A stretch of DNA of 64,000 bases from Candidatus Poseidoniaceae archaeon. Its GTDB lineage: Archaea; Thermoplasmatota; Poseidoniia; Poseidoniales; Poseidoniaceae. How positions within the stretch are numbered: position 1 is the stretch's first letter; each line of letters starts with the position of its first letter. Under the pieces are notes generated by a model, which was not told the DNA's origin, did no database searches, and saw only the letters and a list, made by a program, of their open reading frames with translations. The position numbers and the translations under genes were made by a program. The stretch is taken from positions 1-64,000 of the forward strand of contig JASLKG010000009.1 in NCBI GenBank assembly GCA_030747695.1, written 5' to 3'. Below, in pieces: positions 1-64,000 of this stretch.

Positions 1-765
1 ACACCACTCCTCATTTTCAGAAGCATTTTCATTTCCACAATAAGAACCAACTGTACTATCCTTAGCAAAAGCAACATCTCCAGTCCCGTCTGAAAGACAC
101 TTCACAGCTCCAGAATATCCATAGTAAGGGGTTCCAGAATCAGGAATAGAAGCATTCTCATTAAAGAAACCATAGATTGTATTCCGCAAAGTTTCAACAT
201 CACCAGGATCTCCAATCACGTTAGCAAAACCATGTCCAATCAGATAACCCATAGGCAACAACATTCCTGCCGATTTTAACCAACCAGTATGGCAAGAAGT
301 CTTTCCAGATAACAAGGCAAAGGGATCGGTATAAGGGTCATCATCTGTAGCCGCTAGCCCCATTTCACTATCTGCAAGCACCCAGGCATGAGCATTGTAG
401 TAGGTCCGACCATCTCCCTTTTGATCAGCTGCTAGAACTTGCAAATCATATTGTTGCCAACCGACCCAAGCAGCACCACCATCCATAATTGCAATATCAG
501 CATTACCAAACCGAAGCGCTTCAATCATTGCACCCTCAGAATCAATAGGATACAACTGAACATTCATATTAAGTTCTTCACTCAAATAGTCAGCTAAGAT
601 TTGAGGATTCTCATCTATGTTAGTATAATCATCCATTACTTCAAAAGCAATAATTAGATCATCTAATTCTTCTACACTATCTTCTGCACCATCTAAACAA
701 CCTGCTAGACAAGCAGACAACATCAATCCAACAATAATCCCAACTTTCAAACGATATCCATTCAT
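1..765 (-). CDS. Transferrin-like iron-binding lipoprotein (3' end outside window)
   Basis: Reading the minus strand from the ATG at 765 gives 255 codons without a stop, running off the left edge. The N-terminus has a short hydrophobic stretch and a lipobox (LAGC, Cys23), so the mature protein is probably a membrane-anchored lipoprotein. The body has the periplasmic-binding fold pattern shared by PhnD-like proteins and transferrins, but its motifs are those of transferrin: SCHTG at 157-161 followed by SAG and PMG, and YYGYSGAVKCL then GDVAFAKDSTV at about 214-239. In human transferrin the iron ligands are D63, Y95, Y188 and H249. D95, Y122/Y123 and Y217 here match the first three; the fourth would lie in the missing part. 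The anion-site threonine is kept (T160) and the arginine is lysine (K164). A role in ferric iron capture is likely. A generic phosphonate-type binding protein is the alternative. Confidence 0.8.
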   Translation of the reverse strand, partial: MNGYRLKVGIIVGLMLSACLAGCLDGAEDSVEELDDLIIAFEVMDDYTNIDENPQILADYLSEELNMNVQLYPIDSEGAMIEALRFGNADIAIMDGGAAWVGWQQYDLQVLAADQKGDGRTYYNAHAWVLADSEMGLAATDDDPYTDPFALLSGKTSCHTGWLKSAGMLLPMGYLIGHGFANVIGDPGDVETLRNTIYGFFNENASIPDSGTPYYGYSGAVKCLSDGTGDVAFAKDSTVGSYCGNENASENEEWC

Positions 766-777
766 AATCTTCACCGA

Positions 778-826
778 TTTAGGTCACCCGAAAAACCACC
801 GGTATATAAATTTAGGCCCCCCTAAA
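778..826. promoter_or_regulatory. Two DtxR/IdeR-like palindromes around a TATA box
   Basis: Positions 811-826 read TTTAGG-CCCC-CCTAAA, a perfect 6-bp inverted repeat. Positions 778-793 read TTTAGG-TCAC-CCGAAA, the same pattern with one mismatch. Both resemble the TTAGG...CCTAA boxes of iron-dependent DtxR/IdeR/MDR1 repressors. Between them, tatataaat at 803-811 can serve as a TATA element in either direction. The sites lie between the divergent transferrin-like and Rieske genes and would block both promoters. Iron repression is inferred from the motif and from the nature of the left-hand gene. Confidence 0.5.
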
Positions 827-885
827 AAAATTAATACCATACTAAATTACATCAAACTCAAGAGGCTAAAGCCCTTCTCCGAAAC

Positions 886-1956
886 ATGCCCGGCGAACTT
901 ATCGACCCCGATATCCGTTCTGCCAGAACCCTGCCGGCAAAATATTATACAGACGAGTTTGAATTTCAAAAAATCCTTTCAGCGTTTAAGGGATGGCAAT
1001 TCGCAACCCACATTTCAGACTTTAAAAACAACACAATTATCCCCTTAGATCATATTGAATCAATTAATGGTGAATCGATAGTTTTGATAAAGGAAGAAGA
1101 AGTAAAGGCACTTTCTAATGTATGTACTCATAGAGGTATGAGATTAGCTTTAGAGCCTTGCAACAGGAAGAAACTACATTGCACTTACCATGGTAGAACA
1201 TTCAATTTAGATGGCAAATTGTGTCACATGCCTGAATTCGAACAAGTGACAAACTTTCCGTCTACTAGTGACGATTTGCCAAAATATCTTCTAGAGAATT
1301 GGAATGGGATGTATTTTGTATCACAAACAGAAAAAGAAACTCTCCCATGGAATTTACTAGAAAAGAGACTAAGATTTTTAGAAATCGAATCTCTTGTGCA
1401 TGATCCATTAAGGGACAGAGACCATCCAGTTAATGCTAATTGGATGCTTTATGTTGACAATTATTTAGAAGGATTTCATATACCATACGTCCATCCAGAA
1501 TTAAACCAAAGCTTAGATTATTCTGGATATATTACAGAAGTATTTGATGGCGGGGTTTTACAGATTGGTAAAGCAGTTGAAGGAGATATGAAATTTGATT
1601 TACCACCCGAACATCCAGATTATGGAGAAGATATCGCAGCGTATTATTTGTGGTTATTTCCAAATATGATGTTTAATTTCTACCCCTGGGGCATGTCCCT
1701 TAATATTGTAATTCCAATCTCTCTTTCAGAATCTCGTATAATTTATCGCGGTTATGTCAAAGACCCAACACTGGGCGAAAAAGGGGCAGGATCAATATTA
1801 GATATAGTTGAACACCAAGATCAATGGATAATTGAGTTAGTTCAGAGAGGCATACAATCTTCAGTTTACGAGAGGGGCCGGTACTCTCCAACAAGAGAGC
1901 AAGGCGTACATCATTTTCATAGAATTATTTCACATCATTTAGAGGATAAGAAATAA
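886..1956 (+). CDS. Rieske [2Fe-2S] ring-hydroxylating oxygenase, large (alpha) subunit
   Basis: This 356-aa cytoplasmic protein has the two domains of ring-hydroxylating oxygenase large subunits. The Rieske ligands are C80, H82, C99 and H102 (CTH then CTYH, 16-residue spacing between the pairs). The mononuclear iron site is marked by DNYLEGFHIPYVH at about 191-203, giving H198 and H203 as ligands. The enzyme would use electrons passed through the Rieske cluster to activate O2 at the mononuclear iron. The substrate cannot be told from sequence; aromatic acids, quaternary amines such as carnitine or choline, and sterols are all handled by relatives. No reductase or ferredoxin gene is adjacent. 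It is divergent from the transferrin-like gene and shares its putative iron-regulated promoter region. Confidence 0.85.
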   Translation: MPGELIDPDIRSARTLPAKYYTDEFEFQKILSAFKGWQFATHISDFKNNTIIPLDHIESINGESIVLIKEEEVKALSNVCTHRGMRLALEPCNRKKLHCTYHGRTFNLDGKLCHMPEFEQVTNFPSTSDDLPKYLLENWNGMYFVSQTEKETLPWNLLEKRLRFLEIESLVHDPLRDRDHPVNANWMLYVDNYLEGFHIPYVHPELNQSLDYSGYITEVFDGGVLQIGKAVEGDMKFDLPPEHPDYGEDIAAYYLWLFPNMMFNFYPWGMSLNIVIPISLSESRIIYRGYVKDPTLGEKGAGSILDIVEHQDQWIIELVQRGIQSSVYERGRYSPTREQGVHHFHRIISHHLEDKK

Positions 1957-2382
1957 TTAACAACAGCCAGACTCCCTCATTGGTGCAGAAACAAAGACAA
2001 CTCTGTCAATGTCTTGTGTGTTACGTAAAATTCCAATTGCGTTTTTTAGAGAACCAACTTCTCCACTAATTTGCATGGTATCAACACATGTATGACTACC
2101 AGTCAAGCAGTTATGATGGTATGATGTAATTGAAACCGAATGTGAATGGCGCAAATCAGTTAACTTACTCTCAACGCCGTGTTGATAGTAGATTACCAAT
2201 GTGCCTTCGATAGACTCGGTATTTTTCATTGTTGTAAGATCACCTTTTTGTGTTATTTCAGCAAAATATAGGCTAGCATCTCGAAGAAACAAACTTCTAT
2301 TTTTGTACCCCGACTTATCAATCAAAACATCCAATAATTTTGCAAATTCTTTGTCAGTACTAAACGACAATACTCGTGACAT
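1957..2382 (-). CDS. NikR/CopG-like metal-responsive regulator
   Basis: A 141-aa protein with a short beta strand and two helices at residues 1-50 (ribbon-helix-helix DNA-binding domain), then an ACT-like domain ending in a loop rich in His and Cys. The overall pattern is that of NikR, but the metal loop differs: His79, His81, His89, His90, Cys92, His97 and Cys99 are present, while the H-x-H-x5-C spacing of Escherichia coli NikR is not kept. The C-terminus ends in Cys-Cys. The metal may therefore not be nickel. The gene is divergent from a ZIP transporter 50 bp away, which makes control of that transporter, perhaps by zinc, the simplest guess. Confidence 0.7.
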   Translation of the reverse strand: MSRVLSFSTDKEFAKLLDVLIDKSGYKNRSLFLRDASLYFAEITQKGDLTTMKNTESIEGTLVIYYQHGVESKLTDLRHSHSVSITSYHHNCLTGSHTCVDTMQISGEVGSLKNAIGILRNTQDIDRVVFVSAPMRESGCC

Positions 2383-2405
2383 AATAATCCGAATACCTCA
2401 GAATT

Positions 2406-2432
2406 AATAATATTTTTTAAATAGTTATTATT
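2406..2432. promoter_or_regulatory. Inverted repeat between the NikR-like and ZIP genes
   Basis: AATAATA (2406-2412) and TATTATT (2426-2432) form a 7-bp inverted repeat with 13 bp between the arms, directly before the GTG of the ZIP gene. Two half-sites at this distance fit a tetrameric ribbon-helix-helix regulator of the NikR kind. The sequence is pure A/T in an AT-rich genome, so chance is possible. Confidence 0.3.
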
Positions 2433-3587
2433 GTGACAGTGCCTTTGATGCAAACAGTTCTATTGTATGCCCTAATTGCTCTAATTATCGGCTTAGTATG
2501 CGGTTTAACCCCTCTTTATTCGAAGATAAAAGAAGACCCAAACAAGCTAAAAATGCTTACAGGGATAGCAGCTGGAATTATTATTGCATCTGCATTATTA
2601 GTTGTTATTCCTGAAGGTTATGAGTTAGCAACAACAGATGAACACGCTGCTGAAGCCTCATTAGCAGGCTCAACAGCATTAATAATCCTTGAAGTAAATA
2701 ATGGAGAAATTAATGCTTCTGAAGGAATTGAAGAAATCGAAGAATTGCTTGGCGGCCATGATGAACATGGAGATGAACATGGAGATGAACATGGAGATGA
2801 ACATGGAGATGAACATGGAGATGAACATGGAGATGAACATGGTGAAAGCCTCTCTAAAGAAATAGAGCACGTTATAGAGGAAGTAGAGGAAGGTGAAATT
2901 AATGCCTCTACTGGCATTTCTGAAATTAATGAATTAGTCAGCTCACACTCACATGAAGAATCCGAGCACGAGGATCATGCAAGTGGAGCTTTACTAGGCG
3001 GAGCAATACTTGCAGGATTCGCCCTTATGTTAATCTTAGAAGGCTCCGGAATTGGCCATGCTGTACATGAAGAACATCACAATCATGACCACGAACATGG
3101 CCATAACCATGTTCATCATGGTGCATCAGGATGGATGCTGGTCTTTGGATTATCTTTGCATGCCGCAACTGACGGACTTGCTGTTGGAGCAGCGGCAGCA
3201 ACAGGCAGCATCTCATTAACCGCAGCAGTTGTTTTTGCTGTATTAATCCACAAAGGCCCAGCAGCATTTAGTTTAGGTGTGTTTTCAATGCATGAAAGAG
3301 AGGACAGAAGAGATTCTGTCAAAGATGTAGTAATATTTTCTCTTGCAACACCAGTTATGATTATGATCTCCTATTTTGCATTAGAAAACTTATCAACTTC
3401 AATAATTGGTTTGACTATGCTATTTTCTGCAGGGACCTTCCTTTATGTTGCGACAGTCGACACATTACCGGATATCCATAATTCCGAAACCGGGAAGAAG
3501 GCTATGATGAATGTAATTTTTGGAATACTAATTATGGTAGTTTTGTTATTCTTGGCAGACCTTTTAGGGCTTGGGCACTCCCATTGA
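2433..3587 (+). CDS. ZIP-family divalent metal transporter with acidic His-rich loop
   Basis: A 384-aa membrane protein of the ZIP (ZRT/IRT-like) family. The first membrane helix is at about 8-27. A long cytoplasm-type variable loop (about 70-190) carries seven DEHG units and a second HHNHDHEHGHNH cluster near 210. The core helices hold the family signature HAATDGLAVGAA and the following HKGPAAFSLG, in which His and acidic residues make the metal site. It probably moves Zn2+, Fe2+ or a similar ion into the cytoplasm. The GTG at 2433 is used here; the ATG at 2448 would remove five residues and is an alternative. It lies divergent from a NikR-like regulator, which is probably its controller. 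Confidence 0.85.
   Translation: MTVPLMQTVLLYALIALIIGLVCGLTPLYSKIKEDPNKLKMLTGIAAGIIIASALLVVIPEGYELATTDEHAAEASLAGSTALIILEVNNGEINASEGIEEIEELLGGHDEHGDEHGDEHGDEHGDEHGDEHGDEHGESLSKEIEHVIEEVEEGEINASTGISEINELVSSHSHEESEHEDHASGALLGGAILAGFALMLILEGSGIGHAVHEEHHNHDHEHGHNHVHHGASGWMLVFGLSLHAATDGLAVGAAAATGSISLTAAVVFAVLIHKGPAAFSLGVFSMHEREDRRDSVKDVVIFSLATPVMIMISYFALENLSTSIIGLTMLFSAGTFLYVATVDTLPDIHNSETGKKAMMNVIFGILIMVVLLFLADLLGLGHSH
2760..2843 (+). repeat. 12-bp tandem repeat x7 (DEHG units) inside the ZIP gene
   Basis: Seven almost identical 12-bp units (gatgaacatgga) in frame with the ZIP gene encode seven copies of Asp-Glu-His-Gly. Such perfect DNA repeats are prone to copy-number change by slippage, so the length of the metal-binding loop may vary between strains. 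Confidence 0.9.
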
Positions 3588-3599
3588 TTTGGTGAAGTA

Positions 3600-3977
3600 A
3601 TGAGCGAGGCGCCATTATTGACAATGACCAAGTTACGTGAAATCTGTCACCAACCAAAACTTTCTGTAGAATCAGAGAATTTACTTGAGACATTATCAGG
3701 ACTTTGTTCATTCCATACTTGTGAAGATTTAGCTAGTTTTCTATTTACTGAAATGTTTAGAAATTTGGTTGGCATTAGCGACCCTTGGATTGCATTCGAA
3801 ATCGGAGTATACAGGGACCATACAAAAACAATCGAAGCAATACCTGTGTATGATGGAATTACAATTGCAGATGGGACACTATCGGGAGGAATTCCAGATA
3901 ACATAGTTATTGTCAAAACCGAGGTAGAATGTAGTCGAATCCTTTCCAATTGGCATGAATATGTTATGAACGACTAA
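3600..3977 (+). CDS. Hypothetical protein, 125 aa
   Basis: A small, probably soluble protein that I do not recognise. It starts 12 bp after the ZIP stop codon on the same strand, so the two may be co-transcribed. The ATG at 3600 is used; a second ATG at 3624 is possible. It has no membrane helix, and the Cys and His residues (HTCEDL near 39) do not form a known motif. The second half is beta-rich. A link to metal homeostasis rests only on position. Confidence 0.6.
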   Translation: MSEAPLLTMTKLREICHQPKLSVESENLLETLSGLCSFHTCEDLASFLFTEMFRNLVGISDPWIAFEIGVYRDHTKTIEAIPVYDGITIADGTLSGGIPDNIVIVKTEVECSRILSNWHEYVMND

Positions 3978-3993
3978 AGCGATTCTTTGAAAG

Positions 3994-4008
3994 GGGGCCT
4001 ACGGCCCC
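3994..4008. terminator. GC-rich hairpin before aceE
   Basis: GGGGCC-TAC-GGCCCC forms a 6-bp stem with a 3-base loop, followed by attaaaatt. It sits 17 bp after the stop of the 125-aa gene and 22 bp before the aceE start. It may end the upstream transcript or be a leader hairpin of aceE; the T-run after it is weak. Confidence 0.35.
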
Positions 4009-4029
4009 ATTAAAATTGGAGAGGCATCC

Positions 4030-6702
4030 ATGAGTGGCGAAGAATCCCGTGATATTCTCCCAGACCCAGACCCCGAGCAAACCTTGGAATGGCAAGAAGC
4101 AATTCATGCAGTAAGCGATGCATTAGGGCCCGAAAGGGCACACCGCCTTCTATTGCAAACCATCGGTGCGGCAAAGAAAGACGGAGTCAATATCGATGTT
4201 GTAAATACTCCTTATTTGAACACAATCCATCCATCCTTACAACCAAATTACCCCGGCGACTTAGAGATGGAAAAACGGATTCACGGAATCATTAGTTGGA
4301 ATGCAATGATGATGGTGACTAGGGCAAATAAAGAGAATGAAGGTATAGGAGGTCATATCTCAACATTTGCCTCAACCTCCCATTTATGGGAAGTAGGACA
4401 AAATCACTACTATCGAGGAAAAGATCTCAATGGATGGGGCGATCATGTATATTGGCAAGGGCATGCAAGCCCCGGAATATATGCAAGAGCATGGTTAGAG
4501 GGACGATTAACACGCGAACACATTGATAATTTCCGTCAAGAATGTGGAGGAAAAGGGCTTTCTTCTTATCCTCATCCAAGACTTATGCCAAAATTTTGGG
4601 AGTATCCAAGCGTATCAATGGGCCTTGGAGGAATGACAGCGATCCACACCGCGCGCTTCAATCGATATTTATCTAGCCGCGGATTAACAGATACATCAAA
4701 CTCTAGAGTGTGGTATACAATGGGAGATGGAGAATCAGATGAGCCCGAATCATTATCTCAACTATCACTTGCTGGCCGGGAAAATCTTGACAACATTATC
4801 ATGATTATGAATTGTAATTTACAGAGATTGGATGGCCCTGTCAGAGGCAATTCAAAAATCGTGCAGGAATTAGAAGGAAGGTTTCGGGGTTCAGGATGGA
4901 ATGTAATCAAAATATTATGGGGTAGTATGTGGGACGATTTGTTTGCTAGAGATTCTAATGGTATACTAACATCACGTTTACAGAAATTAGTAGACGGGGA
5001 TGAGCAACGAATCTTTACTAGCGATCCAAAAACATTCAGAAATGAATTATTTAACACACCAAAATTGAAAGCAATGGTGTCACATCTGAGCGACGAAGAT
5101 TTGGAAGCATTAGCTTCTAATTTAGGCGGCCACGATATGATAAAGATAAACGCAGCATATGCAGCAGCTGAAAAAAGCAACAAACCAACAATAATTCTCG
5201 CGCGGACAATAAAAGGATACGGCCTCGGCCCAGCATTTGCAGGTCGAAACTCTACCCATGGAAAAAAGAAAGCCGATGTAGACTCGATAAAATGGATGAG
5301 AGATGATTTGAAACTATCCTTTACGGATAAACAACTGAAAGAATTTCCCTTTGTTGAGCCCAAAGATGTTCCAGATGTTGTAAAATATCTCAAAGCAAGA
5401 AGGAAAAAATTAGGGGGCTTTTGCCCAGAAAGAAGATCACCAAAAACAAAACTAAAGGTTCCAGGACAAGAGGGGTACTCTTCTTTCGATGAAGGAACTA
5501 AGGGGGAGATGCAAGTATCTACAACCATGGCCTTTGTTAGATTACTACGGGATTTAATGAAAAACAAGTCTATTGGGAAACGTGTAGTCCCAATAATACC
5601 GGACGAAGGAAGAACATTTGGAATGGACCCTTTATTCGCAGAATTTGGTATTTATCATCCAGAAGGCCAATTGTATACACCAGTTGACCACAAAATGCTG
5701 ATGAAATATAAGGAAAGCGAACAAGGACAATTATTCGAAGAGGGAATTTCAGAAGCAGGGGCAATGTCGACATTTATTGCAAGCGCAACATCATATTCAA
5801 CCCAAGGCTGCGTAACAATTCCATTTTACATCTTTTACAGTATGTTTGGTTTTCAAAGGGTTGCAGACTTAGTGTGGTCAGCAGCAGATCAGCGCGCTCG
5901 TGGATTTATGATCGGTGCAACAAGTGGACGTACAACACTTAACGGCGAAGGATTACAACATCAAGATGGCCATAGTTTACTGATGGCACACACAAATCCA
6001 GCAGTTAGAGCATACGACCCTTCATTTGCATATGAATTAGCAACGATTATCCGCTCAGGAATAAATGAAATGTATGTTGAAGAAAAAGATTTGATGTATT
6101 ACATCTCTGTATACAATGAAAACCATCCAATGCCTCCCAAGCCAGCAGGTGCTGATGAAGGAATAGTAAAGGGATTATACAAATTAAGAAGCGCCCCTTC
6201 CGGTAAAGGGCCAATTGTCAGATTAATTGGCTCCGGCCCAATAATGCTTCAATTATTTGCAGCTGTAGAATCCTTGGAAACCCTTGGGATAAGTTCAGAA
6301 ATTTGGTCTGCAACATCGTATGGAGAATTACGTAGAGAAGGATTAGATTGCGAAAGAAATAACCGATTAAACCCAACAGAGAATCGTCAAATTCCATATG
6401 TGGAACAAATGTTAGGTGAAGAAAAAATGCCAACAATCGCAGTGAGCGACAATCAAATTGCAGTCCCAGACATGATTAGGCAATGGGTGAACGGAGAATA
6501 TATTGTATTGGGCACAGATGGTTTCGGCCGTTCGGACACTAGGCCCGCATTAAGACGATTTTTCGAAATTGATAGTGAACACATCACATTAGCAGCCCTT
6601 TCCTCTCTTGTAAGATCAGGAGATATAGAAGAAGACAAATTTGAAGAAACCATCAAGTCATTAAAAATTTCAAAAGATCGAAGCGATATAACCGCGATAT
6701 AA
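4030..6702 (+). CDS. aceE: Pyruvate dehydrogenase E1, homodimeric bacterial type
   Basis: An 890-aa protein with the length and motifs of bacterial AceE (E. coli 887 aa). The thiamine diphosphate motif runs from GDGESDEPES to NCNLQRLDGPV, followed by the AceE-specific ELEGRFRGSGWNVIK and WGSMWDDL. The conserved glutamate region of the second domain (FEEGISEAGAMS) and the C-terminal transketolase-like domain are present. It decarboxylates pyruvate and passes the acetyl group to an E2 lipoyl protein. No E2 or E3 gene is nearby, so partners must be elsewhere in the genome. A GGAG ribosome site lies at 4018-4021. Archaea normally use pyruvate:ferredoxin oxidoreductase, so this gene suggests an aerobic heterotroph that took the enzyme from bacteria. 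Confidence 0.95.
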   Translation: MSGEESRDILPDPDPEQTLEWQEAIHAVSDALGPERAHRLLLQTIGAAKKDGVNIDVVNTPYLNTIHPSLQPNYPGDLEMEKRIHGIISWNAMMMVTRANKENEGIGGHISTFASTSHLWEVGQNHYYRGKDLNGWGDHVYWQGHASPGIYARAWLEGRLTREHIDNFRQECGGKGLSSYPHPRLMPKFWEYPSVSMGLGGMTAIHTARFNRYLSSRGLTDTSNSRVWYTMGDGESDEPESLSQLSLAGRENLDNIIMIMNCNLQRLDGPVRGNSKIVQELEGRFRGSGWNVIKILWGSMWDDLFARDSNGILTSRLQKLVDGDEQRIFTSDPKTFRNELFNTPKLKAMVSHLSDEDLEALASNLGGHDMIKINAAYAAAEKSNKPTIILARTIKGYGLGPAFAGRNSTHGKKKADVDSIKWMRDDLKLSFTDKQLKEFPFVEPKDVPDVVKYLKARRKKLGGFCPERRSPKTKLKVPGQEGYSSFDEGTKGEMQVSTTMAFVRLLRDLMKNKSIGKRVVPIIPDEGRTFGMDPLFAEFGIYHPEGQLYTPVDHKMLMKYKESEQGQLFEEGISEAGAMSTFIASATSYSTQGCVTIPFYIFYSMFGFQRVADLVWSAADQRARGFMIGATSGRTTLNGEGLQHQDGHSLLMAHTNPAVRAYDPSFAYELATIIRSGINEMYVEEKDLMYYISVYNENHPMPPKPAGADEGIVKGLYKLRSAPSGKGPIVRLIGSGPIMLQLFAAVESLETLGISSEIWSATSYGELRREGLDCERNNRLNPTENRQIPYVEQMLGEEKMPTIAVSDNQIAVPDMIRQWVNGEYIVLGTDGFGRSDTRPALRRFFEIDSEHITLAALSSLVRSGDIEEDKFEETIKSLKISKDRSDITAI

Positions 6703-9042
6703 TTAGAGATTTATTTCGGGCAAACGCCCCCGAAGTCTTAACCACGTTTCAGATCCGAAAGTTAGCGCATATAACGAAGCTAGCCACAAAGTAGGCCTAT
6801 TCCAATAACCACTCGGCTCATGAATTAATAGCACACAAAGCCAAGTCAGAGTTAACATGTCTAAAATCCATCTTAATCCCGCCATTATCTGACGAGAATT
6901 ATATTGCATATCAGTTAATTGAGAATCGGTTAATACTGTTGTTAAACCCCTTAATTTCGATAAAGCGTTCCCCCCATTCCACCTAAGTTGCCCCAGTTTG
7001 AATCTATTCCACGCATCAATGAAAACAAACAAAGTTACCCAAACCACTACAACTTCTAGCAAAGGTTCAGCGCCAAATAATTCTAGCCCATTAAATGACC
7101 AAGCCAAAAGACCCCATAACCACCCAGCAATCAGAATTTGAGTCGTTTTTGCAAATTTAGAAAGTTTACGCAACAATTCAGCATCATGCGATAATAAGAA
7201 TTCTAAGGAAATAACTAACCCAACAGCAGCAGTAAGAATAACTCCTCCGGCTAACCACCACCAATCAAGTTCAGTATCTCTCCACGCTAATAGTAATGCA
7301 ACTAGGGTCCAACCCATGACAAAAGAAGTAGTTGCATTGACAGTAGCTTGCATCACATAAAGAGGGTCTCTGCCATCTTTTAGTACAGCCAACCCCCCCA
7401 TCAAACGTACTTCAAAAGCCGAGTCATCGACAACCCCCTGTGCGGCAGCAGTCATCCCTCCAATAGATTTCAGACGGGCAGACTCAACTAAACCTTCTCC
7501 AGAACCATCGTCTTGCCATTTGGAGCCCTTTGCAGCAGCAGTAGCAGCACCTTTACCTCGACTTTTTCCTTTACCAGCACTTCTTGCCTTCGCCCAAGCT
7601 CTAATTTCTGGAGTTGTTGCATCCTCAACTTGATCTTCATTCAAAGGAGCGCCGTGGTCAGTATACAGCCAACGACATTGTATTGGCACAGGAGCAGGGT
7701 CTACATCAGGCGCAACCATCTGAAATTGGCCAGGCCCCAATGTAGGGAGCTGTTTAACTAAATCTTGATCCCCGCCACTTTCTTTGAGTAAATGTCGAAC
7801 CTTTTCAACATCCTGGGGTTGCGTAAACCTTCCAATAAATGTAGTATTGGCTTGAGCGAGAATTTTGTAATCAACATCCGAAACATTTTGAGTAGCAAGG
7901 ACACAAGCAACACCATACTTTCTTGCTTGTTTAAATATTAATTTAATCAGGTCTTTTGCCGGAGGATTTCTTGGATAAGGAGGCAGGTATGGAGCAACTT
8001 CGTCCATGAAGAATAGTAGTTTCAACTCACCTTCAGCGGGCTGTTGAGTCAACATCCAATCGTATAATTCACGTGCTAATTCTTGGACAAAATATTGCTT
8101 TTGAGCTTCATCTTGAATTGTATTAAGATAAATGATATTCAACGGAACCTTACCAGGCATAGCTGGTTGGCAAAACGAATCAATGTCAATAGGAACGCCA
8201 TTTGAGAACAATAATTGATTTACACCACTACTGAAAGCAGACAAACGTCTAGCAAGATCGTTTCTAGTTGATTTTGGCAACATATCATCGTATGCTGGAA
8301 GATTATGCTCAAACATAATTTCATCCCACGGAGGAATATCTGGCTTTTCTTCATCATCTACATCTATGAATGCTTGAGGATATAGTGCCCGAGTGAAAAT
8401 TTCTTGAGGCTCCCTTACAACTTTAGCAAGACCTTGAAAATCACCTACATCAAGCCCTAAACGCGTACCATGAACTAGAATTTCATATAGAAAAGGCTTC
8501 ACGACCTTTCCTTGCGTTTTTTCGACATCAAAACCAGCAAGATTACTGAAACCAGCAGCAACCATATCCCATGCAGTTATGGCTTCTTCAGGGTCTAAAT
8601 CTGCGGGGGGCGATCTAAAAGGATCGATACACAAAGGTAAGCCCTTAGAGCGCAAAGGAGTCCAAATTCTCACTTCCATCTTTGAAATCAATTTTTTCAT
8701 CCGGCCAATTTCTCCGCCTTGTTTCGCAAGATCTTGCTCATCGATTGCAAGAGCTAGACGGGCAAGGTCTCCTTGTGGATCAAGAATTAATGCAGGAATC
8801 CCAGCTAAAGCAGCTTCTTCGATTACAGTTTTTGCCATTACAGTTTTCCCAGAGCCAGTTGAACCTAACATTGCAGCATGTCTTGCCAAGACCATCTTGT
8901 CAATTTGTACAATTTCTCCATTATCTCTTCGTTCTCCTAACAACATTCCCTTTGCTTTTATTTTCTTTTTTGACTTGGGTTTTGGAGTTGTAAGAATGTC
9001 ATTGACGAGCTCTCTCAACTCATGACCTTCTTCCTCCGACAT
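6703..9042 (-). CDS. HerA/VirB4-type P-loop ATPase fused to a C-terminal membrane domain
   Basis: From the ATG at 9042 the protein is 779 aa. Residues about 25-450 are a HerA/DUF853-type hexameric ATPase: Walker A GSTGSGKT, the strand LILDPQGDLA, and Walker B LLFFMDEVAPYLP, followed by ATQNVSDVD typical of the family. A Gly/Lys/Ala-rich linker follows at about 475-500, and then a C-terminal region of about five hydrophobic segments (FVMGWTLVALLLAW, AGGVILTAAVGLVISL and others). HerA proteins are DNA-pumping motors, often partnered with NurA, but soluble; the membrane tail suggests tethering of the motor or a role in DNA or protein transfer at the membrane. No NurA lies nearby. An in-frame start 21 codons upstream seems less likely. 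Confidence 0.8.
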   Translation of the reverse strand: MSEEEGHELRELVNDILTTPKPKSKKKIKAKGMLLGERRDNGEIVQIDKMVLARHAAMLGSTGSGKTVMAKTVIEEAALAGIPALILDPQGDLARLALAIDEQDLAKQGGEIGRMKKLISKMEVRIWTPLRSKGLPLCIDPFRSPPADLDPEEAITAWDMVAAGFSNLAGFDVEKTQGKVVKPFLYEILVHGTRLGLDVGDFQGLAKVVREPQEIFTRALYPQAFIDVDDEEKPDIPPWDEIMFEHNLPAYDDMLPKSTRNDLARRLSAFSSGVNQLLFSNGVPIDIDSFCQPAMPGKVPLNIIYLNTIQDEAQKQYFVQELARELYDWMLTQQPAEGELKLLFFMDEVAPYLPPYPRNPPAKDLIKLIFKQARKYGVACVLATQNVSDVDYKILAQANTTFIGRFTQPQDVEKVRHLLKESGGDQDLVKQLPTLGPGQFQMVAPDVDPAPVPIQCRWLYTDHGAPLNEDQVEDATTPEIRAWAKARSAGKGKSRGKGAATAAAKGSKWQDDGSGEGLVESARLKSIGGMTAAAQGVVDDSAFEVRLMGGLAVLKDGRDPLYVMQATVNATTSFVMGWTLVALLLAWRDTELDWWWLAGGVILTAAVGLVISLEFLLSHDAELLRKLSKFAKTTQILIAGWLWGLLAWSFNGLELFGAEPLLEVVVVWVTLFVFIDAWNRFKLGQLRWNGGNALSKLRGLTTVLTDSQLTDMQYNSRQIMAGLRWILDMLTLTWLCVLLIHEPSGYWNRPTLWLASLYALTFGSETWLRLRGRLPEINL

Positions 9043-9061
9043 GAGCCAGCCAACACAGCAT

Positions 9062-9115
9062 ACCCTCTTGAGGATGACTACGCCCACGTAGTGGGCGGGA
9101 CACACTCAAGGGGGT
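9062..9115. promoter_or_regulatory. Long two-part stem-loop between herA-like and degT-like genes
   Basis: ACCCTCTTGAG (9062-9072) pairs with CTCAAGGGGGT (9105-9115) over 11 bp with one G-T wobble. Inside it, CGCCCAC (9081-9087) pairs with GTGGGCG (9091-9097) around a 3-base loop. In a + strand transcript the 3' arm overlaps a GGGGGTGA element (9110-9117) that resembles a ribosome site 16 bases before the DegT start, so folding could hide it. A terminator or small RNA on either strand is also possible. Confidence 0.5.
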
Positions 9116-9133
9116 GAACCTCTTCGCCGAGAC

Positions 9134-10198
9134 ATGACTCGCATTCCATTGGCTAGGCCTTATTGGGATGAAGAATGCCAAGAGGCCGCAGTAAACGTAT
9201 TATCTAGTGGCCGTTGGGTAAAGGGCCCTCAAGCCCAAGCATTCGGAGAAGAATTCGCAAAGTGGTGTGGAGCAGTTGCAGCAGTTCCTTGCCAAAGCGG
9301 TTCAGCGGCATTAATGGTGGCTTTGCGCTTGTTAGGAATTGGCCCCGGAGATGAAGTTATAGTCCCTGGTATGACATTTATTGCTACAGCAACCTCAGTC
9401 AGTTTGGTTGGAGCAACTCCTGTATTTGCAGATATCGAAGAAGAGTATTGGTGCATTTCACCTCAAGATGTCGAAGTAAAAATCACTTCAAAAACAAAAG
9501 CGGTAATAGGAGTCCATATTTTTGGGCAGCCCTTTTCATCCAAACTTAGAGAAATATGTGATGAAAAAAAGATCGCTTTAATTGAAGATGCAGCCCAAGC
9601 TCATGGTGCTAGTTTAGATGGAATTAAAGCCGGAGCGATTGGAGATTTAGCATGTTTCTCCTTCTTTCCATCAAAAAACATGGCAGTGGGAGGGGAAGGA
9701 GGCATGGTAACAACGACCAGAAAAGACCTTGCTGATAGGTTGAGAAGATTAGTAGATCATGGTAGAGACGACGCCTTAGAATCTATTGAACTAGGAACTA
9801 ATTTACGAATGAGTGAAGTAAATGCAGCAATAGGAAGAATACAATTAACAAAAATAGATCAATGGACTTCCAAACGTAGATCCAACTCAAAATTCATTGA
9901 GCATGAGACACTAACAAGGCCAGGGAGCGAACACGCATGGCACCAATTATGCATCTTATCAGATGATCCGAATTTACTGATTACTAAATTCGATGAAGCC
10001 CAAATAGATGCAAGAGTTCACTACCCAATTCCTTGTAATAGACACCAAGTATATTCAGAACATTTCCAACACAAAGAGAACCTAGTGGTATGCGACAAAA
10101 TAGCACACAAATTGGTCGCAATCCCAATCCACCCATCATTAACTCATGATGAACTATCTAAAATAAAAGCAACACTTCACTCTTCTTCCTTATGTTGA
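9134..10198 (+). CDS. DegT/DnrJ/EryC1/StrS-family PLP aminotransferase
   Basis: A 354-aa fold-type I PLP enzyme of the sugar aminotransferase family. The PLP phosphate loop is near GSAALMVALR (56-65), the aspartate that touches the pyridine nitrogen is D152 in EDAAQAHGA, and the Schiff-base lysine is K181 in SFFPSKNMAVGGEGG. Such enzymes transfer an amino group from glutamate or glutamine to a keto-sugar nucleotide for glycan, lipopolysaccharide or antibiotic sugars. Here it would serve cell-surface glycan or protein glycosylation. A Gfo/Idh/MocA gene 5 kb away could act on the same kind of substrate. The 3' end overlaps the convergent symporter gene by 22 bp. Confidence 0.9.
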   Translation: MTRIPLARPYWDEECQEAAVNVLSSGRWVKGPQAQAFGEEFAKWCGAVAAVPCQSGSAALMVALRLLGIGPGDEVIVPGMTFIATATSVSLVGATPVFADIEEEYWCISPQDVEVKITSKTKAVIGVHIFGQPFSSKLREICDEKKIALIEDAAQAHGASLDGIKAGAIGDLACFSFFPSKNMAVGGEGGMVTTTRKDLADRLRRLVDHGRDDALESIELGTNLRMSEVNAAIGRIQLTKIDQWTSKRRSNSKFIEHETLTRPGSEHAWHQLCILSDDPNLLITKFDEAQIDARVHYPIPCNRHQVYSEHFQHKENLVVCDKIAHKLVAIPIHPSLTHDELSKIKATLHSSSLC

Positions 10199-11655
10199 AT
10201 TATAAAACCATTTGGCATAGCATAGGAAAGCACCACTGTGGCGCCCCCAGACCCAATCAATGCAGATAAGAAAACCTCAAGGTTTGCTAATCCAAATTCA
10301 TTGGTAGGAGAGAAGATATACCCTAAACCAGTCGAAAAATCTTCAGTAATAAGGCCATACATAACAACAGATAAAAGGCCTGAAAAAGCTCCAATAAGAG
10401 CAGCATTGGAACTAATCTTATCCCATAGTGTAAGGAAAATTGGTAGAACAGTTGCAGCAGCAAGCAAGTCTGCAAATAAGAAGATTTCAAACACCCCCAA
10501 AGCATCAAATGTAAATCCTGCTATAGTGGGACCTGTTGCTAAATAAATCGCAATAGGAATTAGTAGTATAGTAACCGTTCTAGCTTTATTCAAATTCATT
10601 TTCCCATCCGATAAATCCCGAGTGATTGATGCCGATATTGCATTTTGTAAAGTATCAACACTCGAACAAACTAACGCAATTCCTAGAATGATAAAACCTG
10701 CAATAAGGAGTATATGCACATCTTCAATTAAGATAAAGAACGCTGCAGAAGGATCGGCAGCAGCTCCTTGTCCAGCAACCACAGTGCCCAAAAATCCCAT
10801 TATGAAAACCAGAGGCAATACTAGAGATGCAGCCAAAACAGCCCCCTTTTTTAAAGCGCGATTATCTTCTGCAGCCCAGGCACGTTGCCAATTACCTTGC
10901 GAGAACATTTCAGCAGCAGTAATTGCAAGAACCAAGGCAAGACCGGATGAAAAAGAATCCATGTACGACATACTGCCTATGCTCCAATCATCTTCTGGAT
11001 TGTATGCTTTAGCATCAGCAATAATATTACTCAAATCTCCTGCAAATATTATGAGAAGTAGAGCTACAACCAGCCATATTACAATCCATGCTTGCCAACG
11101 ATCAGTTCGAAGTGAAGCAGGTAATCCACCATAAGCAGTGTATGCCGAAGTTACTACACCAACACTAATCATTGGAATAAGCGGATTCATATCACCCAAG
11201 ACATTCATAGCCTTTCCAATAGCCGTAAATTCAGCGAATAAAAATGTAAACATGTACGCTACGGAAATTAAACCAACATAGATTTGCATTGGGCGACCAA
11301 CACGTAATCTGACATAATCTGCCAACGTAACTCCAATTGGTAACTTTTCACGAATCAACGGGCCAATATATGCAAGTAGCAAGAAAGGTGTTGCAGCAGA
11401 AAGAGAATATCCTACAACATCCCAAAACCCACCATAGTAACCAACTTCAGATGGCCCAAAAAGAATCCAAATTCCCATCCCTGATGCAAACAAACTAAGG
11501 CCAATACGCACCCAGTTTTGGCTTCCTCTAGCAGAAAGATAAGCATCTTTATCCAGTTTTTTTTCAACAGCAGCCCGAAATCCAATATATCCAAAAAATC
11601 CAAGAGTTGCAATTAATAGTACATATGCAAGAGATTGTGTGCTTGTAATATCCAT
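10177..11655 (-). CDS. Sodium:solute symporter (SSS family)
   Basis: A 492-aa integral membrane protein with about 13 hydrophobic helices, spaced as in the SSS/PutP family. Typical elements are the early YLSARGSQNWVRIGLSLFASGMG helix, ADYVRLRVGRP, and the SSVDTLQNAISASITRD segment of helix 8, where the second sodium site lies. It should take up a small organic solute, such as proline, pantothenate or a sugar, with Na+; the substrate cannot be told. The start at 11655 is supported by a strong ribosome site (GGGGGTGAAC) just upstream. Confidence 0.85.
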   Translation of the reverse strand: MDITSTQSLAYVLLIATLGFFGYIGFRAAVEKKLDKDAYLSARGSQNWVRIGLSLFASGMGIWILFGPSEVGYYGGFWDVVGYSLSAATPFLLLAYIGPLIREKLPIGVTLADYVRLRVGRPMQIYVGLISVAYMFTFLFAEFTAIGKAMNVLGDMNPLIPMISVGVVTSAYTAYGGLPASLRTDRWQAWIVIWLVVALLLIIFAGDLSNIIADAKAYNPEDDWSIGSMSYMDSFSSGLALVLAITAAEMFSQGNWQRAWAAEDNRALKKGAVLAASLVLPLVFIMGFLGTVVAGQGAAADPSAAFFILIEDVHILLIAGFIILGIALVCSSVDTLQNAISASITRDLSDGKMNLNKARTVTILLIPIAIYLATGPTIAGFTFDALGVFEIFLFADLLAAATVLPIFLTLWDKISSNAALIGAFSGLLSVVMYGLITEDFSTGLGYIFSPTNEFGLANLEVFLSALIGSGGATVVLSYAMPNGFIIQHKEEE

Positions 11656-11756
11656 TTGTTCACCCCCTCCTCACATAAATTGACCAAGTTAATCTCTGCG
11701 AAATGAAACAGTCTATTCAACATTATTCGTAGAATGCAAAATGCATTAATTTAACA

Positions 11757-12293
11757 TTACTCAAGCACATCATTTACCATTTTAGCAAGTGATGCATTCG
11801 ACCACCCTTTCAAATGTGTCAACTCAAGACCAACCCATTGAGGAATAATCACTTCTTGATTAGCAGTTTCCAATTCAACCTCAGCAATTACTAACCCAGA
11901 TAGAAAACCCTCGAATTCATCAATTTCCCATAACAACCCATCTTCTCCAGTCCAAAGATGTCTTGTTTTTTGTGTTAAAGGTAAATCATCCAATACTAAG
12001 GAATTATAGATTCCACTCGACAGATCCCATTGAAATTCATCGGCAACAGAACCAATTCTCAGTCCTTTTCCTGTTAATTTATATTCATCATTTTCCTTTC
12101 TAATTCTCCATGTTTTAACACTTGAAAGATCCCCTTCTGTATTAATCAATGTTTTACCATTCCAATTTATACAACCGTCATTGTGAGTGACATCAGAAAG
12201 GTAGTGTTGAATCATAGAGATAGAGCGCCCCCCTCGCCAGGGCTTTTCATTACGCCCATCAACGAAAAAACGGCGTTCAATTTCGACTCCCAT
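11757..12293 (-). CDS. CYTH-domain protein (triphosphate tunnel metalloenzyme family)
   Basis: A 178-aa protein that starts with MGVEIERRFFV, a variant of the CYTH signature ExExK, and ends its barrel with IAEVELET. Alternating strands with Arg, Lys and Glu (KTWRIRKENDEYKLTGKG) form the expected charged tunnel. CYTH enzymes act on triphosphates, for example adenylate cyclase IV, thiamine triphosphatase or inorganic triphosphatase. The bacterial adenylate-cyclase-like YgiF/CyaB subgroup is the closest guess, and an inorganic triphosphatase role is most common. The ATG at 12293 overlaps the stop of the upstream membrane-protein gene (TGATG), so the two are translationally coupled. Confidence 0.75.
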   Translation of the reverse strand: MGVEIERRFFVDGRNEKPWRGGRSISMIQHYLSDVTHNDGCINWNGKTLINTEGDLSSVKTWRIRKENDEYKLTGKGLRIGSVADEFQWDLSSGIYNSLVLDDLPLTQKTRHLWTGEDGLLWEIDEFEGFLSGLVIAEVELETANQEVIIPQWVGLELTHLKGWSNASLAKMVNDVLE

Positions 12294-12889
12294 CAATCCC
12301 CATCCTCGACGTTTTGAGATCTAGCTTTTGACATAATCTCTTCATCGAGAAACCAAAAGGTAGGGGTTTCTTCTGCCATATGTTTGTCCCAATGTTGGAC
12401 AGTCCTAGCCCACATTTCAGAATCAGCGTTATCTTTACAGTAATTTAAAATCCAATCCATTTCTTTTTGCAAGTCAGCATCATCCGGCGATGAACGTTTT
12501 AGATTTTCAGCAGTCATTGCCATATTCATCATAAACATCGGCGATAATGCGTATGTCCAAAACGGGTTTCTTTCAAAATCCACACTTCTCTGAGCAGTCC
12601 ATAGTGAAAATACACGATCATAGAAATAACCGATACAAAGTACAATTAATACCAATGAAGTAAAAATACCTATGAGCCCTAAATAAGTTGCAGGAATTCC
12701 TAAAACAGAGTTACTAAAACAAGGATCAGAACTACAATCCTTTGAAAATCTCCAACTAACATATGGCCAAATCAACAGAGTCAGAGAGGACCCCAATAAT
12801 CCCATTGAAATAATAGATTGGGATTGTTGCATTCGCCAATATTGACGCATGACCCATTTCTTAACAGGGTTAATTGTTGAAGTCGCCAT
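12293..12889 (-). CDS. Membrane protein, 198 aa, unknown function
   Basis: From ATG at 12889 (an in-frame ATG seven codons upstream is less likely) the protein has two hydrophobic helices, at about 27-45 and 68-92, and a long, acidic soluble C-terminal half rich in Trp and Glu. Two Cys (KDCSSDPCFSNS) lie between the membrane helices, possibly a disulfide outside the cell. I do not recognise the family. It is the first gene of a two-gene unit with the CYTH protein. Confidence 0.6.
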   Translation of the reverse strand: MATSTINPVKKWVMRQYWRMQQSQSIISMGLLGSSLTLLIWPYVSWRFSKDCSSDPCFSNSVLGIPATYLGLIGIFTSLVLIVLCIGYFYDRVFSLWTAQRSVDFERNPFWTYALSPMFMMNMAMTAENLKRSSPDDADLQKEMDWILNYCKDNADSEMWARTVQHWDKHMAEETPTFWFLDEEIMSKARSQNVEDGD

Positions 12890-12983
12890 TAATACCTCTT
12901 CAAACCTCATCGTTCTTATTTTAATGGGTAAATCGTCTAAACATTAAACCAATGCACCATTATATGAGAAGCGCCACCAGAAG

Positions 12984-15272
12984 ATGAATCTCATGAAAAC
13001 AAACCAGTCAAAAATCCTTTTAGCAGTTTTTCTTACTGTATTAATGGTAACTCCCGGTTGCACACAATTATTTGATGATTCTATTGATGATGGGATACAA
13101 ATCCCAACATTTCTTGGAGATGGTATTTTTAGAAACATGGGGCAACCCGATTTACAAACATTTGATGACTGTGAACAATTAGAACAATCTCTAAAATCTA
13201 GTATTGAAGAAGAAATGAGAACATCTTTGTTACAGGCAATTGATGAAGTTTATTTCTGGGGCTGGGGGCTTGAAGACGACATCGTAATGGCAGATGGCTC
13301 AGCAGAAAGCTCTAACTCGGGAAGCTCACCTCCAACTAGGACACAAGGGACAGATTTTTCTGGAACAAATAACCAAGAACAAGGAGTCGACGAAGCAGAT
13401 TTTGTAAAAACCGACGGGTACCACATTTTCTTTTTAGATTCAGGGCAATTACATATTTTTGATGTGCCAGAATTTGGAGAAATCACACATAAAACATCAA
13501 TCGAGATTGAAGGAAACCCTGTAGCAATGCTGCTAGAAGATGATAAATTAGTTGTAATTTCAACTGTAAGCTCATGGAATATTAATTCAGAAGATCCATT
13601 GGCAGAAGCGATGGGGTGGGATGGAGATTGGTATGGTTGGAGAACAAGTACGTTAACTAAATTTACAGTGTTTGACATCGAAGCCGAAAAAGGTGCAGCA
13701 TGGCCACTTCGAGAATTGTATATCGAAGGCTATTATCTAACAGCAAGAGAAGTAGAAGGAACAGTAAGGGCAGTAACCCATACTTGGATTGACATTCCAG
13801 GAGTGAAAACTTGGCTCGATTTACCAGATAATTATTGGGAATTAGATTGGGAAGATCCAAAAAGAAAGGAATTGAGAATTGAAGCCGCCGCCGAAGCAAT
13901 TTCTTCAAATCAAGAAGTACTATCCAAAATTAGTTTGGCAGAGATTTTACCACAAGTCCATGAAAGAGTGAATGATGAAATCATAACTCACCATATGAGT
14001 GAAGGCGATTGCGAAGATTTTGCAGCACCTGAAAACTCATGGAATAGGGGATTTACCTCAATCTTCACACTCGACATGCTTCACGATACAGCTATGGCCT
14101 TTGAAGCAGATCACATTGTTGGCAATTGGCCCCTAGTATATGCATCAGAAGATATGCTAATAATCACCGAATCCGCATGGGATTGGTGGTGGTTTTGGGA
14201 TAACAATGAATTGAATGAAATGACAAATATTCATACCTTTGATATTAGTGAACCGGGCTCTACTGATTATATTGCCTCTTCGAGAATTGCAGGGACCATA
14301 GAAAGCCAATTTTCAATTTCAGAGCATGAAGGATTCATCAGAGTAGCAACAACTACGGGCCAATGGGGCCGGTGGTGGATTGAAGAACCAGACCCTCTAG
14401 AGTCTCATGTTGTAGTCTTAGATTTCGATTTGGAAAAAGACCCCTTATTCCCACAAACTACTATGCAAAAAACAGTATTAACTGAAGTTGGAAGCGTTAG
14501 CGGTATTGCCTATAATGAAACTATTTGGTCTACTAGATTCGTAGGAGATAGAGCATACATCGTCACCTTTGAAAATATGGATCCATTATGGACAATAGAT
14601 CTTTCAGATCCGACAAATCCACAAATTATGGGAGAATTAGAAGTCCCGGGAGTTTCAACATATATACATCCATTATCAGATGATGCAATATTGACAATCG
14701 GCCTAGGCCCAGCAGATGAGGAAACAGGCCTCGGATTAGATTGGGGACATACAAGGCTATCCTTGTTCAATGTATCAAATTTCTCGGATCCTCAATTGAC
14801 GCAAACACTTTCACTATCAGCAGTAGATGATCCGCATGACGGTTGGACATGGGCTTGGTCCGAAGCCACATGGGAGCACAAAGCATTCCAATATTGGGAG
14901 CCAAAGGGAATGTTAGCAGTTCCATTGAATACATATCGCCACAATTATTGGTATGTTGATGGAGAGTACCATTGGGAATATGAATGGGTTAGTAAATTAA
15001 TTATTGTAAATGTTACAGAAAACGGCTTATCAATCCACGGAGAAGTCAATCATTCAGAATTTTACGAGTCTAATGAGAACTCTTGGTGGTCTTCATACAA
15101 TATCAGAAGATCAATATTCATGGGCGATTATATTTATGCAATTTCTCATGCAGGTATAACGGCAACACATCTTGAAACATTAGAAGAAGTAGCATCAGTT
15201 CAAATTTATAACGAGGACGAAACATCAACAAATTCAGATACAGAAGAAGCCTCTAAGGAAACCGAAGAATGA
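12984..15272 (+). CDS. Secreted beta-propeller lipoprotein
   Basis: A 762-aa protein with a signal peptide at 4-26 (KILLAVFLTVLMVTPGC) and a Cys in a lipobox-like position (C26). After an acidic region the sequence has GVDEADFVKTDGYHIFFL, the hallmark of the beta-propeller domain family PF09826, which is found in archaea and bacteria as an extracellular protein. Repeated blades follow (LHIFDV, FTVFDI, IHTFDI, LWTIDLSD, LSLFNVS), with high Trp and acidic content. It ends in a Ser/Thr/Glu-rich tail. It is probably anchored in the membrane and exposed outside; the ligand is unknown. It needs lipid attachment, for which the Lgt-like gene at the right end of the window is a candidate. Confidence 0.8.
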   Translation: MNLMKTNQSKILLAVFLTVLMVTPGCTQLFDDSIDDGIQIPTFLGDGIFRNMGQPDLQTFDDCEQLEQSLKSSIEEEMRTSLLQAIDEVYFWGWGLEDDIVMADGSAESSNSGSSPPTRTQGTDFSGTNNQEQGVDEADFVKTDGYHIFFLDSGQLHIFDVPEFGEITHKTSIEIEGNPVAMLLEDDKLVVISTVSSWNINSEDPLAEAMGWDGDWYGWRTSTLTKFTVFDIEAEKGAAWPLRELYIEGYYLTAREVEGTVRAVTHTWIDIPGVKTWLDLPDNYWELDWEDPKRKELRIEAAAEAISSNQEVLSKISLAEILPQVHERVNDEIITHHMSEGDCEDFAAPENSWNRGFTSIFTLDMLHDTAMAFEADHIVGNWPLVYASEDMLIITESAWDWWWFWDNNELNEMTNIHTFDISEPGSTDYIASSRIAGTIESQFSISEHEGFIRVATTTGQWGRWWIEEPDPLESHVVVLDFDLEKDPLFPQTTMQKTVLTEVGSVSGIAYNETIWSTRFVGDRAYIVTFENMDPLWTIDLSDPTNPQIMGELEVPGVSTYIHPLSDDAILTIGLGPADEETGLGLDWGHTRLSLFNVSNFSDPQLTQTLSLSAVDDPHDGWTWAWSEATWEHKAFQYWEPKGMLAVPLNTYRHNYWYVDGEYHWEYEWVSKLIIVNVTENGLSIHGEVNHSEFYESNENSWWSSYNIRRSIFMGDYIYAISHAGITATHLETLEEVASVQIYNEDETSTNSDTEEASKETEE

Positions 15273-15297
15273 TGGATGTTGTCTATTTGGCAGGTCT

Positions 15298-16212
15298 ATG
15301 CTTGACGTAGTTTTGCTCGGGTGCGGGCGGTGGGGCTCAAACCATTTACGCACATTATGTCAATTAAGAGATCAAGAGATTATTGATACTGTGACAGTTG
15401 TAGATCCGCAACCACTGACCATCACAGGTGCCGATAAACATTTCAATTCAATGGATGGAGTTAATGCCGACTTAGTTATTGTAGCCACACCTTCTCATAT
15501 GCATTCTCATCAAGCTAAGGAATTACTTTCAGCAGGATATCATGTATTAGTAGAAAAACCATTAGGATGTTCAGAAAAAGAAGCAGCACAAGTGTTGGCA
15601 TGTGCAAATGAAAATGGGCGAGTAATTGGAGTTGGGTTGTTGTTACGATTCCATCCAGCAATCTCTCTCGCGAAACAACTGATTGCAAATGGGACCTTAG
15701 GGCGTTTAGAATCAATGCGCTTTGCCAGAAGAACAACGCGCCCCCCTCCTCCTGAAGGCAACGTAGTAGAATCATTAGGAGTCCATGCAATCGATCTTGT
15801 ATGCCATTTGATGGGAGAAGTAGAACCTTCTGCCATACACGCTGAAGGTGATTTAATCGATTCAAGAATCGCTATTGAATTTCCACACGCCATTGAAGCA
15901 ATAATTGATGTTGCATGGTCAGCAACTATTGAGCGAAGAAATATGATAATCAATGGAAGTAATGGAACTCTCCGAATAGATTTAGACATATATGACAAAG
16001 CAATATTCACTCAAGGCGGTAAAGAAATTGAAATGCAATGTAAGACCGCAATTTCACCCTTAGAATCAGAACTTAGACACATAATTTCTGCAGTAGAAGC
16101 CCAAATCGATGGACGAGGATGGCAAACAACACCAGATCACGGTGCTGCTTTACGAGGCGTAAGGTGGACTGAAAAAGCAGTTTTAGCAATGCCAATTGTA
16201 CGGCCAAATTGA
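15298..16212 (+). CDS. Gfo/Idh/MocA-family NAD(P)-dependent oxidoreductase
   Basis: A 304-aa enzyme with an N-terminal Rossmann fold (VVLLGCGRWGSNHL, GxGxxG) and the family motif VEKPLG at about 85-90. After it come the substrate-binding beta domain and the His of GVHAIDLVCHL near 162. Enzymes of this family oxidise or reduce sugars and inositol derivatives. The gene starts 25 bp after the beta-propeller gene and runs into a small membrane-protein gene, so it is probably part of a rightward unit. A role in surface sugar metabolism would fit the DegT enzyme upstream; substrate unknown. Confidence 0.85.
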   Translation: MLDVVLLGCGRWGSNHLRTLCQLRDQEIIDTVTVVDPQPLTITGADKHFNSMDGVNADLVIVATPSHMHSHQAKELLSAGYHVLVEKPLGCSEKEAAQVLACANENGRVIGVGLLLRFHPAISLAKQLIANGTLGRLESMRFARRTTRPPPPEGNVVESLGVHAIDLVCHLMGEVEPSAIHAEGDLIDSRIAIEFPHAIEAIIDVAWSATIERRNMIINGSNGTLRIDLDIYDKAIFTQGGKEIEMQCKTAISPLESELRHIISAVEAQIDGRGWQTTPDHGAALRGVRWTEKAVLAMPIVRPN

Positions 16213-16237
16213 AGAATCTAAACGGTTTGGGAACACT

Positions 16238-16729
16238 ATGTCCGGCGGAGGTTCAACCGAAGAATCGGAGCCCTTATTCGTTTTGGAACCACTCCCAAAC
16301 CTATCAGAAACGATTGACACAATAATGGAATCAAATATTTTGATTCTATTAGCAGCAGCAGCAATAATGGTTTATTTATTAGTTAAAATGAATGATGTAA
16401 TGACAAAGATGTGGACCTCAGCATTATTTACAATATTATTCGTATACTTTGTTGCAGATACATTATTTTATGCAACACTATTTTCTGTAGTAATCCTATT
16501 CATTTTTAATCTAATTTGGGCAGCATCAGAATGGGATCAAGTTAAACGCGCACTTGGTATTGACAACTCCCGAATATTAGCAGTCACAACATATATTGTT
16601 GCAACATGGATATTGGTCATACTAGGCCATGCAATTGGAATGCCAACAGGAATCGGAATTGTAATCTGTGCATTGGTTAATGCATATTTATGGTGGACGT
16701 ACTATTCACTAGAGCCAGCAACAGTTTGA
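16238..16729 (+). CDS. Small membrane protein, 163 aa
   Basis: From the ATG at 16238 (the open frame begins earlier but would overlap the previous gene) the protein has an acidic N-terminus and about five hydrophobic helices: NILILLAAAAIMVYLLV, LFTILFVYFVADTLFY, FSVVILFIFNLIW, VTTYIVATWILVILGH and GIGIVICALVNAYLWW. No family recognised. It lies between an oxidoreductase and a PINA-like ATPase. Confidence 0.6.
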   Translation: MSGGGSTEESEPLFVLEPLPNLSETIDTIMESNILILLAAAAIMVYLLVKMNDVMTKMWTSALFTILFVYFVADTLFYATLFSVVILFIFNLIWAASEWDQVKRALGIDNSRILAVTTYIVATWILVILGHAIGMPTGIGIVICALVNAYLWWTYYSLEPATV

Positions 16730-16769
16730 GCCCATATGGTCAAGGACTCACCCCGCATGGTTCCATCTA

Positions 16770-18119
16770 ATGGCAACATTCTCGAGCCACCCTGAACTAC
16801 CCGAGATTCTTGAAAATCTCTTGGAAAAAGATGTACATACGTTATTTTTGAAAGCGGATTGTGTTCCTAGAACCAAAGCAGGAGGAATAGGTGCGCTAAA
16901 ATTAACAGAGGTTGAAAATGCTGATGATGGAGGATGGGACAATTTAAGACTCGAATCATTGCAAGAAGAACTTCTAACAATTATCGAAAATAATCAAGAT
17001 CGCTCGGATTGTTTTTTGGAAATAGATCGTAAAGGCTGCCAAGTGATACAACTTGGAGATTTAAGAATATCATGCGCCTGGCCCCCCTTTGCAGATGCAA
17101 GAGAAATTACGATTGTGAGACCAGTTGCAAAACTCTCACTTTCTGATTATGACATAGATCCAAAATTAATCCAAAGACTATCAGATCATCATCGTGGAGT
17201 ATTCATTTGTGGCAGACCAGGATCAGGAAAAACAACACTTGCGCAGGCCATTGCAGAATATTTAGATGAAGATGTAGGTGCAATGGTAAAGACCATGGAA
17301 TCACCCAGAGACCTCCAATTAGCAAACCGAATTACCCAATACGCGCCATTGGAAGGAGACCTGGAGAAAACCGCGGAAATTATTTTCTTGGTTAGGCCTG
17401 ATTTTGTTATATTTGACGAAGTAAGAAGGGCACGAGATTTTGAAATATTTGCAGATGTAAGGCTAGCAGGAGTGGGGCTTCTTGGAGTAACACATGCCAA
17501 TTCCGCATTAGAAGCAATCCAGCGATTAATTGGCAAAGTAGAATTAGGATTAGTAAGCCAAGTTTTGGATACAATATTGCATGTAGAGTCAGGGAAAATA
17601 GAACAAGTACTTGAATTGAGAATGACAGTAAAACCACCAAGCGGCATGCAAGAAGAATTGGCAAGGCCCGTGATAGAAGTTGTTGAATTTCCAAGCGGTA
17701 AAGTAAGCCATGAAATGTTTGCATTTGGCTCAGAGATTGCAGTAGTGCCTGTTGACGAAACGAATTCAACAGGAGTAACCCCAATGGCAGCATTAGCTAG
17801 AGACCAGATTGTCCAGAGAATTAGACAATGGGTAGGAGTCAAATGCGGAGTTAAATTCACAAGTCAAGGCTCGGCAGAAATTTATGTGCCTAAAGGAATG
17901 GTATCTACAATAATCGGTAAAGGAGGTGAAAACATCAAATTTTTACAAGAAGAACTTGGAGGAATTAGACTATCAGTTTCATCACTAAATGACATGCCAA
18001 GCGATGTATATCTCTACAGTGAAGATTCTTTTGAAACGCAAGAACGCAGAGCACACGAGTCTAGAGCATGGGAATATTCAAAAAAAAGTGGTAAAAAATC
18101 AAAGAAAAGGCGAAGATAA
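16770..18119 (+). CDS. PINA-like P-loop ATPase with C-terminal KH domain
   Basis: A 449-aa protein. Residues about 140-320 are a PilT/VirB11-type ATPase, with Walker A CGRPGSGKTT and Walker B FVIFDEVRRARD, then LGVTHANSALEAIQRL. Near 375-410 a KH domain follows with IIGKGGENIKFL (GxxG loop), and the C-terminus is a Lys/Arg-rich tail. The archaeal PINA proteins have this ATPase-KH order and act as hexameric helicases on Holliday junctions with Hjc. The N-terminal PIN nuclease domain of PINA is not evident here: the first 120 residues lack the acidic PIN motifs and the protein is shorter than usual. It should bind nucleic acid and act in DNA repair or RNA handling. Confidence 0.75.
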   Translation: MATFSSHPELPEILENLLEKDVHTLFLKADCVPRTKAGGIGALKLTEVENADDGGWDNLRLESLQEELLTIIENNQDRSDCFLEIDRKGCQVIQLGDLRISCAWPPFADAREITIVRPVAKLSLSDYDIDPKLIQRLSDHHRGVFICGRPGSGKTTLAQAIAEYLDEDVGAMVKTMESPRDLQLANRITQYAPLEGDLEKTAEIIFLVRPDFVIFDEVRRARDFEIFADVRLAGVGLLGVTHANSALEAIQRLIGKVELGLVSQVLDTILHVESGKIEQVLELRMTVKPPSGMQEELARPVIEVVEFPSGKVSHEMFAFGSEIAVVPVDETNSTGVTPMAALARDQIVQRIRQWVGVKCGVKFTSQGSAEIYVPKGMVSTIIGKGGENIKFLQEELGGIRLSVSSLNDMPSDVYLYSEDSFETQERRAHESRAWEYSKKSGKKSKKRRR

Positions 18120-18169
18120 TTGAAAATCTTCCGACATTATCTTGAATGAAACCATTCTAACTTGCACAC

Positions 18170-18616
18170 ATGGCGGCGTTATTGCAATGGGTCATCGCGG
18201 CCAGCGTACTTACTGCAGTAACAGATTGGGCTGCTTGGCATTTTGTATGGCGTCATGAATTTGAAAAGGGGGAAGCGGTTGAAAGAAAACATAGTATTAC
18301 AAGCATGTTTTTTTCCTATATTCTCCCATTCATGCCAGTATTAGCAATATTACTTGGGCCAGATAGATTTGGAATTTATGATGCAGGATTTGAGGAAGTT
18401 GCTTCTCTAATCTTATTTGTTGTCCTTGGTATATTGACAGCAGGAGTTGCAATGTCAGCTTGGATGGTAAGGGTGAAACACCATGAAGAAGCCAACTCAC
18501 GGGCACTCATAGATCAAGAGGATACTCTGCCAGAACATGCATTAAACCATTTATTGTGGACTACGAGTCTCCTATTGATATGTAGCATAATTTGGTTTAC
18601 ACTACTAACTCTATGA
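18170..18616 (+). CDS. Small membrane protein, 148 aa
   Basis: Four likely membrane helices: WVIAASVLTAVTDWAAWHF, FFSYILPFMPVLAILLG, EVASLILFVVLGILTAGVAMS and LLWTTSLLLICSIIWFTLLT. Charged loops lie between helices 1 and 2 and between 3 and 4. I see no catalytic motif. It lies 9 bp before the chaperonin gene and may be expressed with it. Confidence 0.6.
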   Translation: MAALLQWVIAASVLTAVTDWAAWHFVWRHEFEKGEAVERKHSITSMFFSYILPFMPVLAILLGPDRFGIYDAGFEEVASLILFVVLGILTAGVAMSAWMVRVKHHEEANSRALIDQEDTLPEHALNHLLWTTSLLLICSIIWFTLLTL

Positions 18617-18628
18617 GAAGATGGGTTG

Positions 18629-20218
18629 ATGAAGGCGCACTTATCCCAAGGGATGATGGCACAGGCTCCAGATGGTTCCGGCAAAGGCCCAGTTGTCATT
18701 ACAAAAGAATCAACATCTGTTACTAGTGGCCAGGCAGTAACACAGAAATTAGTGGGTGCAGCAATTGCTTTTGGTAATGTGTTAAGGGGAACATTCGGAC
18801 CAAACGGTCTTGACAAAATGCTCTACAAAACAAACGGCGAAACAGCAGTAACAAACGACGGAGCAAAGATTGTCGCAGAATTATTAGTAAAACACCCAGC
18901 AGCTAAGGCGTTTGTATCATTGGCGGAAAGCCAAGAAAATGCCTGTGGAGACGGAGTCACTGGTTGCATAATTCTTGCTAGTGAATTGATGAGCGAAGCA
19001 GGTAGGCTGCTGGAGAGAGGGTTGCACCCCCTAGTCGTTGTTAAGGGGTATGAACTCGCTTTGGACAAAACCCTTGCAACCATTGATTCTAGAAAAGAAT
19101 CGATTTCAGAAAAACTCAACGATGTATCTCGGACTTCGTTAGTAGGGCGATCAACAGAAGGGGCCCTTGACCACCTTGCAAATTTAATTGCAAGGGCTGT
19201 AGAGGCAATACCAGACACTGATTATGAAAGAGTTAGAATGGTTAAAGATGGCCAAGGGACTATATCAGACTCCAGAATAATCAATGGGCTAGTACTTGAA
19301 AAAAGAATAGCATTAGACAGAATCCCAAGAAATTTGTCGGAACTTGATGTAGCAGTATTATCGTGCCCAGTCGGTTTAGAAAAAACCTCAAGAGACGCAG
19401 AAATTGAGATCTCTACACCAAATCAATTAGAAGCATTCATCGACGCTGAAGAACAATCTTTAGAATCAAAAGCGCAAAAAATAATCGAAAGCGGAGTAGG
19501 GGCAATATTTAGTGCTGAAAAAATAGATGAAAGAGTAACCCATATTTTGGCAGACCACCAAATATATTCTCTCGGCGGGTTAGAAAAATCACTAGCCGAA
19601 GATATGGCTATAACTACAAATGCTGCACTATGTGATCATTTAGATGATATACCATCATCAATCGGAAAAATCAAAAAATTGACACACGAAAGATTGGAAG
19701 GCCCTGAAGGTATTAGGGAACGCCTAATCATTGATGCAGGTGCAAATAGCGGTATTGTAACACTGTTAGTCGGAGGAACCGATGGCGTTGCAGCAGCAGA
19801 GATTATTCGCGGCTTATTCGACTCATTACGATCATCTTGTATTGCAAAAGCAGACGACTCGATATTGCTAGGGGGCGGAAGTTTACATATATCGGCAAGC
19901 CTTGCAATTAGAAAAGAAGCTGAAACATGTTCGGGTAGAGAACGACTTTCAATGGAAGCATTTGCAAGAGCGTTAGAAGCAATTCCCGCAGCCTTAGCAA
20001 CAAATACCGGAGAAGATAGAATAGATGCGCTGTTACAATTAAGATCAATGCACCATGGAGGAAATAATAGTGCAGGAATTAATCGATTTGGAGAACCTTC
20101 TGAAATTAATGGAGTTTGGTTACCAACTTATACATTAGAGCATGCAATTTCGGCAGCCTGCGAGACAGCATGTGGCCTGATAAGGGTAGATCAGGTAATT
20201 TCTGCAAGAGGAGATTGA
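18629..20218 (+). CDS. Divergent thermosome (group II chaperonin) subunit
   Basis: A 529-aa relative of archaeal thermosome and eukaryotic CCT subunits, with equatorial, intermediate and apical domains in the usual order. GPNGLDKML, TNDGA at 75-79 and GDG at 107-109 mark the nucleotide site. Canonical subunits read NDGATI and GDGTTT; here they are NDGAKI (Lys80) and GDGVTGC (Val110, Gly112). The C-terminal catalytic-aspartate helix (FDSLRSSCIAKAD) and LLGGGS are kept. The flexible Gly-Met tail is missing. It may be a second subunit of a mixed ring or a slow or inactive ATPase. The ATG at 18629 is chosen over the TTG just before it. Confidence 0.85.
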   Translation: MKAHLSQGMMAQAPDGSGKGPVVITKESTSVTSGQAVTQKLVGAAIAFGNVLRGTFGPNGLDKMLYKTNGETAVTNDGAKIVAELLVKHPAAKAFVSLAESQENACGDGVTGCIILASELMSEAGRLLERGLHPLVVVKGYELALDKTLATIDSRKESISEKLNDVSRTSLVGRSTEGALDHLANLIARAVEAIPDTDYERVRMVKDGQGTISDSRIINGLVLEKRIALDRIPRNLSELDVAVLSCPVGLEKTSRDAEIEISTPNQLEAFIDAEEQSLESKAQKIIESGVGAIFSAEKIDERVTHILADHQIYSLGGLEKSLAEDMAITTNAALCDHLDDIPSSIGKIKKLTHERLEGPEGIRERLIIDAGANSGIVTLLVGGTDGVAAAEIIRGLFDSLRSSCIAKADDSILLGGGSLHISASLAIRKEAETCSGRERLSMEAFARALEAIPAALATNTGEDRIDALLQLRSMHHGGNNSAGINRFGEPSEINGVWLPTYTLEHAISAACETACGLIRVDQVISARGD

Positions 20219-20270
20219 TGCGGCACGTTCATGTGAGTTAGTCTAATGGGCTTCCTAATGGGTATAATAG

Positions 20271-21893
20271 ATGCAAACTCTACCTCGTCCCAGAGCACTT
20301 CTTTCAGTATATGATAAAACAGGCATTGTTGAATTTGCAACAGGCTTAGAAAAATTAGGTTACGAATTAGTTTCTACAGGCGGCACTGCAAGGAAGTTAC
20401 GGGAAGCAGGATTGGCAGTTATTGGAGTATCTGACGTCACAGGACACCCTGAAATTTTTGATGGCCGGGTAAAGTCATTACATCCTGCAATTCATGGCCC
20501 CCTACTTTGCAGATTAGAAAAAGAAGAAGATGCGAAAGGATTGCAAGAATTGGGATATCCTCCGATAGAAGTAGTTGCAGTAAATCTCTACCCATTTAGC
20601 CAGGCCGCAGCAACTGAGCCGAGATTAGAAGATTCAGATTTGTTAGAGATGATCGACATAGGGGGGCCAACAATGGTTAGAGCGTCAGCGAAAAATCACG
20701 CCAACGTTCTAATCGTTTGCAACCCGATGGATTACCTCTCTGTATTGAGTGATTTACAATCAAATAAAATCACCGCAGAACGTAGAAAGGAATTGGCTTT
20801 GAAAGCATATGAACATACAGCATCTTATGACACAGCAATATCAAATGAGCTTGCAAGTAGATGGATTGGTTTGCCAGAAGATTCTGAAGATGTCCAAGAA
20901 CAAACTGAGCGATTACCAGCAACCATGAATGTTTCAGCAAATAGGACACACAATCTGAGGTATGGGGAAAACTCCCATCAAGCAGCAGCATTGTATATTT
21001 CCCCAGATGCTAAGGAAGGAGAAACATTAGTTACAGCCATAGTTGAAGGCGGCAAACAAATGAGTTACAACAATTATTCAGATGCTGATGCAACATTACG
21101 TCTTTGTAGAGCACTTTCAACAGATGAATGGCCAAAAACCCCGCACGCTTGTGTAATTGTGAAGCACAACAATCCTTGCGGCGCTGCATTAGGAGTAACC
21201 CAACTCGAAGCATACGAGGCCGCACTTGCAAGCGATCCAGAAAGCGCATTCGGCTCAATAATTTGTGTTAATGAACCAGTAACAATAGAATTTGCCAAAG
21301 CCCTAACACCCCTATTCCTAGAAGTTTTGATGGCTCCAGGTTACGAGCCCGGAGCTAAAGAAATAATTATGGAAAAGAAAAATAGGAGAATCTTAACGAT
21401 AAAATCTCCAAACAATCGATTGTCTTCCTTAGAAAGAAAAACAATCAGGAAACCAATTGAAGGAGGATGGTTAATTCAAACAGAAGAACCTCCTGTAATT
21501 GATTGGAATAAGGCAAGGGTGGTTACAGAATCAGAACCAACAGAAGCCCAAATTTCCTCTATGAAGTTTGCAGTGAGAGTTTGTGAACAAGTTAAGTCAA
21601 ATGCAATTGTAATGGTACAAGGGCTAGCAACAGTAGGCATAGGCCCTGGACAAACAAGCAGGGTAGAAGCTGTACGAATTGCAGCACGCAGAGCAGGCAA
21701 TAAGGCAAAGGGCTGCGTACTTGCAAGCGACGCATTTTTCCCATTTAAAGATGGAATTGAACAAGCTGCAGAAGCAGGTGCATCAGCAGTTGTACAACCA
21801 GGGGGATCAATACGTGATCAAGAAGTAATAGATGAAGCAAACTCAAGAGGGATTTCTATGCTATTTACCGGCCATCGATTATTTAGGCATTGA
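20271..21893 (+). CDS. purH: Bifunctional AICAR transformylase/IMP cyclohydrolase
   Basis: A 540-aa protein with both PurH halves. The N-terminal MGS-like IMP cyclohydrolase domain starts ALLSVYDKTGIVEFA and contains STGGTARKLR and DGRVKSLHPAIHG. The C-terminal AICAR formyltransferase domain has NLRYGENSHQAA, VKHNNPCGAALG (with the catalytic Lys-His) and SDAFFPFKDGIE. It carries out the last two steps of IMP synthesis with 10-formyl-tetrahydrofolate. Many archaea use PurP/PurO instead, so this is a bacterial-type gene. A TATA-like tataat lies directly before the start, so the real start could be slightly downstream or the mRNA may have almost no leader. Confidence 0.95.
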   Translation: MQTLPRPRALLSVYDKTGIVEFATGLEKLGYELVSTGGTARKLREAGLAVIGVSDVTGHPEIFDGRVKSLHPAIHGPLLCRLEKEEDAKGLQELGYPPIEVVAVNLYPFSQAAATEPRLEDSDLLEMIDIGGPTMVRASAKNHANVLIVCNPMDYLSVLSDLQSNKITAERRKELALKAYEHTASYDTAISNELASRWIGLPEDSEDVQEQTERLPATMNVSANRTHNLRYGENSHQAAALYISPDAKEGETLVTAIVEGGKQMSYNNYSDADATLRLCRALSTDEWPKTPHACVIVKHNNPCGAALGVTQLEAYEAALASDPESAFGSIICVNEPVTIEFAKALTPLFLEVLMAPGYEPGAKEIIMEKKNRRILTIKSPNNRLSSLERKTIRKPIEGGWLIQTEEPPVIDWNKARVVTESEPTEAQISSMKFAVRVCEQVKSNAIVMVQGLATVGIGPGQTSRVEAVRIAARRAGNKAKGCVLASDAFFPFKDGIEQAAEAGASAVVQPGGSIRDQEVIDEANSRGISMLFTGHRLFRH

Positions 21894-21899
21894 AACCGA

Positions 21900-22364
21900 C
21901 TATTCAATCGTTGGAACCTTCCATCCCACAAACCAGACCCCAATCACTGCTACAAGCGCAATAGTCCCTTGTCCGTAACCTGGATCGGTTGTTTTGGTAA
22001 ATAAGAACCAGATCGAGGACGCAGATACAATAGAAATCATTCCTATGATTAAAACCTTAGAATGAAAGGGTAGAGCCTTTCCGTTTTGGTAATAATTTAG
22101 TAAAGCCTTTCCAAAAACAGGGTTCGTAAGTAACCATTTGAACATAGTTTTACTAGATCTTGCAAAACAAAACGCTGAAAGAACAAGCCATGAAACCGTT
22201 GGCCAACCAGGTAACAAGGTCCCAATATATGCAAAAACAACAAAAACAGAACCAAGACAAACCCAAATTATTTTTGCGATTGGGTTTGCTGTAGGCTTAT
22301 GTGCCTGAAGAACATTTTCTATTGCAGCATCGGGACTGATGTCATCCAAAAACCCCTCTGCCAT
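21900..22364 (-). CDS. DUF454 (YbaN-type) inner-membrane protein
   Basis: A 154-aa protein with the DUF454 pattern: a first helix pair with IGTLLPGWPTVSWLVLSAFCFARSS and a following WLLTNPVFGKALLNYY, then two more helices. The family is widespread in bacteria and of unknown function, sometimes next to heme-related genes. It is convergent with purH, with 6 bp between the stops. Confidence 0.75.
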   Translation of the reverse strand: MAEGFLDDISPDAAIENVLQAHKPTANPIAKIIWVCLGSVFVVFAYIGTLLPGWPTVSWLVLSAFCFARSSKTMFKWLLTNPVFGKALLNYYQNGKALPFHSKVLIIGMISIVSASSIWFLFTKTTDPGYGQGTIALVAVIGVWFVGWKVPTIE

Positions 22365-22389
22365 AAGGGGCCGTTATGACCTCATATTA

Positions 22390-22881
22390 TCAATCATATG
22401 TAGGTTTGAACATTCGTTCAAATTCTTCAGGAGTATTTGCATTTGATGCTTTTATTCCACCCCTACAACTTGGAAGACACGCAAACATTTCACTAATTTT
22501 TGTGCCGTTATAATTTTCAAATGGTAAAGCCACTCTTGCCAATAGAGGTTGTCTTTTACCTTCATAATCAATTGGTACGCCATTTATCCGTTGAAATAAT
22601 TCACAATCGGCTAAGTATGAGTCACAAGTTACTAGCTGAACTTCTCCTTTAAGTTTCGACAAAACGATCTGTAGAGATTCAGCAAGGCACCCCCCTTCAT
22701 CGACTATACAATCTTCTGAGAATAGATAGCGTCTAGACTCATCACCGCACATTACAATAACCCTATTACATCCTGCAAGTTTCAATTCTTTACTTAACCG
22801 CGAAACATTATTTCTAAGAAGGGCTTTATCTTCTCCCATTCTTGTTGATTTTCCGCCTGCAAGAATAATTCCAGTTAGCAA
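22390..22881 (-). CDS. mobA: MobA-like nucleotidyltransferase
   Basis: A 163-aa protein that begins LTGIILAGGKSTRMGEDKALL, the classic GTP-binding loop of molybdenum cofactor guanylyltransferase and related NTP transferases. It also has VTCDSYLAD (metal-binding Asp) and a typical KRQPLLARVALP region. MobA attaches GMP to molybdopterin. The protein is shorter than usual (about 190-200 aa), so a related guanylyltransferase is possible. It follows the 69-aa gene on the same strand. Confidence 0.65.
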   Translation of the reverse strand: MLTGIILAGGKSTRMGEDKALLRNNVSRLSKELKLAGCNRVIVMCGDESRRYLFSEDCIVDEGGCLAESLQIVLSKLKGEVQLVTCDSYLADCELFQRINGVPIDYEGKRQPLLARVALPFENYNGTKISEMFACLPSCRGGIKASNANTPEEFERMFKPTYD

Positions 22882-22890
22882 ATAACCGCC

Positions 22891-23100
22891 TCAATGCATC
22901 GAATCTAAACCATTCAAAGCCAACTCTACTTCCCCTAGCAAATCATGAACGCGCGATAATAAAGCACGCCTTTCTTTAGAGGATCTTGCTTGTGGTAACC
23001 ATTCTAATAACCGCCTAATATCTAGAGCATCTCTTTCAACAGTCCACGCTAGAACTTCTTCGAGAACGGGGTCGTCGGCTGGCAAAAAACGGTCTGACAT
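22891..23100 (-). CDS. Small acidic hypothetical protein, 69 aa
   Basis: A short, helical, Leu/Arg/Glu-rich protein that I do not recognise. It lies 9 bp before the MobA-like gene and 31 bp after the 191-aa gene, on the same strand in a leftward series. Its reality rests on spacing and on the clean open frame. Confidence 0.5.
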   Translation of the reverse strand: MSDRFLPADDPVLEEVLAWTVERDALDIRRLLEWLPQARSSKERRALLSRVHDLLGEVELALNGLDSMH

Positions 23101-23131
23101 AATACGCCCTGTAAATCACAAAGCAATAAAC

Positions 23132-23707
23132 TCACGCTGCCAAAGCGCGCTCACGTATCCTTTCAAACAGTTCTCCACCCTCGGGGGCGCTTTCGACAAG
23201 ACCCCGCAAATCATCTTTCATTTGTAGTGAACAAATTAGCATAACAATTTGGTGCCTGATGTCATTGGAAGCCCATTTTTGAAGAAAGGACTTAGAAGGA
23301 ATGTCTCTACCGGATCTTTTGATTTCTTCAGCAACATCAAGAACGACTTCCAAAGGCTCTTTATTACGTAACAAGGATAGGAATTTTTCCCAAGGATTAT
23401 CTTCCATATTTGCAATCAATAATCCAGCAAGTTTGACATCTTCTCTACCGTTGCGTTTCCACAATCTTTCAATTAATTCATTGCATCGTTTTAAGTGGTA
23501 AGTTAACAACCAAGAAGCAATACGGCGCATTGTGGGATCGTCAGTACCAATATGAAATGCATGACCACTTTCTTCTAACAATTTATCTGTTATTGATCGG
23601 TTAACAAATGTTTGAGTGCCACAATCATATGCACCTTTCAAAAACCCCATAGATTTACGCCCAACTGGTAACCCAGAATCAAGATAAACATCCAAGGCAT
23701 CACCCAA
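23132..23707 (-). CDS. Helical hypothetical protein, 191 aa (possible HEAT-like)
   Basis: Almost all helix, with repeated blocks such as MRRIASWLLTYHLKRCNELIERLW, VKLAGLLIANM and IRHQIVMLICSLQMKDDLRGLVE. These resemble HEAT-type repeats of DNA alkylation repair proteins, but no catalytic residue can be pointed to. It belongs to the leftward series between the TerB-like gene and mobA. Confidence 0.5.
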   Translation of the reverse strand: MGDALDVYLDSGLPVGRKSMGFLKGAYDCGTQTFVNRSITDKLLEESGHAFHIGTDDPTMRRIASWLLTYHLKRCNELIERLWKRNGREDVKLAGLLIANMEDNPWEKFLSLLRNKEPLEVVLDVAEEIKRSGRDIPSKSFLQKWASNDIRHQIVMLICSLQMKDDLRGLVESAPEGGELFERIRERALAA

Positions 23708-23716
23708 GATTACACC

Positions 23717-24190
23717 TCAATTACTTTTTGTTCTAACACTATCAAACAAGCTACCTACAAGTGAAACACTATCTTTTAGAGTCCCTAATAACTTGTCAAC
23801 AACATTTTCGTCTTCTGTTTTTTGACGAATAAGGTCTCGGAGATCAGATTCAATTCTTGAATGATCAGAATCATCAATATTGAAAACATCCCTTAGATGA
23901 GCCAAAACAGCAAACTCATCTTTTGATAAAGAAGCATTTACAATTGCAATTTCAAAAACCCGAGTATAAACTAAACGTTGCTCATTAGTAGTAACACCTC
24001 TCCCCGCCTCAGTCTTTTTCCCGTTGCGAATAGCAGTATAAACTCGCCCAGGGTCCTCATCATTAAGCCCAAGTGAGCTTGCAAGTTTGATAATAAGACG
24101 CTTCTCTTCACGAGTTAAAACACCATCTGATAGCATTACTTCAACAGTGCTTCTGAACACTTGAAGGGCCCCAATAGTCTCTCCGCTCAC
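23717..24190 (-). CDS. TerB-like helical protein, 157 aa
   Basis: The open frame begins earlier, but the likely start is the GTG at 24190, since the upstream part is rich in unrelated residues and lies in the dnaG leader region. The protein has two copies of a TerB-like four-helix pattern: EVMLSDGVLTREEKRLIIKLASSLGL and FEIAIVNASLSKDEFAVLAHLRDVFNI. The acidic DG and SKDE elements resemble the metal-binding acidic residues of TerB. TerB domains are found in tellurite resistance and stress-response systems. Function unknown. The gene is divergent from dnaG. Confidence 0.6.
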   Translation of the reverse strand: MSGETIGALQVFRSTVEVMLSDGVLTREEKRLIIKLASSLGLNDEDPGRVYTAIRNGKKTEAGRGVTTNEQRLVYTRVFEIAIVNASLSKDEFAVLAHLRDVFNIDDSDHSRIESDLRDLIRQKTEDENVVDKLLGTLKDSVSLVGSLFDSVRTKSN

Positions 24191-24418
24191 ACATAGTCGA
24201 CAACCTCTCTGTTCTTGAAATCGATTGCATACAGTGAAAACCCATATTTTCAAGATTATAGGATAAGAGGATTCAAGAAGGGATGGCTGTTGGTTTACAT
24301 TATCCAAATCCAATTCCCGACCGGATTTCACTGAATTTCAGTGACAAAAAGGTCAACCTGGAAATGTGCCGAAAGGCAGACTAAGGGGCAGGTTTAGGTA
24401 AGGATAGGAGAAATTCAA

Positions 24419-25639
24419 ATGACAAAAAGAAATAGTGGAGGACACTCAGGAAAAGGAAACTCTGGCGGTAAAGGCAATAAAGCGATGAAATATCTCATCA
24501 AGGCCGATATGAAAATTAACGGCAATGTCCAACGCAAGGACATTATTGGAGCTATAATGGGCCAAACAGAAGGCCTATTAGGGGACGATTTAGAATTACG
24601 AAAATTGCAAAGAACTGCAAGAATCGGACACGTAGACGTTGAAATGGACTCGAAAGGAGGAAAGGTTAGCGGACAAATTCTGATTCCAAGTAGCATGGAT
24701 AATGTTGAAACAGCAATTATTGCATCAAGTTTAGAGACAATAGATCGTGTAGGCCCATGCCAAGCAAAGATCACAGTATCTGAAATACAGGATGTAAGAT
24801 CGACAAAAGTGAATGCAGTTATAGATCGAGCAAAAGATTTGTTACTAGTGATGGTCAATTCTGGAGATGCAGCAACCAAGACTGTGATTGAAGAGGTTCG
24901 AAGCGTATTAACAGTTGGAACAGCCAAAAATTACCACGGCCTAACTTGTGGCCCTAACGTCGAATCTAGCGATTCATTAATTATCGTTGAAGGACGAAAT
25001 GATGTTCGAAATTTATTGAATTTCGGTGTCAAGAATGCAATTAGTTGCGACGGCGCAGGAAACATCAAACAAGAACTAATCGATCTTGCTAATGGCAAAG
25101 AAAATGTCATTTTGGCAATAGATGGCGATCGCGGTGGCGAAATGTTATTCCGCCAATTAAATGAGACATTAAAGATTGATTTTGTAGCACAAGCACCAGT
25201 TGGCCAAGAATGGGAATTACTACCGCAAAAAACTGCAACTAAATGCTTAAGCCAAAAACTAGAAGCAGACAAATTTGCAGCTAATTTGCCAGCAGAAGCC
25301 GAAAGCGAATCTAAGGATGCATGGTTAGAAGAGGACGAAGAAGAAGCACCTGCAGAAATCCATGAATACTTTGATCATATTGCAGAACTTAAAGCAAACA
25401 GTGCAATCTTTGTCAAAGTAGATGGAACAATTACAGATCCAATTGGTCCTAGATTACTCGCAAAAGCAGCTGGTGATGCAGATGGAGCAATAGCAATTGT
25501 GATTAATGGAGCAGTAAATGATCGTGTACTAGACATCGCATCCGAAGCAGCAATTGAAACGGTTGTAGGAACTAAGGAAGGCAAAGGCTTCTCCAAGCGT
25601 AAAGACGTCAAAGCATGGTTAACCGAAAAGCATGCTTGA
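24419..25639 (+). CDS. dnaG: Archaeal DnaG-like Toprim protein (primase/exosome-associated)
   Basis: A 406-aa protein of the archaeal DnaG family. The Toprim core starts at about residue 183: LIIVEGRNDVRNLL (catalytic Glu) and ILAIDGDRGGEML (DxD). The N-terminal part (YLIKADMKINGNVQRKDIIG) is characteristic of archaeal DnaG, as is the Ala/Gly-rich C-terminal domain. Archaeal DnaG has primase activity in vitro and is a stable subunit of the RNA exosome. There is a good ribosome site, GGAG at 24407-24410. It is an archaeal marker for this window. Confidence 0.9.
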   Translation: MTKRNSGGHSGKGNSGGKGNKAMKYLIKADMKINGNVQRKDIIGAIMGQTEGLLGDDLELRKLQRTARIGHVDVEMDSKGGKVSGQILIPSSMDNVETAIIASSLETIDRVGPCQAKITVSEIQDVRSTKVNAVIDRAKDLLLVMVNSGDAATKTVIEEVRSVLTVGTAKNYHGLTCGPNVESSDSLIIVEGRNDVRNLLNFGVKNAISCDGAGNIKQELIDLANGKENVILAIDGDRGGEMLFRQLNETLKIDFVAQAPVGQEWELLPQKTATKCLSQKLEADKFAANLPAEAESESKDAWLEEDEEEAPAEIHEYFDHIAELKANSAIFVKVDGTITDPIGPRLLAKAAGDADGAIAIVINGAVNDRVLDIASEAAIETVVGTKEGKGFSKRKDVKAWLTEKHA

Positions 25640-25691
25640 TAGAATATGACAAGGGTCAACCTTCATCAGCCAAATCGAACTCTCCCATCTT

Positions 25692-27407
25692 ATGGGAGAC
25701 GACATGCCTACTGATGTTAGCGCAATTCCAGATGTACTTGTTAAGAGAAATCCAGGGGCACAATTAGCAATAGCATTAACCGTATTTTCACTATTATTGT
25801 GCATCAATTCATTGTTCAATGTGGCATGGCTAACGTCCTCAGCTGAAATAGGTGCCATAGATTTGGAGACAAATATTGGATTATTAGGCACTCATACTGA
25901 ATCATGCATAGGAGACGTTTGTGAAATAACTTCTGAAGATTTTACCGAGGCGCCACCTCAGGATGAATTTAAAACAGCAGGAATGGCCGCAATAGCAATC
26001 TTATGCTTTTCATTATTGATAATGACAGGCGCCATGTTTTTCCATATGAAAAAGCTAATCTCAGGTAAGGGTAAATTAGGTGAAATGCTTTCTACTGGAG
26101 GAGCAGCATTAGTTGGTATTGGTTTGATTACATGGTATTTATTGCTTCCAGAAATAGAAAATACAAACCCCGATCTTGGTCAAGGTTTCTGGATGGCCGG
26201 ATTTTCAGGAGTATTTTTGTTGGGAGCAGGAGGATCAAATTGTTTCCAGAGTTTTATCGATGGACCCCCCCGAATGAGAGCAAGAGGAATCCGATTTGGA
26301 AATGAGACTCCAGAATTAGTATTGAAAGAATCATCTTGTGGAGATACTACTCTTTCAATAATTGTCGATAAAGAATTAGTTAGAGTAGTTAGAGTAAATC
26401 GTATAGGTGCTTCAGCAAGTACTACTGATTTACTTGCTACAAAACGTAACGCATACACCGGCTTTTCTCATCAAAGGTTTGATTTCTTAGATGATTTAAA
26501 AGGACTATTTTGGGTCCTATCTGGGGCCTCATTGCTATCTTGTATAATGATAAGTTGGCTATTTGCGATTGTATTTACTCCAGCAATAATATTAGCAACA
26601 TTACAATTAATGGATCCTGAACGATTTACAATCTCAACAACTTCTGGCAACCATTCCTTTATGATTAATAGATGGAGATCAAATAGAGAATTAACAGATT
26701 TAGCCATGGATTTAGTTGATGAACAAATGCTTTCAGTATTAAGAGGAGAGGATTTAGAAACCTCAATATTAGAAAATAGGGCGGAAGCAATAGCATTGAG
26801 ATTTATTGCAAACCGAGAAGACTCAAAGTTGAACTCCGCGCAACCTTTAGAGGAAGCACACACAACCTCAGTTGTAGAACAAACACCTATTGCAAACTTA
26901 CCCCCTCCCGCCCCTCCTGCCGAATTTGCCGATAGGGTAACACAACCACTTTCACAATCTTCTGTTGCAGAACAACCACCTGTGACGGAAACACACGTTG
27001 AAGAAGAAACACCAGAAACAGTCCCCTCGCAGGAATTACCCCCCCCTCCGCCATTGGAACCAGCAGAGGCCCCACCAGGCCCCCCTGCAGCAATGCCAAC
27101 GCCCCCTGCAGCAATGCCACCACCTCCTGCAGCAATGCCACCACCTCCTACAGCAATGCCCCCGCCTCCTGCAGCAATGCCCCCGCCTCCTGCAGCAATA
27201 CCTCCACCGCCAGTAATGCCCGGAGTGCAAAACGCCCCTCCTGCAGCAATGCCAACCCCTCCCCCTCCTCCGGGAGCTGTAGGGTTGACAATGCCCCCTG
27301 CTCCTGCAGCAATACCTCCAGCTCCAGTTGTAGTTCAAGGAGCACCTAGAGAAGAAAATTTAACCTCTGATGAAAAAGAAAACATTCTTGGCGATTTGAG
27401 AGATTAA
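25692..27407 (+). CDS. Membrane protein with proline-rich C-terminus
   Basis: A 571-aa protein with hydrophobic helices at about 25-45, 100-118, 135-155 and 165-185 and a hydrophobic pair near 275-310. Its C-terminal 190 residues are a low-complexity cytoplasmic or surface tail of repeated PPAAMP units. I do not recognise the membrane part. Such tails bind other proteins or span the cell envelope. It is convergent with the 839-aa gene without any gap. Confidence 0.65.
   Translation: MGDDMPTDVSAIPDVLVKRNPGAQLAIALTVFSLLLCINSLFNVAWLTSSAEIGAIDLETNIGLLGTHTESCIGDVCEITSEDFTEAPPQDEFKTAGMAAIAILCFSLLIMTGAMFFHMKKLISGKGKLGEMLSTGGAALVGIGLITWYLLLPEIENTNPDLGQGFWMAGFSGVFLLGAGGSNCFQSFIDGPPRMRARGIRFGNETPELVLKESSCGDTTLSIIVDKELVRVVRVNRIGASASTTDLLATKRNAYTGFSHQRFDFLDDLKGLFWVLSGASLLSCIMISWLFAIVFTPAIILATLQLMDPERFTISTTSGNHSFMINRWRSNRELTDLAMDLVDEQMLSVLRGEDLETSILENRAEAIALRFIANREDSKLNSAQPLEEAHTTSVVEQTPIANLPPPAPPAEFADRVTQPLSQSSVAEQPPVTETHVEEETPETVPSQELPPPPPLEPAEAPPGPPAAMPTPPAAMPPPPAAMPPPPTAMPPPPAAMPPPPAAIPPPPVMPGVQNAPPAAMPTPPPPPGAVGLTMPPAPAAIPPAPVVVQGAPREENLTSDEKENILGDLRD
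27081..27315 (+). repeat. Degenerate 18-bp repeats encoding PPAAMP units
   Basis: About nine units of roughly cctcctgcagcaatgcc, some in direct tandem and two further apart, encode Pro-Pro-Ala-Ala-Met-Pro in the C-terminal tail of the membrane protein. It is a coding repeat, not a CRISPR array: there are no unique spacers of constant length. Confidence 0.8.
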
Positions 27408-29927
27408 TTATCTCACACCACCAGAGGTAGGCAACAAAACTCTCCGGCCCAATACTTCTACGGAAGATTTCAAACCGTCTAAATCACTTGGAGACGGTAA
27501 TTGCAAGTCGTCAGCATCAAGGGGCATTGTTGTTCCTGGTCCCGGAATTCTATCTAAAGCCTCACCAAGAACTACAGCATCATCTAACAACGAACCAGTC
27601 GCAGACTTATGTCGAGCATCCAACCTCTTCCTCGTCCAACCTGAAATCGCACTTGCATGCTCAGCTAAAATAGAAAGTAGTGCCAAACGATGCACATCAT
27701 CATCATCACCGTTTGGCAATAACCTGAGAGATAACCTTAGCAATCTATCCACTCGTAAATCTCGCGGTTGAATACCTACGTGCGGCGCAATAACTCTCCT
27801 TACCTTTGAAATATCTCCATCTTCTTCAAACATATCCGCTTCACTAGATAATCCTATGCTTCGTAACAATAGGCAGATCGCCTCATTATTTTCAATAATT
27901 ATTTTCTCAGGAATGGTTACGGGTTCGGGCGTTGGGATCACCTCATCTTCACCGCCAATCAACGCTTCTTCAATATCCTCGTCTTCATTTATTGCAATTT
28001 CTTTAGACGCCTCTACAATAATAGGAGACACACTCTCCATTTCTTCTAGTATTGCTTCCATTGTATCATCTACATTAGTTTGTGAAGCAGGCATGAGTAT
28101 AGGGCGGTTGACAGATTTAGGTTGCCAAGGTATGAAATTGAAATGTTCATCAATAACATCCTTGGTAGATAGATCTTCAGCCAACTGAGGAATACTACTA
28201 TTCAAACCCTCTAAACGATCAGGCCGCGCAAGGTCAAGATTTATTACAACAGATAACTCAGGATCCCTTTTCCATTCCAAAGCAGATAATCTCTTACGTA
28301 AACGACTATGGTTTGAAATCGCTTCACGAATATTAGCAATACGTAAAGCAAGAGACATTGGCGCCTCATCTAACATTTTAGAAACCACATCAATTGCAAA
28401 GCCTTGGCGGTGCCAGGAATCAATTTCCTCTCTCATTTTTCCAATTAATCGGTTGATAGGAACTCCTGATTTTTTCCTTTTCAATCTAGACGCTGCAATC
28501 AACTCTTCAAAATCAGCTAGTGAAAGATTAGCAGTATTTACATCTTCTACAGAACTTTTACCGAGTATTTCCATCCATTCAGATTCTAGCATTGAACGAT
28601 GTCGAGCAGCGCGACGGCCACAAACCTCAACATAATCAGACATCTCTTCAAGAATTCCATCATCTAATTCAAACTCCCGCAATATTGCAATACGCCTCAT
28701 CGCCTCATCTTCACCGCCAAGTGAAGTATCCATTGACAATATTAGATCAATAAGATCCGAGGCCAAAGAATAACGCTTCTGTTCTAATTTTAACCATTTT
28801 ATTGCACCACGAGGCTCCTCTGAAACTCGCAACCTCCATACGTCCATGGCAAACCCCCGGTCCTCCCAAGTTTCTACAAGACTCATGCCTTCAAGTTCAA
28901 ATTCTCTCCACTCTTGGTCTAGTGCATCAACCAAATCGACAAACTCTTCAGTATGGTCAAGATGCCCAACAAGAGAATTATTAGGTGTTTTATCGGGCCA
29001 TAACATTTTGAAATCATCCCACCTTTCTTTAGCTCTTAAATGGATTTCAATCGCCTTTTCAACATCAGGTAAACTAGCTTCCCAATCTAATAATTCAGTT
29101 CTCCTTATGCGATCATCGTGTGGAAAAATAATCCCCATTCCTCTCCATTCTTGGATATTATTGTTAATTAATTTCAAACGCTCATCTAAATTACTAATTA
29201 TTGCAGAGATTTCATCTGGAACCAATTCCCTTTTCCCTAGGAGTCTATCGGCTAATTCACTATCATATGGCCGGATGTCTTGATCAATCCGCAAGCGATT
29301 AGATCTTTGCAAATCACTCTTTGTTTGTAATTCAGTAAGATAATCTAATGCTGTTGAAATATCCATTTTGAGCGCCCTTGAACCATCAATGCCTTCAGAA
29401 GATAACAGTTCAATCATCTCTCCAATTATCTTCGTCCTTCTAGCCTCATCTAGTTCAATATCAGCAATCAATTCAGAAATACTTTGTTCGGCATCAACAT
29501 CATCAAACAATACCAATAGAGGTTGGGTTGCAGGAATACTAGAACGATCTAAAGCCTCCAAACGTTTGACTAATTTTTCTAAATCACGCCCTCTACTTCT
29601 TTCCCTCCACGCAGGCATAGCACGGTGTGCAAACGGCTCCCATGGGCGTTCTCTAGCAGCATCCCTTTCCCATTCATCAAGTAGTGCATCAGAGTCTCCT
29701 AATTGATCTAGACGCTCGAGCCATTTTCCTTTACGAGAATTCGAAATGGAAGAATCAATCACTCTTCGTCGTAAGTTACGATTACGAATGACTATGTTTT
29801 CAAATTGAATTAGTAACTCGCTTGCAAGTGCAGGCTCACCCAATAATTTTGAACGAAACGAATCAACATTGAATCCTTCACGGGACCACGCCTCAAGCCG
29901 TGTTTCCCACCAAAGTTCTTCGCTCAT
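27408..29927 (-). CDS. Large helical protein with repeated W-x3-GF motif, 839 aa
   Basis: No known enzyme domain. At least four copies of a motif with Trp, Gly-Phe and Asp are spread through it: AWSREGFNVDSFRSKLL near 12-30, EWRGMGI near 260, TWEDRGFAMDVWRL near 360 and SWHRQGFAIDVVSKML near 505. Each is followed by a stretch of helix with PALA- or PRGA-like starts and Leu/Arg. After about 610 there is an acidic linker and then another helical domain. It could be a scaffold of repeated helical hairpins. It reads leftward and is divergent from the TPR gene across a GC-rich gap. Confidence 0.65.
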   Translation of the reverse strand: MSEELWWETRLEAWSREGFNVDSFRSKLLGEPALASELLIQFENIVIRNRNLRRRVIDSSISNSRKGKWLERLDQLGDSDALLDEWERDAARERPWEPFAHRAMPAWRERSRGRDLEKLVKRLEALDRSSIPATQPLLVLFDDVDAEQSISELIADIELDEARRTKIIGEMIELLSSEGIDGSRALKMDISTALDYLTELQTKSDLQRSNRLRIDQDIRPYDSELADRLLGKRELVPDEISAIISNLDERLKLINNNIQEWRGMGIIFPHDDRIRRTELLDWEASLPDVEKAIEIHLRAKERWDDFKMLWPDKTPNNSLVGHLDHTEEFVDLVDALDQEWREFELEGMSLVETWEDRGFAMDVWRLRVSEEPRGAIKWLKLEQKRYSLASDLIDLILSMDTSLGGEDEAMRRIAILREFELDDGILEEMSDYVEVCGRRAARHRSMLESEWMEILGKSSVEDVNTANLSLADFEELIAASRLKRKKSGVPINRLIGKMREEIDSWHRQGFAIDVVSKMLDEAPMSLALRIANIREAISNHSRLRKRLSALEWKRDPELSVVINLDLARPDRLEGLNSSIPQLAEDLSTKDVIDEHFNFIPWQPKSVNRPILMPASQTNVDDTMEAILEEMESVSPIIVEASKEIAINEDEDIEEALIGGEDEVIPTPEPVTIPEKIIIENNEAICLLLRSIGLSSEADMFEEDGDISKVRRVIAPHVGIQPRDLRVDRLLRLSLRLLPNGDDDDVHRLALLSILAEHASAISGWTRKRLDARHKSATGSLLDDAVVLGEALDRIPGPGTTMPLDADDLQLPSPSDLDGLKSSVEVLGRRVLLPTSGGVR

Positions 29928-30017
29928 GGTACCACCCGATACCCCTACAGGGCACAGGCATCATTTGAACGTGCCTGAATTTAATGCCAAACTTGTAGTA
30001 TTCGGCAATATTCTGGT

Positions 30018-30082
30018 GGTCCGCGAAACGCCTTCTCGCGAGCGCTGCGCGCAGGAGAGCATATAGCCTCAACGAAAAGGCT
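30018..30082. other. GC-rich intergenic patch with small hairpins
   Basis: This 65-bp patch in an otherwise AT-rich gap has CGCGA-N9-TCGCG (30022-30040), a run rich in GC (agcgctgcgcgcagg) and AGCCT-N8-AGGCT (30065-30082). GC-rich islands in AT-rich archaea often mark structured RNAs, but I cannot assign it to a family. It could also be the leader of the TPR gene. Confidence 0.3.
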
Positions 30083-30090
30083 GGGCATTG

Positions 30091-32334
30091 ATGGACCCGA
30101 TCACCGTCTCGATGGGACTTGGTTTATTTGCACTCGGAGGGGGCATGGGCTGGTGGCTCAGCAAGACCCACGAGTCGTTAGATGAACTAGGCGATGGCAT
30201 GATCCTCCTGCAGGAAGCGCAGGCGTCTACTTCAGCTGTTTTTAGCATGAGGTTAGATGGAATTGAAAGCAATATTCAGCACTTAGTTGCTGGATTAGAT
30301 GGTGTGCGGGCTGCACATCCAGAATTGGATGGTACCATTCTTGCTCATGAAGCGCTCAAAGGCAAAGGAGAGGCCTTGGAAGCTCTGGAGAATCTCATTG
30401 CATCAATTCCACTTGATGCTGATCACGAGACAACACCATTACTTCAGCCGGGACCAACTAAACTCGCGGTTTCATTAATCGAAACAATAGACCACATTGA
30501 AGGATTTACAGCACCTGATTATCGCAGGATTGCATTGGTCGCTTTGGAAAGTGGACGAATGTCACGTGCAAGGGATTTGTTATTCCAGGCATACGATTTA
30601 ATTCCAGGAGATGATGTAACTCTAAGAATACTTGAGCAGACAGCGATATTAGCTGGAGACTCATTTGAACGTAGAAAATGGCTCGAAGAGCGCCTAAAAA
30701 TTTCACCAGACTCACCAGAATTGTTGCGAGCACACGCCCATCTCCTCGCAACTATGGGTGACGAAACAGCAGAAGTTAACATCAAACGACTTGAGGCATT
30801 AGGACTTGATACTGCTGCAGACAGGTCGCTATTATCGGGATTACGTGACCGTGCTGGAGCGCGTAGTGAAGCACTTGAAGCGATTGAAAGCGCATTAGAA
30901 GAGGATCCAACACGTTCAGATGATTGGTGTCGCCGTGGAGAAATCCTCATGGCACTTGAAGAAAAAGGAAAGGCATTAGAAAGCGTAGATCGCTGTTTAG
31001 AGTTAGATAGGCAAAATGGTACTGCTTGGGCCATTAGGGCACAAGTATTGTCAGAAAGTCATGGTAGATCTTCTGAAGCACTCAAAGCAGCAATTCATGC
31101 TGTGGCCCTAGATGCTGGAGGAACCGATTTAATAATGTTAAAATCAGATTTGTTAGAGGCGGCAGGAGAAGGCCTAAAATCAGACGAAGCAATAGAAAAG
31201 AGTTTGGCCAAGCATACAAACGACGGGCACCTAAGAGCAGCAATAGCATCGAGGAGATTGCTCCAAGGACGTCACACAGAAGCATGGGACGTTTTGCATG
31301 GGACTCCCGAGGGAGTAAACCACCCAGATCTTTGGGTGATAGAAGGTCGGCTACATCTTGCCAATGCAGATAGGCACAGGGATGGAACTGGAACTACAGA
31401 CCGGAAATTGTTAGCCGATGCATCCTTAGCATTCGAAAATGCACTTGCTATGGATCGAGAATCAGGCATTGCTTGGTTAGGACTTGCTCGTGTTCAAAGA
31501 TTGTTAGGAGAAATAGGTAAAGCAGACGAGACTCTAACAAGAGCCCGACGCCTCCTACCAGATGAAGATCCTAGTGCAGCTGCAGAATCCGCTCTCCTAT
31601 ACTTAGAGAGAGATGATATTGAAAGTGCAACACAAGCAATAGACGCAGCCTCAATCAGAGGAGAGGGTGCTGTAGTTTCGTATGTTCGAGGCAATATTGC
31701 AGCACGCCAAGGGCATCTAAAGAGAGCACTATCTCATTTCGATGAAGCAATAGAAACGGAACCTACACATGTTAGAGCAAGACTAAATCGTGCTAGCATA
31801 CACATGGCGCTTGAGAACGGACAAGCAGCATTAGAAGATTCTGAAGTTATGTTAGAATTAGCACCTAGCCTTGCATTAGCACGTCTTCGACGAGCCGAAG
31901 CAAACATGCTTTTGTCTAATTGGAAACTAGCTAAAGACGATCTTAAATTGATTATCGATGATGCGCCACACCACCATCACGCATTAACGCAAATTGCCGC
32001 ATGTTACATTTCAATGGGCAGACCTGAGAAAGCAGAAGCCCCTCTAAATGAAGCATTGAGACTTTCTCCAGATCATACCGATGCTTGGCATCAGAGAGGA
32101 CTACTCTATCTTGATTGGGGAAGAGAAGAAGCAGCATTAGCAGACTTTGAAGCAGCAGTTCGCTGCGATGGAGAACACATTGATGCACGCTTACATATTG
32201 CTGCAATTCATCACGAATCGGAAAGATTTGTGGAAGCATCAGCGGCTTGGCGTGGCGTTTTAGCAATCGATCCAGACAACCCAGTTGCAAGACGACGTAA
32301 CCAAGAGTGTGAAATGTCCTTAGCCACAATCTGA
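30091..32334 (+). CDS. Membrane-anchored TPR-repeat protein, 747 aa
   Basis: One N-terminal hydrophobic helix (VSMGLGLFALGGGMGWWLS) is followed by a short coiled region and then many tetratricopeptide repeats. Clear examples are ALSHFDEAIETEPTHVRARLNRAS, AEAPLNEALRLSPDHTDAWHQRG and ALADFEAAVRCDGEHIDARLH, each with the W/G/A pattern of TPR helices. TPR arrays hold protein complexes together. The partner is unknown. The ATG at 30091 is chosen over a TTG three bases before it. Confidence 0.8.
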   Translation: MDPITVSMGLGLFALGGGMGWWLSKTHESLDELGDGMILLQEAQASTSAVFSMRLDGIESNIQHLVAGLDGVRAAHPELDGTILAHEALKGKGEALEALENLIASIPLDADHETTPLLQPGPTKLAVSLIETIDHIEGFTAPDYRRIALVALESGRMSRARDLLFQAYDLIPGDDVTLRILEQTAILAGDSFERRKWLEERLKISPDSPELLRAHAHLLATMGDETAEVNIKRLEALGLDTAADRSLLSGLRDRAGARSEALEAIESALEEDPTRSDDWCRRGEILMALEEKGKALESVDRCLELDRQNGTAWAIRAQVLSESHGRSSEALKAAIHAVALDAGGTDLIMLKSDLLEAAGEGLKSDEAIEKSLAKHTNDGHLRAAIASRRLLQGRHTEAWDVLHGTPEGVNHPDLWVIEGRLHLANADRHRDGTGTTDRKLLADASLAFENALAMDRESGIAWLGLARVQRLLGEIGKADETLTRARRLLPDEDPSAAAESALLYLERDDIESATQAIDAASIRGEGAVVSYVRGNIAARQGHLKRALSHFDEAIETEPTHVRARLNRASIHMALENGQAALEDSEVMLELAPSLALARLRRAEANMLLSNWKLAKDDLKLIIDDAPHHHHALTQIAACYISMGRPEKAEAPLNEALRLSPDHTDAWHQRGLLYLDWGREEAALADFEAAVRCDGEHIDARLHIAAIHHESERFVEASAAWRGVLAIDPDNPVARRRNQECEMSLATI

Positions 32335-32360
32335 AATGTGAGGGCCTTTCTGGCTCAAAT

Positions 32361-32903
32361 ATGGGATATGAACCAGGCGACAAGGTTAGTGGATTTTCAC
32401 TCAAGAATGCAAACCCAAGTATTGGTGGCGAAAAGGTATCACTAGATGACATATTGACAGATAATGGTGCAGTAATTCTCTTTGAGTGTAATCATTGCCC
32501 ATATGTTATTGGTAGTATTGATCGAATAAACAAGATTGCGACAAAGGCAGCAGAACTTGGAATGGGGTTTGTTGGAATTAACTCAAATGATGCAGAAATG
32601 TACAAAGACGACTCTTTCGAGAATATGGCAAAACGTGCGGACAAAGGGATGCCTTACGCTTATCTCCATGATGAAACACAAGAAGTTGCAACTAGCTGGG
32701 ATGCGAAAAGAACGCCAGAATTCTATCTTTTAAATGGAGAAAGAATTGTCGTTTATCGCGGTAGATTAGATAACTCACCTCGTAATCCAATGGAAGCAAC
32801 AACTAGCGACCTTAGCGATGCAATGGACTCATTATCAATGGGCGAAGAACCTCCAGTGAATAGAACAGAATCTATTGGTTGCTCAGTTAAGTGGAAATAT
32901 TGA
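32361..32903 (+). CDS. Redoxin / thioredoxin-fold protein (PRX-like1 type)
   Basis: A 180-aa protein with a thioredoxin fold and the motif FECNHCPYV (Cys-Asn-His-Cys) at about 36-43, typical of the AhpC/TSA-related PRX-like1 group. The conserved later parts are MPYAYLHDETQEVA and TPEFYLLNG (cis-Pro). It is probably a thiol-disulfide or peroxide-reducing protein in the cytoplasm. Ten bases separate it from the VOC gene, so they form a unit. Confidence 0.8.
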   Translation: MGYEPGDKVSGFSLKNANPSIGGEKVSLDDILTDNGAVILFECNHCPYVIGSIDRINKIATKAAELGMGFVGINSNDAEMYKDDSFENMAKRADKGMPYAYLHDETQEVATSWDAKRTPEFYLLNGERIVVYRGRLDNSPRNPMEATTSDLSDAMDSLSMGEEPPVNRTESIGCSVKWKY

Positions 32904-32912
32904 GGTGTAATT

Positions 32913-33353
32913 ATGCCTGGAGAAAACGGGCAATTAAGACCATTTCATTTGGCATTTCCTGTTGATAATTTATCTCTAGCAAGAGAATTTTACACCGAAG
33001 TATTAGGATGTACTGTGGGTAGAGAAAAAGAAGAATCCTGTGTATTCAATTTTTTTGGACATCAGATAGTAGCCCATAGAGTCGCTGAAATGCCAACATT
33101 AAGTACGAACCCAGTCGATGGAAGACAAGTTCCAGCAATGCATTTTGGACTGGTCCTTGAATGGGGTGAGTGGCATAACCTAAGAGATAAGTTAGAACAA
33201 AATGGACAACATTTCGTTCTAGGGCCTTATACAAGATACGAAGACAAGCCAGGCGCTCAGGCAACGATGTTCATTTCTGATCCTTGTGGGAATCATTTAG
33301 AATTTAAATCCTTCAAAAACAAATCGAAAATATTCGATAACAATTGGAAATGA
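32913..33353 (+). CDS. VOC (glyoxalase/bleomycin-resistance) family protein
   Basis: A 146-aa protein with the two beta-alpha-beta-beta-beta modules of the vicinal oxygen chelate fold: HLAFPVDNLSLAREFYTEVLG at the start and SDPCGNHLEFKSF at the end. Metal ligands are likely the first His, His in AMHFGLVLEW and the final Glu. Such proteins may be dioxygenases, isomerases or resistance proteins; substrate unknown. It is the last gene before the island: its stop codon lies 4 bp from the convergent end of the leftward operon. Confidence 0.85.
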   Translation: MPGENGQLRPFHLAFPVDNLSLAREFYTEVLGCTVGREKEESCVFNFFGHQIVAHRVAEMPTLSTNPVDGRQVPAMHFGLVLEWGEWHNLRDKLEQNGQHFVLGPYTRYEDKPGAQATMFISDPCGNHLEFKSFKNKSKIFDNNWK

Positions 33354-33357
33354 TTAT

Positions 33358-34602
33358 TCAAAGTGGTAATTCCAAGACCATGCCCCAGTCAGCAGGCATC
33401 CTGCCTCCTTCAATAACTCCCCAAATCATTGGATAAGGAGGTTCATTTTCCGGAGCAGGCCCATGTCCATCAGTCATGTATATCATAACTTCAACATCAT
33501 TATTCAATTCCTCTTTCACCCATAAGAACGGTGGGTAAAAATCAGTTCCACCGCCGCCGTGTAGAGTAAACTCATCAGGGTTGAATGGCTTCTCAGTAGT
33601 ATATTTTTCACAGTGATTTATTTCTAAGTCGCATTGAATTAGGGTTAGTTCGTAATTGTTAAATGAATTTAAAATACCATAGACTTCGGACACAAATCTA
33701 CACACAATATCACCCGTAGTACTCCCACTAGTATCAATTGCAACGACAATACGCATGATGTTTTCAGATCTCCTAGAAGGAAGATAAAGACCCTGATGGA
33801 CAAATCTTCTATTTGGCGGAAGCCATTTTCTCGACCCCCCAAACATAGGAGTCAAGAATTGTCTCAAAGCTTCCTTCCAACCAATCTTAGAAGGATATAA
33901 CTCATTGATTTTAGTTTGAAATGCACCAATGTCGCGTCCACGATGCGTACATTGTTGTGCAGCAGCCATCACCTTTGCCCTCCACTCCTTCCAAACCTTA
34001 TCTGAACGCGTAGGATTAAAATCAGGATCGACCTTTAACTCAATTTCAACACCATCACCATCTTCTTCATCACAATTACAATCACTCATAGAATCTGTTA
34101 GGTGATCATCCATCACTTGTCCACACATTGGCAACTCTCCTTTTGAGAGTAGTTCGAAAACTTGTTCAGCGGACTTTCCAAGGTGTTCTTCATAAATAAC
34201 ACAGTTATCAGGAATGAAAAAACCATCCTCTTTCAATAGGGCATTGACTTCATGGTCAATTGCATAATTCCACATTCTATGTTTGTCCATTCGCCCCTCT
34301 TGGCGTGTAAAATGCATCATAGCACAATGCCAAATCTCATGTGCCAATATTGTCAGCCTTTCATTAGCATCCAAACCTTTGATAAATTTGGGATTAAAAA
34401 AAATCCTTTTGCCATCAGTACTTGCAGTTTGGCAACGGTAATCAACAACAGGAATAAGATCTAAATTCATAGCTAATATTCCTAAAAAAGGCCTCCCTAG
34501 AAGCAACATCATTCGATCATTTGTCCACAAATCCAAACCTTCTTCCTTTTCAAGAATATCATCTTCATCAGGATTAGTAATTGTAATATTATTTTTTGAC
34601 AT
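33358..34602 (-). CDS. Metallopeptidase-like plus VWA-like domain protein
   Basis: A 414-aa protein of the kind paired with MoxR ATPases (PF13203 plus PF09967). The N-terminal half holds a zinc-type motif LAHEIWHCAMMH (H88, E89, H92). The C-terminal half is a VWA-like domain with MIDAS residues D290-T-S-G-S294 and a later GGGGTDFYP and MTDGHG. In the family the VWA part binds the AAA+ partner or a client; the metal site may cleave protein or may be structural. It is the last gene of the leftward operon, 9 bp from the MoxR gene, a standard pairing. Ribosome site GAGG is at -7 or so. Confidence 0.85.
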   Translation of the reverse strand: MSKNNITITNPDEDDILEKEEGLDLWTNDRMMLLLGRPFLGILAMNLDLIPVVDYRCQTASTDGKRIFFNPKFIKGLDANERLTILAHEIWHCAMMHFTRQEGRMDKHRMWNYAIDHEVNALLKEDGFFIPDNCVIYEEHLGKSAEQVFELLSKGELPMCGQVMDDHLTDSMSDCNCDEEDGDGVEIELKVDPDFNPTRSDKVWKEWRAKVMAAAQQCTHRGRDIGAFQTKINELYPSKIGWKEALRQFLTPMFGGSRKWLPPNRRFVHQGLYLPSRRSENIMRIVVAIDTSGSTTGDIVCRFVSEVYGILNSFNNYELTLIQCDLEINHCEKYTTEKPFNPDEFTLHGGGGTDFYPPFLWVKEELNNDVEVMIYMTDGHGPAPENEPPYPMIWGVIEGGRMPADWGMVLELPL

Positions 34603-34611
34603 ATTAAACCC

Positions 34612-35718
34612 TCATACAACAGCCAATTTATCTTCTACCATTTTGTGGCGTTCGTGCTGCATAAATTCTTTCATTACGTCAATTCTATTTGACGCTCTAA
34701 GTGAGAGTTCGATATCATGATAGGCTAGTTGCGTCCAATCATTTGGTAGTTCCAGAAGTATGTCATACAACCCTTCGAACAATTGTACAGGATCCTCATT
34801 TTTCTTGAAATAATATACCATTGCAGAAATAAAACCATATCTTTGATCAGAACGTTCAGGAATTTCCAACTTTGCATTTTGCATTAGGAGGTCACTAACG
34901 CTTGGAACTTTATCATTCCATTCAAGAAACCCAGTGAATTCAATAGCAGCACCGATTCCAATAAGGCCCTGGATGATTGTCTCAAGCAAATCTTTAGGCA
35001 AAGAGCAATTTTCAGCAGCTTTAATTTCAGCACTAACCCTTTCCCAAGTTCTAGGGCTAGGCCATCCTCTTTCCTTATTCCCATTCATATTGAATAATAA
35101 TTGGGGCGAGTGCCGAATGAAGCCAATAACAGATGGATGTATGTCATTGATTACAGCCCATTTCGTCCACTCTTCAGAATTAGAAGAAACTTCTAGATGG
35201 CAAAATCGATTTGCTAATGCAGAGGACATTGTACGCGCAACAGCGCCATCAGATGACCTATTTCCAGCAGCAATAATGTACCACCCATCTGGGACTTGAT
35301 ACAATTTCCCAAGCCTTCGATCCAGAATAAATTCGTAAGCAGCAACTTGAAGCGTAGCGTCTGCGGCAGTAATTTCATCGAAAAGGATAATTCCCTTTTG
35401 CTTAAATTCATCTGAATTTTCACGAGGCCATTCTGAAGAAATAATCCAATCAATCCCTTTTCGATCCTCCCGGGGCACTGGTAACCCACGGATGTCAACA
35501 GGCTCTCTTTGAGCTAATCTCACATCAATGAAACCAATCCCCTCTTCTTCAGTAAGATCCTGAATAAATGTACTCTTCCCCACTCCTGGCGGCCCCCAAA
35601 TCATTAGGGGCGGAGTTATTTTTGCACTTTGGGGAGAATCCCATAGCATGTTCAAATGGTGTTTTACTATTGCCTTTGCATCTTCTATACTTGTATCAAA
35701 TTGTTTTTGTGTTGTCAT
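34612..35718 (-). CDS. MoxR-type AAA+ ATPase
   Basis: A 368-aa AAA+ ATPase with Walker A GPPGVGKS at about 42-49, Walker B GIILFDEITAAD, sensor IIAAGNRSSDGAV and an arginine-finger region ALANRFCHLE. These are MoxR-clade features (VWA-coupled chaperone-like remodelling machines). The ATG at 35718, next to AGGAAGTGA, is chosen over the GTG nine bases earlier. It overlaps in operon order with an LRR-like gene upstream and is followed by the VWA gene. In known systems the pair inserts cofactors or activates partners, or acts in conflict systems. Confidence 0.85.
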   Translation of the reverse strand: MTTQKQFDTSIEDAKAIVKHHLNMLWDSPQSAKITPPLMIWGPPGVGKSTFIQDLTEEEGIGFIDVRLAQREPVDIRGLPVPREDRKGIDWIISSEWPRENSDEFKQKGIILFDEITAADATLQVAAYEFILDRRLGKLYQVPDGWYIIAAGNRSSDGAVARTMSSALANRFCHLEVSSNSEEWTKWAVINDIHPSVIGFIRHSPQLLFNMNGNKERGWPSPRTWERVSAEIKAAENCSLPKDLLETIIQGLIGIGAAIEFTGFLEWNDKVPSVSDLLMQNAKLEIPERSDQRYGFISAMVYYFKKNEDPVQLFEGLYDILLELPNDWTQLAYHDIELSLRASNRIDVMKEFMQHERHKMVEDKLAVV

Positions 35719-35723
35719 TTTAT

Positions 35724-37508
35724 TCACTTCCTATTGTTATCCATTCTTCTTAATATTGGGAACTCTAATTTTGCTACTTTACCAGTTATAAACGCTCTTT
35801 GTCCACCGAGTCCAATCGGATTTAGAATCGTTAATAATTCAAAGGGCAATGACTCTTCGAGTAGGATTGTTTTTAGATACATTCTAGCATCAATAGAGTC
35901 GAACTCTTGAATTAGTGCAGCAATGATTAGCGCATTATCTCCAGGAGGCAATTTAGAAAAATGTTTAACTAATTTACAGAGACGAGAAACAGACCATTCA
36001 TTACACAATGGAGAACTTAAAAAATGTCCTAACATTTGGTCAACAAGCCCCTTTCTTGGGCCTGCTAAAGAATCTCTTAATCTGTCCCAGAAAACTGCTT
36101 TAATTCTCTCTTGAGCAGATTCACTTCTTCCTTCATGGTGTATTGCAGAATAAAGGCCCATAACCGAACTTTGTCCAATAACTTGCATTCCTCTTAAGGA
36201 AATAGAATTGAACACCGAATATGGATAATCAATGCCTAAAGCCTGCGCACAAGCCCCAATTTCAACATCTAATCTATGAAATGGAATATGCTCTGTTTGA
36301 CGAGGACTATCACTAATAAAGTTAAATAATCCACGCTTCCCTCTGTGGAATTTATTGAAGAAAGATGTTTTAATGCGAGAACTCATAGAATCGTCATCTA
36401 CAGTATTTACGATATTTCTTGAAACCCGGTTTTCCTCACATAAAGAATGTCTTGCAATCATTATTTTCTCAACAGAGATACCGTTGAGAACTAGTGCACA
36501 AATTATCCGCATTCCTTTGTATGTCTCCCATAATCCCACTGCTTGTTTACACCATTTTGTGAATGCAGAAATCCCCGAATCTCCAGTAGATAATATGTAA
36601 TTTAGTACATTTGGAATAGATGTTCCGAGCGATAAAGTAGCGGTATCAACGCCAAAAACCTCACTCCACTCAATAATTCCCCCTCCACCTTCATATTCTC
36701 TTGGAGTTATTGTGACGAAATCAATATCTTCACAAGTTTTTAGAACATCAATTGACAATTCACTATAGGGGTCATTTATTGACGCATCCCTTTTGTCTGC
36801 AAAATGCATAGGAGTTTCTATCCAAAAACCATTAACAGATAAATTATCTAAGCATTTGTTTAAGATCAGGTTATCTCCATAACCAACAATGTTGGCAATA
36901 TTTTCACAGTTATCTACATACAGCGAATAAACCATCCCTCTAATCCGAATTTCTTTCAAATTAGGGCAATCGTCGATGTATATTTTGTGCATTCTAATGT
37001 CGGATTTTATCGTAATTGAATTTACAAATGGGCAATCTACAAAATTAATCGATTTCCAGTCACCCTGAATCAGGACTTCTTGCTCCCCAATATTATGCAT
37101 AAGTAACGAATCAGAATCATTTCTCAATATAGTTTTAGAATTGTTTGTGACATGACAACCCGAATAGGAATCTACAACTAATGTTCGGTCTGTTTGTGGA
37201 AAACCAGCAACATAAGCTCCACTTCCAGAGGTTAAATTCACAGTCTTTACTTTTCCATTAATCTGCAAGGGTAACAACGGCTTATTTTCAAGAAATAATT
37301 CTAAAAACCCATTAGGAATTGAAGATTTGAAGTTAATTTCCTTTAAACCTCGTGGATTGCAAATCCTAAGGATCGTTTTTTTACGCCAAGAAGTAATATC
37401 AATTACTTCCACATCATGAACATCAAGAATTCTTGTAGAGACATTTTTACAATCTATTTTTTCATAATCTGTCCCTTCAAAGATTCTGTACTCATCTGGC
37501 CAACTCAT
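35724..37508 (-). CDS. LRR-like/beta-solenoid N-terminus with helical C-terminus, 594 aa
   Basis: From the ATG at 37508, which overlaps the stop of the previous gene (ATGA), the N-terminal 240 residues contain short repeats such as FVDCPFVNSITIK, IYIDDCPNLKEIRIRG, YVDNCENIANIV and ILNKCLDNLSVNG. These are a leucine-rich-repeat-like solenoid of about 20-21 residues per turn. After about 290 the protein is helical with no known motif. Solenoids recognise proteins. The position directly before the MoxR gene suggests it is the client or recognition subunit of MoxR-VWA. Confidence 0.65.
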   Translation of the reverse strand: MSWPDEYRIFEGTDYEKIDCKNVSTRILDVHDVEVIDITSWRKKTILRICNPRGLKEINFKSSIPNGFLELFLENKPLLPLQINGKVKTVNLTSGSGAYVAGFPQTDRTLVVDSYSGCHVTNNSKTILRNDSDSLLMHNIGEQEVLIQGDWKSINFVDCPFVNSITIKSDIRMHKIYIDDCPNLKEIRIRGMVYSLYVDNCENIANIVGYGDNLILNKCLDNLSVNGFWIETPMHFADKRDASINDPYSELSIDVLKTCEDIDFVTITPREYEGGGGIIEWSEVFGVDTATLSLGTSIPNVLNYILSTGDSGISAFTKWCKQAVGLWETYKGMRIICALVLNGISVEKIMIARHSLCEENRVSRNIVNTVDDDSMSSRIKTSFFNKFHRGKRGLFNFISDSPRQTEHIPFHRLDVEIGACAQALGIDYPYSVFNSISLRGMQVIGQSSVMGLYSAIHHEGRSESAQERIKAVFWDRLRDSLAGPRKGLVDQMLGHFLSSPLCNEWSVSRLCKLVKHFSKLPPGDNALIIAALIQEFDSIDARMYLKTILLEESLPFELLTILNPIGLGGQRAFITGKVAKLEFPILRRMDNNRK

Positions 37509-37822
37509 CCGAACACCACCGCAATAAGACTCGAAGGAATAACCCCTGCCAATGCAACCAAGCAAGCTTCAATCATAAGGCGCAACTCAATTCTTTTTGC
37601 CTCTTTAATAATAATTGGAGTTGGAGCTTCCAGGAATTCTTGTGGTACTTCAACTAGGCTTTGGTAATGCATTCCAATAGAATGTAATCTTTCAGAATCA
37701 TTTTCTAGTAATGAGAATTTTAGCATCATTGGCCGGTACCTTGCTGTAAACCATCCATAGATGAAAATTGCAATATGTAGGACCAATATAAATGATAATA
37801 TCAAAGAGATTTCAGTATTCAT
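37505..37822 (-). CDS. Two-helix membrane protein, 105 aa
   Basis: The N-terminus has a membrane helix (LILSFILVLHIAIFIYGWF), then a charged middle, and a second hydrophobic helix near the C-terminus (CLVALAGVIPSSLIAVVFG). Function unknown. Its start overlaps the previous gene by 4 bp and its stop overlaps the next, so it is locked into the operon. Confidence 0.65.
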   Translation of the reverse strand: MNTEISLILSFILVLHIAIFIYGWFTARYRPMMLKFSLLENDSERLHSIGMHYQSLVEVPQEFLEAPTPIIIKEAKRIELRLMIEACLVALAGVIPSSLIAVVFG

Positions 37823-38547
37823 TCATCATCACCTGTTGCGAGTAAAGGAATTGGAAGCAATTTCCGCTTTAACATCAATACGTCTAGATGGAAATTTGCA
37901 CCACGGTCATCTTCAGCAGTTAGTATTTCAAGTGTTTTAGAAAGCTGATGTTGTTCGATTGCTAAAAATCTAATATTGCGTATTAAAATCGCAATCGAAC
38001 AAGGTAGCGATGCAAAGTGATGCGAAGGAGGAAAGAATCGAATTACTTCTTCAATAACATTTAGGAATTTACTTAATCTAAAGGCCCAATCATTCCAGTT
38101 TTTGGGTTGATTTAATTCTGTATCTATTACAATTTCAAGAATTAGATCATTTAATTTTTTAGTAAATGGCTTTGGAAGAATCCCACAAATCGGGCGTCCC
38201 GATTGATCACGCCCCTTCGAATCAGAAATGCTAGCATGCAAGGAAGAGATAGGGGCAAATGATTGGTTTATTTGATGGATAGGAATTTTATTTTCAATCA
38301 TTATTTGTAATTTATTATTTAGTGAATTATATTCTTGGTTTTTTTCAATTTGAAATTCAATTTCACAAAGCCAATTATCTACCATCATCTTTGCAATTGA
38401 AGGCAGAGGATCTTGGAAAATTGTTTCAAGCAAGAAAACATTTTGATTTAATACTGAACAAAATTCTGAAAGGGATTTGTAACCGTCTTTGCTATGGGCC
38501 AAATTTCCCTTAACAGAAAGCAATGCAGTTTGTAGTTCAGATTCCAT
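37819..38547 (-). CDS. Helical hypothetical protein, 242 aa
   Basis: A soluble, mainly helical protein (QTALLSVKGNL, IEKNQEYNSLNNKLQIMIEN, LSKTLEIL). No motif recognised. It overlaps both neighbours by a few bases (11 bp at its start, 4 bp at its end), so translation is coupled. It is a candidate structural subunit. Confidence 0.6.
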   Translation of the reverse strand: MESELQTALLSVKGNLAHSKDGYKSLSEFCSVLNQNVFLLETIFQDPLPSIAKMMVDNWLCEIEFQIEKNQEYNSLNNKLQIMIENKIPIHQINQSFAPISSLHASISDSKGRDQSGRPICGILPKPFTKKLNDLILEIVIDTELNQPKNWNDWAFRLSKFLNVIEEVIRFFPPSHHFASLPCSIAILIRNIRFLAIEQHQLSKTLEILTAEDDRGANFHLDVLMLKRKLLPIPLLATGDDE

Positions 38548-38830
38548 GCGTGCAACCCCCTATGAATATTGCACCTTCTATGAGATTCATCCAACGTTCA
38601 ATCAGCGTATCCGGAATGGATTCAACACCGATTTCATCAACCTTTTCAATTATTTCTAAACCAAATTGAATCGGGCTAAGAATGGCAACTTCAATCCTGT
38701 TTGCCAGGGTTCGTGAAGGAATTATATGAGATTCCGACGAACATTCTCGGAGAAAACTCACGACTTCAAAGTGCAAATCCCTCGCTTCAACAAGAGCCTC
38801 TTTCTTTGAATTAAAATCAAAAGATAACAC
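38537..38830 (-). CDS. Small helical protein, 97 aa (GTG start)
   Basis: The start is the GTG at 38830, which overlaps the end of the previous gene by 14 bp and has GAGGTGA six bases upstream. The protein is helical (KKEALVEARDLHFEVVSFLREC, NRIEVAILSPIQFGLEIIEKV). Unknown function. Confidence 0.6.
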   Translation of the reverse strand: MLSFDFNSKKEALVEARDLHFEVVSFLRECSSESHIIPSRTLANRIEVAILSPIQFGLEIIEKVDEIGVESIPDTLIERWMNLIEGAIFIGGCTHGI

Positions 38831-39350
38831 CGGCCTTCACCTCAGAAATTTGTTGATTTAAATTTGCAGAATAACCCTCCACATCACTAGAAGCACTCTC
38901 TATTTCAGAGATTGCTTGAAACAATTCACGTAGATGAGAAACGGTTGTTATTGAATCTGCATTGTCGGACTCACGTACCTTTTGTACAGCTTCATTTACA
39001 TGGGTTAAATCAGAATTAATTTTTACAGTAGATGACATCAAATTGTCTAGTAAAGATTCACAGGCTTGCGTCCCTTTACCGAAATTTTCTTCAATGTCTT
39101 TTAGATAATCTGGATTTTCTTTCAAAGCTTGTTCAACAGTCTTACGATAAGCTTCCATTCGGCGCCCTAAGCTCTCTTCTCTGGCGGATTTTCTCTTTAA
39201 TTTTCTAAGAAATTCGATAGAATCGTTTAGTTGAGTACTTTGATCAGTTTCAACAATTCTATTGGCAGATCGATCCAAGTTTAGTGTGCCCCAGATTAAG
39301 ATTAGAGCTAAAAACAATAGTACAGCATTAATTATTTGCATTTCATTCAC
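38817..39350 (-). CDS. Single-pass membrane protein with coiled coil, 177 aa
   Basis: A hydrophobic helix at 4-22 (MQIINAVLLFLALILIWGTL) is followed by about 150 residues of heptad-like helix (SIEFLRKLKRKSAREE, VNEAVQKVRESDN). Probably anchored in the membrane with the coil in the cytoplasm. It starts inside the 734-aa gene's end (ATGA overlap) with GGAGAAGGTGA as ribosome site. It resembles the 186-aa protein encoded on the other side of the 734-aa gene. Confidence 0.65.
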   Translation of the reverse strand: MNEMQIINAVLLFLALILIWGTLNLDRSANRIVETDQSTQLNDSIEFLRKLKRKSAREESLGRRMEAYRKTVEQALKENPDYLKDIEENFGKGTQACESLLDNLMSSTVKINSDLTHVNEAVQKVRESDNADSITTVSHLRELFQAISEIESASSDVEGYSANLNQQISEVKAGVIF

Positions 39351-41547
39351 CTTCTCCTTTATTTTCTATTTTCTTTCGAACACGATTGTTTCCACCAAGT
39401 AATCGGTTTGGACGATTTCCAAAGCGGCCACCATAATAGTGACGATGGAATGCATGAATAAGATCACCATCATCTTCACAGTGCTTGTATCCACTCATCT
39501 GATGAGCCGTAACCATACGGCCTAGAAGTCGGCCAAATGCAAATACAGTTGACACCGTATTGTTACTAATTGATTTCAAGTCCGGGTTTTGCATTATAAT
39601 CCGCTTAGAATGTGTTTCAACTTCTTCTGTAGAAACCATTAGTATGTTATTTCCAGGCTGGTCTTCAGTAATTTGAACAATAATTTCATCAAGATCTCCA
39701 CTAATTCCTTGTGGCAACTGGTACAAATTCACAAGAGGTTTGTCGATACCTTGAGCCCTAAGCCCTTGAGCAATAGACTCCATCGCCTTTCCTACAGTCT
39801 GAGGCGTTACGATATTATCTTGTGACTCAAGTATATGCTTTGGAACCAAGGCATCAATTACTGTAAATCCTCCACTATGCAATGCACCATTTTGGCTGGT
39901 TGCTAGGCTGCGTAGTTTTTCAAGTACAGCTTCTGCATTATCTATTGCCATGTGGGGATCATCATTTCTTGCTAAAGACATGATTTTTGAAGGAGTAATA
40001 TTGATACTGGTACTAAGGCGAATTCGACGTTGTTGTTTCCAAGGACCCTTTAGATTCTTTTCAGCAGTATCATAAATTGTCATCATGTCACTGTTAGTAA
40101 TAGCTTCTTCACGACGTTGTGCAATTCTTTCATCAGAAATATCGCCCTTTAGTAAATCAAGGTCAGGATGCCCAAGGAACATGTGCCTTAAGATTGCAAT
40201 TATAGCACGCTTCCGACGAGTATTTACCATACTGCGATCAAAACGATCAACAAGCTGGATTGGTATACCGTGATATTTTTCACTAACTTTGCCCCAAGCT
40301 GTAGTCAGCAATGTTGTTGCAAAATTAGAGCGATACTCCTGGATTTCAGAAAATAGATTTTCCCTCACCCAGTCTGCACGATCAACATTGACTATTTCGC
40401 ATGCATCTTCAGCGAAAAGCGTTCGAGGAACACGTGCTGATAACATTGCATAACGCCCCCTTAGAGCAGTTCCCCCTAGAGTGGTCTCTATCGCTCCAAT
40501 TTTCCCGTCTCCACGTTCAAGAGCAGCAATCCACCATTCGAATTCTTTAGCTAATGCAGAAGCCTGACTAGTAAGTCTACGATCCATCAAACTTTCAGCG
40601 GATTTCCCTCCGCCAATGTCATTTGCTGGATGCAAAAAGATAAGATGACGTCCGTGACCATATGTTTCCTTATTCGTGAACGATACTTCAAGGGCAAACA
40701 ATTTCCCCATGTCGTTGTAAAGAGCAGATCGGAAAGAGATCCCTTGAATGCCAAGAGATTTGAAAGCCTCACCATACGACTTATTCATTTTCAAGTCATT
40801 CATATGTCGTTCTATTGCGGCATGATCCTGACCGCCTATTACGGCAATTACTGCGAATTGGTAAGGGCGTCCTTGACTATCTAATCCACGTTCTTTTTGA
40901 GATAATCGTTTTGACGTTTTTACCATTTCAGAAATATGCTTGACAGCCTGAGGAATTAATCCAGTAACGCCTGCTGCAGGGTCAACTCCAACATGGTCGT
41001 CAGCACCAGTTGCAGATGTACCAATCCAAACAGATGCACCATTTAGATGCCATTGGTTATATCGTACATAATCAGCAGCAGAACCACTAGCTTCAATAAG
41101 CTCAAAGTCAGTAGGAGAGTTCCATTTTATACAATGTATATTTCCTCCCATTGGCGGATTATTGAGTGGCATTTTAAAGAAGAAATTACCCTTGGTATCG
41201 GAAGATTCACCTGGTGTAAATTGAAAATTTTTTGCAGGCATCGTATATTCATATTGCACATCGATTTTCTTATCTTGATTAATTATTTGCTGGTCCTTTT
41301 GTTTCGCCTCTTCTTCATCAAGAATACTGGCATGAAGTGCACGTAGTTTATCTTTAAAATCATCATTTGATGTCATATTTTTCATCTCCTTTTCCTCGAC
41401 TTGGATTTCAAAAGTTGTATTAGATTCAGATTGCGGAGAATTTGTATTGACACTTGGACGTGCCTCTGAAAGATCGAAATTAGGAACTAGGACCCGTCTG
41501 CCCAAAATAGGCCTTTTTTGGAAATTATCTTTATCGCTCATATTCAT
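39343..41547 (-). CDS. Large hypothetical island protein, 734 aa
   Basis: I do not recognise this protein. Residues 1-100 are charged and probably flexible. The middle (about 130-460) has compact alpha/beta features such as FAVIAVIGGQDHAAIERH, HLIFLHPANDIGGGKSAES and IGAIETTLGGTALRGRYAM. The end is basic (RFGNRPNRLLGGNNRVRKK). Glycine-rich loops could bind a nucleotide, but no Walker or tubulin GGGTGSG signature is present. It lies between two membrane/coiled-coil genes with ATGA overlaps at both ends, so it is likely to work with them at the membrane. Confidence 0.7.
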   Translation of the reverse strand: MNMSDKDNFQKRPILGRRVLVPNFDLSEARPSVNTNSPQSESNTTFEIQVEEKEMKNMTSNDDFKDKLRALHASILDEEEAKQKDQQIINQDKKIDVQYEYTMPAKNFQFTPGESSDTKGNFFFKMPLNNPPMGGNIHCIKWNSPTDFELIEASGSAADYVRYNQWHLNGASVWIGTSATGADDHVGVDPAAGVTGLIPQAVKHISEMVKTSKRLSQKERGLDSQGRPYQFAVIAVIGGQDHAAIERHMNDLKMNKSYGEAFKSLGIQGISFRSALYNDMGKLFALEVSFTNKETYGHGRHLIFLHPANDIGGGKSAESLMDRRLTSQASALAKEFEWWIAALERGDGKIGAIETTLGGTALRGRYAMLSARVPRTLFAEDACEIVNVDRADWVRENLFSEIQEYRSNFATTLLTTAWGKVSEKYHGIPIQLVDRFDRSMVNTRRKRAIIAILRHMFLGHPDLDLLKGDISDERIAQRREEAITNSDMMTIYDTAEKNLKGPWKQQRRIRLSTSINITPSKIMSLARNDDPHMAIDNAEAVLEKLRSLATSQNGALHSGGFTVIDALVPKHILESQDNIVTPQTVGKAMESIAQGLRAQGIDKPLVNLYQLPQGISGDLDEIIVQITEDQPGNNILMVSTEEVETHSKRIIMQNPDLKSISNNTVSTVFAFGRLLGRMVTAHQMSGYKHCEDDGDLIHAFHRHYYGGRFGNRPNRLLGGNNRVRKKIENKGEGE

Positions 41548-42104
41548 TCAACTCCACATGCTTTCTTTATCATTTCTAGATCCTTTTGCATTTCATAAAC
41601 AAAAGAACATTGAGTCTTCAATTTTTGATTTATCGTACGGATTTTATCAATAAGCGTAGGAAGCATATTGTTAATTTCAGAGAATCCGGCTTGAGATTTA
41701 TTTACATTTAGATTAGAGATGGAATTTGAAATGCTCGTCAAATTACGTTCCAGGTCAATCATCGAATCAGATTGATCATCTAGTGTATCCGAAATAACGC
41801 CTTCAAGATTTTTAAATTGAGGAGACATTGTTAGACTAAGCAATTCATGTTCGACAAGCTCCTCTTCCAAATTATCTTGAACACTTTTGAATTCATATCG
41901 TAATTCATCAATAAGACCATTCATGACAACCAAATCATCTTGAAGAGATTGGCGTCCAGATTTTTCTTCACTTTCGAAATTAGATATTTGAGATTTTAAT
42001 GTACTGATTAAACGTAATACATAGAATATGATTGCAACACTAAAGGCACTTATAGCAATAATCGACTCTTCAGATAAGTTGTTAATTAATTCTGTAATAT
42101 TCAT
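41544..42104 (-). CDS. Single-pass membrane protein with coiled coil, 186 aa
   Basis: The ATG at 42104 is chosen because it lies just before a membrane helix (SIIAISAFSVAIIFYVLRLI). The longer open frame would overlap the divergent CBS gene. The rest is a long coiled coil (LKSQISNFESEEKSGRQSL, SMIDLERNLTSISNSISNLN) and a Cys near the C-terminus. It is the first gene of the downstream leftward operon. It is similar in layout to the 177-aa protein, but the sequence is different. Confidence 0.65.
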   Translation of the reverse strand: MNITELINNLSEESIIAISAFSVAIIFYVLRLISTLKSQISNFESEEKSGRQSLQDDLVVMNGLIDELRYEFKSVQDNLEEELVEHELLSLTMSPQFKNLEGVISDTLDDQSDSMIDLERNLTSISNSISNLNVNKSQAGFSEINNMLPTLIDKIRTINQKLKTQCSFVYEMQKDLEMIKKACGVE

Positions 42105-42217
42105 CACAACACTATCTTCATCATAATTTTGGATCGAAAACCCAATTAGTACAGTTTCAAATCCAATTTTTCCAATCAGAAAGGTATCGTTATAATCAGG
42201 GCTGTTTTGGAGAATGT
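42105..42217. promoter_or_regulatory. Divergent promoter region with island-shared motif
   Basis: This 113-bp gap separates the leftward operon from the rightward CBS-HEPN-like gene. A TATA-like ttataat lies about 25 bp before the rightward start, and GGAG lies 8 bases before it. On the + strand, GGATCGAAAACCC at 42131-42143 matches GGATTCAAAACCC at 52650-52662 in 11 of 13 positions. The reverse complement of gaagatagtg also lies here (42110-42119), and gaagatagtg occurs at 52709-52718. The shared elements suggest common control. Confidence 0.45.
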
Positions 42218-43891
42218 ATGAGGGTTTGCGATATTGCCAGCAATGGTTTAGTATTCGCAATAGAGCCCAAAGCATTAGGCCTTGAAAACAAGGACCCGTT
42301 GGCAATCGAAGCATTGGGCAACATTCTGAAAGCACAACAATTCGATGCAATTCCATTAGTTTCATCTTATGGTGGCGATGTAACTATGATAGCACGCCGA
42401 AGATTACACGACGGAGATCTATATGAAACATTTATTTTGAATAGAAATGAAGTTCAAGTAATACCAAGAAGAACTTCAATAATCGAATCAATATTTTTGG
42501 TTTTGTCAAATGAGCACCACATCGTGTTCCTGGAAGATGATGATGAGAAAATCACAGATATACTTACACTTTCGATGTTAAATGCGCCCAAAGTAAAATC
42601 ATATTTGAATCTCAAAGTGTCTGAATTAACAGAGAAGGGATGGGAATGGAATAATCAATATCTTGGCACTAATATGAAAGGGTTTGATTCAGAACTCAAT
42701 CCTAAAGTCAATTATGCCAATTTGATTTATTCTAAATTAACAGATTTAGCATTATTAGTTCGAGACGATGCAGAAACACCAACAGATTATGCCGTATCAA
42801 AATTAATAGTTGAAATTTTGTCATTGATACAACCATTGAAGCCCTATGAAGGCGAGGAAGAATTAATCACTAAGGATGATTTCTATCTTCCAAAAGACCA
42901 TATTATTCATCAAGAAAGTAATGCCAAAACAATTCAAACATGGCCTGTGGGTACAATATTTCCTAATAAGGAAGAAGCAGTTCACGAATTACCATTTGAA
43001 ATGTTTAGCACAGCTAACAATTGGGATCGTTTATTATTATGCCCAGAACCGGGATCAACGGAATTTACAGTCATTGAAAGAAAAGAAGGTGAGGTAATTA
43101 AGTCAATAGCACATACAGTAAAAGAAACCGCAACTCACAATGAAATTGCAACATTATTGGCTGAAGATAATAATCGATTAATTGTTGTGAATAATGAAGG
43201 AAGTAAGTGGCCCGGAGTAATTACAATTCATGATTTTGCATTAAATCAAAAAATAGAAGCAGACTTAGTTAAACGATTAGCAATAATTGAAACGAGATGT
43301 AGAATAAAATTGTTATGCAAAGGAGATTATTTTTCGACAATCAAAAAACATCGACAAGGGAGAAACCAAGAATTAATCCAAAGCTGTTCATTTGCTGACA
43401 TAATTTCAATGCTAAAAAGTGGCGGATATTTGGAAGAAGGCCACTATGACAAATTAGAAACAATTCGAAAATTCCGAAATCGCTTGGTGCACGATATTGT
43501 TGGATATCCATTGAATGAATTACCGATTTATCATTTTGGTAATTTTCTTGAAGCGTATCAATATTCGATTGAGTTGGAAAAAATATTCAATTTTGACACC
43601 AAGGAGTTTGAAGCAAACTCCAAATTATTAGTTGCAATGGGAGGACTGTCAGCCTTTGCCTTGCAAAAAAACCACAAAGGGCCAAGAAAAGTATTCAAAT
43701 CCAAATTGCTCGAAGAGCTCAATAAAATATCAATAAATGAGCGAGTATTAACAATTATTTTGAGAGAAGGAGTAAAAGAAGTAAACATCATGCTTGACAC
43801 TTCTATTGGAGGCACTTCGACTTGTTGGAGAGACCGTTTATTTAGGAATTTTCAAGAGATAGATGAAATAATTGTCAAATCAGATGACTAA
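42218..43891 (+). CDS. CBS-like plus HEPN-like protein, 557 aa
   Basis: The N-terminus (CDIASNGLVFAIEPKAL, then ALGNILKAQQFDAIPLV) and a later stretch (ATHNEIATLLAEDNNRLIVVNN, then GVITIHDFAL) look like CBS domains, which bind adenine nucleotides. The last third is helical with ETIRKFRNRLVHDIVGYPLNE near 418-438. The R-N-x3-H pattern in it is that of HEPN RNases (R-x4-6-H). If active, this would be a nucleotide-sensing RNase. It faces the leftward operons, is divergent from the 186-aa gene and overlaps the kinase-like gene's 3' end by 17 bp. Both assignments are by motif, not by alignment. Confidence 0.55.
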   Translation: MRVCDIASNGLVFAIEPKALGLENKDPLAIEALGNILKAQQFDAIPLVSSYGGDVTMIARRRLHDGDLYETFILNRNEVQVIPRRTSIIESIFLVLSNEHHIVFLEDDDEKITDILTLSMLNAPKVKSYLNLKVSELTEKGWEWNNQYLGTNMKGFDSELNPKVNYANLIYSKLTDLALLVRDDAETPTDYAVSKLIVEILSLIQPLKPYEGEEELITKDDFYLPKDHIIHQESNAKTIQTWPVGTIFPNKEEAVHELPFEMFSTANNWDRLLLCPEPGSTEFTVIERKEGEVIKSIAHTVKETATHNEIATLLAEDNNRLIVVNNEGSKWPGVITIHDFALNQKIEADLVKRLAIIETRCRIKLLCKGDYFSTIKKHRQGRNQELIQSCSFADIISMLKSGGYLEEGHYDKLETIRKFRNRLVHDIVGYPLNELPIYHFGNFLEAYQYSIELEKIFNFDTKEFEANSKLLVAMGGLSAFALQKNHKGPRKVFKSKLLEELNKISINERVLTIILREGVKEVNIMLDTSIGGTSTCWRDRLFRNFQEIDEIIVKSDD

Positions 43892-44525
43892 GTTCTACTT
43901 TCATAGGTTTACAATCCATATTTCCCAGCATTACTTGAGCTATTCTTAATGCTGCAACTTCAGGTTTTCTTTCACGAATTAGAAACGTTTTACATCCTAA
44001 TTTTTTCCGAGCATGAGTTAATACAGAACGGTAATATGGATCAGAATTCAATTTAATATCGCGTTCAGAAAGCTCCTCTCCACTTTCTTTAGCTCTCTCA
44101 ATTACACGCGCAACTCTAATTTCATCAGGATCAAGAATTATTTGAAAGGTAATGTTTGGTTTGGTAACCCCTTCTGGCCAGTTATCATCTTGATAAGGTG
44201 GATCTAGGGCTGGATTACATAGAGTGGTTGCTTCATAATACCTTTCAGCAGCATGAGATGCCCAGGTTCTATCCATAACAATGAAATCTCCATTGATATC
44301 ATTAATTAATTCAGATTCACTCCTATACGTTTCATCAAGAAGCTTACATTTTTCAATAAAATTTTCATTACCTTTGAGGGCATAACATTCTGCCCGTTCC
44401 TCTTTCAAATCTTTTTGAACCCAGTAACGCTCTCCTCCAAAAATTTTCAATAATTCAAGTGAGGTTTCGGTTTTTCCTGTGCCATCATGAGCTTCAAGCC
44501 CGATGATAATTTTTTGCGCATCCAT
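43875..44525 (-). CDS. Thymidylate-kinase-like P-loop kinase
   Basis: A 216-aa protein with Walker A GLEAHDGTGKTET at about 9-21 and a DRTWASHAAERYY motif (about 84-97) that matches the DR(Y/W) element of dTMP kinases. A later VIERAKESGEELSERD is a lid-like region. The expected reaction is phosphorylation of a deoxynucleoside monophosphate. A second dNMP kinase inside an island might serve nucleotide supply for the element or modify a nucleotide. Its start overlaps the 944-aa gene's stop by one base (TAATG), with GGTGGA as ribosome site. Confidence 0.7.
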   Translation of the reverse strand: MDAQKIIIGLEAHDGTGKTETSLELLKIFGGERYWVQKDLKEERAECYALKGNENFIEKCKLLDETYRSESELINDINGDFIVMDRTWASHAAERYYEATTLCNPALDPPYQDDNWPEGVTKPNITFQIILDPDEIRVARVIERAKESGEELSERDIKLNSDPYYRSVLTHARKKLGCKTFLIRERKPEVAALRIAQVMLGNMDCKPMKVELSHLI

Positions 44526-47359
44526 TAGATTCCACCGGCTTTACTAAGGTTAGATCCATCGTGCACCAAGCGATTTCGAATTTTTGCAAGTTTAGACCTA
44601 TTCATCTTTAGTGAGTTAATAGCCTCCTCAGTGTCAAAATCCCATTCAAGTGTATAACCCATATCAATTGCATCTTGTAGACTATTTACAGCAACCTCGA
44701 AAGAATTGTCTATCTCCCTGTGCATCATATCAATAAATGTTACTAATTCAGAATTTAGTTCTGTAATTTCTCCACCGCTAAGCGAATCAATAATAAGTCC
44801 GGATAAAAATTCCAGTCTTTCATGGGGATATTTCCACAATGAACTAAAGGGAATCTGTTTCCTATTTCCTTCAAACGGGCCCCGTCCGCCTATGCCAAAA
44901 CTTTTCATAATCACCAAACCAGTAATGGCCTTTTGTGGAGTTATATTATCGTCCATTTCGGCGAGCTCTCTCAAATACTTCTCACATATATTTGTTAGAT
45001 TTTCATCAAAACCTTCTGGGACTATATTTTCACTACAAGATTGATATACAGAATTAATCAGATCATATATTTCATTATCAACGCTACTATTATTCTTCAC
45101 CGCCGGTTTTTGCAACTCGTAAGAAAAATAATCAATAATTTTTAGCTTATCTGAAGCAGAGATGTATGACTCAGATAGATGAATTAACATCGAAGCGGCA
45201 TGAGTAATCAAATATTGAGAATGAATTACATTTGCTATGGAATATCTTCTCTTAAATTCTCCAAGTAGATCAAATTTCTCAGCTACAATATTTCCAGTTC
45301 TTCGGTATGTAAATTTTTTGCCAGGAGAAAAATCAATCCAATTACAATTTGAAGAATCTATCTGTTGATTTAATATTGTAACTTTTATCATTTGGGACAG
45401 CTCTCTGAGGCCTTGACAGGAAGCCAATCCTGCTTGGATGGCCCAATCATCACCCTCATTTTCCTCAATTTCAACGAAATGCTCCCGCAAATTATCGATA
45501 GCATTATCAAAATCAATTATTTGATTATCATTTACATTAAATCGCTCTTTAGAGATATACAGATGTGCATCATCACAGTTTGTGCACCTTCTTCTATATC
45601 TGCAAATACGTAATTGTAGATAATCTTGCATAGAATCTAAAATTAGAGAACCAGTAACATGACTTACTTCTGAATCAATCAAACACTGAATTATTTTAGT
45701 AAAGCGTTCAACAGGATGATCGTCATATGTCATTATCGGGCTTCTCTGTGGATGGCCATCTTCATTATTGGAATCGATTTGACCAGCAACAAGGGCTTGC
45801 AATCCACTTTGCCAACGAATGGGGTCTTTATCTCTGAATATGTGTAAGGAATTAAAGAATAACTCAATTCTCTCAGGGTCTGTAGGTTGTAATTTTGAAG
45901 CTAAAATATAATCAACGGTTGCTTTTAAAAATGAATCAATAGCATCCGCGCTATGTTTACGAAGAGCCTTAACTCTTTCATCTCCTCTTAGAATTATATT
46001 ATCTCTGTTAAATGCTATCTGTTGCCGGATTACTTCTGATCCGGCAGCCGTGGTTTGCTGGAGCAAATTGTCTAAACCAATATCCTCTAGCATGTCCGTA
46101 AGTTCCTTTACCGCCCGTTTTTCGTCTGGAATGCCCGTTTCATTATCCGATGATTTAATTGCAATATCAACCATCTTGAAGAAGAGTTCTTCAAAAGTCT
46201 CAGAACCATGTTGTTCTACTACAAAATCAGAGAACGATTTCAACGATTCACCTCCAGCGAACATACCAAGCCAATGTTTAACATTCTCGAAATCATTAAT
46301 ATACCCTTTAAGATAATTGTATATTATTAAATCAGTAACAAATAATGGCGATGGCGGAACTAAATTTATTCGTTGCCTTACATCAGATGGTAAGCCCTCA
46401 AAGGGTATTGGCAAACCCTGTAAAGTACCCTGTAAGTAAAGAGAAGCGAGCCCTTCCCACTTAGGCATAAACTCTTCGAAGTTCGATTCCCTTGCGAAAG
46501 AAAGCCTACACCAATTGTGAAGAATATCGAAATTCACTTTTAGTGCCATTCTGATAACCAACCAGTGCTGTTCAGTAACATCATTCCACTTAGAAATTTC
46601 ATCGTCGGTGAGGTCATCAATCTTATCCTTATCCGGAACCATCTGAGTAAACGGCAGAAACAGTCTAGCTGCTATTTCGGCAAGTCTATTGTAATTCATA
46701 TAAACCCCATCATCAAATTTGTATTCAGGCTCCATTTCTTTACTTAGGACATTTGTTAACGATCCTTTAATAATATGCGAATCATTAATCTGGCATTCTA
46801 TAGCAAATAAGAATTCAAAGATACCGGTTTCTGAAAAAATAGAGAAATCCTCCTTAAGGAGTCCGTTCTCACTGAAGGAGGTACCCTTCAGATAATCTAT
46901 AATTCCCTCACCATCATGATCGGGATCAATATGAGCATGTAGTAAGGCATCAACCAATGAGTGATGGGGCGTAATTTTGTAATCGAGTAAAGCCTTATTA
47001 CGCGAAATAAACAAATGCTCAACAATATTATCTATAATTTCTTGATCCTTCTGCTCATTATATAAATTTTGAAACTCTTTAAAATCATCACCTTCCGAAT
47101 CTACAATTTCGTTTTTGCTTAAATCAGCCCAGCGTTGAGTTTGAGTACAATAAGAATGGACGCCCTCAAGTCCAATTTCTTCTAAAGACTCTTCGATTAT
47201 TGCAAATCCCTGGTTACTTGAAGGCACCCATTCTGTAAGATCAAAAGCCCTTTTTACAGTCTCGATAAGGGTGTAAGTAGGAAGAGGCACTCGGCCTTTT
47301 ATCGCTTCATGCAAATTACAAATTTGACCCTTAGTTAGTTTCATCTTCCCCATCGTCAT
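44525..47359 (-). CDS. Large helical island protein with C-terminal HEPN-like motif, 944 aa
   Basis: Almost wholly helical and not recognised. A CxRYRRRCTNC cluster near 587-597 may bind zinc. The last residues are LAKIRNRLVHDGSNLSKAGGI, with the R-x4-H core of HEPN RNases almost at the very C-terminus; in a full HEPN domain this is normal in the last helix. The start ATG at 47359 overlaps the upstream ATPase stop (ATGA). Large helical proteins next to STAND ATPases are often effector or sensor parts of conflict systems. That is inference. Confidence 0.6.
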   Translation of the reverse strand: MTMGKMKLTKGQICNLHEAIKGRVPLPTYTLIETVKRAFDLTEWVPSSNQGFAIIEESLEEIGLEGVHSYCTQTQRWADLSKNEIVDSEGDDFKEFQNLYNEQKDQEIIDNIVEHLFISRNKALLDYKITPHHSLVDALLHAHIDPDHDGEGIIDYLKGTSFSENGLLKEDFSIFSETGIFEFLFAIECQINDSHIIKGSLTNVLSKEMEPEYKFDDGVYMNYNRLAEIAARLFLPFTQMVPDKDKIDDLTDDEISKWNDVTEQHWLVIRMALKVNFDILHNWCRLSFARESNFEEFMPKWEGLASLYLQGTLQGLPIPFEGLPSDVRQRINLVPPSPLFVTDLIIYNYLKGYINDFENVKHWLGMFAGGESLKSFSDFVVEQHGSETFEELFFKMVDIAIKSSDNETGIPDEKRAVKELTDMLEDIGLDNLLQQTTAAGSEVIRQQIAFNRDNIILRGDERVKALRKHSADAIDSFLKATVDYILASKLQPTDPERIELFFNSLHIFRDKDPIRWQSGLQALVAGQIDSNNEDGHPQRSPIMTYDDHPVERFTKIIQCLIDSEVSHVTGSLILDSMQDYLQLRICRYRRRCTNCDDAHLYISKERFNVNDNQIIDFDNAIDNLREHFVEIEENEGDDWAIQAGLASCQGLRELSQMIKVTILNQQIDSSNCNWIDFSPGKKFTYRRTGNIVAEKFDLLGEFKRRYSIANVIHSQYLITHAASMLIHLSESYISASDKLKIIDYFSYELQKPAVKNNSSVDNEIYDLINSVYQSCSENIVPEGFDENLTNICEKYLRELAEMDDNITPQKAITGLVIMKSFGIGGRGPFEGNRKQIPFSSLWKYPHERLEFLSGLIIDSLSGGEITELNSELVTFIDMMHREIDNSFEVAVNSLQDAIDMGYTLEWDFDTEEAINSLKMNRSKLAKIRNRLVHDGSNLSKAGGI

Positions 47360-49425
47360 CCCCCCCTTAATATATCATCTAAAGACTCCAAATCAGTCAT
47401 TTTGTAATCGTTTACCAACGCCTCTAAATCGAAGTTCGAATCATGTTTGAATTGCTCTCTGCATTCTCGTAGGAAATAAATTGCTTTTCTGGGATTAAAA
47501 TTACCTCCATATGCCCTCAAATTCTCATCATTAAATAGCATTTCAGTAGCATGCTTCGCCCACTTCTGAAACGCATCCCACATTTTGTGATTAGTATTTG
47601 GTATACCTTCATCATTCCATAATGCCTTAAATCCGTTTTTTTGGGCAAGTTTAGGCACAAAAGTCAGCAGTTCCTCCTCTTCTAAATCGTGTAATTTGTC
47701 AAAGCACTCAGCACGATTCCTGATATTTTCTTGATTCAGACTACCGATTATTCCGCCCCATTCTTTTATTCTCACAGTCAAAATCAATAGCGCAACACTA
47801 TCTGCAATTTCGCGAGATTTTTTTAACACATCTCCCATCGAAATTTTATTACCGGAACCATCCTTGTCATATTTGTGCAAATCATCAATAATCATAATTT
47901 GCTTATTTAACTCCTTCTTATCCGCCTTTTTACAATAATTATGTATTTGATTTAACTCACCCATATATACCTCGTAACCAGGAGGGGGGCTATCTCTGTC
48001 CCTTGGGAAGAGACAGCTACCAACAATGGCAGATTTCCCCCAACCAGGGTGGGCTTGAATTATGACAATGTTATAATTAGGTTCGTGAGCTAGGGCCTCT
48101 TCAATATGATCTTTGATTTGGACCTCATGATTCAATTCCACAGGGCGAGTGATTGAATGCTCTTTGTTACCCAATTTTCTAATTTCTTCTACAAACTCCC
48201 TCCAATTATGAATTTCTGGAGGTGCTCTTCCTTCTAAGGAATCCCGGGTTGAGGTTTCGGTTTTTCCTGTTCCAACCCAAGTCGCTTCAACTCCCGGTTC
48301 ATCAAATTCAGCCTTTCGAATAATAGTCCAAACGCAACCAGAAAAAACACTGTCCGAAATTACCTCAATTCCTCTATTTTTTAATTGCTCTTTCCAATTA
48401 GATTTAGAAAAAAAGGCAGGGGGTTTAGAATTAATATCAAAAGCACCGTCTTTGTTGCTCGGGTAAGTTAAAATCAATGAGCCGCCTTTTTTTAAACACT
48501 GAACCCGTTCCATGATATATTTTATTACTGCATCATCATCTTTTTTATCAGGCCACGAATTAACAGTGTATGTGTCTATAATAATATCAGTTGTCTCCCA
48601 GTTATCTTGGTGGTTTGGTGTTTTAACATCGTCACCGTATTCTTCACTCACTTTCTTGAACCAATCAGTATTATGTGTTGAATCATCATCCGAATCAGCC
48701 CGAACTTCGATTTCTTTAATTTTATTTTCAGACTCTTTTGTATTAGATTTAATTTGGCGCATACTTGAAACATAATTTGCAGCATCATCTAACCCAACAT
48801 AAGTGACATGTAATTCTCCAGGGTCTTTTTTCATCAAACTGTCCTTAACCTTATCAATCCCCTGAATTGTAGCTTTTTGTTTTGGGTGAAATAATTGAAC
48901 TTCGGCCTCAGCATTATCAACTCGTTTTGAAATCCAGTTGAATCGCTGGTCTCTTAGAACTTCTTGGGCCTGATTTGGATTCAACACCTCTTCTTCATCA
49001 ATTTTGTTCCAAGGATTTCCGTCAACACGCCACTCCCAGCCCCATTTTCGGAAATTATGCATAATAGCCGCGAATTGAAATGAAGTGCCAATCTTTGCTT
49101 GTTCTATGCTACCGTCATATCTGAAATTAATTTCTAATCCTTTAAACTTTTGAGTAGTACTTCGGAGCCTCCAATTAGTTTTCTGATTTTTTTCATTGAA
49201 CAACCCCTCTGCTTCCAATCCCACACTAGTGCAGAAATCTCCACATGGAGTAAATAACACCCCATCAAGACTAGAACTGTCCTCGCTATTAAACATCTTT
49301 AAATTGAAGTCGGTTTCTTCTCCAGTTAGATCAAGCGTGATTATGCAAAATGAAGTAGCAGCAGATGCCAATTCGTAACGATCTACCCGTATGTTAGCTA
49401 TAGGGGCAGGTTTAGAAACATCCAT
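47356..49425 (-). CDS. Methyltransferase-like plus P-loop ATPase (STAND-like), 689 aa
   Basis: Three parts can be seen. Residues 1-220 are unassigned. About 275-370 looks like the end of a Rossmann methyltransferase (TDIIIDTYTVNSWPDK, then VQCLKKGGSLILTYPSN). About 430-620 is an ATPase: Walker A QAHPGWGKSAIV, Walker B QIMIIDDLHKYD and LLILTVRIKEWGG as a sensor with arginine, as in STAND/AAA proteins. The last 60 residues are helical. A ribosome site AGGAG lies 8 bases upstream. With the 944-aa protein, to which it is translationally coupled, it could form a sensor-effector pair. The methyltransferase call is weak, since no GxGxG loop is seen. Confidence 0.6.
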   Translation of the reverse strand: MDVSKPAPIANIRVDRYELASAATSFCIITLDLTGEETDFNLKMFNSEDSSSLDGVLFTPCGDFCTSVGLEAEGLFNEKNQKTNWRLRSTTQKFKGLEINFRYDGSIEQAKIGTSFQFAAIMHNFRKWGWEWRVDGNPWNKIDEEEVLNPNQAQEVLRDQRFNWISKRVDNAEAEVQLFHPKQKATIQGIDKVKDSLMKKDPGELHVTYVGLDDAANYVSSMRQIKSNTKESENKIKEIEVRADSDDDSTHNTDWFKKVSEEYGDDVKTPNHQDNWETTDIIIDTYTVNSWPDKKDDDAVIKYIMERVQCLKKGGSLILTYPSNKDGAFDINSKPPAFFSKSNWKEQLKNRGIEVISDSVFSGCVWTIIRKAEFDEPGVEATWVGTGKTETSTRDSLEGRAPPEIHNWREFVEEIRKLGNKEHSITRPVELNHEVQIKDHIEEALAHEPNYNIVIIQAHPGWGKSAIVGSCLFPRDRDSPPPGYEVYMGELNQIHNYCKKADKKELNKQIMIIDDLHKYDKDGSGNKISMGDVLKKSREIADSVALLILTVRIKEWGGIIGSLNQENIRNRAECFDKLHDLEEEELLTFVPKLAQKNGFKALWNDEGIPNTNHKMWDAFQKWAKHATEMLFNDENLRAYGGNFNPRKAIYFLRECREQFKHDSNFDLEALVNDYKMTDLESLDDILRGG

Positions 49426-49436
49426 CTATCCAACTC

Positions 49437-50327
49437 CTAATTTCCTCTTTTATTCATTATCCGGGCCCACAAACTTCTTGACATAACGCGGCTATAACTG
49501 TCCTTCGTGTTGGACAGCACATCTTTAGTGATTTCTAATTCCTTTTTCAACAAATCATTCTCAGATTTAATTGAAATAGTTGCAGAATGAATTTCATCTT
49601 GAATACGATTTTCATGTTCCTGTAAGGTTAAAGTTGGCCATTGAATAATTTCTGGTATCCGATGATTGTCTACCCCACTATTGTCAGCCAACTCAAGCCG
49701 TTCCCTTTCCAATTCTTTACAAGTTAAGCTGTATTTTTCCAATAACTTCCTAACAATTAAATCAGAAAGTCGATTTTCTTTACAGTTTTCAATCATTTCA
49801 AGATGAAGATCAGAAAGGTTCTCTGGTAAAGGCCGTGTAATTTCCGCACTTATCGATTTAATAAACCCCGAATCTTCAAGAACAGCAATTAATTTCTTCA
49901 TATATTCTGATTTTTCAGGCCCATGCCTTGTTGCAATACTTGTTTGAATCCCTTTATTGTCATTATAGAATAAGTTAGCATTTTGCTCAACCCCTCCTAA
50001 ATGGCAAATAGAGTACAAAATTGCAATTAGAGATTTACATTCAGTAGGCCGCTTTAAAGCCTCCAAATCATGGACCTTTTTCCCCTTTTTTGAATTCAAA
50101 ACGAGTTTAGGTCTAGTGTCCCAAGTCTTATTTTTAGTAAATCTTCCAGACGCTCCTTTTATGGTAAAACCTTCATGCTCAAGCCATACTTTGATACCCA
50201 TTGATTTAGATACAATTAATTGGAAATTGTTAGGATTGACATTTTTCACATCAAATCTCCTAGACCATTGCATGAAATCAACTCTGAATATCCGTGTTCC
50301 ATCTAAGAGATGTCGACTAATTAACAT
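49437..50327 (-). CDS. Hypothetical protein, 296 aa
   Basis: The ATG at 50327 is used; a TTG nine codons earlier would overlap the nuclease gene. The first third has mixed strands with VWLEHEGFTIKGASGRFTKN. The middle has a possible winged-helix pattern (SLIAILYSICHLGG, KKLIAVLEDSGFIKSI). The last 80 residues form a coiled coil (LLKKELEITKDVLSN). Not recognised. It sits between the nuclease and the ATPase genes. Confidence 0.55.
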   Translation of the reverse strand: MLISRHLLDGTRIFRVDFMQWSRRFDVKNVNPNNFQLIVSKSMGIKVWLEHEGFTIKGASGRFTKNKTWDTRPKLVLNSKKGKKVHDLEALKRPTECKSLIAILYSICHLGGVEQNANLFYNDNKGIQTSIATRHGPEKSEYMKKLIAVLEDSGFIKSISAEITRPLPENLSDLHLEMIENCKENRLSDLIVRKLLEKYSLTCKELERERLELADNSGVDNHRIPEIIQWPTLTLQEHENRIQDEIHSATISIKSENDLLKKELEITKDVLSNTKDSYSRVMSRSLWARIMNKRGN

Positions 50328-50344
50328 TGACTGAGATATTAGAA

Positions 50345-51889
50345 TTAAACCCAATCTTCGTCATCAACAATACTAACTTTATCAATTCCTAATGAGCGCA
50401 AAGTCTCATGTGTATTATCAATAGCAATCTGAAGTTTGTTTTTCATTACACGAAGCCCATCTCTTAACTTATCAGCATCTCGAATAATATTGTTTGTCCA
50501 CCCATCCATTTTTGAAATTCTTTTAATTTCATTTTGAATTCTATCAGCAACATCCGCAACCTTCGCTCTATCTCCTTCGTTCTGGACACTTTCCTTTTCA
50601 GCTAACAATTGTGTTGAAATAAGCGCAGCATTTAATTTTTCGAGAGCCGCATCTTGATCAATATTCCATTGGAACAAGACAATATTTCCAAAGCGTTGCA
50701 ATTTAGGGAATGTCTTTCTTGCGCGAGACGAATTCATTATGAAAAGACCCGCTTGAGAACCGCGATTCTCCATCGCCTTCTCCATTTCTTCTATTGCTTT
50801 ATGAGTATCATATGAGGCATGACTTTTTGCTTCAACAACAATAGAATTACCAGACAATTGATGTCCCGCTTCAAACCTAAGAATGAAATCCCCAGTCTTG
50901 CAGTTTGTAAGGTTTCCAACAGTATTGCCTGTGTGAGTATTTTCAAGACGCGATTCTATCGCAATTTCATCTAAAAATACGCCCACCTGATCTTCAAATT
51001 TGAGACCTTGTAATGTAGATGAATCCATTACAGAGTTTGTTGCATCTTCTTCAGCCTCCTTTTGAATAATGAATTCTTTCATCTCATTGATACTAGATTC
51101 AAGTGATGAAATAGAATCCTTTAGCTCAGCGCGTATTCTACTCATTGCAGAATTTTCTACACTCAAACTTGTTTCATTTAGTAATTGTTTAAGGGGAGAT
51201 TTTGGATTTGATGAGTCCAATAAGTTTTGAATGTTGTTGACTTGTTCTTCTCGACTCTGATTCTCGGCATTATTCGCATCCTGGACCGCTTCAAAGAATT
51301 TTGAAAGCGCCGACTTTTTGTTGGTAAGGTCCAATTGATCTTGTAAAGCAATGTCAACTTTACTCTGAATATCATTTGCTAAACCATTGGTGTGTTTCGG
51401 ATCTAAAGCAATGGCTAAGTTTGACTCTGGACCAATTAATTCAGATAGAGTTTCACCAAGTTTACTACTTTGTCCAACGATGTGATCAGTCAACATTTGC
51501 TGTAAAGTCCCATTTTCACCTAGAACTTCTGAGAGGTTTGCATTCATTAGGCCATTGTCTTCGTCGAAGAATCTGTCTAATGTAGCATTTAGATCATTTT
51601 CGATGGTTTCACTAATTGCTTGAGTTACTTCAGTGCCCTTTTGTTCGAGCATGAGAAGTTGCCCCTTCTGGGATGCATGAATTACAGCATCTACTCCAAT
51701 TGACCAGATCAATTCGGCTTGTTTGTTAATTCTTGGAACATGTAATTTGTTAAAATGTTCAAAGACAGTCGTTCTCGCATCATAAATATTGATGTTAACC
51801 TGACTATCCTCGGGTAATATCGTAGTTTCAGCAACTAGGTCTTCGTTCTCAATCTGGCTCTTTTGGTTTTTATTCTTTGCAATTGTCAT
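50345..51889 (-). CDS. RmuC-like PD-(D/E)XK nuclease with long coiled coil, 514 aa
   Basis: Residues 1-300 are long helices with heptad-like repeats (LNATLDRFFDEDNGLM, QSKVDIALQDQLDL). Then comes a nuclease-type core: D334 in TGDFILRF, followed by E353 and K355 in SIVVEAKSH, which is the D-x18-E-x-K pattern of the PD-(D/E)XK superfamily. QAGLFIMNSS and ARKTFPKLQRFGNIVLFQW complete the fold. Coiled coil before a nuclease is the RmuC arrangement. RmuC-type proteins limit DNA rearrangement and several have been linked to phage defence. The ATG at 51889, after GGAG, is chosen over a TTG nine bases upstream. It is the strongest sign of a DNA-cutting role in the island. Confidence 0.75.
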   Translation of the reverse strand: MTIAKNKNQKSQIENEDLVAETTILPEDSQVNINIYDARTTVFEHFNKLHVPRINKQAELIWSIGVDAVIHASQKGQLLMLEQKGTEVTQAISETIENDLNATLDRFFDEDNGLMNANLSEVLGENGTLQQMLTDHIVGQSSKLGETLSELIGPESNLAIALDPKHTNGLANDIQSKVDIALQDQLDLTNKKSALSKFFEAVQDANNAENQSREEQVNNIQNLLDSSNPKSPLKQLLNETSLSVENSAMSRIRAELKDSISSLESSINEMKEFIIQKEAEEDATNSVMDSSTLQGLKFEDQVGVFLDEIAIESRLENTHTGNTVGNLTNCKTGDFILRFEAGHQLSGNSIVVEAKSHASYDTHKAIEEMEKAMENRGSQAGLFIMNSSRARKTFPKLQRFGNIVLFQWNIDQDAALEKLNAALISTQLLAEKESVQNEGDRAKVADVADRIQNEIKRISKMDGWTNNIIRDADKLRDGLRVMKNKLQIAIDNTHETLRSLGIDKVSIVDDEDWV

Positions 51890-51903
51890 TATAATCAATC
51901 TCC

Positions 51904-52470
51904 TTATTCTTCTCTACCCCACATCATCTTACTTTCATCAACAGAAGGTAGGGAATCGTGTAAATCACTTGGAATCTTTTTATCTTTCAACATAGATCTT
52001 GCAGTAGCTTCATGTTTTACCATCAAGAACCCGTTATTGTCAACGAGTGAACCTGGTAAGTCAAGAGTTGGTTTGTGTTTTGTACTATGCAATGAATATC
52101 CAGCGAATACTGGTAATGTGGGAGAACCTTTGCTTTGACTTGCCGCAACAATTAATGCAGCATTAACGGATGTTGAAAACCGTGGTTGGGTGATCAATTC
52201 TCCCAATTCATTCATGAATTCAGAAAGCTGTTCTATTTCATTACTAAAAGATATAACTCCTAAAGTACAATCACTTTGAATTAAAGCATCAATAGTAGAT
52301 TGTGCGTGATTGAATACTGCTTTTAATTCGCAGAGAATTGGTATTTGCTCACAATCTGCAATAGCGTCAATTGCTTCTTGTGCATCATCCCAGGTTCGCA
52401 TATACAGTTTCTGTAATCCAGAAACAGCCAATCGTTGCTTGTTAGAATTTTCATCATCCCACTCACGCAT
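51904..52470 (-). CDS. Hypothetical island protein, 188 aa
   Basis: The ATG at 52470 follows a strong ribosome site (GGTGGTGAT). The protein begins acidic and then has helices (LYMRTWDDAQEAIDAI), a strand-rich centre and a C-terminal charged part. Six Cys-free strands and no catalytic motif; not recognised. It is the second gene of the upstream leftward operon. Confidence 0.6.
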   Translation of the reverse strand: MREWDDENSNKQRLAVSGLQKLYMRTWDDAQEAIDAIADCEQIPILCELKAVFNHAQSTIDALIQSDCTLGVISFSNEIEQLSEFMNELGELITQPRFSTSVNAALIVAASQSKGSPTLPVFAGYSLHSTKHKPTLDLPGSLVDNNGFLMVKHEATARSMLKDKKIPSDLHDSLPSVDESKMMWGREE

Positions 52471-52474
52471 AGTA

Positions 52475-52615
52475 TCACCACCTGTACCTTGAATTGGAAA
52501 GTGGCCCTATACATTTACAATCAGGATCAGGCCCCTGTGAACTACAAATACAGTTTTCGCTTCGATATGTTATTTCCCTATTTTTCAAATTCATAATTTT
52601 GTTATTTTCTACCAT
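52475..52615 (-). CDS. Cys-rich micro-protein, 46 aa
   Basis: A short open frame of 46 codons with ATG at 52615 preceded by GGTGATATT, a strong ribosome site. Its stop codon lies 5 bases before the ATG of the 188-aa gene and overlaps that gene's ribosome site, the pattern of coupled genes. The product has two Cys-x-Cys pairs (NCICSSQGPDPDCKCIG), a possible small zinc or iron site. It is probably the first gene of the leftward operon, opposite the RNA polymerase gene. Confidence 0.55.
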   Translation of the reverse strand: MVENNKIMNLKNREITYRSENCICSSQGPDPDCKCIGPLSNSRYRW

Positions 52616-52795
52616 AATATCACCATTAACCAATCATTTCAACTTTTTCGGATTCAAAACCCCCAACTACAGGATTCAAAACTCAAAATTCCGAATCGAA
52701 ATATAATAGAAGATAGTGAGGCATCATGTTGATAACTTCGACCAATCGTCAGGGGTTTGTTCCAACGGTGTCTCGTCATTAAAGAAGTGGTAATT
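52616..52795. promoter_or_regulatory. Divergent island promoter with direct repeats
   Basis: This 180-bp region separates the RNA polymerase gene (+) from the leftward operon (-). aaatataata at 52699-52708 can act as TATA element both ways, with leaders of about 60-70 bases. GGATTCAAAAC occurs twice, at 52650-52660 and 52672-52682, with a 22-bp period (two helical turns), on the side of the leftward operon. The first copy extends to GGATTCAAAACCC and is matched by GGATCGAAAACCC at 42131. Such a repeat could be an operator or a recognition site for the island's own polymerase. An 18-codon open frame (52726-52782) precedes the polymerase start. Confidence 0.5.
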
Positions 52796-55700
52796 ATGGA
52801 TAATAATACAGACACAAATGAATTTGGCCGTAAAATTGGAATACAGATTTCGGAAGAAATGTCAAGATCGACAAACGTTCTTCCAACTAGAGAATATCAA
52901 TTCAACAAAATGTTAGATGAAATGAATGTTCAAATCGATAGAAAACCAATGCAAACTAAAGTGCATCTCGAACTTACTCGCATGGTAGAGGAATTAATGC
53001 CTCAAGGCAAGCAAATATTGCAAGACGCAACCAACCAATCAAGAATAAAATTTGACATAAGTCGCAGTTGGAGAGAGTTACTGAAGTGGGATAAATCAAT
53101 CCCGTGTCCAGAACAGGGATGCAATCAAATCGTTTTGAAATCAACAGCATCAAATACAGTAGAGCTTTGGGATTTTGTATATGATTTAATAAAAAATCTG
53201 TTTAATGAAAACAAGATTTTAATCGATAAGGAAAAGTGGTTTACTGAGGATGAAAAAACCCAATCTTTGATGAGTTTAGACGGCTTATCTAAAATCATTA
53301 ATTATCATGACAGATCAATACATTGGCCTGCAATTCGCAGTACAATAAAGTATATTCTATTCGAAGAGTGCACAGAAGTAAAAGTGGGAGACATACTTGT
53401 AGATATTAGTGATTTTGAAACTAAGGAATCAGAGTTTTCAGAACTTGAATTAAAGGTAATCCAGGCTAAAAATAAAAAGATTGCAGGACTCTGTCATTTG
53501 CTAAATATTTGCGACTCAGACCCCCTTCAATGTCCTAGTTGCGGCCACAATTTGTTTTGGAATGAAAGACAAGTAAAAAGCGACAAGGAGTTTGATTTTG
53601 AAACAACTTCTAGATTAGCAATAGAAACTAGTATTCGCTGTATAGTTGGTAGTGCAGTAAACCGCCCACCCAAAAAATTAATTGGAAGAATTGATGGTAA
53701 GAAAATAGAAATATTGCGTGGTAAAATAGCTTCAAAATCAAGCGATAGACTTCAAAGAGCAATTTCTGAATCTGTACTTGTATGTAACTCAGTAGTGGGA
53801 GAATTTGAAGTTCCTTATGGGGACAAATCAATTACTTTCAACCCCGAAGACAACCAATCGCAAAGAGTTTATTCAGCAATTAATACTAGAGTAGTCGAAG
53901 AACTGTCACGCGAATTAAAGAAATTGAAACCACTTGCATTTTTCTTGCTGGAAGATGAAGGCGTTATTGATTGGGATAATTGGGGCGGAAACACTGCAAT
54001 TTCAATACTACAAGCATTCAGTTTGGCTGGTTTCGTTATTAGAGATGACAAGACATATAATTTCCTTTATCATAATGGGGAAGCTCCAAAGAGAGATACA
54101 GTTATGTTGAATTTGACAAACGAAATCAATAAAGAAGTACGTGATAGATTCACCGAAAAATCGAGCGATGGAGGAACATACAACGCTCTCGAATTTCTGT
54201 TAAACCGCGATACAACATATCCGATGTTTAGTTTGCCTGTTGATAGATCTCTAAATTACCCAGGGGGATTTATGACCCCCCATATGCAATCCCGCTATCC
54301 TCTAGTTTCAAATAATTCAATCGAAGATTTGTTAAATATTGTTAGATTTGAACCATCTCTTGAAGCGATTAATGCAATAAACAATCTTCAGAAAACAGAA
54401 TGGAAGATAGACAATAAAGTGAAAGATATCACCTTCAGTACACTGAAGAATTTCGTTCAAGAAACATTAGTAGAGAAGTTTGCAATCCGTGAAGTAAATC
54501 CCAAAAAGAAAGTAACAGCACAGGCGCTTTACAAGAGAAGAAATCGTAAAAGTACAAAAGAATTAAACCCAAATTCTAAACCACAAGAGATCAAAGAAAT
54601 TCTTAATGTAGAATGGAATAATTTAGACGCCCTAGATAAGAAAGAATGGGAAAACAAAGCAATCAGCCATAATACGCGAACATTATTGTGTCTAGATATG
54701 AAATGCATATTTCCAACACTTACTCTTGGCCAAGTTACAACTTGGAACGCCTCTCTTAGTTTTATTGAGAAATTAAATTTAGAATTCGAAAAACAAAGCA
54801 ACCAAACCTTTTGGCATGCATGGAGCTTTGATTGGAGAGGAAGAATGGTTACTTCATCCACGCTTCTTTCACCTCAAAGCGATGATTTTTCTAGAGGCAT
54901 GCTAAGGTTTGCTGAATCTCACGCATTAACATCCATTGGGTGGGAATGGTTACAGATACACACAGCTAAATTGATGCGAGGCCGTGCATTGCCAGAAAAT
55001 TTGTTTTCAGCAGAGCAACTTGAAAGTTGGAAACAAATCCAAAAAACCCTCCAAGAGAAAACGCATCAAGCGAACTTAAAAGTTTCAAAAGATCCACTAT
55101 TCATTGAAATATTAGAGATTATTAGCAATTCCCCAATGAAATATTATTCAATTTGGGGTAAAGGCGACGTATTTTTGGCCAAGTCGGAAGGATTTCAGAG
55201 AATTTCAGCAATAATTACTTTCGTAGAGGCACATCAAGGCGGAGGCGAAGGAACAAATGTTTGTTTACCAATAAGCCAAGACGCCTCATCTAGTATTTAT
55301 CAACAAACATCACTTCTTGTAAGAGATAAGCAAATGGCAGAATTAGTTAATGTCGTTCAAGTAGGAAATCATCCGCAAGATGTCTATTTGGAAGTAATAA
55401 ACAATCTTGAGAAAGCATGGGGGAAGAACCCATCTTTCCCAGGCGAATTATCACCAGACCAAATAACTAATTTGATGAAGGTTGTATTGGATAGAGGCGT
55501 TGCAAAGAAACCGGTGATGACAATCGGATATGGAGCAACAGAATCTAATATGGTCAAATCTTTGTTAACACATAATGGTAAGGAATCCGGATTACACGGA
55601 GGTATAATTCCTGTTTGGAAGAGCGATTACAAAATAGTCGATGAGATCTCTCAAGCTTCAAAAGACGAATGGAGTTGGCGAATGACAGCACATCCTTCTA

Positions 55701-56863
55701 GTACACTTTATCCTGCTTTAGTTGACATTAATCCGGAACTGCATGATGTAATCGCTAGAAAAATAATCAAAGATATGAAAATGAGTGTTGAGCAAGTATT
55801 ACCGGGATATGGAGTTCTACGTACAAATCTTGAAGAAATAGCAAAACAAATGCCAATAGGAGCAGATGCGCCAGATCCTGTGGAATGGCAATTACCCGAT
55901 GGGACTTTAGTTAGAAATATCAAAATGCAAAAAGAACAACCTGCTACGCGTTCATATCGCAAAGGAATTGAATCCTCCTCAACTAGAGCGCGAAGAATTG
56001 CTGTAGAGGCAATGGAAGAAATGAGATTACCCAATACTTCTTCTATTCCATTAAGCACGTCTATGCCAATCGATTTTTCAAATATTCCAAATGAATTAAA
56101 AGAATCCGAACCCGAACTCTTTGAAGTGCTAATGATAGCCGAAAAGAAGAGGTTTGAAACAATACTATCTGAACTATCAAATCTCGAAATGTCTGGATAT
56201 AAGCTTTACAAACACTATACAAAAAATAGCATAAAGAAAAGCAATAAAGAAGCTTCTAGCAAAGAAATAAATGATAAAATCCTTGAACAATGGAAAGAAC
56301 TAGATGAACAAATAAAAGAAGAATGGAAAGAACAAATTGAAATGATAAAAACAGATAATGGCATTTCACTTTCCAACCTATCAGTAAATTGGAAGACATT
56401 TAGATCGGTAGTCGGTATTGTTGCTGAAGATAAACCCCTATTAGAACACGAGATAAACGCGTTGCCAGACAAAATCAAGCGAGCAGTTAGAAGATTCTTT
56501 GGAACAGTTGCAGGGGGCCTCTCCCGTCGCCAATTAACATCAGCGAGAAAGCTGAGAGGAGAAATCTCTGGCCTATCTCCTAATTTTGTCCATTCTCATG
56601 ATGCTTGCCATATGAGGTTGGTAGTAAATGATTTATTTAAATCCGGCATCCATGATATTTGGTCAGTTCACGATGCCTTTGGATGCCATCCAAATTATAT
56701 TGGGAAAATGATAGAGTTAGTAAAAACAAATCTATTAATTGTGCATAAGGAAGTTGATGGTGCAAGAGGAACACTCGACAAGTTGATGAAGAAGCATCTT
56801 GGAACTAGTGTTGAAGGCGAACTCAAACTCTCAGAAGTCGGCTCGGATTATTTTATTCAGTGA
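52796..56863 (+). CDS. T7/mitochondrial-type single-subunit DNA-directed RNA polymerase
   Basis: A 1355-aa protein (ATG at 52796; an upstream ATG 13 codons earlier is less likely). Hallmarks of T7-like RNA polymerases, counted from this start: DWRGRM at D679 (T7 DWRGR, 421-425); D829 in LPISQDASSS (T7 catalytic D537); R900, K904, Y912 and G913 in RGVAKKPVMTIGYG, the same spacing as T7 R627, K631, Y639 and G640; NFVHSHDACH with H1266 (T7 H784); and H1292-D1293 in VHDAFG (T7 H811-D812). Catalytic and substrate-choice residues are all kept. It is longer than T7 RNAP (883 aa) owing to a long N-terminal part with two Cys clusters (CPEQGC near 103, CPSCGH near 245) and two HMG-box-like inserts (about 571-625 and 1134-1183). 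It should transcribe from dedicated promoters. No such enzyme is known to me from archaea; a viral or plasmid origin is likely. Confidence 0.93.
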   Translation: MDNNTDTNEFGRKIGIQISEEMSRSTNVLPTREYQFNKMLDEMNVQIDRKPMQTKVHLELTRMVEELMPQGKQILQDATNQSRIKFDISRSWRELLKWDKSIPCPEQGCNQIVLKSTASNTVELWDFVYDLIKNLFNENKILIDKEKWFTEDEKTQSLMSLDGLSKIINYHDRSIHWPAIRSTIKYILFEECTEVKVGDILVDISDFETKESEFSELELKVIQAKNKKIAGLCHLLNICDSDPLQCPSCGHNLFWNERQVKSDKEFDFETTSRLAIETSIRCIVGSAVNRPPKKLIGRIDGKKIEILRGKIASKSSDRLQRAISESVLVCNSVVGEFEVPYGDKSITFNPEDNQSQRVYSAINTRVVEELSRELKKLKPLAFFLLEDEGVIDWDNWGGNTAISILQAFSLAGFVIRDDKTYNFLYHNGEAPKRDTVMLNLTNEINKEVRDRFTEKSSDGGTYNALEFLLNRDTTYPMFSLPVDRSLNYPGGFMTPHMQSRYPLVSNNSIEDLLNIVRFEPSLEAINAINNLQKTEWKIDNKVKDITFSTLKNFVQETLVEKFAIREVNPKKKVTAQALYKRRNRKSTKELNPNSKPQEIKEILNVEWNNLDALDKKEWENKAISHNTRTLLCLDMKCIFPTLTLGQVTTWNASLSFIEKLNLEFEKQSNQTFWHAWSFDWRGRMVTSSTLLSPQSDDFSRGMLRFAESHALTSIGWEWLQIHTAKLMRGRALPENLFSAEQLESWKQIQKTLQEKTHQANLKVSKDPLFIEILEIISNSPMKYYSIWGKGDVFLAKSEGFQRISAIITFVEAHQGGGEGTNVCLPISQDASSSIYQQTSLLVRDKQMAELVNVVQVGNHPQDVYLEVINNLEKAWGKNPSFPGELSPDQITNLMKVVLDRGVAKKPVMTIGYGATESNMVKSLLTHNGKESGLHGGIIPVWKSDYKIVDEISQASKDEWSWRMTAHPSSTLYPALVDINPELHDVIARKIIKDMKMSVEQVLPGYGVLRTNLEEIAKQMPIGADAPDPVEWQLPDGTLVRNIKMQKEQPATRSYRKGIESSSTRARRIAVEAMEEMRLPNTSSIPLSTSMPIDFSNIPNELKESEPELFEVLMIAEKKRFETILSELSNLEMSGYKLYKHYTKNSIKKSNKEASSKEINDKILEQWKELDEQIKEEWKEQIEMIKTDNGISLSNLSVNWKTFRSVVGIVAEDKPLLEHEINALPDKIKRAVRRFFGTVAGGLSRRQLTSARKLRGEISGLSPNFVHSHDACHMRLVVNDLFKSGIHDIWSVHDAFGCHPNYIGKMIELVKTNLLIVHKEVDGARGTLDKLMKKHLGTSVEGELKLSEVGSDYFIQ

Positions 56864-56872
56864 GGTGAAAAT

Positions 56873-58108
56873 ATGGTTAGTGAATTAACAAATAAAGTAT
56901 ACGAAGCGATAATCACTTCTGGGAAATCATCCGAAGAATTAGCAACAGACTTTCTGTTGAAAAACGGGTACCGTACAGATAAGTGGGGCTCGTTAATTTT
57001 AGAACCAAGGAAGGGCTGGGTTGTACTGAAGATACCCTCGCGTAAAGATGGCCCAAACGCAAAAGTAGACTTTGAAAACTTTAGTGATGAATCCGAAGCT
57101 AAAGAACTAGCGAATAAATTATACCCGAATAGTACTCCAGAATGGATCAACTCAATTTGCTATGAAGGAATAGTTCATTTTGATAAATGTACCAAAGCAA
57201 AGAAAAAAACAATTGATTTAGATGATAATGATGAATTAAACCAGCAACAAATCATAGAAGCAAATAAGGCAAGAATAATTGAAAAAATTGACGGGTTCCT
57301 CAATAAACATGAAAATTCTACTAAGTTAGGCTTAATGCGGTATCCTACTTCAGATGACGCCGTTGAAGCATTCTTGGAAGTTGTAAAACAAAATAATATG
57401 ACTATAGCGCACAATCTTAAACAGTTAAGGGCACAAGATCAAGAAGGGAATTGGTATGTCAGAGATTCTAGCCAATGGAAAGATAAGTATGGCAATAAAG
57501 AAATTATGCCTAAAATTCCAGAACCAATTCAAACAGTCAACAGTATTGCATATGACAATTTAGGATTTTTAGTTCACTTTTACGATTATTTTTTCAACCA
57601 AGAACAAGCAACAATAGCTTATGCACTTGCTCTCGGCCATCTAATTATAAACGAATCAAATCCAGTAAGATCAGCCTTAGATGGCGACGACGTAATTGGA
57701 ATTTTTGAATCATCAGATCTTACGAAAACAATAATCTCAATGACTAAACTTGGATTTGATATACAACCAATCATGAGCCCTACTGGAGAATGTATTGGCG
57801 CAATACGTCTTCAAGACGTTTTGAAATTTATATCCGAAGAAGGCGAGAAATTGCTCCCAAAGAATTTTGAGTTGAAGACATTAAAGAAGTTAGGATTACT
57901 ACTTCCAAGTCCTCCAATATTGGATGGAAGAGGCCCCCTATCTGATGCTGAAAGTATCTTGAAATCGGGCTCTGATGGAATATTGGTTAGAGTTAATCCA
58001 GAAACCTGGTGGGACGAGGAGACTAAAGATGTAATTTCTAGCACTTTAAAGCCCGGGTTACACATGATGACTTCGCACGATATAACAGCCTACCACCTAT
58101 CAAAATAA
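56873..58108 (+). CDS. CBS-like protein following the RNA polymerase, 411 aa
   Basis: It starts 9 bp after the polymerase stop with GAGGTGA as ribosome site, so the two are surely one transcript. The N-terminal 80 residues form a small alpha/beta domain (ILEPRKGWVVLKIPSR). The middle is helical. The last 150 residues look like a CBS pair: VIGIFESSDLTKTIISM, then IQPIMSPTGECIGAIRLQDV, and PLSDAESILKSGSDGILVRV with a final LHMMTSHDITAYHLSK. CBS domains bind adenine nucleotides and control partners. A regulatory or initiation-factor role for the polymerase is an inference from position. The other rightward island gene also has CBS-like parts. Confidence 0.6.
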   Translation: MVSELTNKVYEAIITSGKSSEELATDFLLKNGYRTDKWGSLILEPRKGWVVLKIPSRKDGPNAKVDFENFSDESEAKELANKLYPNSTPEWINSICYEGIVHFDKCTKAKKKTIDLDDNDELNQQQIIEANKARIIEKIDGFLNKHENSTKLGLMRYPTSDDAVEAFLEVVKQNNMTIAHNLKQLRAQDQEGNWYVRDSSQWKDKYGNKEIMPKIPEPIQTVNSIAYDNLGFLVHFYDYFFNQEQATIAYALALGHLIINESNPVRSALDGDDVIGIFESSDLTKTIISMTKLGFDIQPIMSPTGECIGAIRLQDVLKFISEEGEKLLPKNFELKTLKKLGLLLPSPPILDGRGPLSDAESILKSGSDGILVRVNPETWWDEETKDVISSTLKPGLHMMTSHDITAYHLSK

Positions 58109-58124
58109 GTAACAGATTTCAATC

Positions 58125-58532
58125 CTATAACTTTGGTTTGGGATCAAACAACCATCTGCCAACCCATAGTGCAATACCAATCATTGCTAATTGAGCAAAG
58201 GCTCGAGCTATGTGACCCCCTGTAGAAAGACGAATCCCGCCAATTTCAATATCATTAATCCACATATTTACGTTAGCCCAGTAAAGTAATACCAAGAATA
58301 TGGCCAGCAATCCACCTGCTTTACGGCGTGTCTGTGGGATAATTAATCCAGTACCTAGGGCGATTTCTACTATTCCGCTAGCATATACCCAAAATCTTGG
58401 GTGCCCAAGAATTGTAGGAACGATAGGCTCAAACCAGACAGGATCTAGAAAGTGATCAACGCCAATCTTGATGAAAAATAATCCTAGGGCAAGTGCAGCA
58501 AAGTTACGTAGGACATAGATGGCCCCGCTCAT
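58125..58532 (-). CDS. DoxX-family membrane protein
   Basis: A 135-aa protein with four hydrophobic helices and the DoxX pattern: LALGLFFIKIGVDHFLDP at the start, WVYASGIVEIALGTGLIIP and GGLLAIFLVLLYWANVNMW. DoxX proteins are found with thiosulfate:quinone oxidoreductase or, in most genomes, with unclear redox roles. It is convergent with the end of the island (16 bp away) and may be co-transcribed with the Lrp-type regulator upstream. Confidence 0.8.
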   Translation of the reverse strand: MSGAIYVLRNFAALALGLFFIKIGVDHFLDPVWFEPIVPTILGHPRFWVYASGIVEIALGTGLIIPQTRRKAGGLLAIFLVLLYWANVNMWINDIEIGGIRLSTGGHIARAFAQLAMIGIALWVGRWLFDPKPKL

Positions 58533-58545
58533 ATTTCTCGCCCAC

Positions 58546-58968
58546 TTAGTATTGTTCTAGGACAAGTTCTGTAGTGGTGCTAGCAATATCTGTAGGGGCA
58601 GCGAGCCACATACGATCAAGAAGAGCACGAAGCGCCATGGTATCATCAACGTGAACAAGAGCAACTAGGTCAGCTTCACCGGAAACTTCGTAGATAACTT
58701 CAACTCCATCCCATCCAGTAACTTCTCCTGCAAACGTGCCAATTTCAGCTCCAGGGCTAACTTTGATTCTAACTAGAGCAGTAAGGCCAATTCCCCCTTC
58801 GCGAATAGTGTATCCTCGAATTGTTCCATTTTCTTCCATGCTACGTACATGTGTACGTATTGTTCTTTCACTAGCGCCCACTAATTTTGCTAATTCAACA
58901 AACGACATACGCCCATTTTTCCTTAACTCTGAAAGAATAGCTCGGTCAATCTCTGCAATTCGGGCCAT
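58546..58968 (-). CDS. Lrp/AsnC-family transcription regulator
   Basis: A 140-aa regulator from the ATG at 58968 (the open frame extends upstream but this is the usual start). A winged helix-turn-helix lies at 1-55 (EIDRAILSELRKNGRMSFVELAKLVGASERTIRTHV) and a RAM (ligand-binding, ferredoxin-like) domain follows at 65-140. Lrp proteins form octamers and often repress their own gene; the ligand is usually an amino acid. It sits directly before the DoxX gene. Confidence 0.85.
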   Translation of the reverse strand: MARIAEIDRAILSELRKNGRMSFVELAKLVGASERTIRTHVRSMEENGTIRGYTIREGGIGLTALVRIKVSPGAEIGTFAGEVTGWDGVEVIYEVSGEADLVALVHVDDTMALRALLDRMWLAAPTDIASTTTELVLEQY

Positions 58969-59003
58969 GAACAGTCCTGCCCCTTTCTGTATATGAAAGT
59001 GAC

Positions 59004-59078
59004 CTATTTTGTAATAGAATGACATATTTGCACTAGATTGGATAGTCAACCGGAACAAATTCTTCCGAATTCCGGAAG
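59004..59078. promoter_or_regulatory. Candidate operator region upstream of the Lrp-type gene
   Basis: CTATT-TTGT-AATAG at 59004-59017 and CTTCCG-AATTC-CGGAAG at 59062-59078 are inverted repeats between the Lrp-type gene and the 148-aa gene. The first has the size of a typical archaeal Lrp site and overlaps the probable promoter of the regulator; the second has a 6-bp perfect arm. No TATA box can be told with confidence. Confidence 0.35.
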
Positions 59079-59125
59079 TATCTTCCTAGAAACCATCGCC
59101 TTCAAAAGACTCCTAGAGTTGGAAC

Positions 59126-59572
59126 ATGATGATGAGCGCCTCAGAATCGGTTTCAATGGAAGCCGTACAAGCATTCTTTGATGAGGTAGTAGAGTTAGAA
59201 TTATCGAAACGGCATAATGAGTGGTATCAAGTAGATGTAGCAGCAGTATTAGATGGATGCAGCATCCAAGGCCATGAAGTAGATTCAGCTTCAGGGGATT
59301 CACTTATTTTTTTGAAAAATAGTTTGATATTTTGCTCTCCAGAACTTGGAGTGATGCGGCACTATCCTAGAAATCTAGTACATTGCTTTACAGAAGATCT
59401 TAGAAACAAACCACGTTCAGATAATCCTTCACTTGTTTTCAGAGGCGAATTGTTTTCCATAACGCCAAAAGGCGAACAATTGTGTTGGGTTAGGGATTGC
59501 ATTTCAGAACATGAAATCCCTAAAAATCAGAGCGCCATTGCAAAGTGGATGAGATGGCTTAACAAAGCATGA
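59126..59572 (+). CDS. Hypothetical protein, 148 aa
   Basis: Three ATGs in a row (59126, 59129 and 59132) allow small start shifts. The protein is mixed alpha/beta, with a helix (MEAVQAFFDEVVELELSK), strands (SLIFLKNSLIFCSPELGVM) and a C-terminal helix with Trp. No motif recognised. It lies 54 bp before enolase on the same strand, so may share its transcript. Confidence 0.55.
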   Translation: MMMSASESVSMEAVQAFFDEVVELELSKRHNEWYQVDVAAVLDGCSIQGHEVDSASGDSLIFLKNSLIFCSPELGVMRHYPRNLVHCFTEDLRNKPRSDNPSLVFRGELFSITPKGEQLCWVRDCISEHEIPKNQSAIAKWMRWLNKA

Positions 59573-59626
59573 TTATCCGTTTCATTCAAGGACGGCTTAC
59601 ACTTCGCCTGTTACAGAGGGACAAAC

Positions 59627-60877
59627 ATGTCCGACATCATTTCCGGTCTCGATGCTCGAATGGTTCTCGATAGTCGAGGAAACCCAACCGTTGAAGTAGA
59701 TTGTTACGTTAATGGAGCACTCTTAGGTCGCGCAATGGTTCCTAGCGGCGCATCTACTGGCGCTCATGAGGCAATTGAATTACGAGACGGGGATGCTTCT
59801 AGGTGGCTAGGAAAAGGTGTCGATAAAGCGGTGAATAATGTTGTAGAAACTATTCAAGAAGCATTGGTTGGGATGCCTGTTGACGATCAAAAAGCCCTAG
59901 ATGAAATAATGATTGAATTGGACGGAACAACGAATAAGGCTAATTTAGGCGCTAATTCGATGCTTGGCGTATCAATGGCTTGTTTACACGCCGGAGCTGC
60001 AGTACATGAACTACCTCTTTGGCGCTATATTGGAGGAGTTGCAGGAGGCCAAATGCCAGTGCCAATGCTGAATATACTCAATGGAGGTGCACACGCAGCC
60101 TCTAATGTTGACATCCAAGAATTTATGGTTATGCCACATGGGTTTGATACATTTCCCGAAGCGTTACGCGCAGGAGTAGAGTGTTATCATTCGTTGAAAA
60201 GAGAACTCAAAACAGATGGCTTACTTGGTGGCGTAGGAGATGAAGGCGGGTTTGCGCCAAATCTTCCAGCTAACGAAGAAGGATTAGCATACATGGTTAG
60301 AGCGATTGAGGGCGCAGGATATAGTACCGAAGACATTGGCATCTCTCTCGATGTAGCCTCTACAGAATTTTTCAAAGACGGGGCATATCATATGGATGGT
60401 AAATCATTATCTGGCGAAGAACTCACTGACATTTATGCCGAGTGGGTTGATGAATATCCATTACTTTCCATAGAAGATGGATTCGCAGAAGATGATTGGA
60501 GAAGCTGGACCCATTGCATGCGAGAAATAGGGGACAAGGTGCAACTTGTGGGGGACGATTTGTTTGTAACCCAGTCTGAAAGACTCTCAATGGGAATAGA
60601 AACTAATGCTGCAAATGCAATATTGATCAAAGTAAATCAAGTAGGCACAGTTACTGAAACTCTCGAAACAATGGATTTAGCAACAGCTCATGGTTACAAT
60701 TGCGTAGTAAGTCATCGTAGTGGGGAAACCGAAGATACAACAATTGCTGACATTGCAGTAGGAACAAGAGCAGGGCAAATTAAAACTGGAGCACCTGCAC
60801 GTTCTGATAGAGTTTCAAAGTACAACCAACTATTACGTATCAGTAACGAAGTGACAGAATATCGCTCTCCATTTTGA
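59627..60877 (+). CDS. eno: Enolase (phosphopyruvate hydratase)
   Basis: A 416-aa enolase complete at both ends. Conserved elements are ARMVLDSRGNPTVEVD at the start, GGAHAASNVDIQEFM, GDEGGFAPN (catalytic Glu), LSIEDGFAEDDW and LVGDDLFVTQ with Mg2+-binding acidic residues, ILIKVNQVGT (catalytic Lys) and the closing SHRSGETEDTTIAD. It interconverts 2-phosphoglycerate and phosphoenolpyruvate in glycolysis and gluconeogenesis. Confidence 0.97.
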   Translation: MSDIISGLDARMVLDSRGNPTVEVDCYVNGALLGRAMVPSGASTGAHEAIELRDGDASRWLGKGVDKAVNNVVETIQEALVGMPVDDQKALDEIMIELDGTTNKANLGANSMLGVSMACLHAGAAVHELPLWRYIGGVAGGQMPVPMLNILNGGAHAASNVDIQEFMVMPHGFDTFPEALRAGVECYHSLKRELKTDGLLGGVGDEGGFAPNLPANEEGLAYMVRAIEGAGYSTEDIGISLDVASTEFFKDGAYHMDGKSLSGEELTDIYAEWVDEYPLLSIEDGFAEDDWRSWTHCMREIGDKVQLVGDDLFVTQSERLSMGIETNAANAILIKVNQVGTVTETLETMDLATAHGYNCVVSHRSGETEDTTIADIAVGTRAGQIKTGAPARSDRVSKYNQLLRISNEVTEYRSPF

Positions 60878-60886
60878 GGTGTAACT

Positions 60887-61903
60887 ATGGGCGTTAAACG
60901 GGAACTTTTACCCGTTGTATTGATTTTAATAGCACTCATTTTGGCACGGGAAATTTATCCTTATGCAGGCGTGATGGAGCCAGATGCACAAGAAGGATTC
61001 ACAGTTGAAATGATTGCAGATGGACTGGGAGGCCCTGCGTGTTTAGTTTGGCATCAAGATGTGTTACACATTTGCGATCGTGATGATGGCAGAATTGTGA
61101 CATTAGAGGGGGAAGTAATGTTAGACGGATTAAGAAACCCCCATGGCTTATTATTCTTAGAAGATTCATTAATCATTTCAGAAAAGGGACGGTTGACAAA
61201 ATGGAGCCTTAATTTTACAGATAAAGAAGTATTAGTCGATGATGTGCCATGGGGCAATCATCAAACCAATGCCATTAACCAATTACCAAACGGCACTCTA
61301 ATTTGGCATTCGGGAAGTACATGCAATCATTGCGTGGAAGAAGACCCACGTAATGGCGCACTACTTTGGGTCAACTCAACTACAGGAGAACATGGGATTC
61401 TTGCAACTGGTATTCGTAATTCATTTGACGGAATCTGGGTTGAAGGTATGGGCTATTTGTTCAGTGATAATGGACAAGATACGGAAGGGGATGATTTCCC
61501 AAATGAAGAAGTAAACTTGTATGTTGAAGGAGCAGATTATGGTTGGCTGACAGAGTCTTCCGAAGATCCAGTACCTGAAGGAACCGAAGGGCCAATCGCT
61601 GTATGGACTCCCCATTCATCACTTAATGGAATGACAACAAGACCAGCAAATATGCCCGGAGATGATTATACAGTTTATGCAACAGTGTACGGCTCATGGG
61701 CAACATTATTTCCAAAGGGCCATCAAATAGTGAAGATAGATTTCACACAAACAGATGACCTTTGGGTTGGCGATATTGAAGTCTTTGTATCTGATGCTGG
61801 GACACCTTTACCAATCACCGGAGGCCCAGATGGCAATCTCTATTATGCTACGTTTGACAATGGAGGAGCAGTCTTCAAAATTAGTCCTCAAGCCACTGTT
61901 TAA
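60887..61903 (+). CDS. Secreted beta-propeller, PQQ glucose-dehydrogenase-like
   Basis: A 338-aa protein with an N-terminal membrane helix or signal (LLPVVLILIALILAREIYPY) without an obvious lipobox. The rest resembles soluble quinoprotein glucose/sorbosone dehydrogenases: LGGPACLVWHQDVLHICDRDDG, GLRNPHGLLFLED, NAINQLPNGTLIWHSGS and GIRNSFDGIWVE. The family would oxidise sugars outside the cell with PQQ, but PQQ-binding residues cannot be confirmed by eye; a non-catalytic propeller is possible. It starts 10 bp after enolase, so it is in one operon with it. The 3' end overlaps the aminotransferase by 23 bp. Confidence 0.65.
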   Translation: MGVKRELLPVVLILIALILAREIYPYAGVMEPDAQEGFTVEMIADGLGGPACLVWHQDVLHICDRDDGRIVTLEGEVMLDGLRNPHGLLFLEDSLIISEKGRLTKWSLNFTDKEVLVDDVPWGNHQTNAINQLPNGTLIWHSGSTCNHCVEEDPRNGALLWVNSTTGEHGILATGIRNSFDGIWVEGMGYLFSDNGQDTEGDDFPNEEVNLYVEGADYGWLTESSEDPVPEGTEGPIAVWTPHSSLNGMTTRPANMPGDDYTVYATVYGSWATLFPKGHQIVKIDFTQTDDLWVGDIEVFVSDAGTPLPITGGPDGNLYYATFDNGGAVFKISPQATV

Positions 61904-63014
61904 GCCTTCGACACCCTTCTCTAATCTGTTCAATATTTGTTCCGTAACTCATACGAATTAATCCCTCTCCTCCAGGCATTAATGACCCAGGAACAAGTTG
62001 CACATTTGCTTCTTCAAGTGCTTTAGTTGCAAACTCAACATCATCCATACCAGTTTCAGTAATATCTGCAAGTATGTAGAAAGCCCCTTCGGGTTTAGGC
62101 GCATTAATTCCCGGGATTTCTTCTAATAATTTATGAAATACTTCTCGGCGTTCAGCGAATTCTTCATAGAAACTTTTAGGCTCATCTTCTAATCCAAGAG
62201 CTACTGAGCCAGCACCCATTAGGAATGTAGGTACGTGACTTGCCGCACTTGCTTGGCAAGTTTTGACAGCTTCCATTACGTGTGATGGCGCAGTAATCCA
62301 CCCAAGCCTCCAACCTGTCATTGCCCAAATTTTAGACCATCCTCCTATTGTGATAGTTCTTCCACTTCCTCCAGGCAATGTTTCAGGCGAAACATAAGAA
62401 TAATCAGTATAAACCAAATCTGCATAAATCATATCATCAAAAATCCAAAAGTCATATTCTTCAGCTAATGCAGTAATTTGGGCAACTTCTTCAGGGTAAT
62501 AAACAGCACCAGTTGGATTGTTTGGAGAATTAATGATAACAGCCTTCGTCCGATTGGTAATTGCAGACCTCAAAGCACCAATATCTGGATGGTAATTTTC
62601 TCTTTTTACAGGAACATGTACGGGAACGGCTCCAACCAATTTCAACATTCCATCATATGAAGGCCATGCTGGCGCTAGCAACAAAACCTCATCTCCGGGA
62701 TTTAAGCAACTCATCATAGCATACAACAACGCTTGTTTACAACCCGGGCTAACCACAACATCATTGTGATCAACATCTAAACCATATTTTGCTAAATGAG
62801 TAGCAACTGATTGACAAATCTCTTCACTACCTTGACTACGCGTATAGCCATGTTCTCCCTTTTCAAGTGCTGCTTTAGCTGCTTCTACCACTACATCGGG
62901 CGTTCTGAAATCCGGTTGTCCAACTGTAAAACGAACAGTACCTTCGGGAGGAGGAGTTAGGAAAGCCGCAAAACCGCGCCCAACACTTCCAACATTATCG
63001 TTTAGAGTTGGCAT
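61881..63014 (-). CDS. Class I/II PLP aminotransferase (aspartate aminotransferase-like)
   Basis: A 377-aa fold-type I enzyme. RFTVGQPDFRTPD at the N-terminus, PNNPTGAVY near 165, and the Schiff-base Lys in TIGGWSKIWAMTGWRLGW are typical of aspartate/alanine-type aminotransferases of the I-gamma group. The conserved Arg near the C-terminus (GGEGLIRMSYG) binds the carboxylate. It moves an amino group between an amino acid and a 2-oxo acid. The exact amino acid cannot be told. Confidence 0.9.
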   Translation of the reverse strand: MPTLNDNVGSVGRGFAAFLTPPPEGTVRFTVGQPDFRTPDVVVEAAKAALEKGEHGYTRSQGSEEICQSVATHLAKYGLDVDHNDVVVSPGCKQALLYAMMSCLNPGDEVLLLAPAWPSYDGMLKLVGAVPVHVPVKRENYHPDIGALRSAITNRTKAVIINSPNNPTGAVYYPEEVAQITALAEEYDFWIFDDMIYADLVYTDYSYVSPETLPGGSGRTITIGGWSKIWAMTGWRLGWITAPSHVMEAVKTCQASAASHVPTFLMGAGSVALGLEDEPKSFYEEFAERREVFHKLLEEIPGINAPKPEGAFYILADITETGMDDVEFATKALEEANVQLVPGSLMPGGEGLIRMSYGTNIEQIREGCRRLKQWLED

Positions 63015-63100
63015 GAAATAATCCCCCGCTTCAGAAATGTGGTCTGACTGATATTATGGGCCTGTACGATGGGCACTATCAACAATGCGCGTGTAGTGTT

Positions 63101-63174
63101 TGGAGCACAGGCTGGGATTTGAACCCAGGTAAGAGGATTTGCAATCCCCGACATAGCCGCTCTGACACCCGTGC
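63101..63174 (-). tRNA. tRNA-Cys (anticodon GCA), CCA encoded
   Basis: On the minus strand the acceptor arm GCACGGG pairs with CCTGTGC, with one G-T pair. The anticodon arm GGGGA-TTGCAAA-TCCTC has a 7-base loop with anticodon GCA, the T arm is CTGGG-TTCAAAT-CCCAG and the discriminator is T, as in all cysteine tRNAs. The D stem is weak. The last three bases on the gene's 3' side read CCA, so the tail is encoded. No intron is seen. Confidence 0.92.
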
Positions 63175-63248
63175 AGCACCCAGCCCATCATTCAGTTGTA
63201 TTTCAACGCGCCTCATCGTTCAATAACCGGATGCCTTACGCCTAATTT

Positions 63249-63992
63249 GTGGAATTCCCGTACTATGTTCTAGGCATCCATCCTCACCTCTTGTTTGAGG
63301 TCATGGGATATGTTGTAGGGCTTGCTTTAGTAATGCGCGAAAAGAAAAAACACGGCGATACGGTAAACGATGAACAAAGAGCTTGGTTAATTTTTGCCGC
63401 CCTTATAGGAGCATTAGTTGGCGCCCGCCTTCTTGCATTAATAGAACATTTAGATGAATTCCCAGATTCAGACGTGCCAATAATTTTGTTTGGTGGAAAA
63501 ACAATTGTTGGAGGATTGCTTGGAGGAACTGCAGGAATCGAAATAACTAAGAAAATTTTGAAAATTTCAGAGAGAACAGGAGACGTTTATGTTACGCCTC
63601 TTGTATATTCAATGGCAATTGGTAGACTTGGTTGCTTCTTTACAGGACTAGATGATGCAACATACGGATTTCATACAGATTTACCTTGGGGCGTAGATTT
63701 TGGAGATGGAGCGAGACACCCTACGCAATTGTATGGAATTATAGCATTATTTTGTATGTTAACATACCTAAATACCAGAGAAAGAGAAGTTGCAGGAAAG
63801 CGCTTCCAAGTTTTTATGATATTATATTTGACATGGAGATTACTAATTGATTTCGTGAAAGATACAACTACTGTTGAACTTCTAATGATAAGCCCTATTC
63901 AGTGGGCATGTGTAATCGGATTAGTCTATTTCTTCACATGGGGCGCACCGGGTGAACCTCTAAAGGCAGAAACGATAGGCGAAGAATCATGA
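63249..63992 (+). CDS. lgt: Prolipoprotein diacylglyceryl transferase-like (Lgt) membrane protein
   Basis: A 247-aa protein starting at a GTG, with about seven membrane helices. It has the Lgt pattern GRLGCFFTGLDDATYG, LPWGVDFGDGARHPTQLYG and an earlier GGKTIVGGLLGG in place of the FHGGL region. Lgt moves a diacylglyceryl group to the lipobox Cys of lipoproteins in bacteria. Conserved Arg and the HPxQLY element are kept; the His of the HGG motif is replaced by Val. With at least two lipobox proteins in the window, a lipoprotein-modifying role is plausible. The stop overlaps the ATG of the next gene (ATGA). Confidence 0.75.
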   Translation: MEFPYYVLGIHPHLLFEVMGYVVGLALVMREKKKHGDTVNDEQRAWLIFAALIGALVGARLLALIEHLDEFPDSDVPIILFGGKTIVGGLLGGTAGIEITKKILKISERTGDVYVTPLVYSMAIGRLGCFFTGLDDATYGFHTDLPWGVDFGDGARHPTQLYGIIALFCMLTYLNTREREVAGKRFQVFMILYLTWRLLIDFVKDTTTVELLMISPIQWACVIGLVYFFTWGAPGEPLKAETIGEES

Positions 63993-64000
63993 GCGGCCGT
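63989..64000 (+). CDS. Start of a further gene (only four codons in window)
   Basis: The ATG at 63989 overlaps the stop codon of the Lgt-like gene, and its frame (Met-Ser-Gly-Arg) is open to the window end. This is the pattern of a coupled next gene; its product cannot be seen. Confidence 0.3.

Follow-up and report, generated by a model that had tools for sequence, protein, structure and literature searches.

Does an archaeal chromosome encode a single-subunit RNA polymerase (ssRNAP) of the T7/mitochondrial type and, if so, what might such an enzyme serve there? Textbook and review accounts give archaea the multi-subunit enzyme only and assign ssRNAPs to phages and organelles (e.g. PMC9169541, PMC8979003). 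A sequence-only reading of 64,000 nucleotides from a Candidatus Poseidoniaceae archaeon (contig JASLKG010000009.1, positions 1 to 64,000; here the window) proposed such a polymerase within an island of dense unknown genes, named its catalytic residues, and suggested a profile search, structure prediction, phylogeny and homologue search as checks. It knew of no described archaeal case, and neither did we find one among 5.39 million papers of the open-access literature (subscription journals and preprints lay outside the scope of the search), so that the enzyme family gains a cellular setting for which no earlier description was found.

The polymerase gene

52796..56863, + strand: single-subunit (T7/mitochondrial-type) RNA polymerase, 1355 aa (PF00940, PHROG_414, T7 residues, AlphaFold2 (AF2)/Foldseek)

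The open reading frame starts with the ATG at 52796 and its stop ends at 56863; an alternative in-frame TTG start lies at 52757. The product matches Pfam PF00940 at 107.5 bits (cut-off 22; E 9.4e-31) and the PHROGs family PHROG_414 'RNA polymerase' at E 1.3e-69. T7 RNAP chains in the PDB were matched at E about 7e-14 when the sequence was used alone and at 4e-37 when a four-member profile was used. N4-like phage RNAPs, which are far less similar to the window polymerase than the T7-type enzymes, gave no more than weak profile matches (PHROG_2166 at E 2e-12; 6dt7 at about 1e-4). In an 85-sequence alignment D829 corresponds to T7 D537, R900 to R627, K904 to K631, Y912 to Y639, G913 to G640, H1266 to H784 and H1292/D1293 to H811/D812, so that all the correspondences named earlier were right; R425 and Y571 of T7 are matched as well.

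The AF2 model, made for residues 300-1355 only, contains the palm and fingers blocks at pLDDT about 80-96. The best Foldseek matches in the PDB were T7 RNAP (1h38, E 1.5e-17), yeast Rpo41 (8att, 1.3e-16) and human POLRMT (9r95, 1.3e-15), and all 50 of the 50 matches listed were T7 or mitochondrial RNAPs. Both the profile search and the structure prediction thus came out in favour of the proposal. Identification by chance is excluded, and profile, alignment and predicted fold together establish the protein as an ssRNAP of the PF00940 family with intact active-site residues; that it carries out DNA-directed RNA synthesis is only inferred. Because the genome also encodes the host Rpb1-type RNAP, the ssRNAP is additional to the host enzyme.

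The palm/fingers core is shared with T7 RNAP (Autographiviridae; PF00940), and the same catalytic fold is found in POLRMT and Rpo41. Unlike the T7 enzyme, with 883 aa, the window polymerase has a longer N-terminal region and HMG boxes, and its identity to phage enzymes is about 24-28% at best.

The accessory island

33352..58545, no strand: whole accessory island, 25.2 kb, GC about 0.34-0.40 vs 0.40-0.47 outside
33358..34602, - strand: DUF2201 metallopeptidase/VWA protein (PF13203 E 2.4e-33, PF09967 E 1.3e-20)
34612..35727, - strand: MoxR-like AAA ATPase, the VWA protein's partner (PF07728 E 2e-4)
37505..37822, - strand: small hydrophobic, probably membrane protein, common to other type-A islands (family F28)
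37819..38547, - strand: 242-aa protein common to the G168 type-A island (ORF family F55)
38817..39350, - strand: 177-aa coiled-coil protein with an N-terminal hydrophobic stretch, in type-A islands (F38, L024 match)
39343..41547, - strand: 734-aa protein, fold unknown, linked to the type-A system (homologues in G168, G076, G253, G078, G068)
41544..42365, - strand: 273-aa coiled-coil protein, common to G168 (family F57)
42218..43891, + strand: CBS-domain protein, HepT/HEPN-like C-terminal motif RNRLVHD (PF00571 E 7.9e-5, PF01934 E 0.009, NF047751 E 4e-4, all below curated cut-offs)
44525..47359, - strand: 944-aa protein, C-terminal HEPN-like motif RNRLVHD (sequence motif; repeat I2)
47356..49425, - strand: STAND-like NTPase (PF20720 E 8e-4, below cut-off)
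50345..51898, - strand: coiled-coil protein with Mrr-like nuclease domain (PF04471 E 2.2e-4)
56873..58108, + strand: companion gene, 411 aa, C-terminal half a predicted CBS pair (Bateman) domain (AF2 and Foldseek)

In a related genome (G183, L228) the site is empty, and the VOC gene (its end at 33351 in the window) and the Lrp-like gene (58546 in the window) lie about 17 bp apart. Congeners other than G183 carry different, smaller inserts here. At the same site a sister genome (G560, L227) has a double C5-methyltransferase next to a nuclease-like gene, cargo that resembles a restriction-modification (R-M) system as judged from sequence. The insertion lies between protein genes and not at a tRNA. 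The island is chromosomal and occupies an insertion hotspot, and its description as an island of dense unknown genes holds.

Support for the nuclease, STAND and HepT assignments is weak, most of the matches falling under curated cut-offs, and PADLOC run on ten island proteins returned weak ATPase matches only, with no convincing defence model. No phage structural genes were recognised in the island proteins scanned (10 proteins against PHROGs; also Pfam). A thymidylate kinase-like gene is present (PHROG_761 E 0.0013). The 734-aa protein has no meaningful match in Pfam, NCBIfam, PHROG or the PDB; it also occurs in three genomes in which no polymerase was found, each copy near a contig edge. The membrane nature of the 37505..37822 product is read from its sequence alone, and the annotated start of 41544..42365 is probably too far upstream.

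The companion gene downstream of the polymerase is restricted to exactly the four genomes that have a type-A ssRNAP, which establishes its linkage to this polymerase; three of the four also carry the 734-aa gene. Its C-terminal half was modelled by AF2 with pLDDT mostly 66-87 (residues 281 to 410), and Foldseek matched it to CBS-domain proteins (4uuu, 6yja and others; E 1e-4, prob 1.00), whereas the Pfam CBS profile gave only E 0.23. The companion is accordingly a CBS-pair, or nucleotide-sensor, protein by prediction from the model only.

Relatives and phylogeny

Relatives of the ssRNAP were found in 17 further genomes among the 293 Poseidoniales sampled. Two are single-cell genomes, AG-422-I18 (L027) and AG-457-A01 (L033), in which the polymerase lies on contigs with conserved Poseidoniales genes. 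All 19 relatives match PF00940, and those covering the sites keep the catalytic D/R/K/Y/G/H/D residues except for H784Q in L031; L026 is a partial row, misaligned at the catalytic sites. The window protein used as a single-sequence query against genome contigs and viral contigs found no relative, and the 19-row alignment contained no stretch conserved enough to serve as a query. RNAP dN/dS is 0.38 in the closest pair, which are type-B relatives and do not include the window, indicating purifying selection.

These relatives bear on whether the contig is a chimera that joins an archaeon to a phage or organelle. The assembly comes without a read check and the island GC is low, but synteny is kept at the two junctions and G183 has no insert there, the polymerase-companion pair recurs in four genomes, the single-cell genomes carry relatives of their own, the genome contamination estimate is 0.01%, and no phage or mitochondrial sequence is closely related to the polymerase. 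We reject a chimeric or misbinned contig as close to refuted.

The Poseidoniales enzymes form one clade with 16 of 17 tree rows (bootstrap 97, SH-aLRT 87), and a single origin that includes the long-branched L041 is not rejected (p-AU 0.45). The clade lies outside the cultured-phage references, a grouping with cultured phage being rejected (p-AU 0.007). Nor is it sister to the mitochondrial enzymes: the mitochondrial pair joins L159 (100/98), and constraining the marine group II (MGII) and mitochondrial enzymes together is marginally rejected (p-AU 0.04). All members of the clade known so far come from Poseidoniales (marine group II archaea), and the clade offers a new, chromosomal comparison point for the adoption of such an enzyme by mitochondria. 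The proposal of an ssRNAP in an archaeal chromosome is therefore borne out by sequence, structure, synteny, relatives and phylogeny, and the window polymerase is functional-looking and chromosomally encoded, its activity remaining an inference. The relatives go beyond the sequence-only reading, as do the linked gene at 56873-58108 and the two HMG boxes described below.

The sequences closest to the clade in both trees come from two IMG/VR phage-like contigs, L109 and L124 (95* in the first tree; 97/86 in the second). Nearly all other prokaryotic ssRNAPs are phage-borne, and the polymerase could be the transcription enzyme of an integrated MGII virus or plasmid, intact or decaying, acting on the element's own genes as it does in T7-like phages. 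The thymidylate kinase-like gene, low GC, hotspot insertion and sporadic distribution would fit this origin. However, the proteins scanned (10 against PHROGs; also Pfam) included no recognisable capsid, portal, terminase or DNA polymerase, no integrase was recognised among the Pfam-scanned island proteins, the insertion avoids tRNA genes, and relatives adjoin conserved chromosomal genes. IMG/VR searches gave only distant phage RNAPs (22-32% identity), and L109 and L124 differ from the window enzyme in having a standard phage size of about 800 aa, no inserts, and a place among phage replication genes; in contrast to T7 RNAP, the window enzyme is chromosomal, with no phage genes recognised around it. 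We consider a mobile-element polymerase unlikely, while granting it some real weight.

HMG boxes and the specificity loop

54500..54661, + strand: HMG box 1 (aa 569-622), at T7 residues about 352-381 (PF00505, two stretches, E 1.1e-11)
55883..56590, + strand: expanded specificity-loop region (aa about 1030-1265), 237 residues vs 59 in T7
56189..56353, + strand: HMG box 2 (aa 1132-1186), insert at T7 residues about 744-748 (PF09011 E 1.3e-6)

Profile matches place two newly recognised HMG boxes within the polymerase, scoring 34.9 bits (box 1) and 27.4 bits (box 2) against PF00505 in the genome search (cut-off 25.4). In the alignment box 2 falls at the position of the T7 specificity loop, which reads the promoter. 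This region has a median of 159 residues in the Poseidoniales clade vs 57 in other ssRNAPs; it is expanded in most clade members and not in L024, L028, L034 or L038. Only 2 of the 19 relatives gave an HMG-box match, and one relative has a C-terminal SAP domain. AF2 predicts helices at both HMG inserts, but at pLDDT <50 for most of them.

Mitochondria keep their HMG-box DNA-bending domains on a separate two-box protein, TFAM/Abf2 (PMC7939475), whereas here they lie inside the polymerase. No TFB2M/Mtf1-type factor or PPR domain was detected in the scans made. With DNA-binding domains grafted in or near the promoter-reading loop, built-in HMG-box promoter recognition becomes testable in one polypeptide. 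No promoter motif common to the island's two divergent promoter regions rose above shuffled controls, these being the only two regions compared.

Possible roles of the polymerase

A defence or conflict role of the island is unproven; it is plausible because of the hotspot position, the R-M-like cargo in the sister genome and the nuclease-, HEPN- and STAND-like neighbours. We favour a dedicated, ligand-gated enzyme that transcribes for an accessory gene cluster, probably one related to defence, a functional inference that we give an even chance of being correct. The polymerase, with its T7-type active site, would belong to a cluster that is gained and lost at chromosomal hotspots, and would read its own promoter type through DNA-binding inserts at or around the old specificity loop (the HMG boxes in the window, the SAP domain in the one relative). 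The adjacent CBS-pair partner may help or gate it by sensing an adenine nucleotide or related signal, and the polymerase would then transcribe the genes of its own cluster without relying on the host multi-subunit RNAP, within a conflict (defence) response. That the inserts confer promoter specificity and that a ligand gates the enzyme is inferred, as are the genes transcribed and the defence role.

The polymerase might instead be the effector itself, its triggered RNA synthesis from invader or host DNA, or its NTP consumption, arresting the infected cell, with HEPN as the RNase arm and CBS as the trigger. HEPN/HepT-like motifs and CBS domains do occur in one cluster, a CBS partner is linked to the type-A polymerases, and a ubiquitin-like conjugation locus adjoins 12 of 16 type-B loci. 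However, the HEPN assignment consists of short motifs and weak profile matches, the ubiquitin-like module often occurs without a polymerase, and we know of no defence system with an ssRNAP as effector. We regard an effector role as improbable.

An obligate partnership between the ubiquitin-like module and the polymerase was considered and dropped because the module's E1 (131 of 293 genomes) and an E2-like C-terminal domain (153 of 293) far outnumber the polymerase. The 440-aa type-B family may be E2-like to judge from an invariant Cys and the shape of its motif, an identity that Pfam did not confirm; profile comparison shows no relation between this family and the type-A companion.

A wider form of the ligand-gated reading, which we advance tentatively and think somewhat doubtful, is that Poseidoniales provide ssRNAPs with a third home beside phages or mobile elements and organelles, as ligand-gated HMG-box machines for a conflict system that would unite the roles of POLRMT and TFAM in one polypeptide. 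Such enzymes could serve as orthogonal polymerases with unusual promoter logic. Although it is an unrelated multi-subunit enzyme, comparable by analogy only, human RNA polymerase I also carries an HMG-like docking domain within the polymerase (PMC9438803).

A single-subunit RNA polymerase of the PF00940 family

The open reading frame at 52796-56863 (+) is real and encodes a 1355-aa protein which, by every test run, belongs to the known PF00940 family of single-subunit RNA polymerases (ssRNAPs). The protein matches the Pfam PF00940 profile (E 9.4e-31, 107.5 bits against a cut-off of 22), PHROG_414 'RNA polymerase' (E 1.3e-69) and, as a single sequence query, T7 RNA polymerase structures (E about 7e-14). 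The catalytic counterparts that the sequence-only reading had proposed were borne out by an alignment of 85 ssRNAPs, comprising T7, K1-5, other phages, human POLRMT, yeast Rpo41, bacterial/viral contigs and archaeal relatives: D829=D537, R900=R627, K904=K631, Y912=Y639, G913=G640, H1266=H784, H1292=H811 and D1293=D812 (window=T7). In one relative (L031:6458-10951) Gln stands in place of the His equivalent to T7 H784, and the remaining catalytic residues are kept. In an AlphaFold2 model of residues 300-1355, made with ten relatives as input, the palm and fingers blocks are predicted confidently (pLDDT about 80-96), as expected if the claim was right; low confidence in the N-terminal and inserted regions brings the overall pLDDT down to 60. 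The top PDB match in Foldseek was T7 RNAP (1h38, E 1.5e-17), followed by the mitochondrial RNAPs of yeast and human. Since an Rpb1-type host RNA polymerase is encoded elsewhere in the genome, the ssRNAP is an additional enzyme.

Insertion at a variable chromosomal site

30088-32334, TPR gene, left of the island
33352-58545, island, the accessory gene block holding the ssRNAP gene
52796-56863, +, ssRNAP gene
56873-58108, companion gene, directly downstream of the ssRNAP gene
58546-59058, Lrp-like gene, right of the island

The genome (1.79 Mb, 11 contigs, 87% complete, 0.01% contaminated) carries the window on a 176 kb contig. The TPR and Lrp-like genes are about 1-2.6 kb apart in four congeners versus 26 kb in the window, and in genome G183 about 17 bp separate the end of the final gene preceding the island site from that of the Lrp gene; the window therefore carries 25.2 kb of inserted DNA (33352-58545) at a site that varies between genomes. 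A chimeric contig, which would have refuted the original claim, is all but ruled out, as the island flanks are syntenic with congeners and nearly joined in G183. GC is 0.34-0.40 in the island and 0.40-0.47 around it. The matching hotspot of congener G560 (L227:4297-8459) contains a double cytosine-C5 methyltransferase next to a nuclease-like gene, judging by sequence a putative R-M-like cargo.

HMG boxes within the polymerase

aa 569-622 of the ssRNAP, HMG box 1, at T7 about 352-381
aa 1132-1186 of the ssRNAP, HMG box 2, at T7 residues 744-748

PF00505 matches the polymerase in two stretches (E 1.1e-11), and in a genome-wide HMG search both boxes exceeded the cut-off and were the only HMG boxes found. 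AlphaFold2 models neither box confidently, so their assignment rests on sequence. Box 2 falls inside the specificity loop (T7 about 739-770), the hairpin with which T7 RNAP reads its promoter. The stretch equivalent to T7 725-784 is 59 residues long in T7 itself and reaches 237 in the window protein; its median length is 159 in the Poseidoniales clade and 57 among other ssRNAPs. Four clade members (L024, L028, L034, L038) have a loop of near-standard size. Relative L023 has an HMG match at the loop position only, and L032 has a C-terminal SAP domain instead of HMG. In mitochondria, by contrast, two HMG boxes are carried by a separate factor, TFAM/Abf2 (PMC7939475), whereas here they lie inside the polymerase.

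Gene neighbourhoods

We distinguish type A loci, with a window-type polymerase and companion gene, from type B, the other Poseidoniales polymerases. Companion relatives occur only in the four genomes that have a window-type polymerase (G000, G213, G076, G168), always adjoining the polymerase. The C-terminal half of the companion is predicted from modelling to be a CBS pair, a fold whose ligands are adenosine nucleotides, SAM or cyclic dinucleotides, and its Foldseek matches include DarB with c-di-AMP and cGAMP.

Three type A islands (window, G168 contig C60, G076) have several of the following in common: a 734-aa protein of unknown fold (window 39343-41547), small proteins of coiled-coil or membrane type, a protein with a CBS domain, whose window version is HepT/HEPN-like, and a zinc metallopeptidase that differs in family between islands. 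The window island additionally has Mrr-like nuclease, STAND-like NTPase and MoxR/VWA genes. Scans, each of ten island proteins, gave no recognised structural gene with PHROGs and no convincing defence model with PADLOC.

The 734-aa protein is also found in three genomes in which the polymerase was not detected (L258:516-2705, L259:1804-4005, L257:3-1928); each of these contigs ends at or near its gene, on the side where locus L024 has the polymerase, and the polymerase may have been lost to assembly. A 28-nt inverted repeat (window 43468-43495 / 44558-44585, 93% complementary) encodes the HEPN-like motif RNRLVHD in the C-terminal parts of two facing genes. A 25-nt direct repeat (44460-44484 / 48250-48274, 96% identical) encodes GTGKTETS in a thymidylate-kinase-like and a STAND-like gene that otherwise differ, and reflects either recent exchange or coincidence. 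The DUF2201 metallopeptidase/VWA protein at 33358-34602 matches phrog_1314 (E 1.7e-86), a family that seems to be mislabelled as 'HNH endonuclease'.

Type B polymerases adjoin a locus with a ThiF-type E1. From its HxHx10D motif, another locus protein is a putative JAMM-type protease (E no better than 0.03-0.1 for Pfam Prok-JAB); small proteins with LVPGLVGG at their C-terminus are inferred to be ubiquitin-like, and a Zn-ribbon family with an invariant Cys to be E2-like. Two loci also encode a TFIIB-like zinc ribbon protein (PF08271 E 1.7e-4 and 6.8e-4, below cut-off). A module gene lies within 10 kb of the polymerase in 12 of 16 type B loci, the remaining four contigs being 3.4-10 kb long. E1 alone occurs in 131/293 Poseidoniales genomes; the polymerase is therefore an occasional neighbour of a common locus, and its being a fixed part is ruled out. 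Examples of this Poseidoniales-wide locus are L034:7180-9041, L035:4418-8871 and L249:8871-10102. The LVPGLVGG-ending proteins, present in some genomes only, are tandem and E1-fused in L034 and AAA ATPase-fused in L028. No open-access paper containing both 'ubiquitin-like' and 'Poseidoniales' was found.

Proposed role

The closest polymerase pair (type B) is under purifying selection (dN/dS 0.38). The best explanation is a transcription enzyme that is regulated and dedicated to an accessory conflict cluster, because of the intact active site, purifying selection, promoter-position inserts, ligand-sensor-like gene and hotspot position; the transcribed targets are not shown, and a search for a promoter motif common to two divergent intergenic regions was negative. 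DNA-binding inserts would occupy the promoter-reading position of the dedicated polymerase, the linked ligand-sensor-like gene may regulate it, and the polymerase would serve the conflict cluster. The main rival reading assigns the polymerase to an integrated mobile element; the lack of recognised virus genes and the several chromosomal contexts of the polymerase count against this without excluding it.

Distribution and phylogeny

By tblastn the polymerase is present in 18/293 Poseidoniales genomes, the window's counted, and in 9 of 22 genera; the sample is uneven, with none among the 35 most complete genomes. Outside these carriers, PF00940 had no further member in a 390-genome phylum sample and none in 14 control genomes. 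Two carriers are single-cell genomes (AG-422-I18, AG-457-A01), with the gene on contigs bearing conserved Poseidoniales genes. Phage, plasmid and IMG/VR collections gave distant enzymes only (roughly 22-32% identity). Genome G182 carries a pair of differing ssRNAP genes, each on its own contig (L029, L030). A contig titled Gammaproteobacteria bacterium MED855 (L144), with polymerase and ubiquitin-like module genes of Poseidoniales type, is probably a misbinned archaeal contig.

The published accounts consulted assign multi-subunit RNAPs to archaea and treat ssRNAPs as phage-derived organellar enzymes. The suggestion that no archaeal ssRNAP had been described still holds for open-access full texts, where we found none; subscription journals and preprints were outside the search, so novelty is provisional. 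What appears new about this PF00940 member is its host, inserts and partner.

In the core tree (537 columns), all but one of the 17 Poseidoniales rows group in a single clade (UFboot 97, SH-aLRT 87). The exception, L041, sits on a very long branch, and one origin for all 17 was not rejected (p-AU 0.45). A topology forcing the clade together with cultured-phage references was rejected (p-AU 0.007), and one joining it to the mitochondrial enzymes was marginally rejected (p-AU 0.04); its nearest neighbours in the tree are the two phage-like IMG/VR contigs L109 and L124. From this placement and the topology tests we infer that the order acquired the enzyme once, anciently, from the phage-type pool, and that it then diversified and was lost or transferred among members of the order; both direction and root are inferences. 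An ssRNAP on a Planctomycetota-assigned contig (Phycisphaerales OFTM92, L159, 8774-11290) groups with support as sister to the mitochondrial RNAPs of yeast and human (100/98), and could be contamination or a relevant lead on mitochondrial RNAP origin. Other bacteria-assigned contigs (L157, L166 and L168, Campylobacterota; L181, Thiosymbion) encode ssRNAPs of about 1080-1100 aa, exceeding the usual phage enzyme length.
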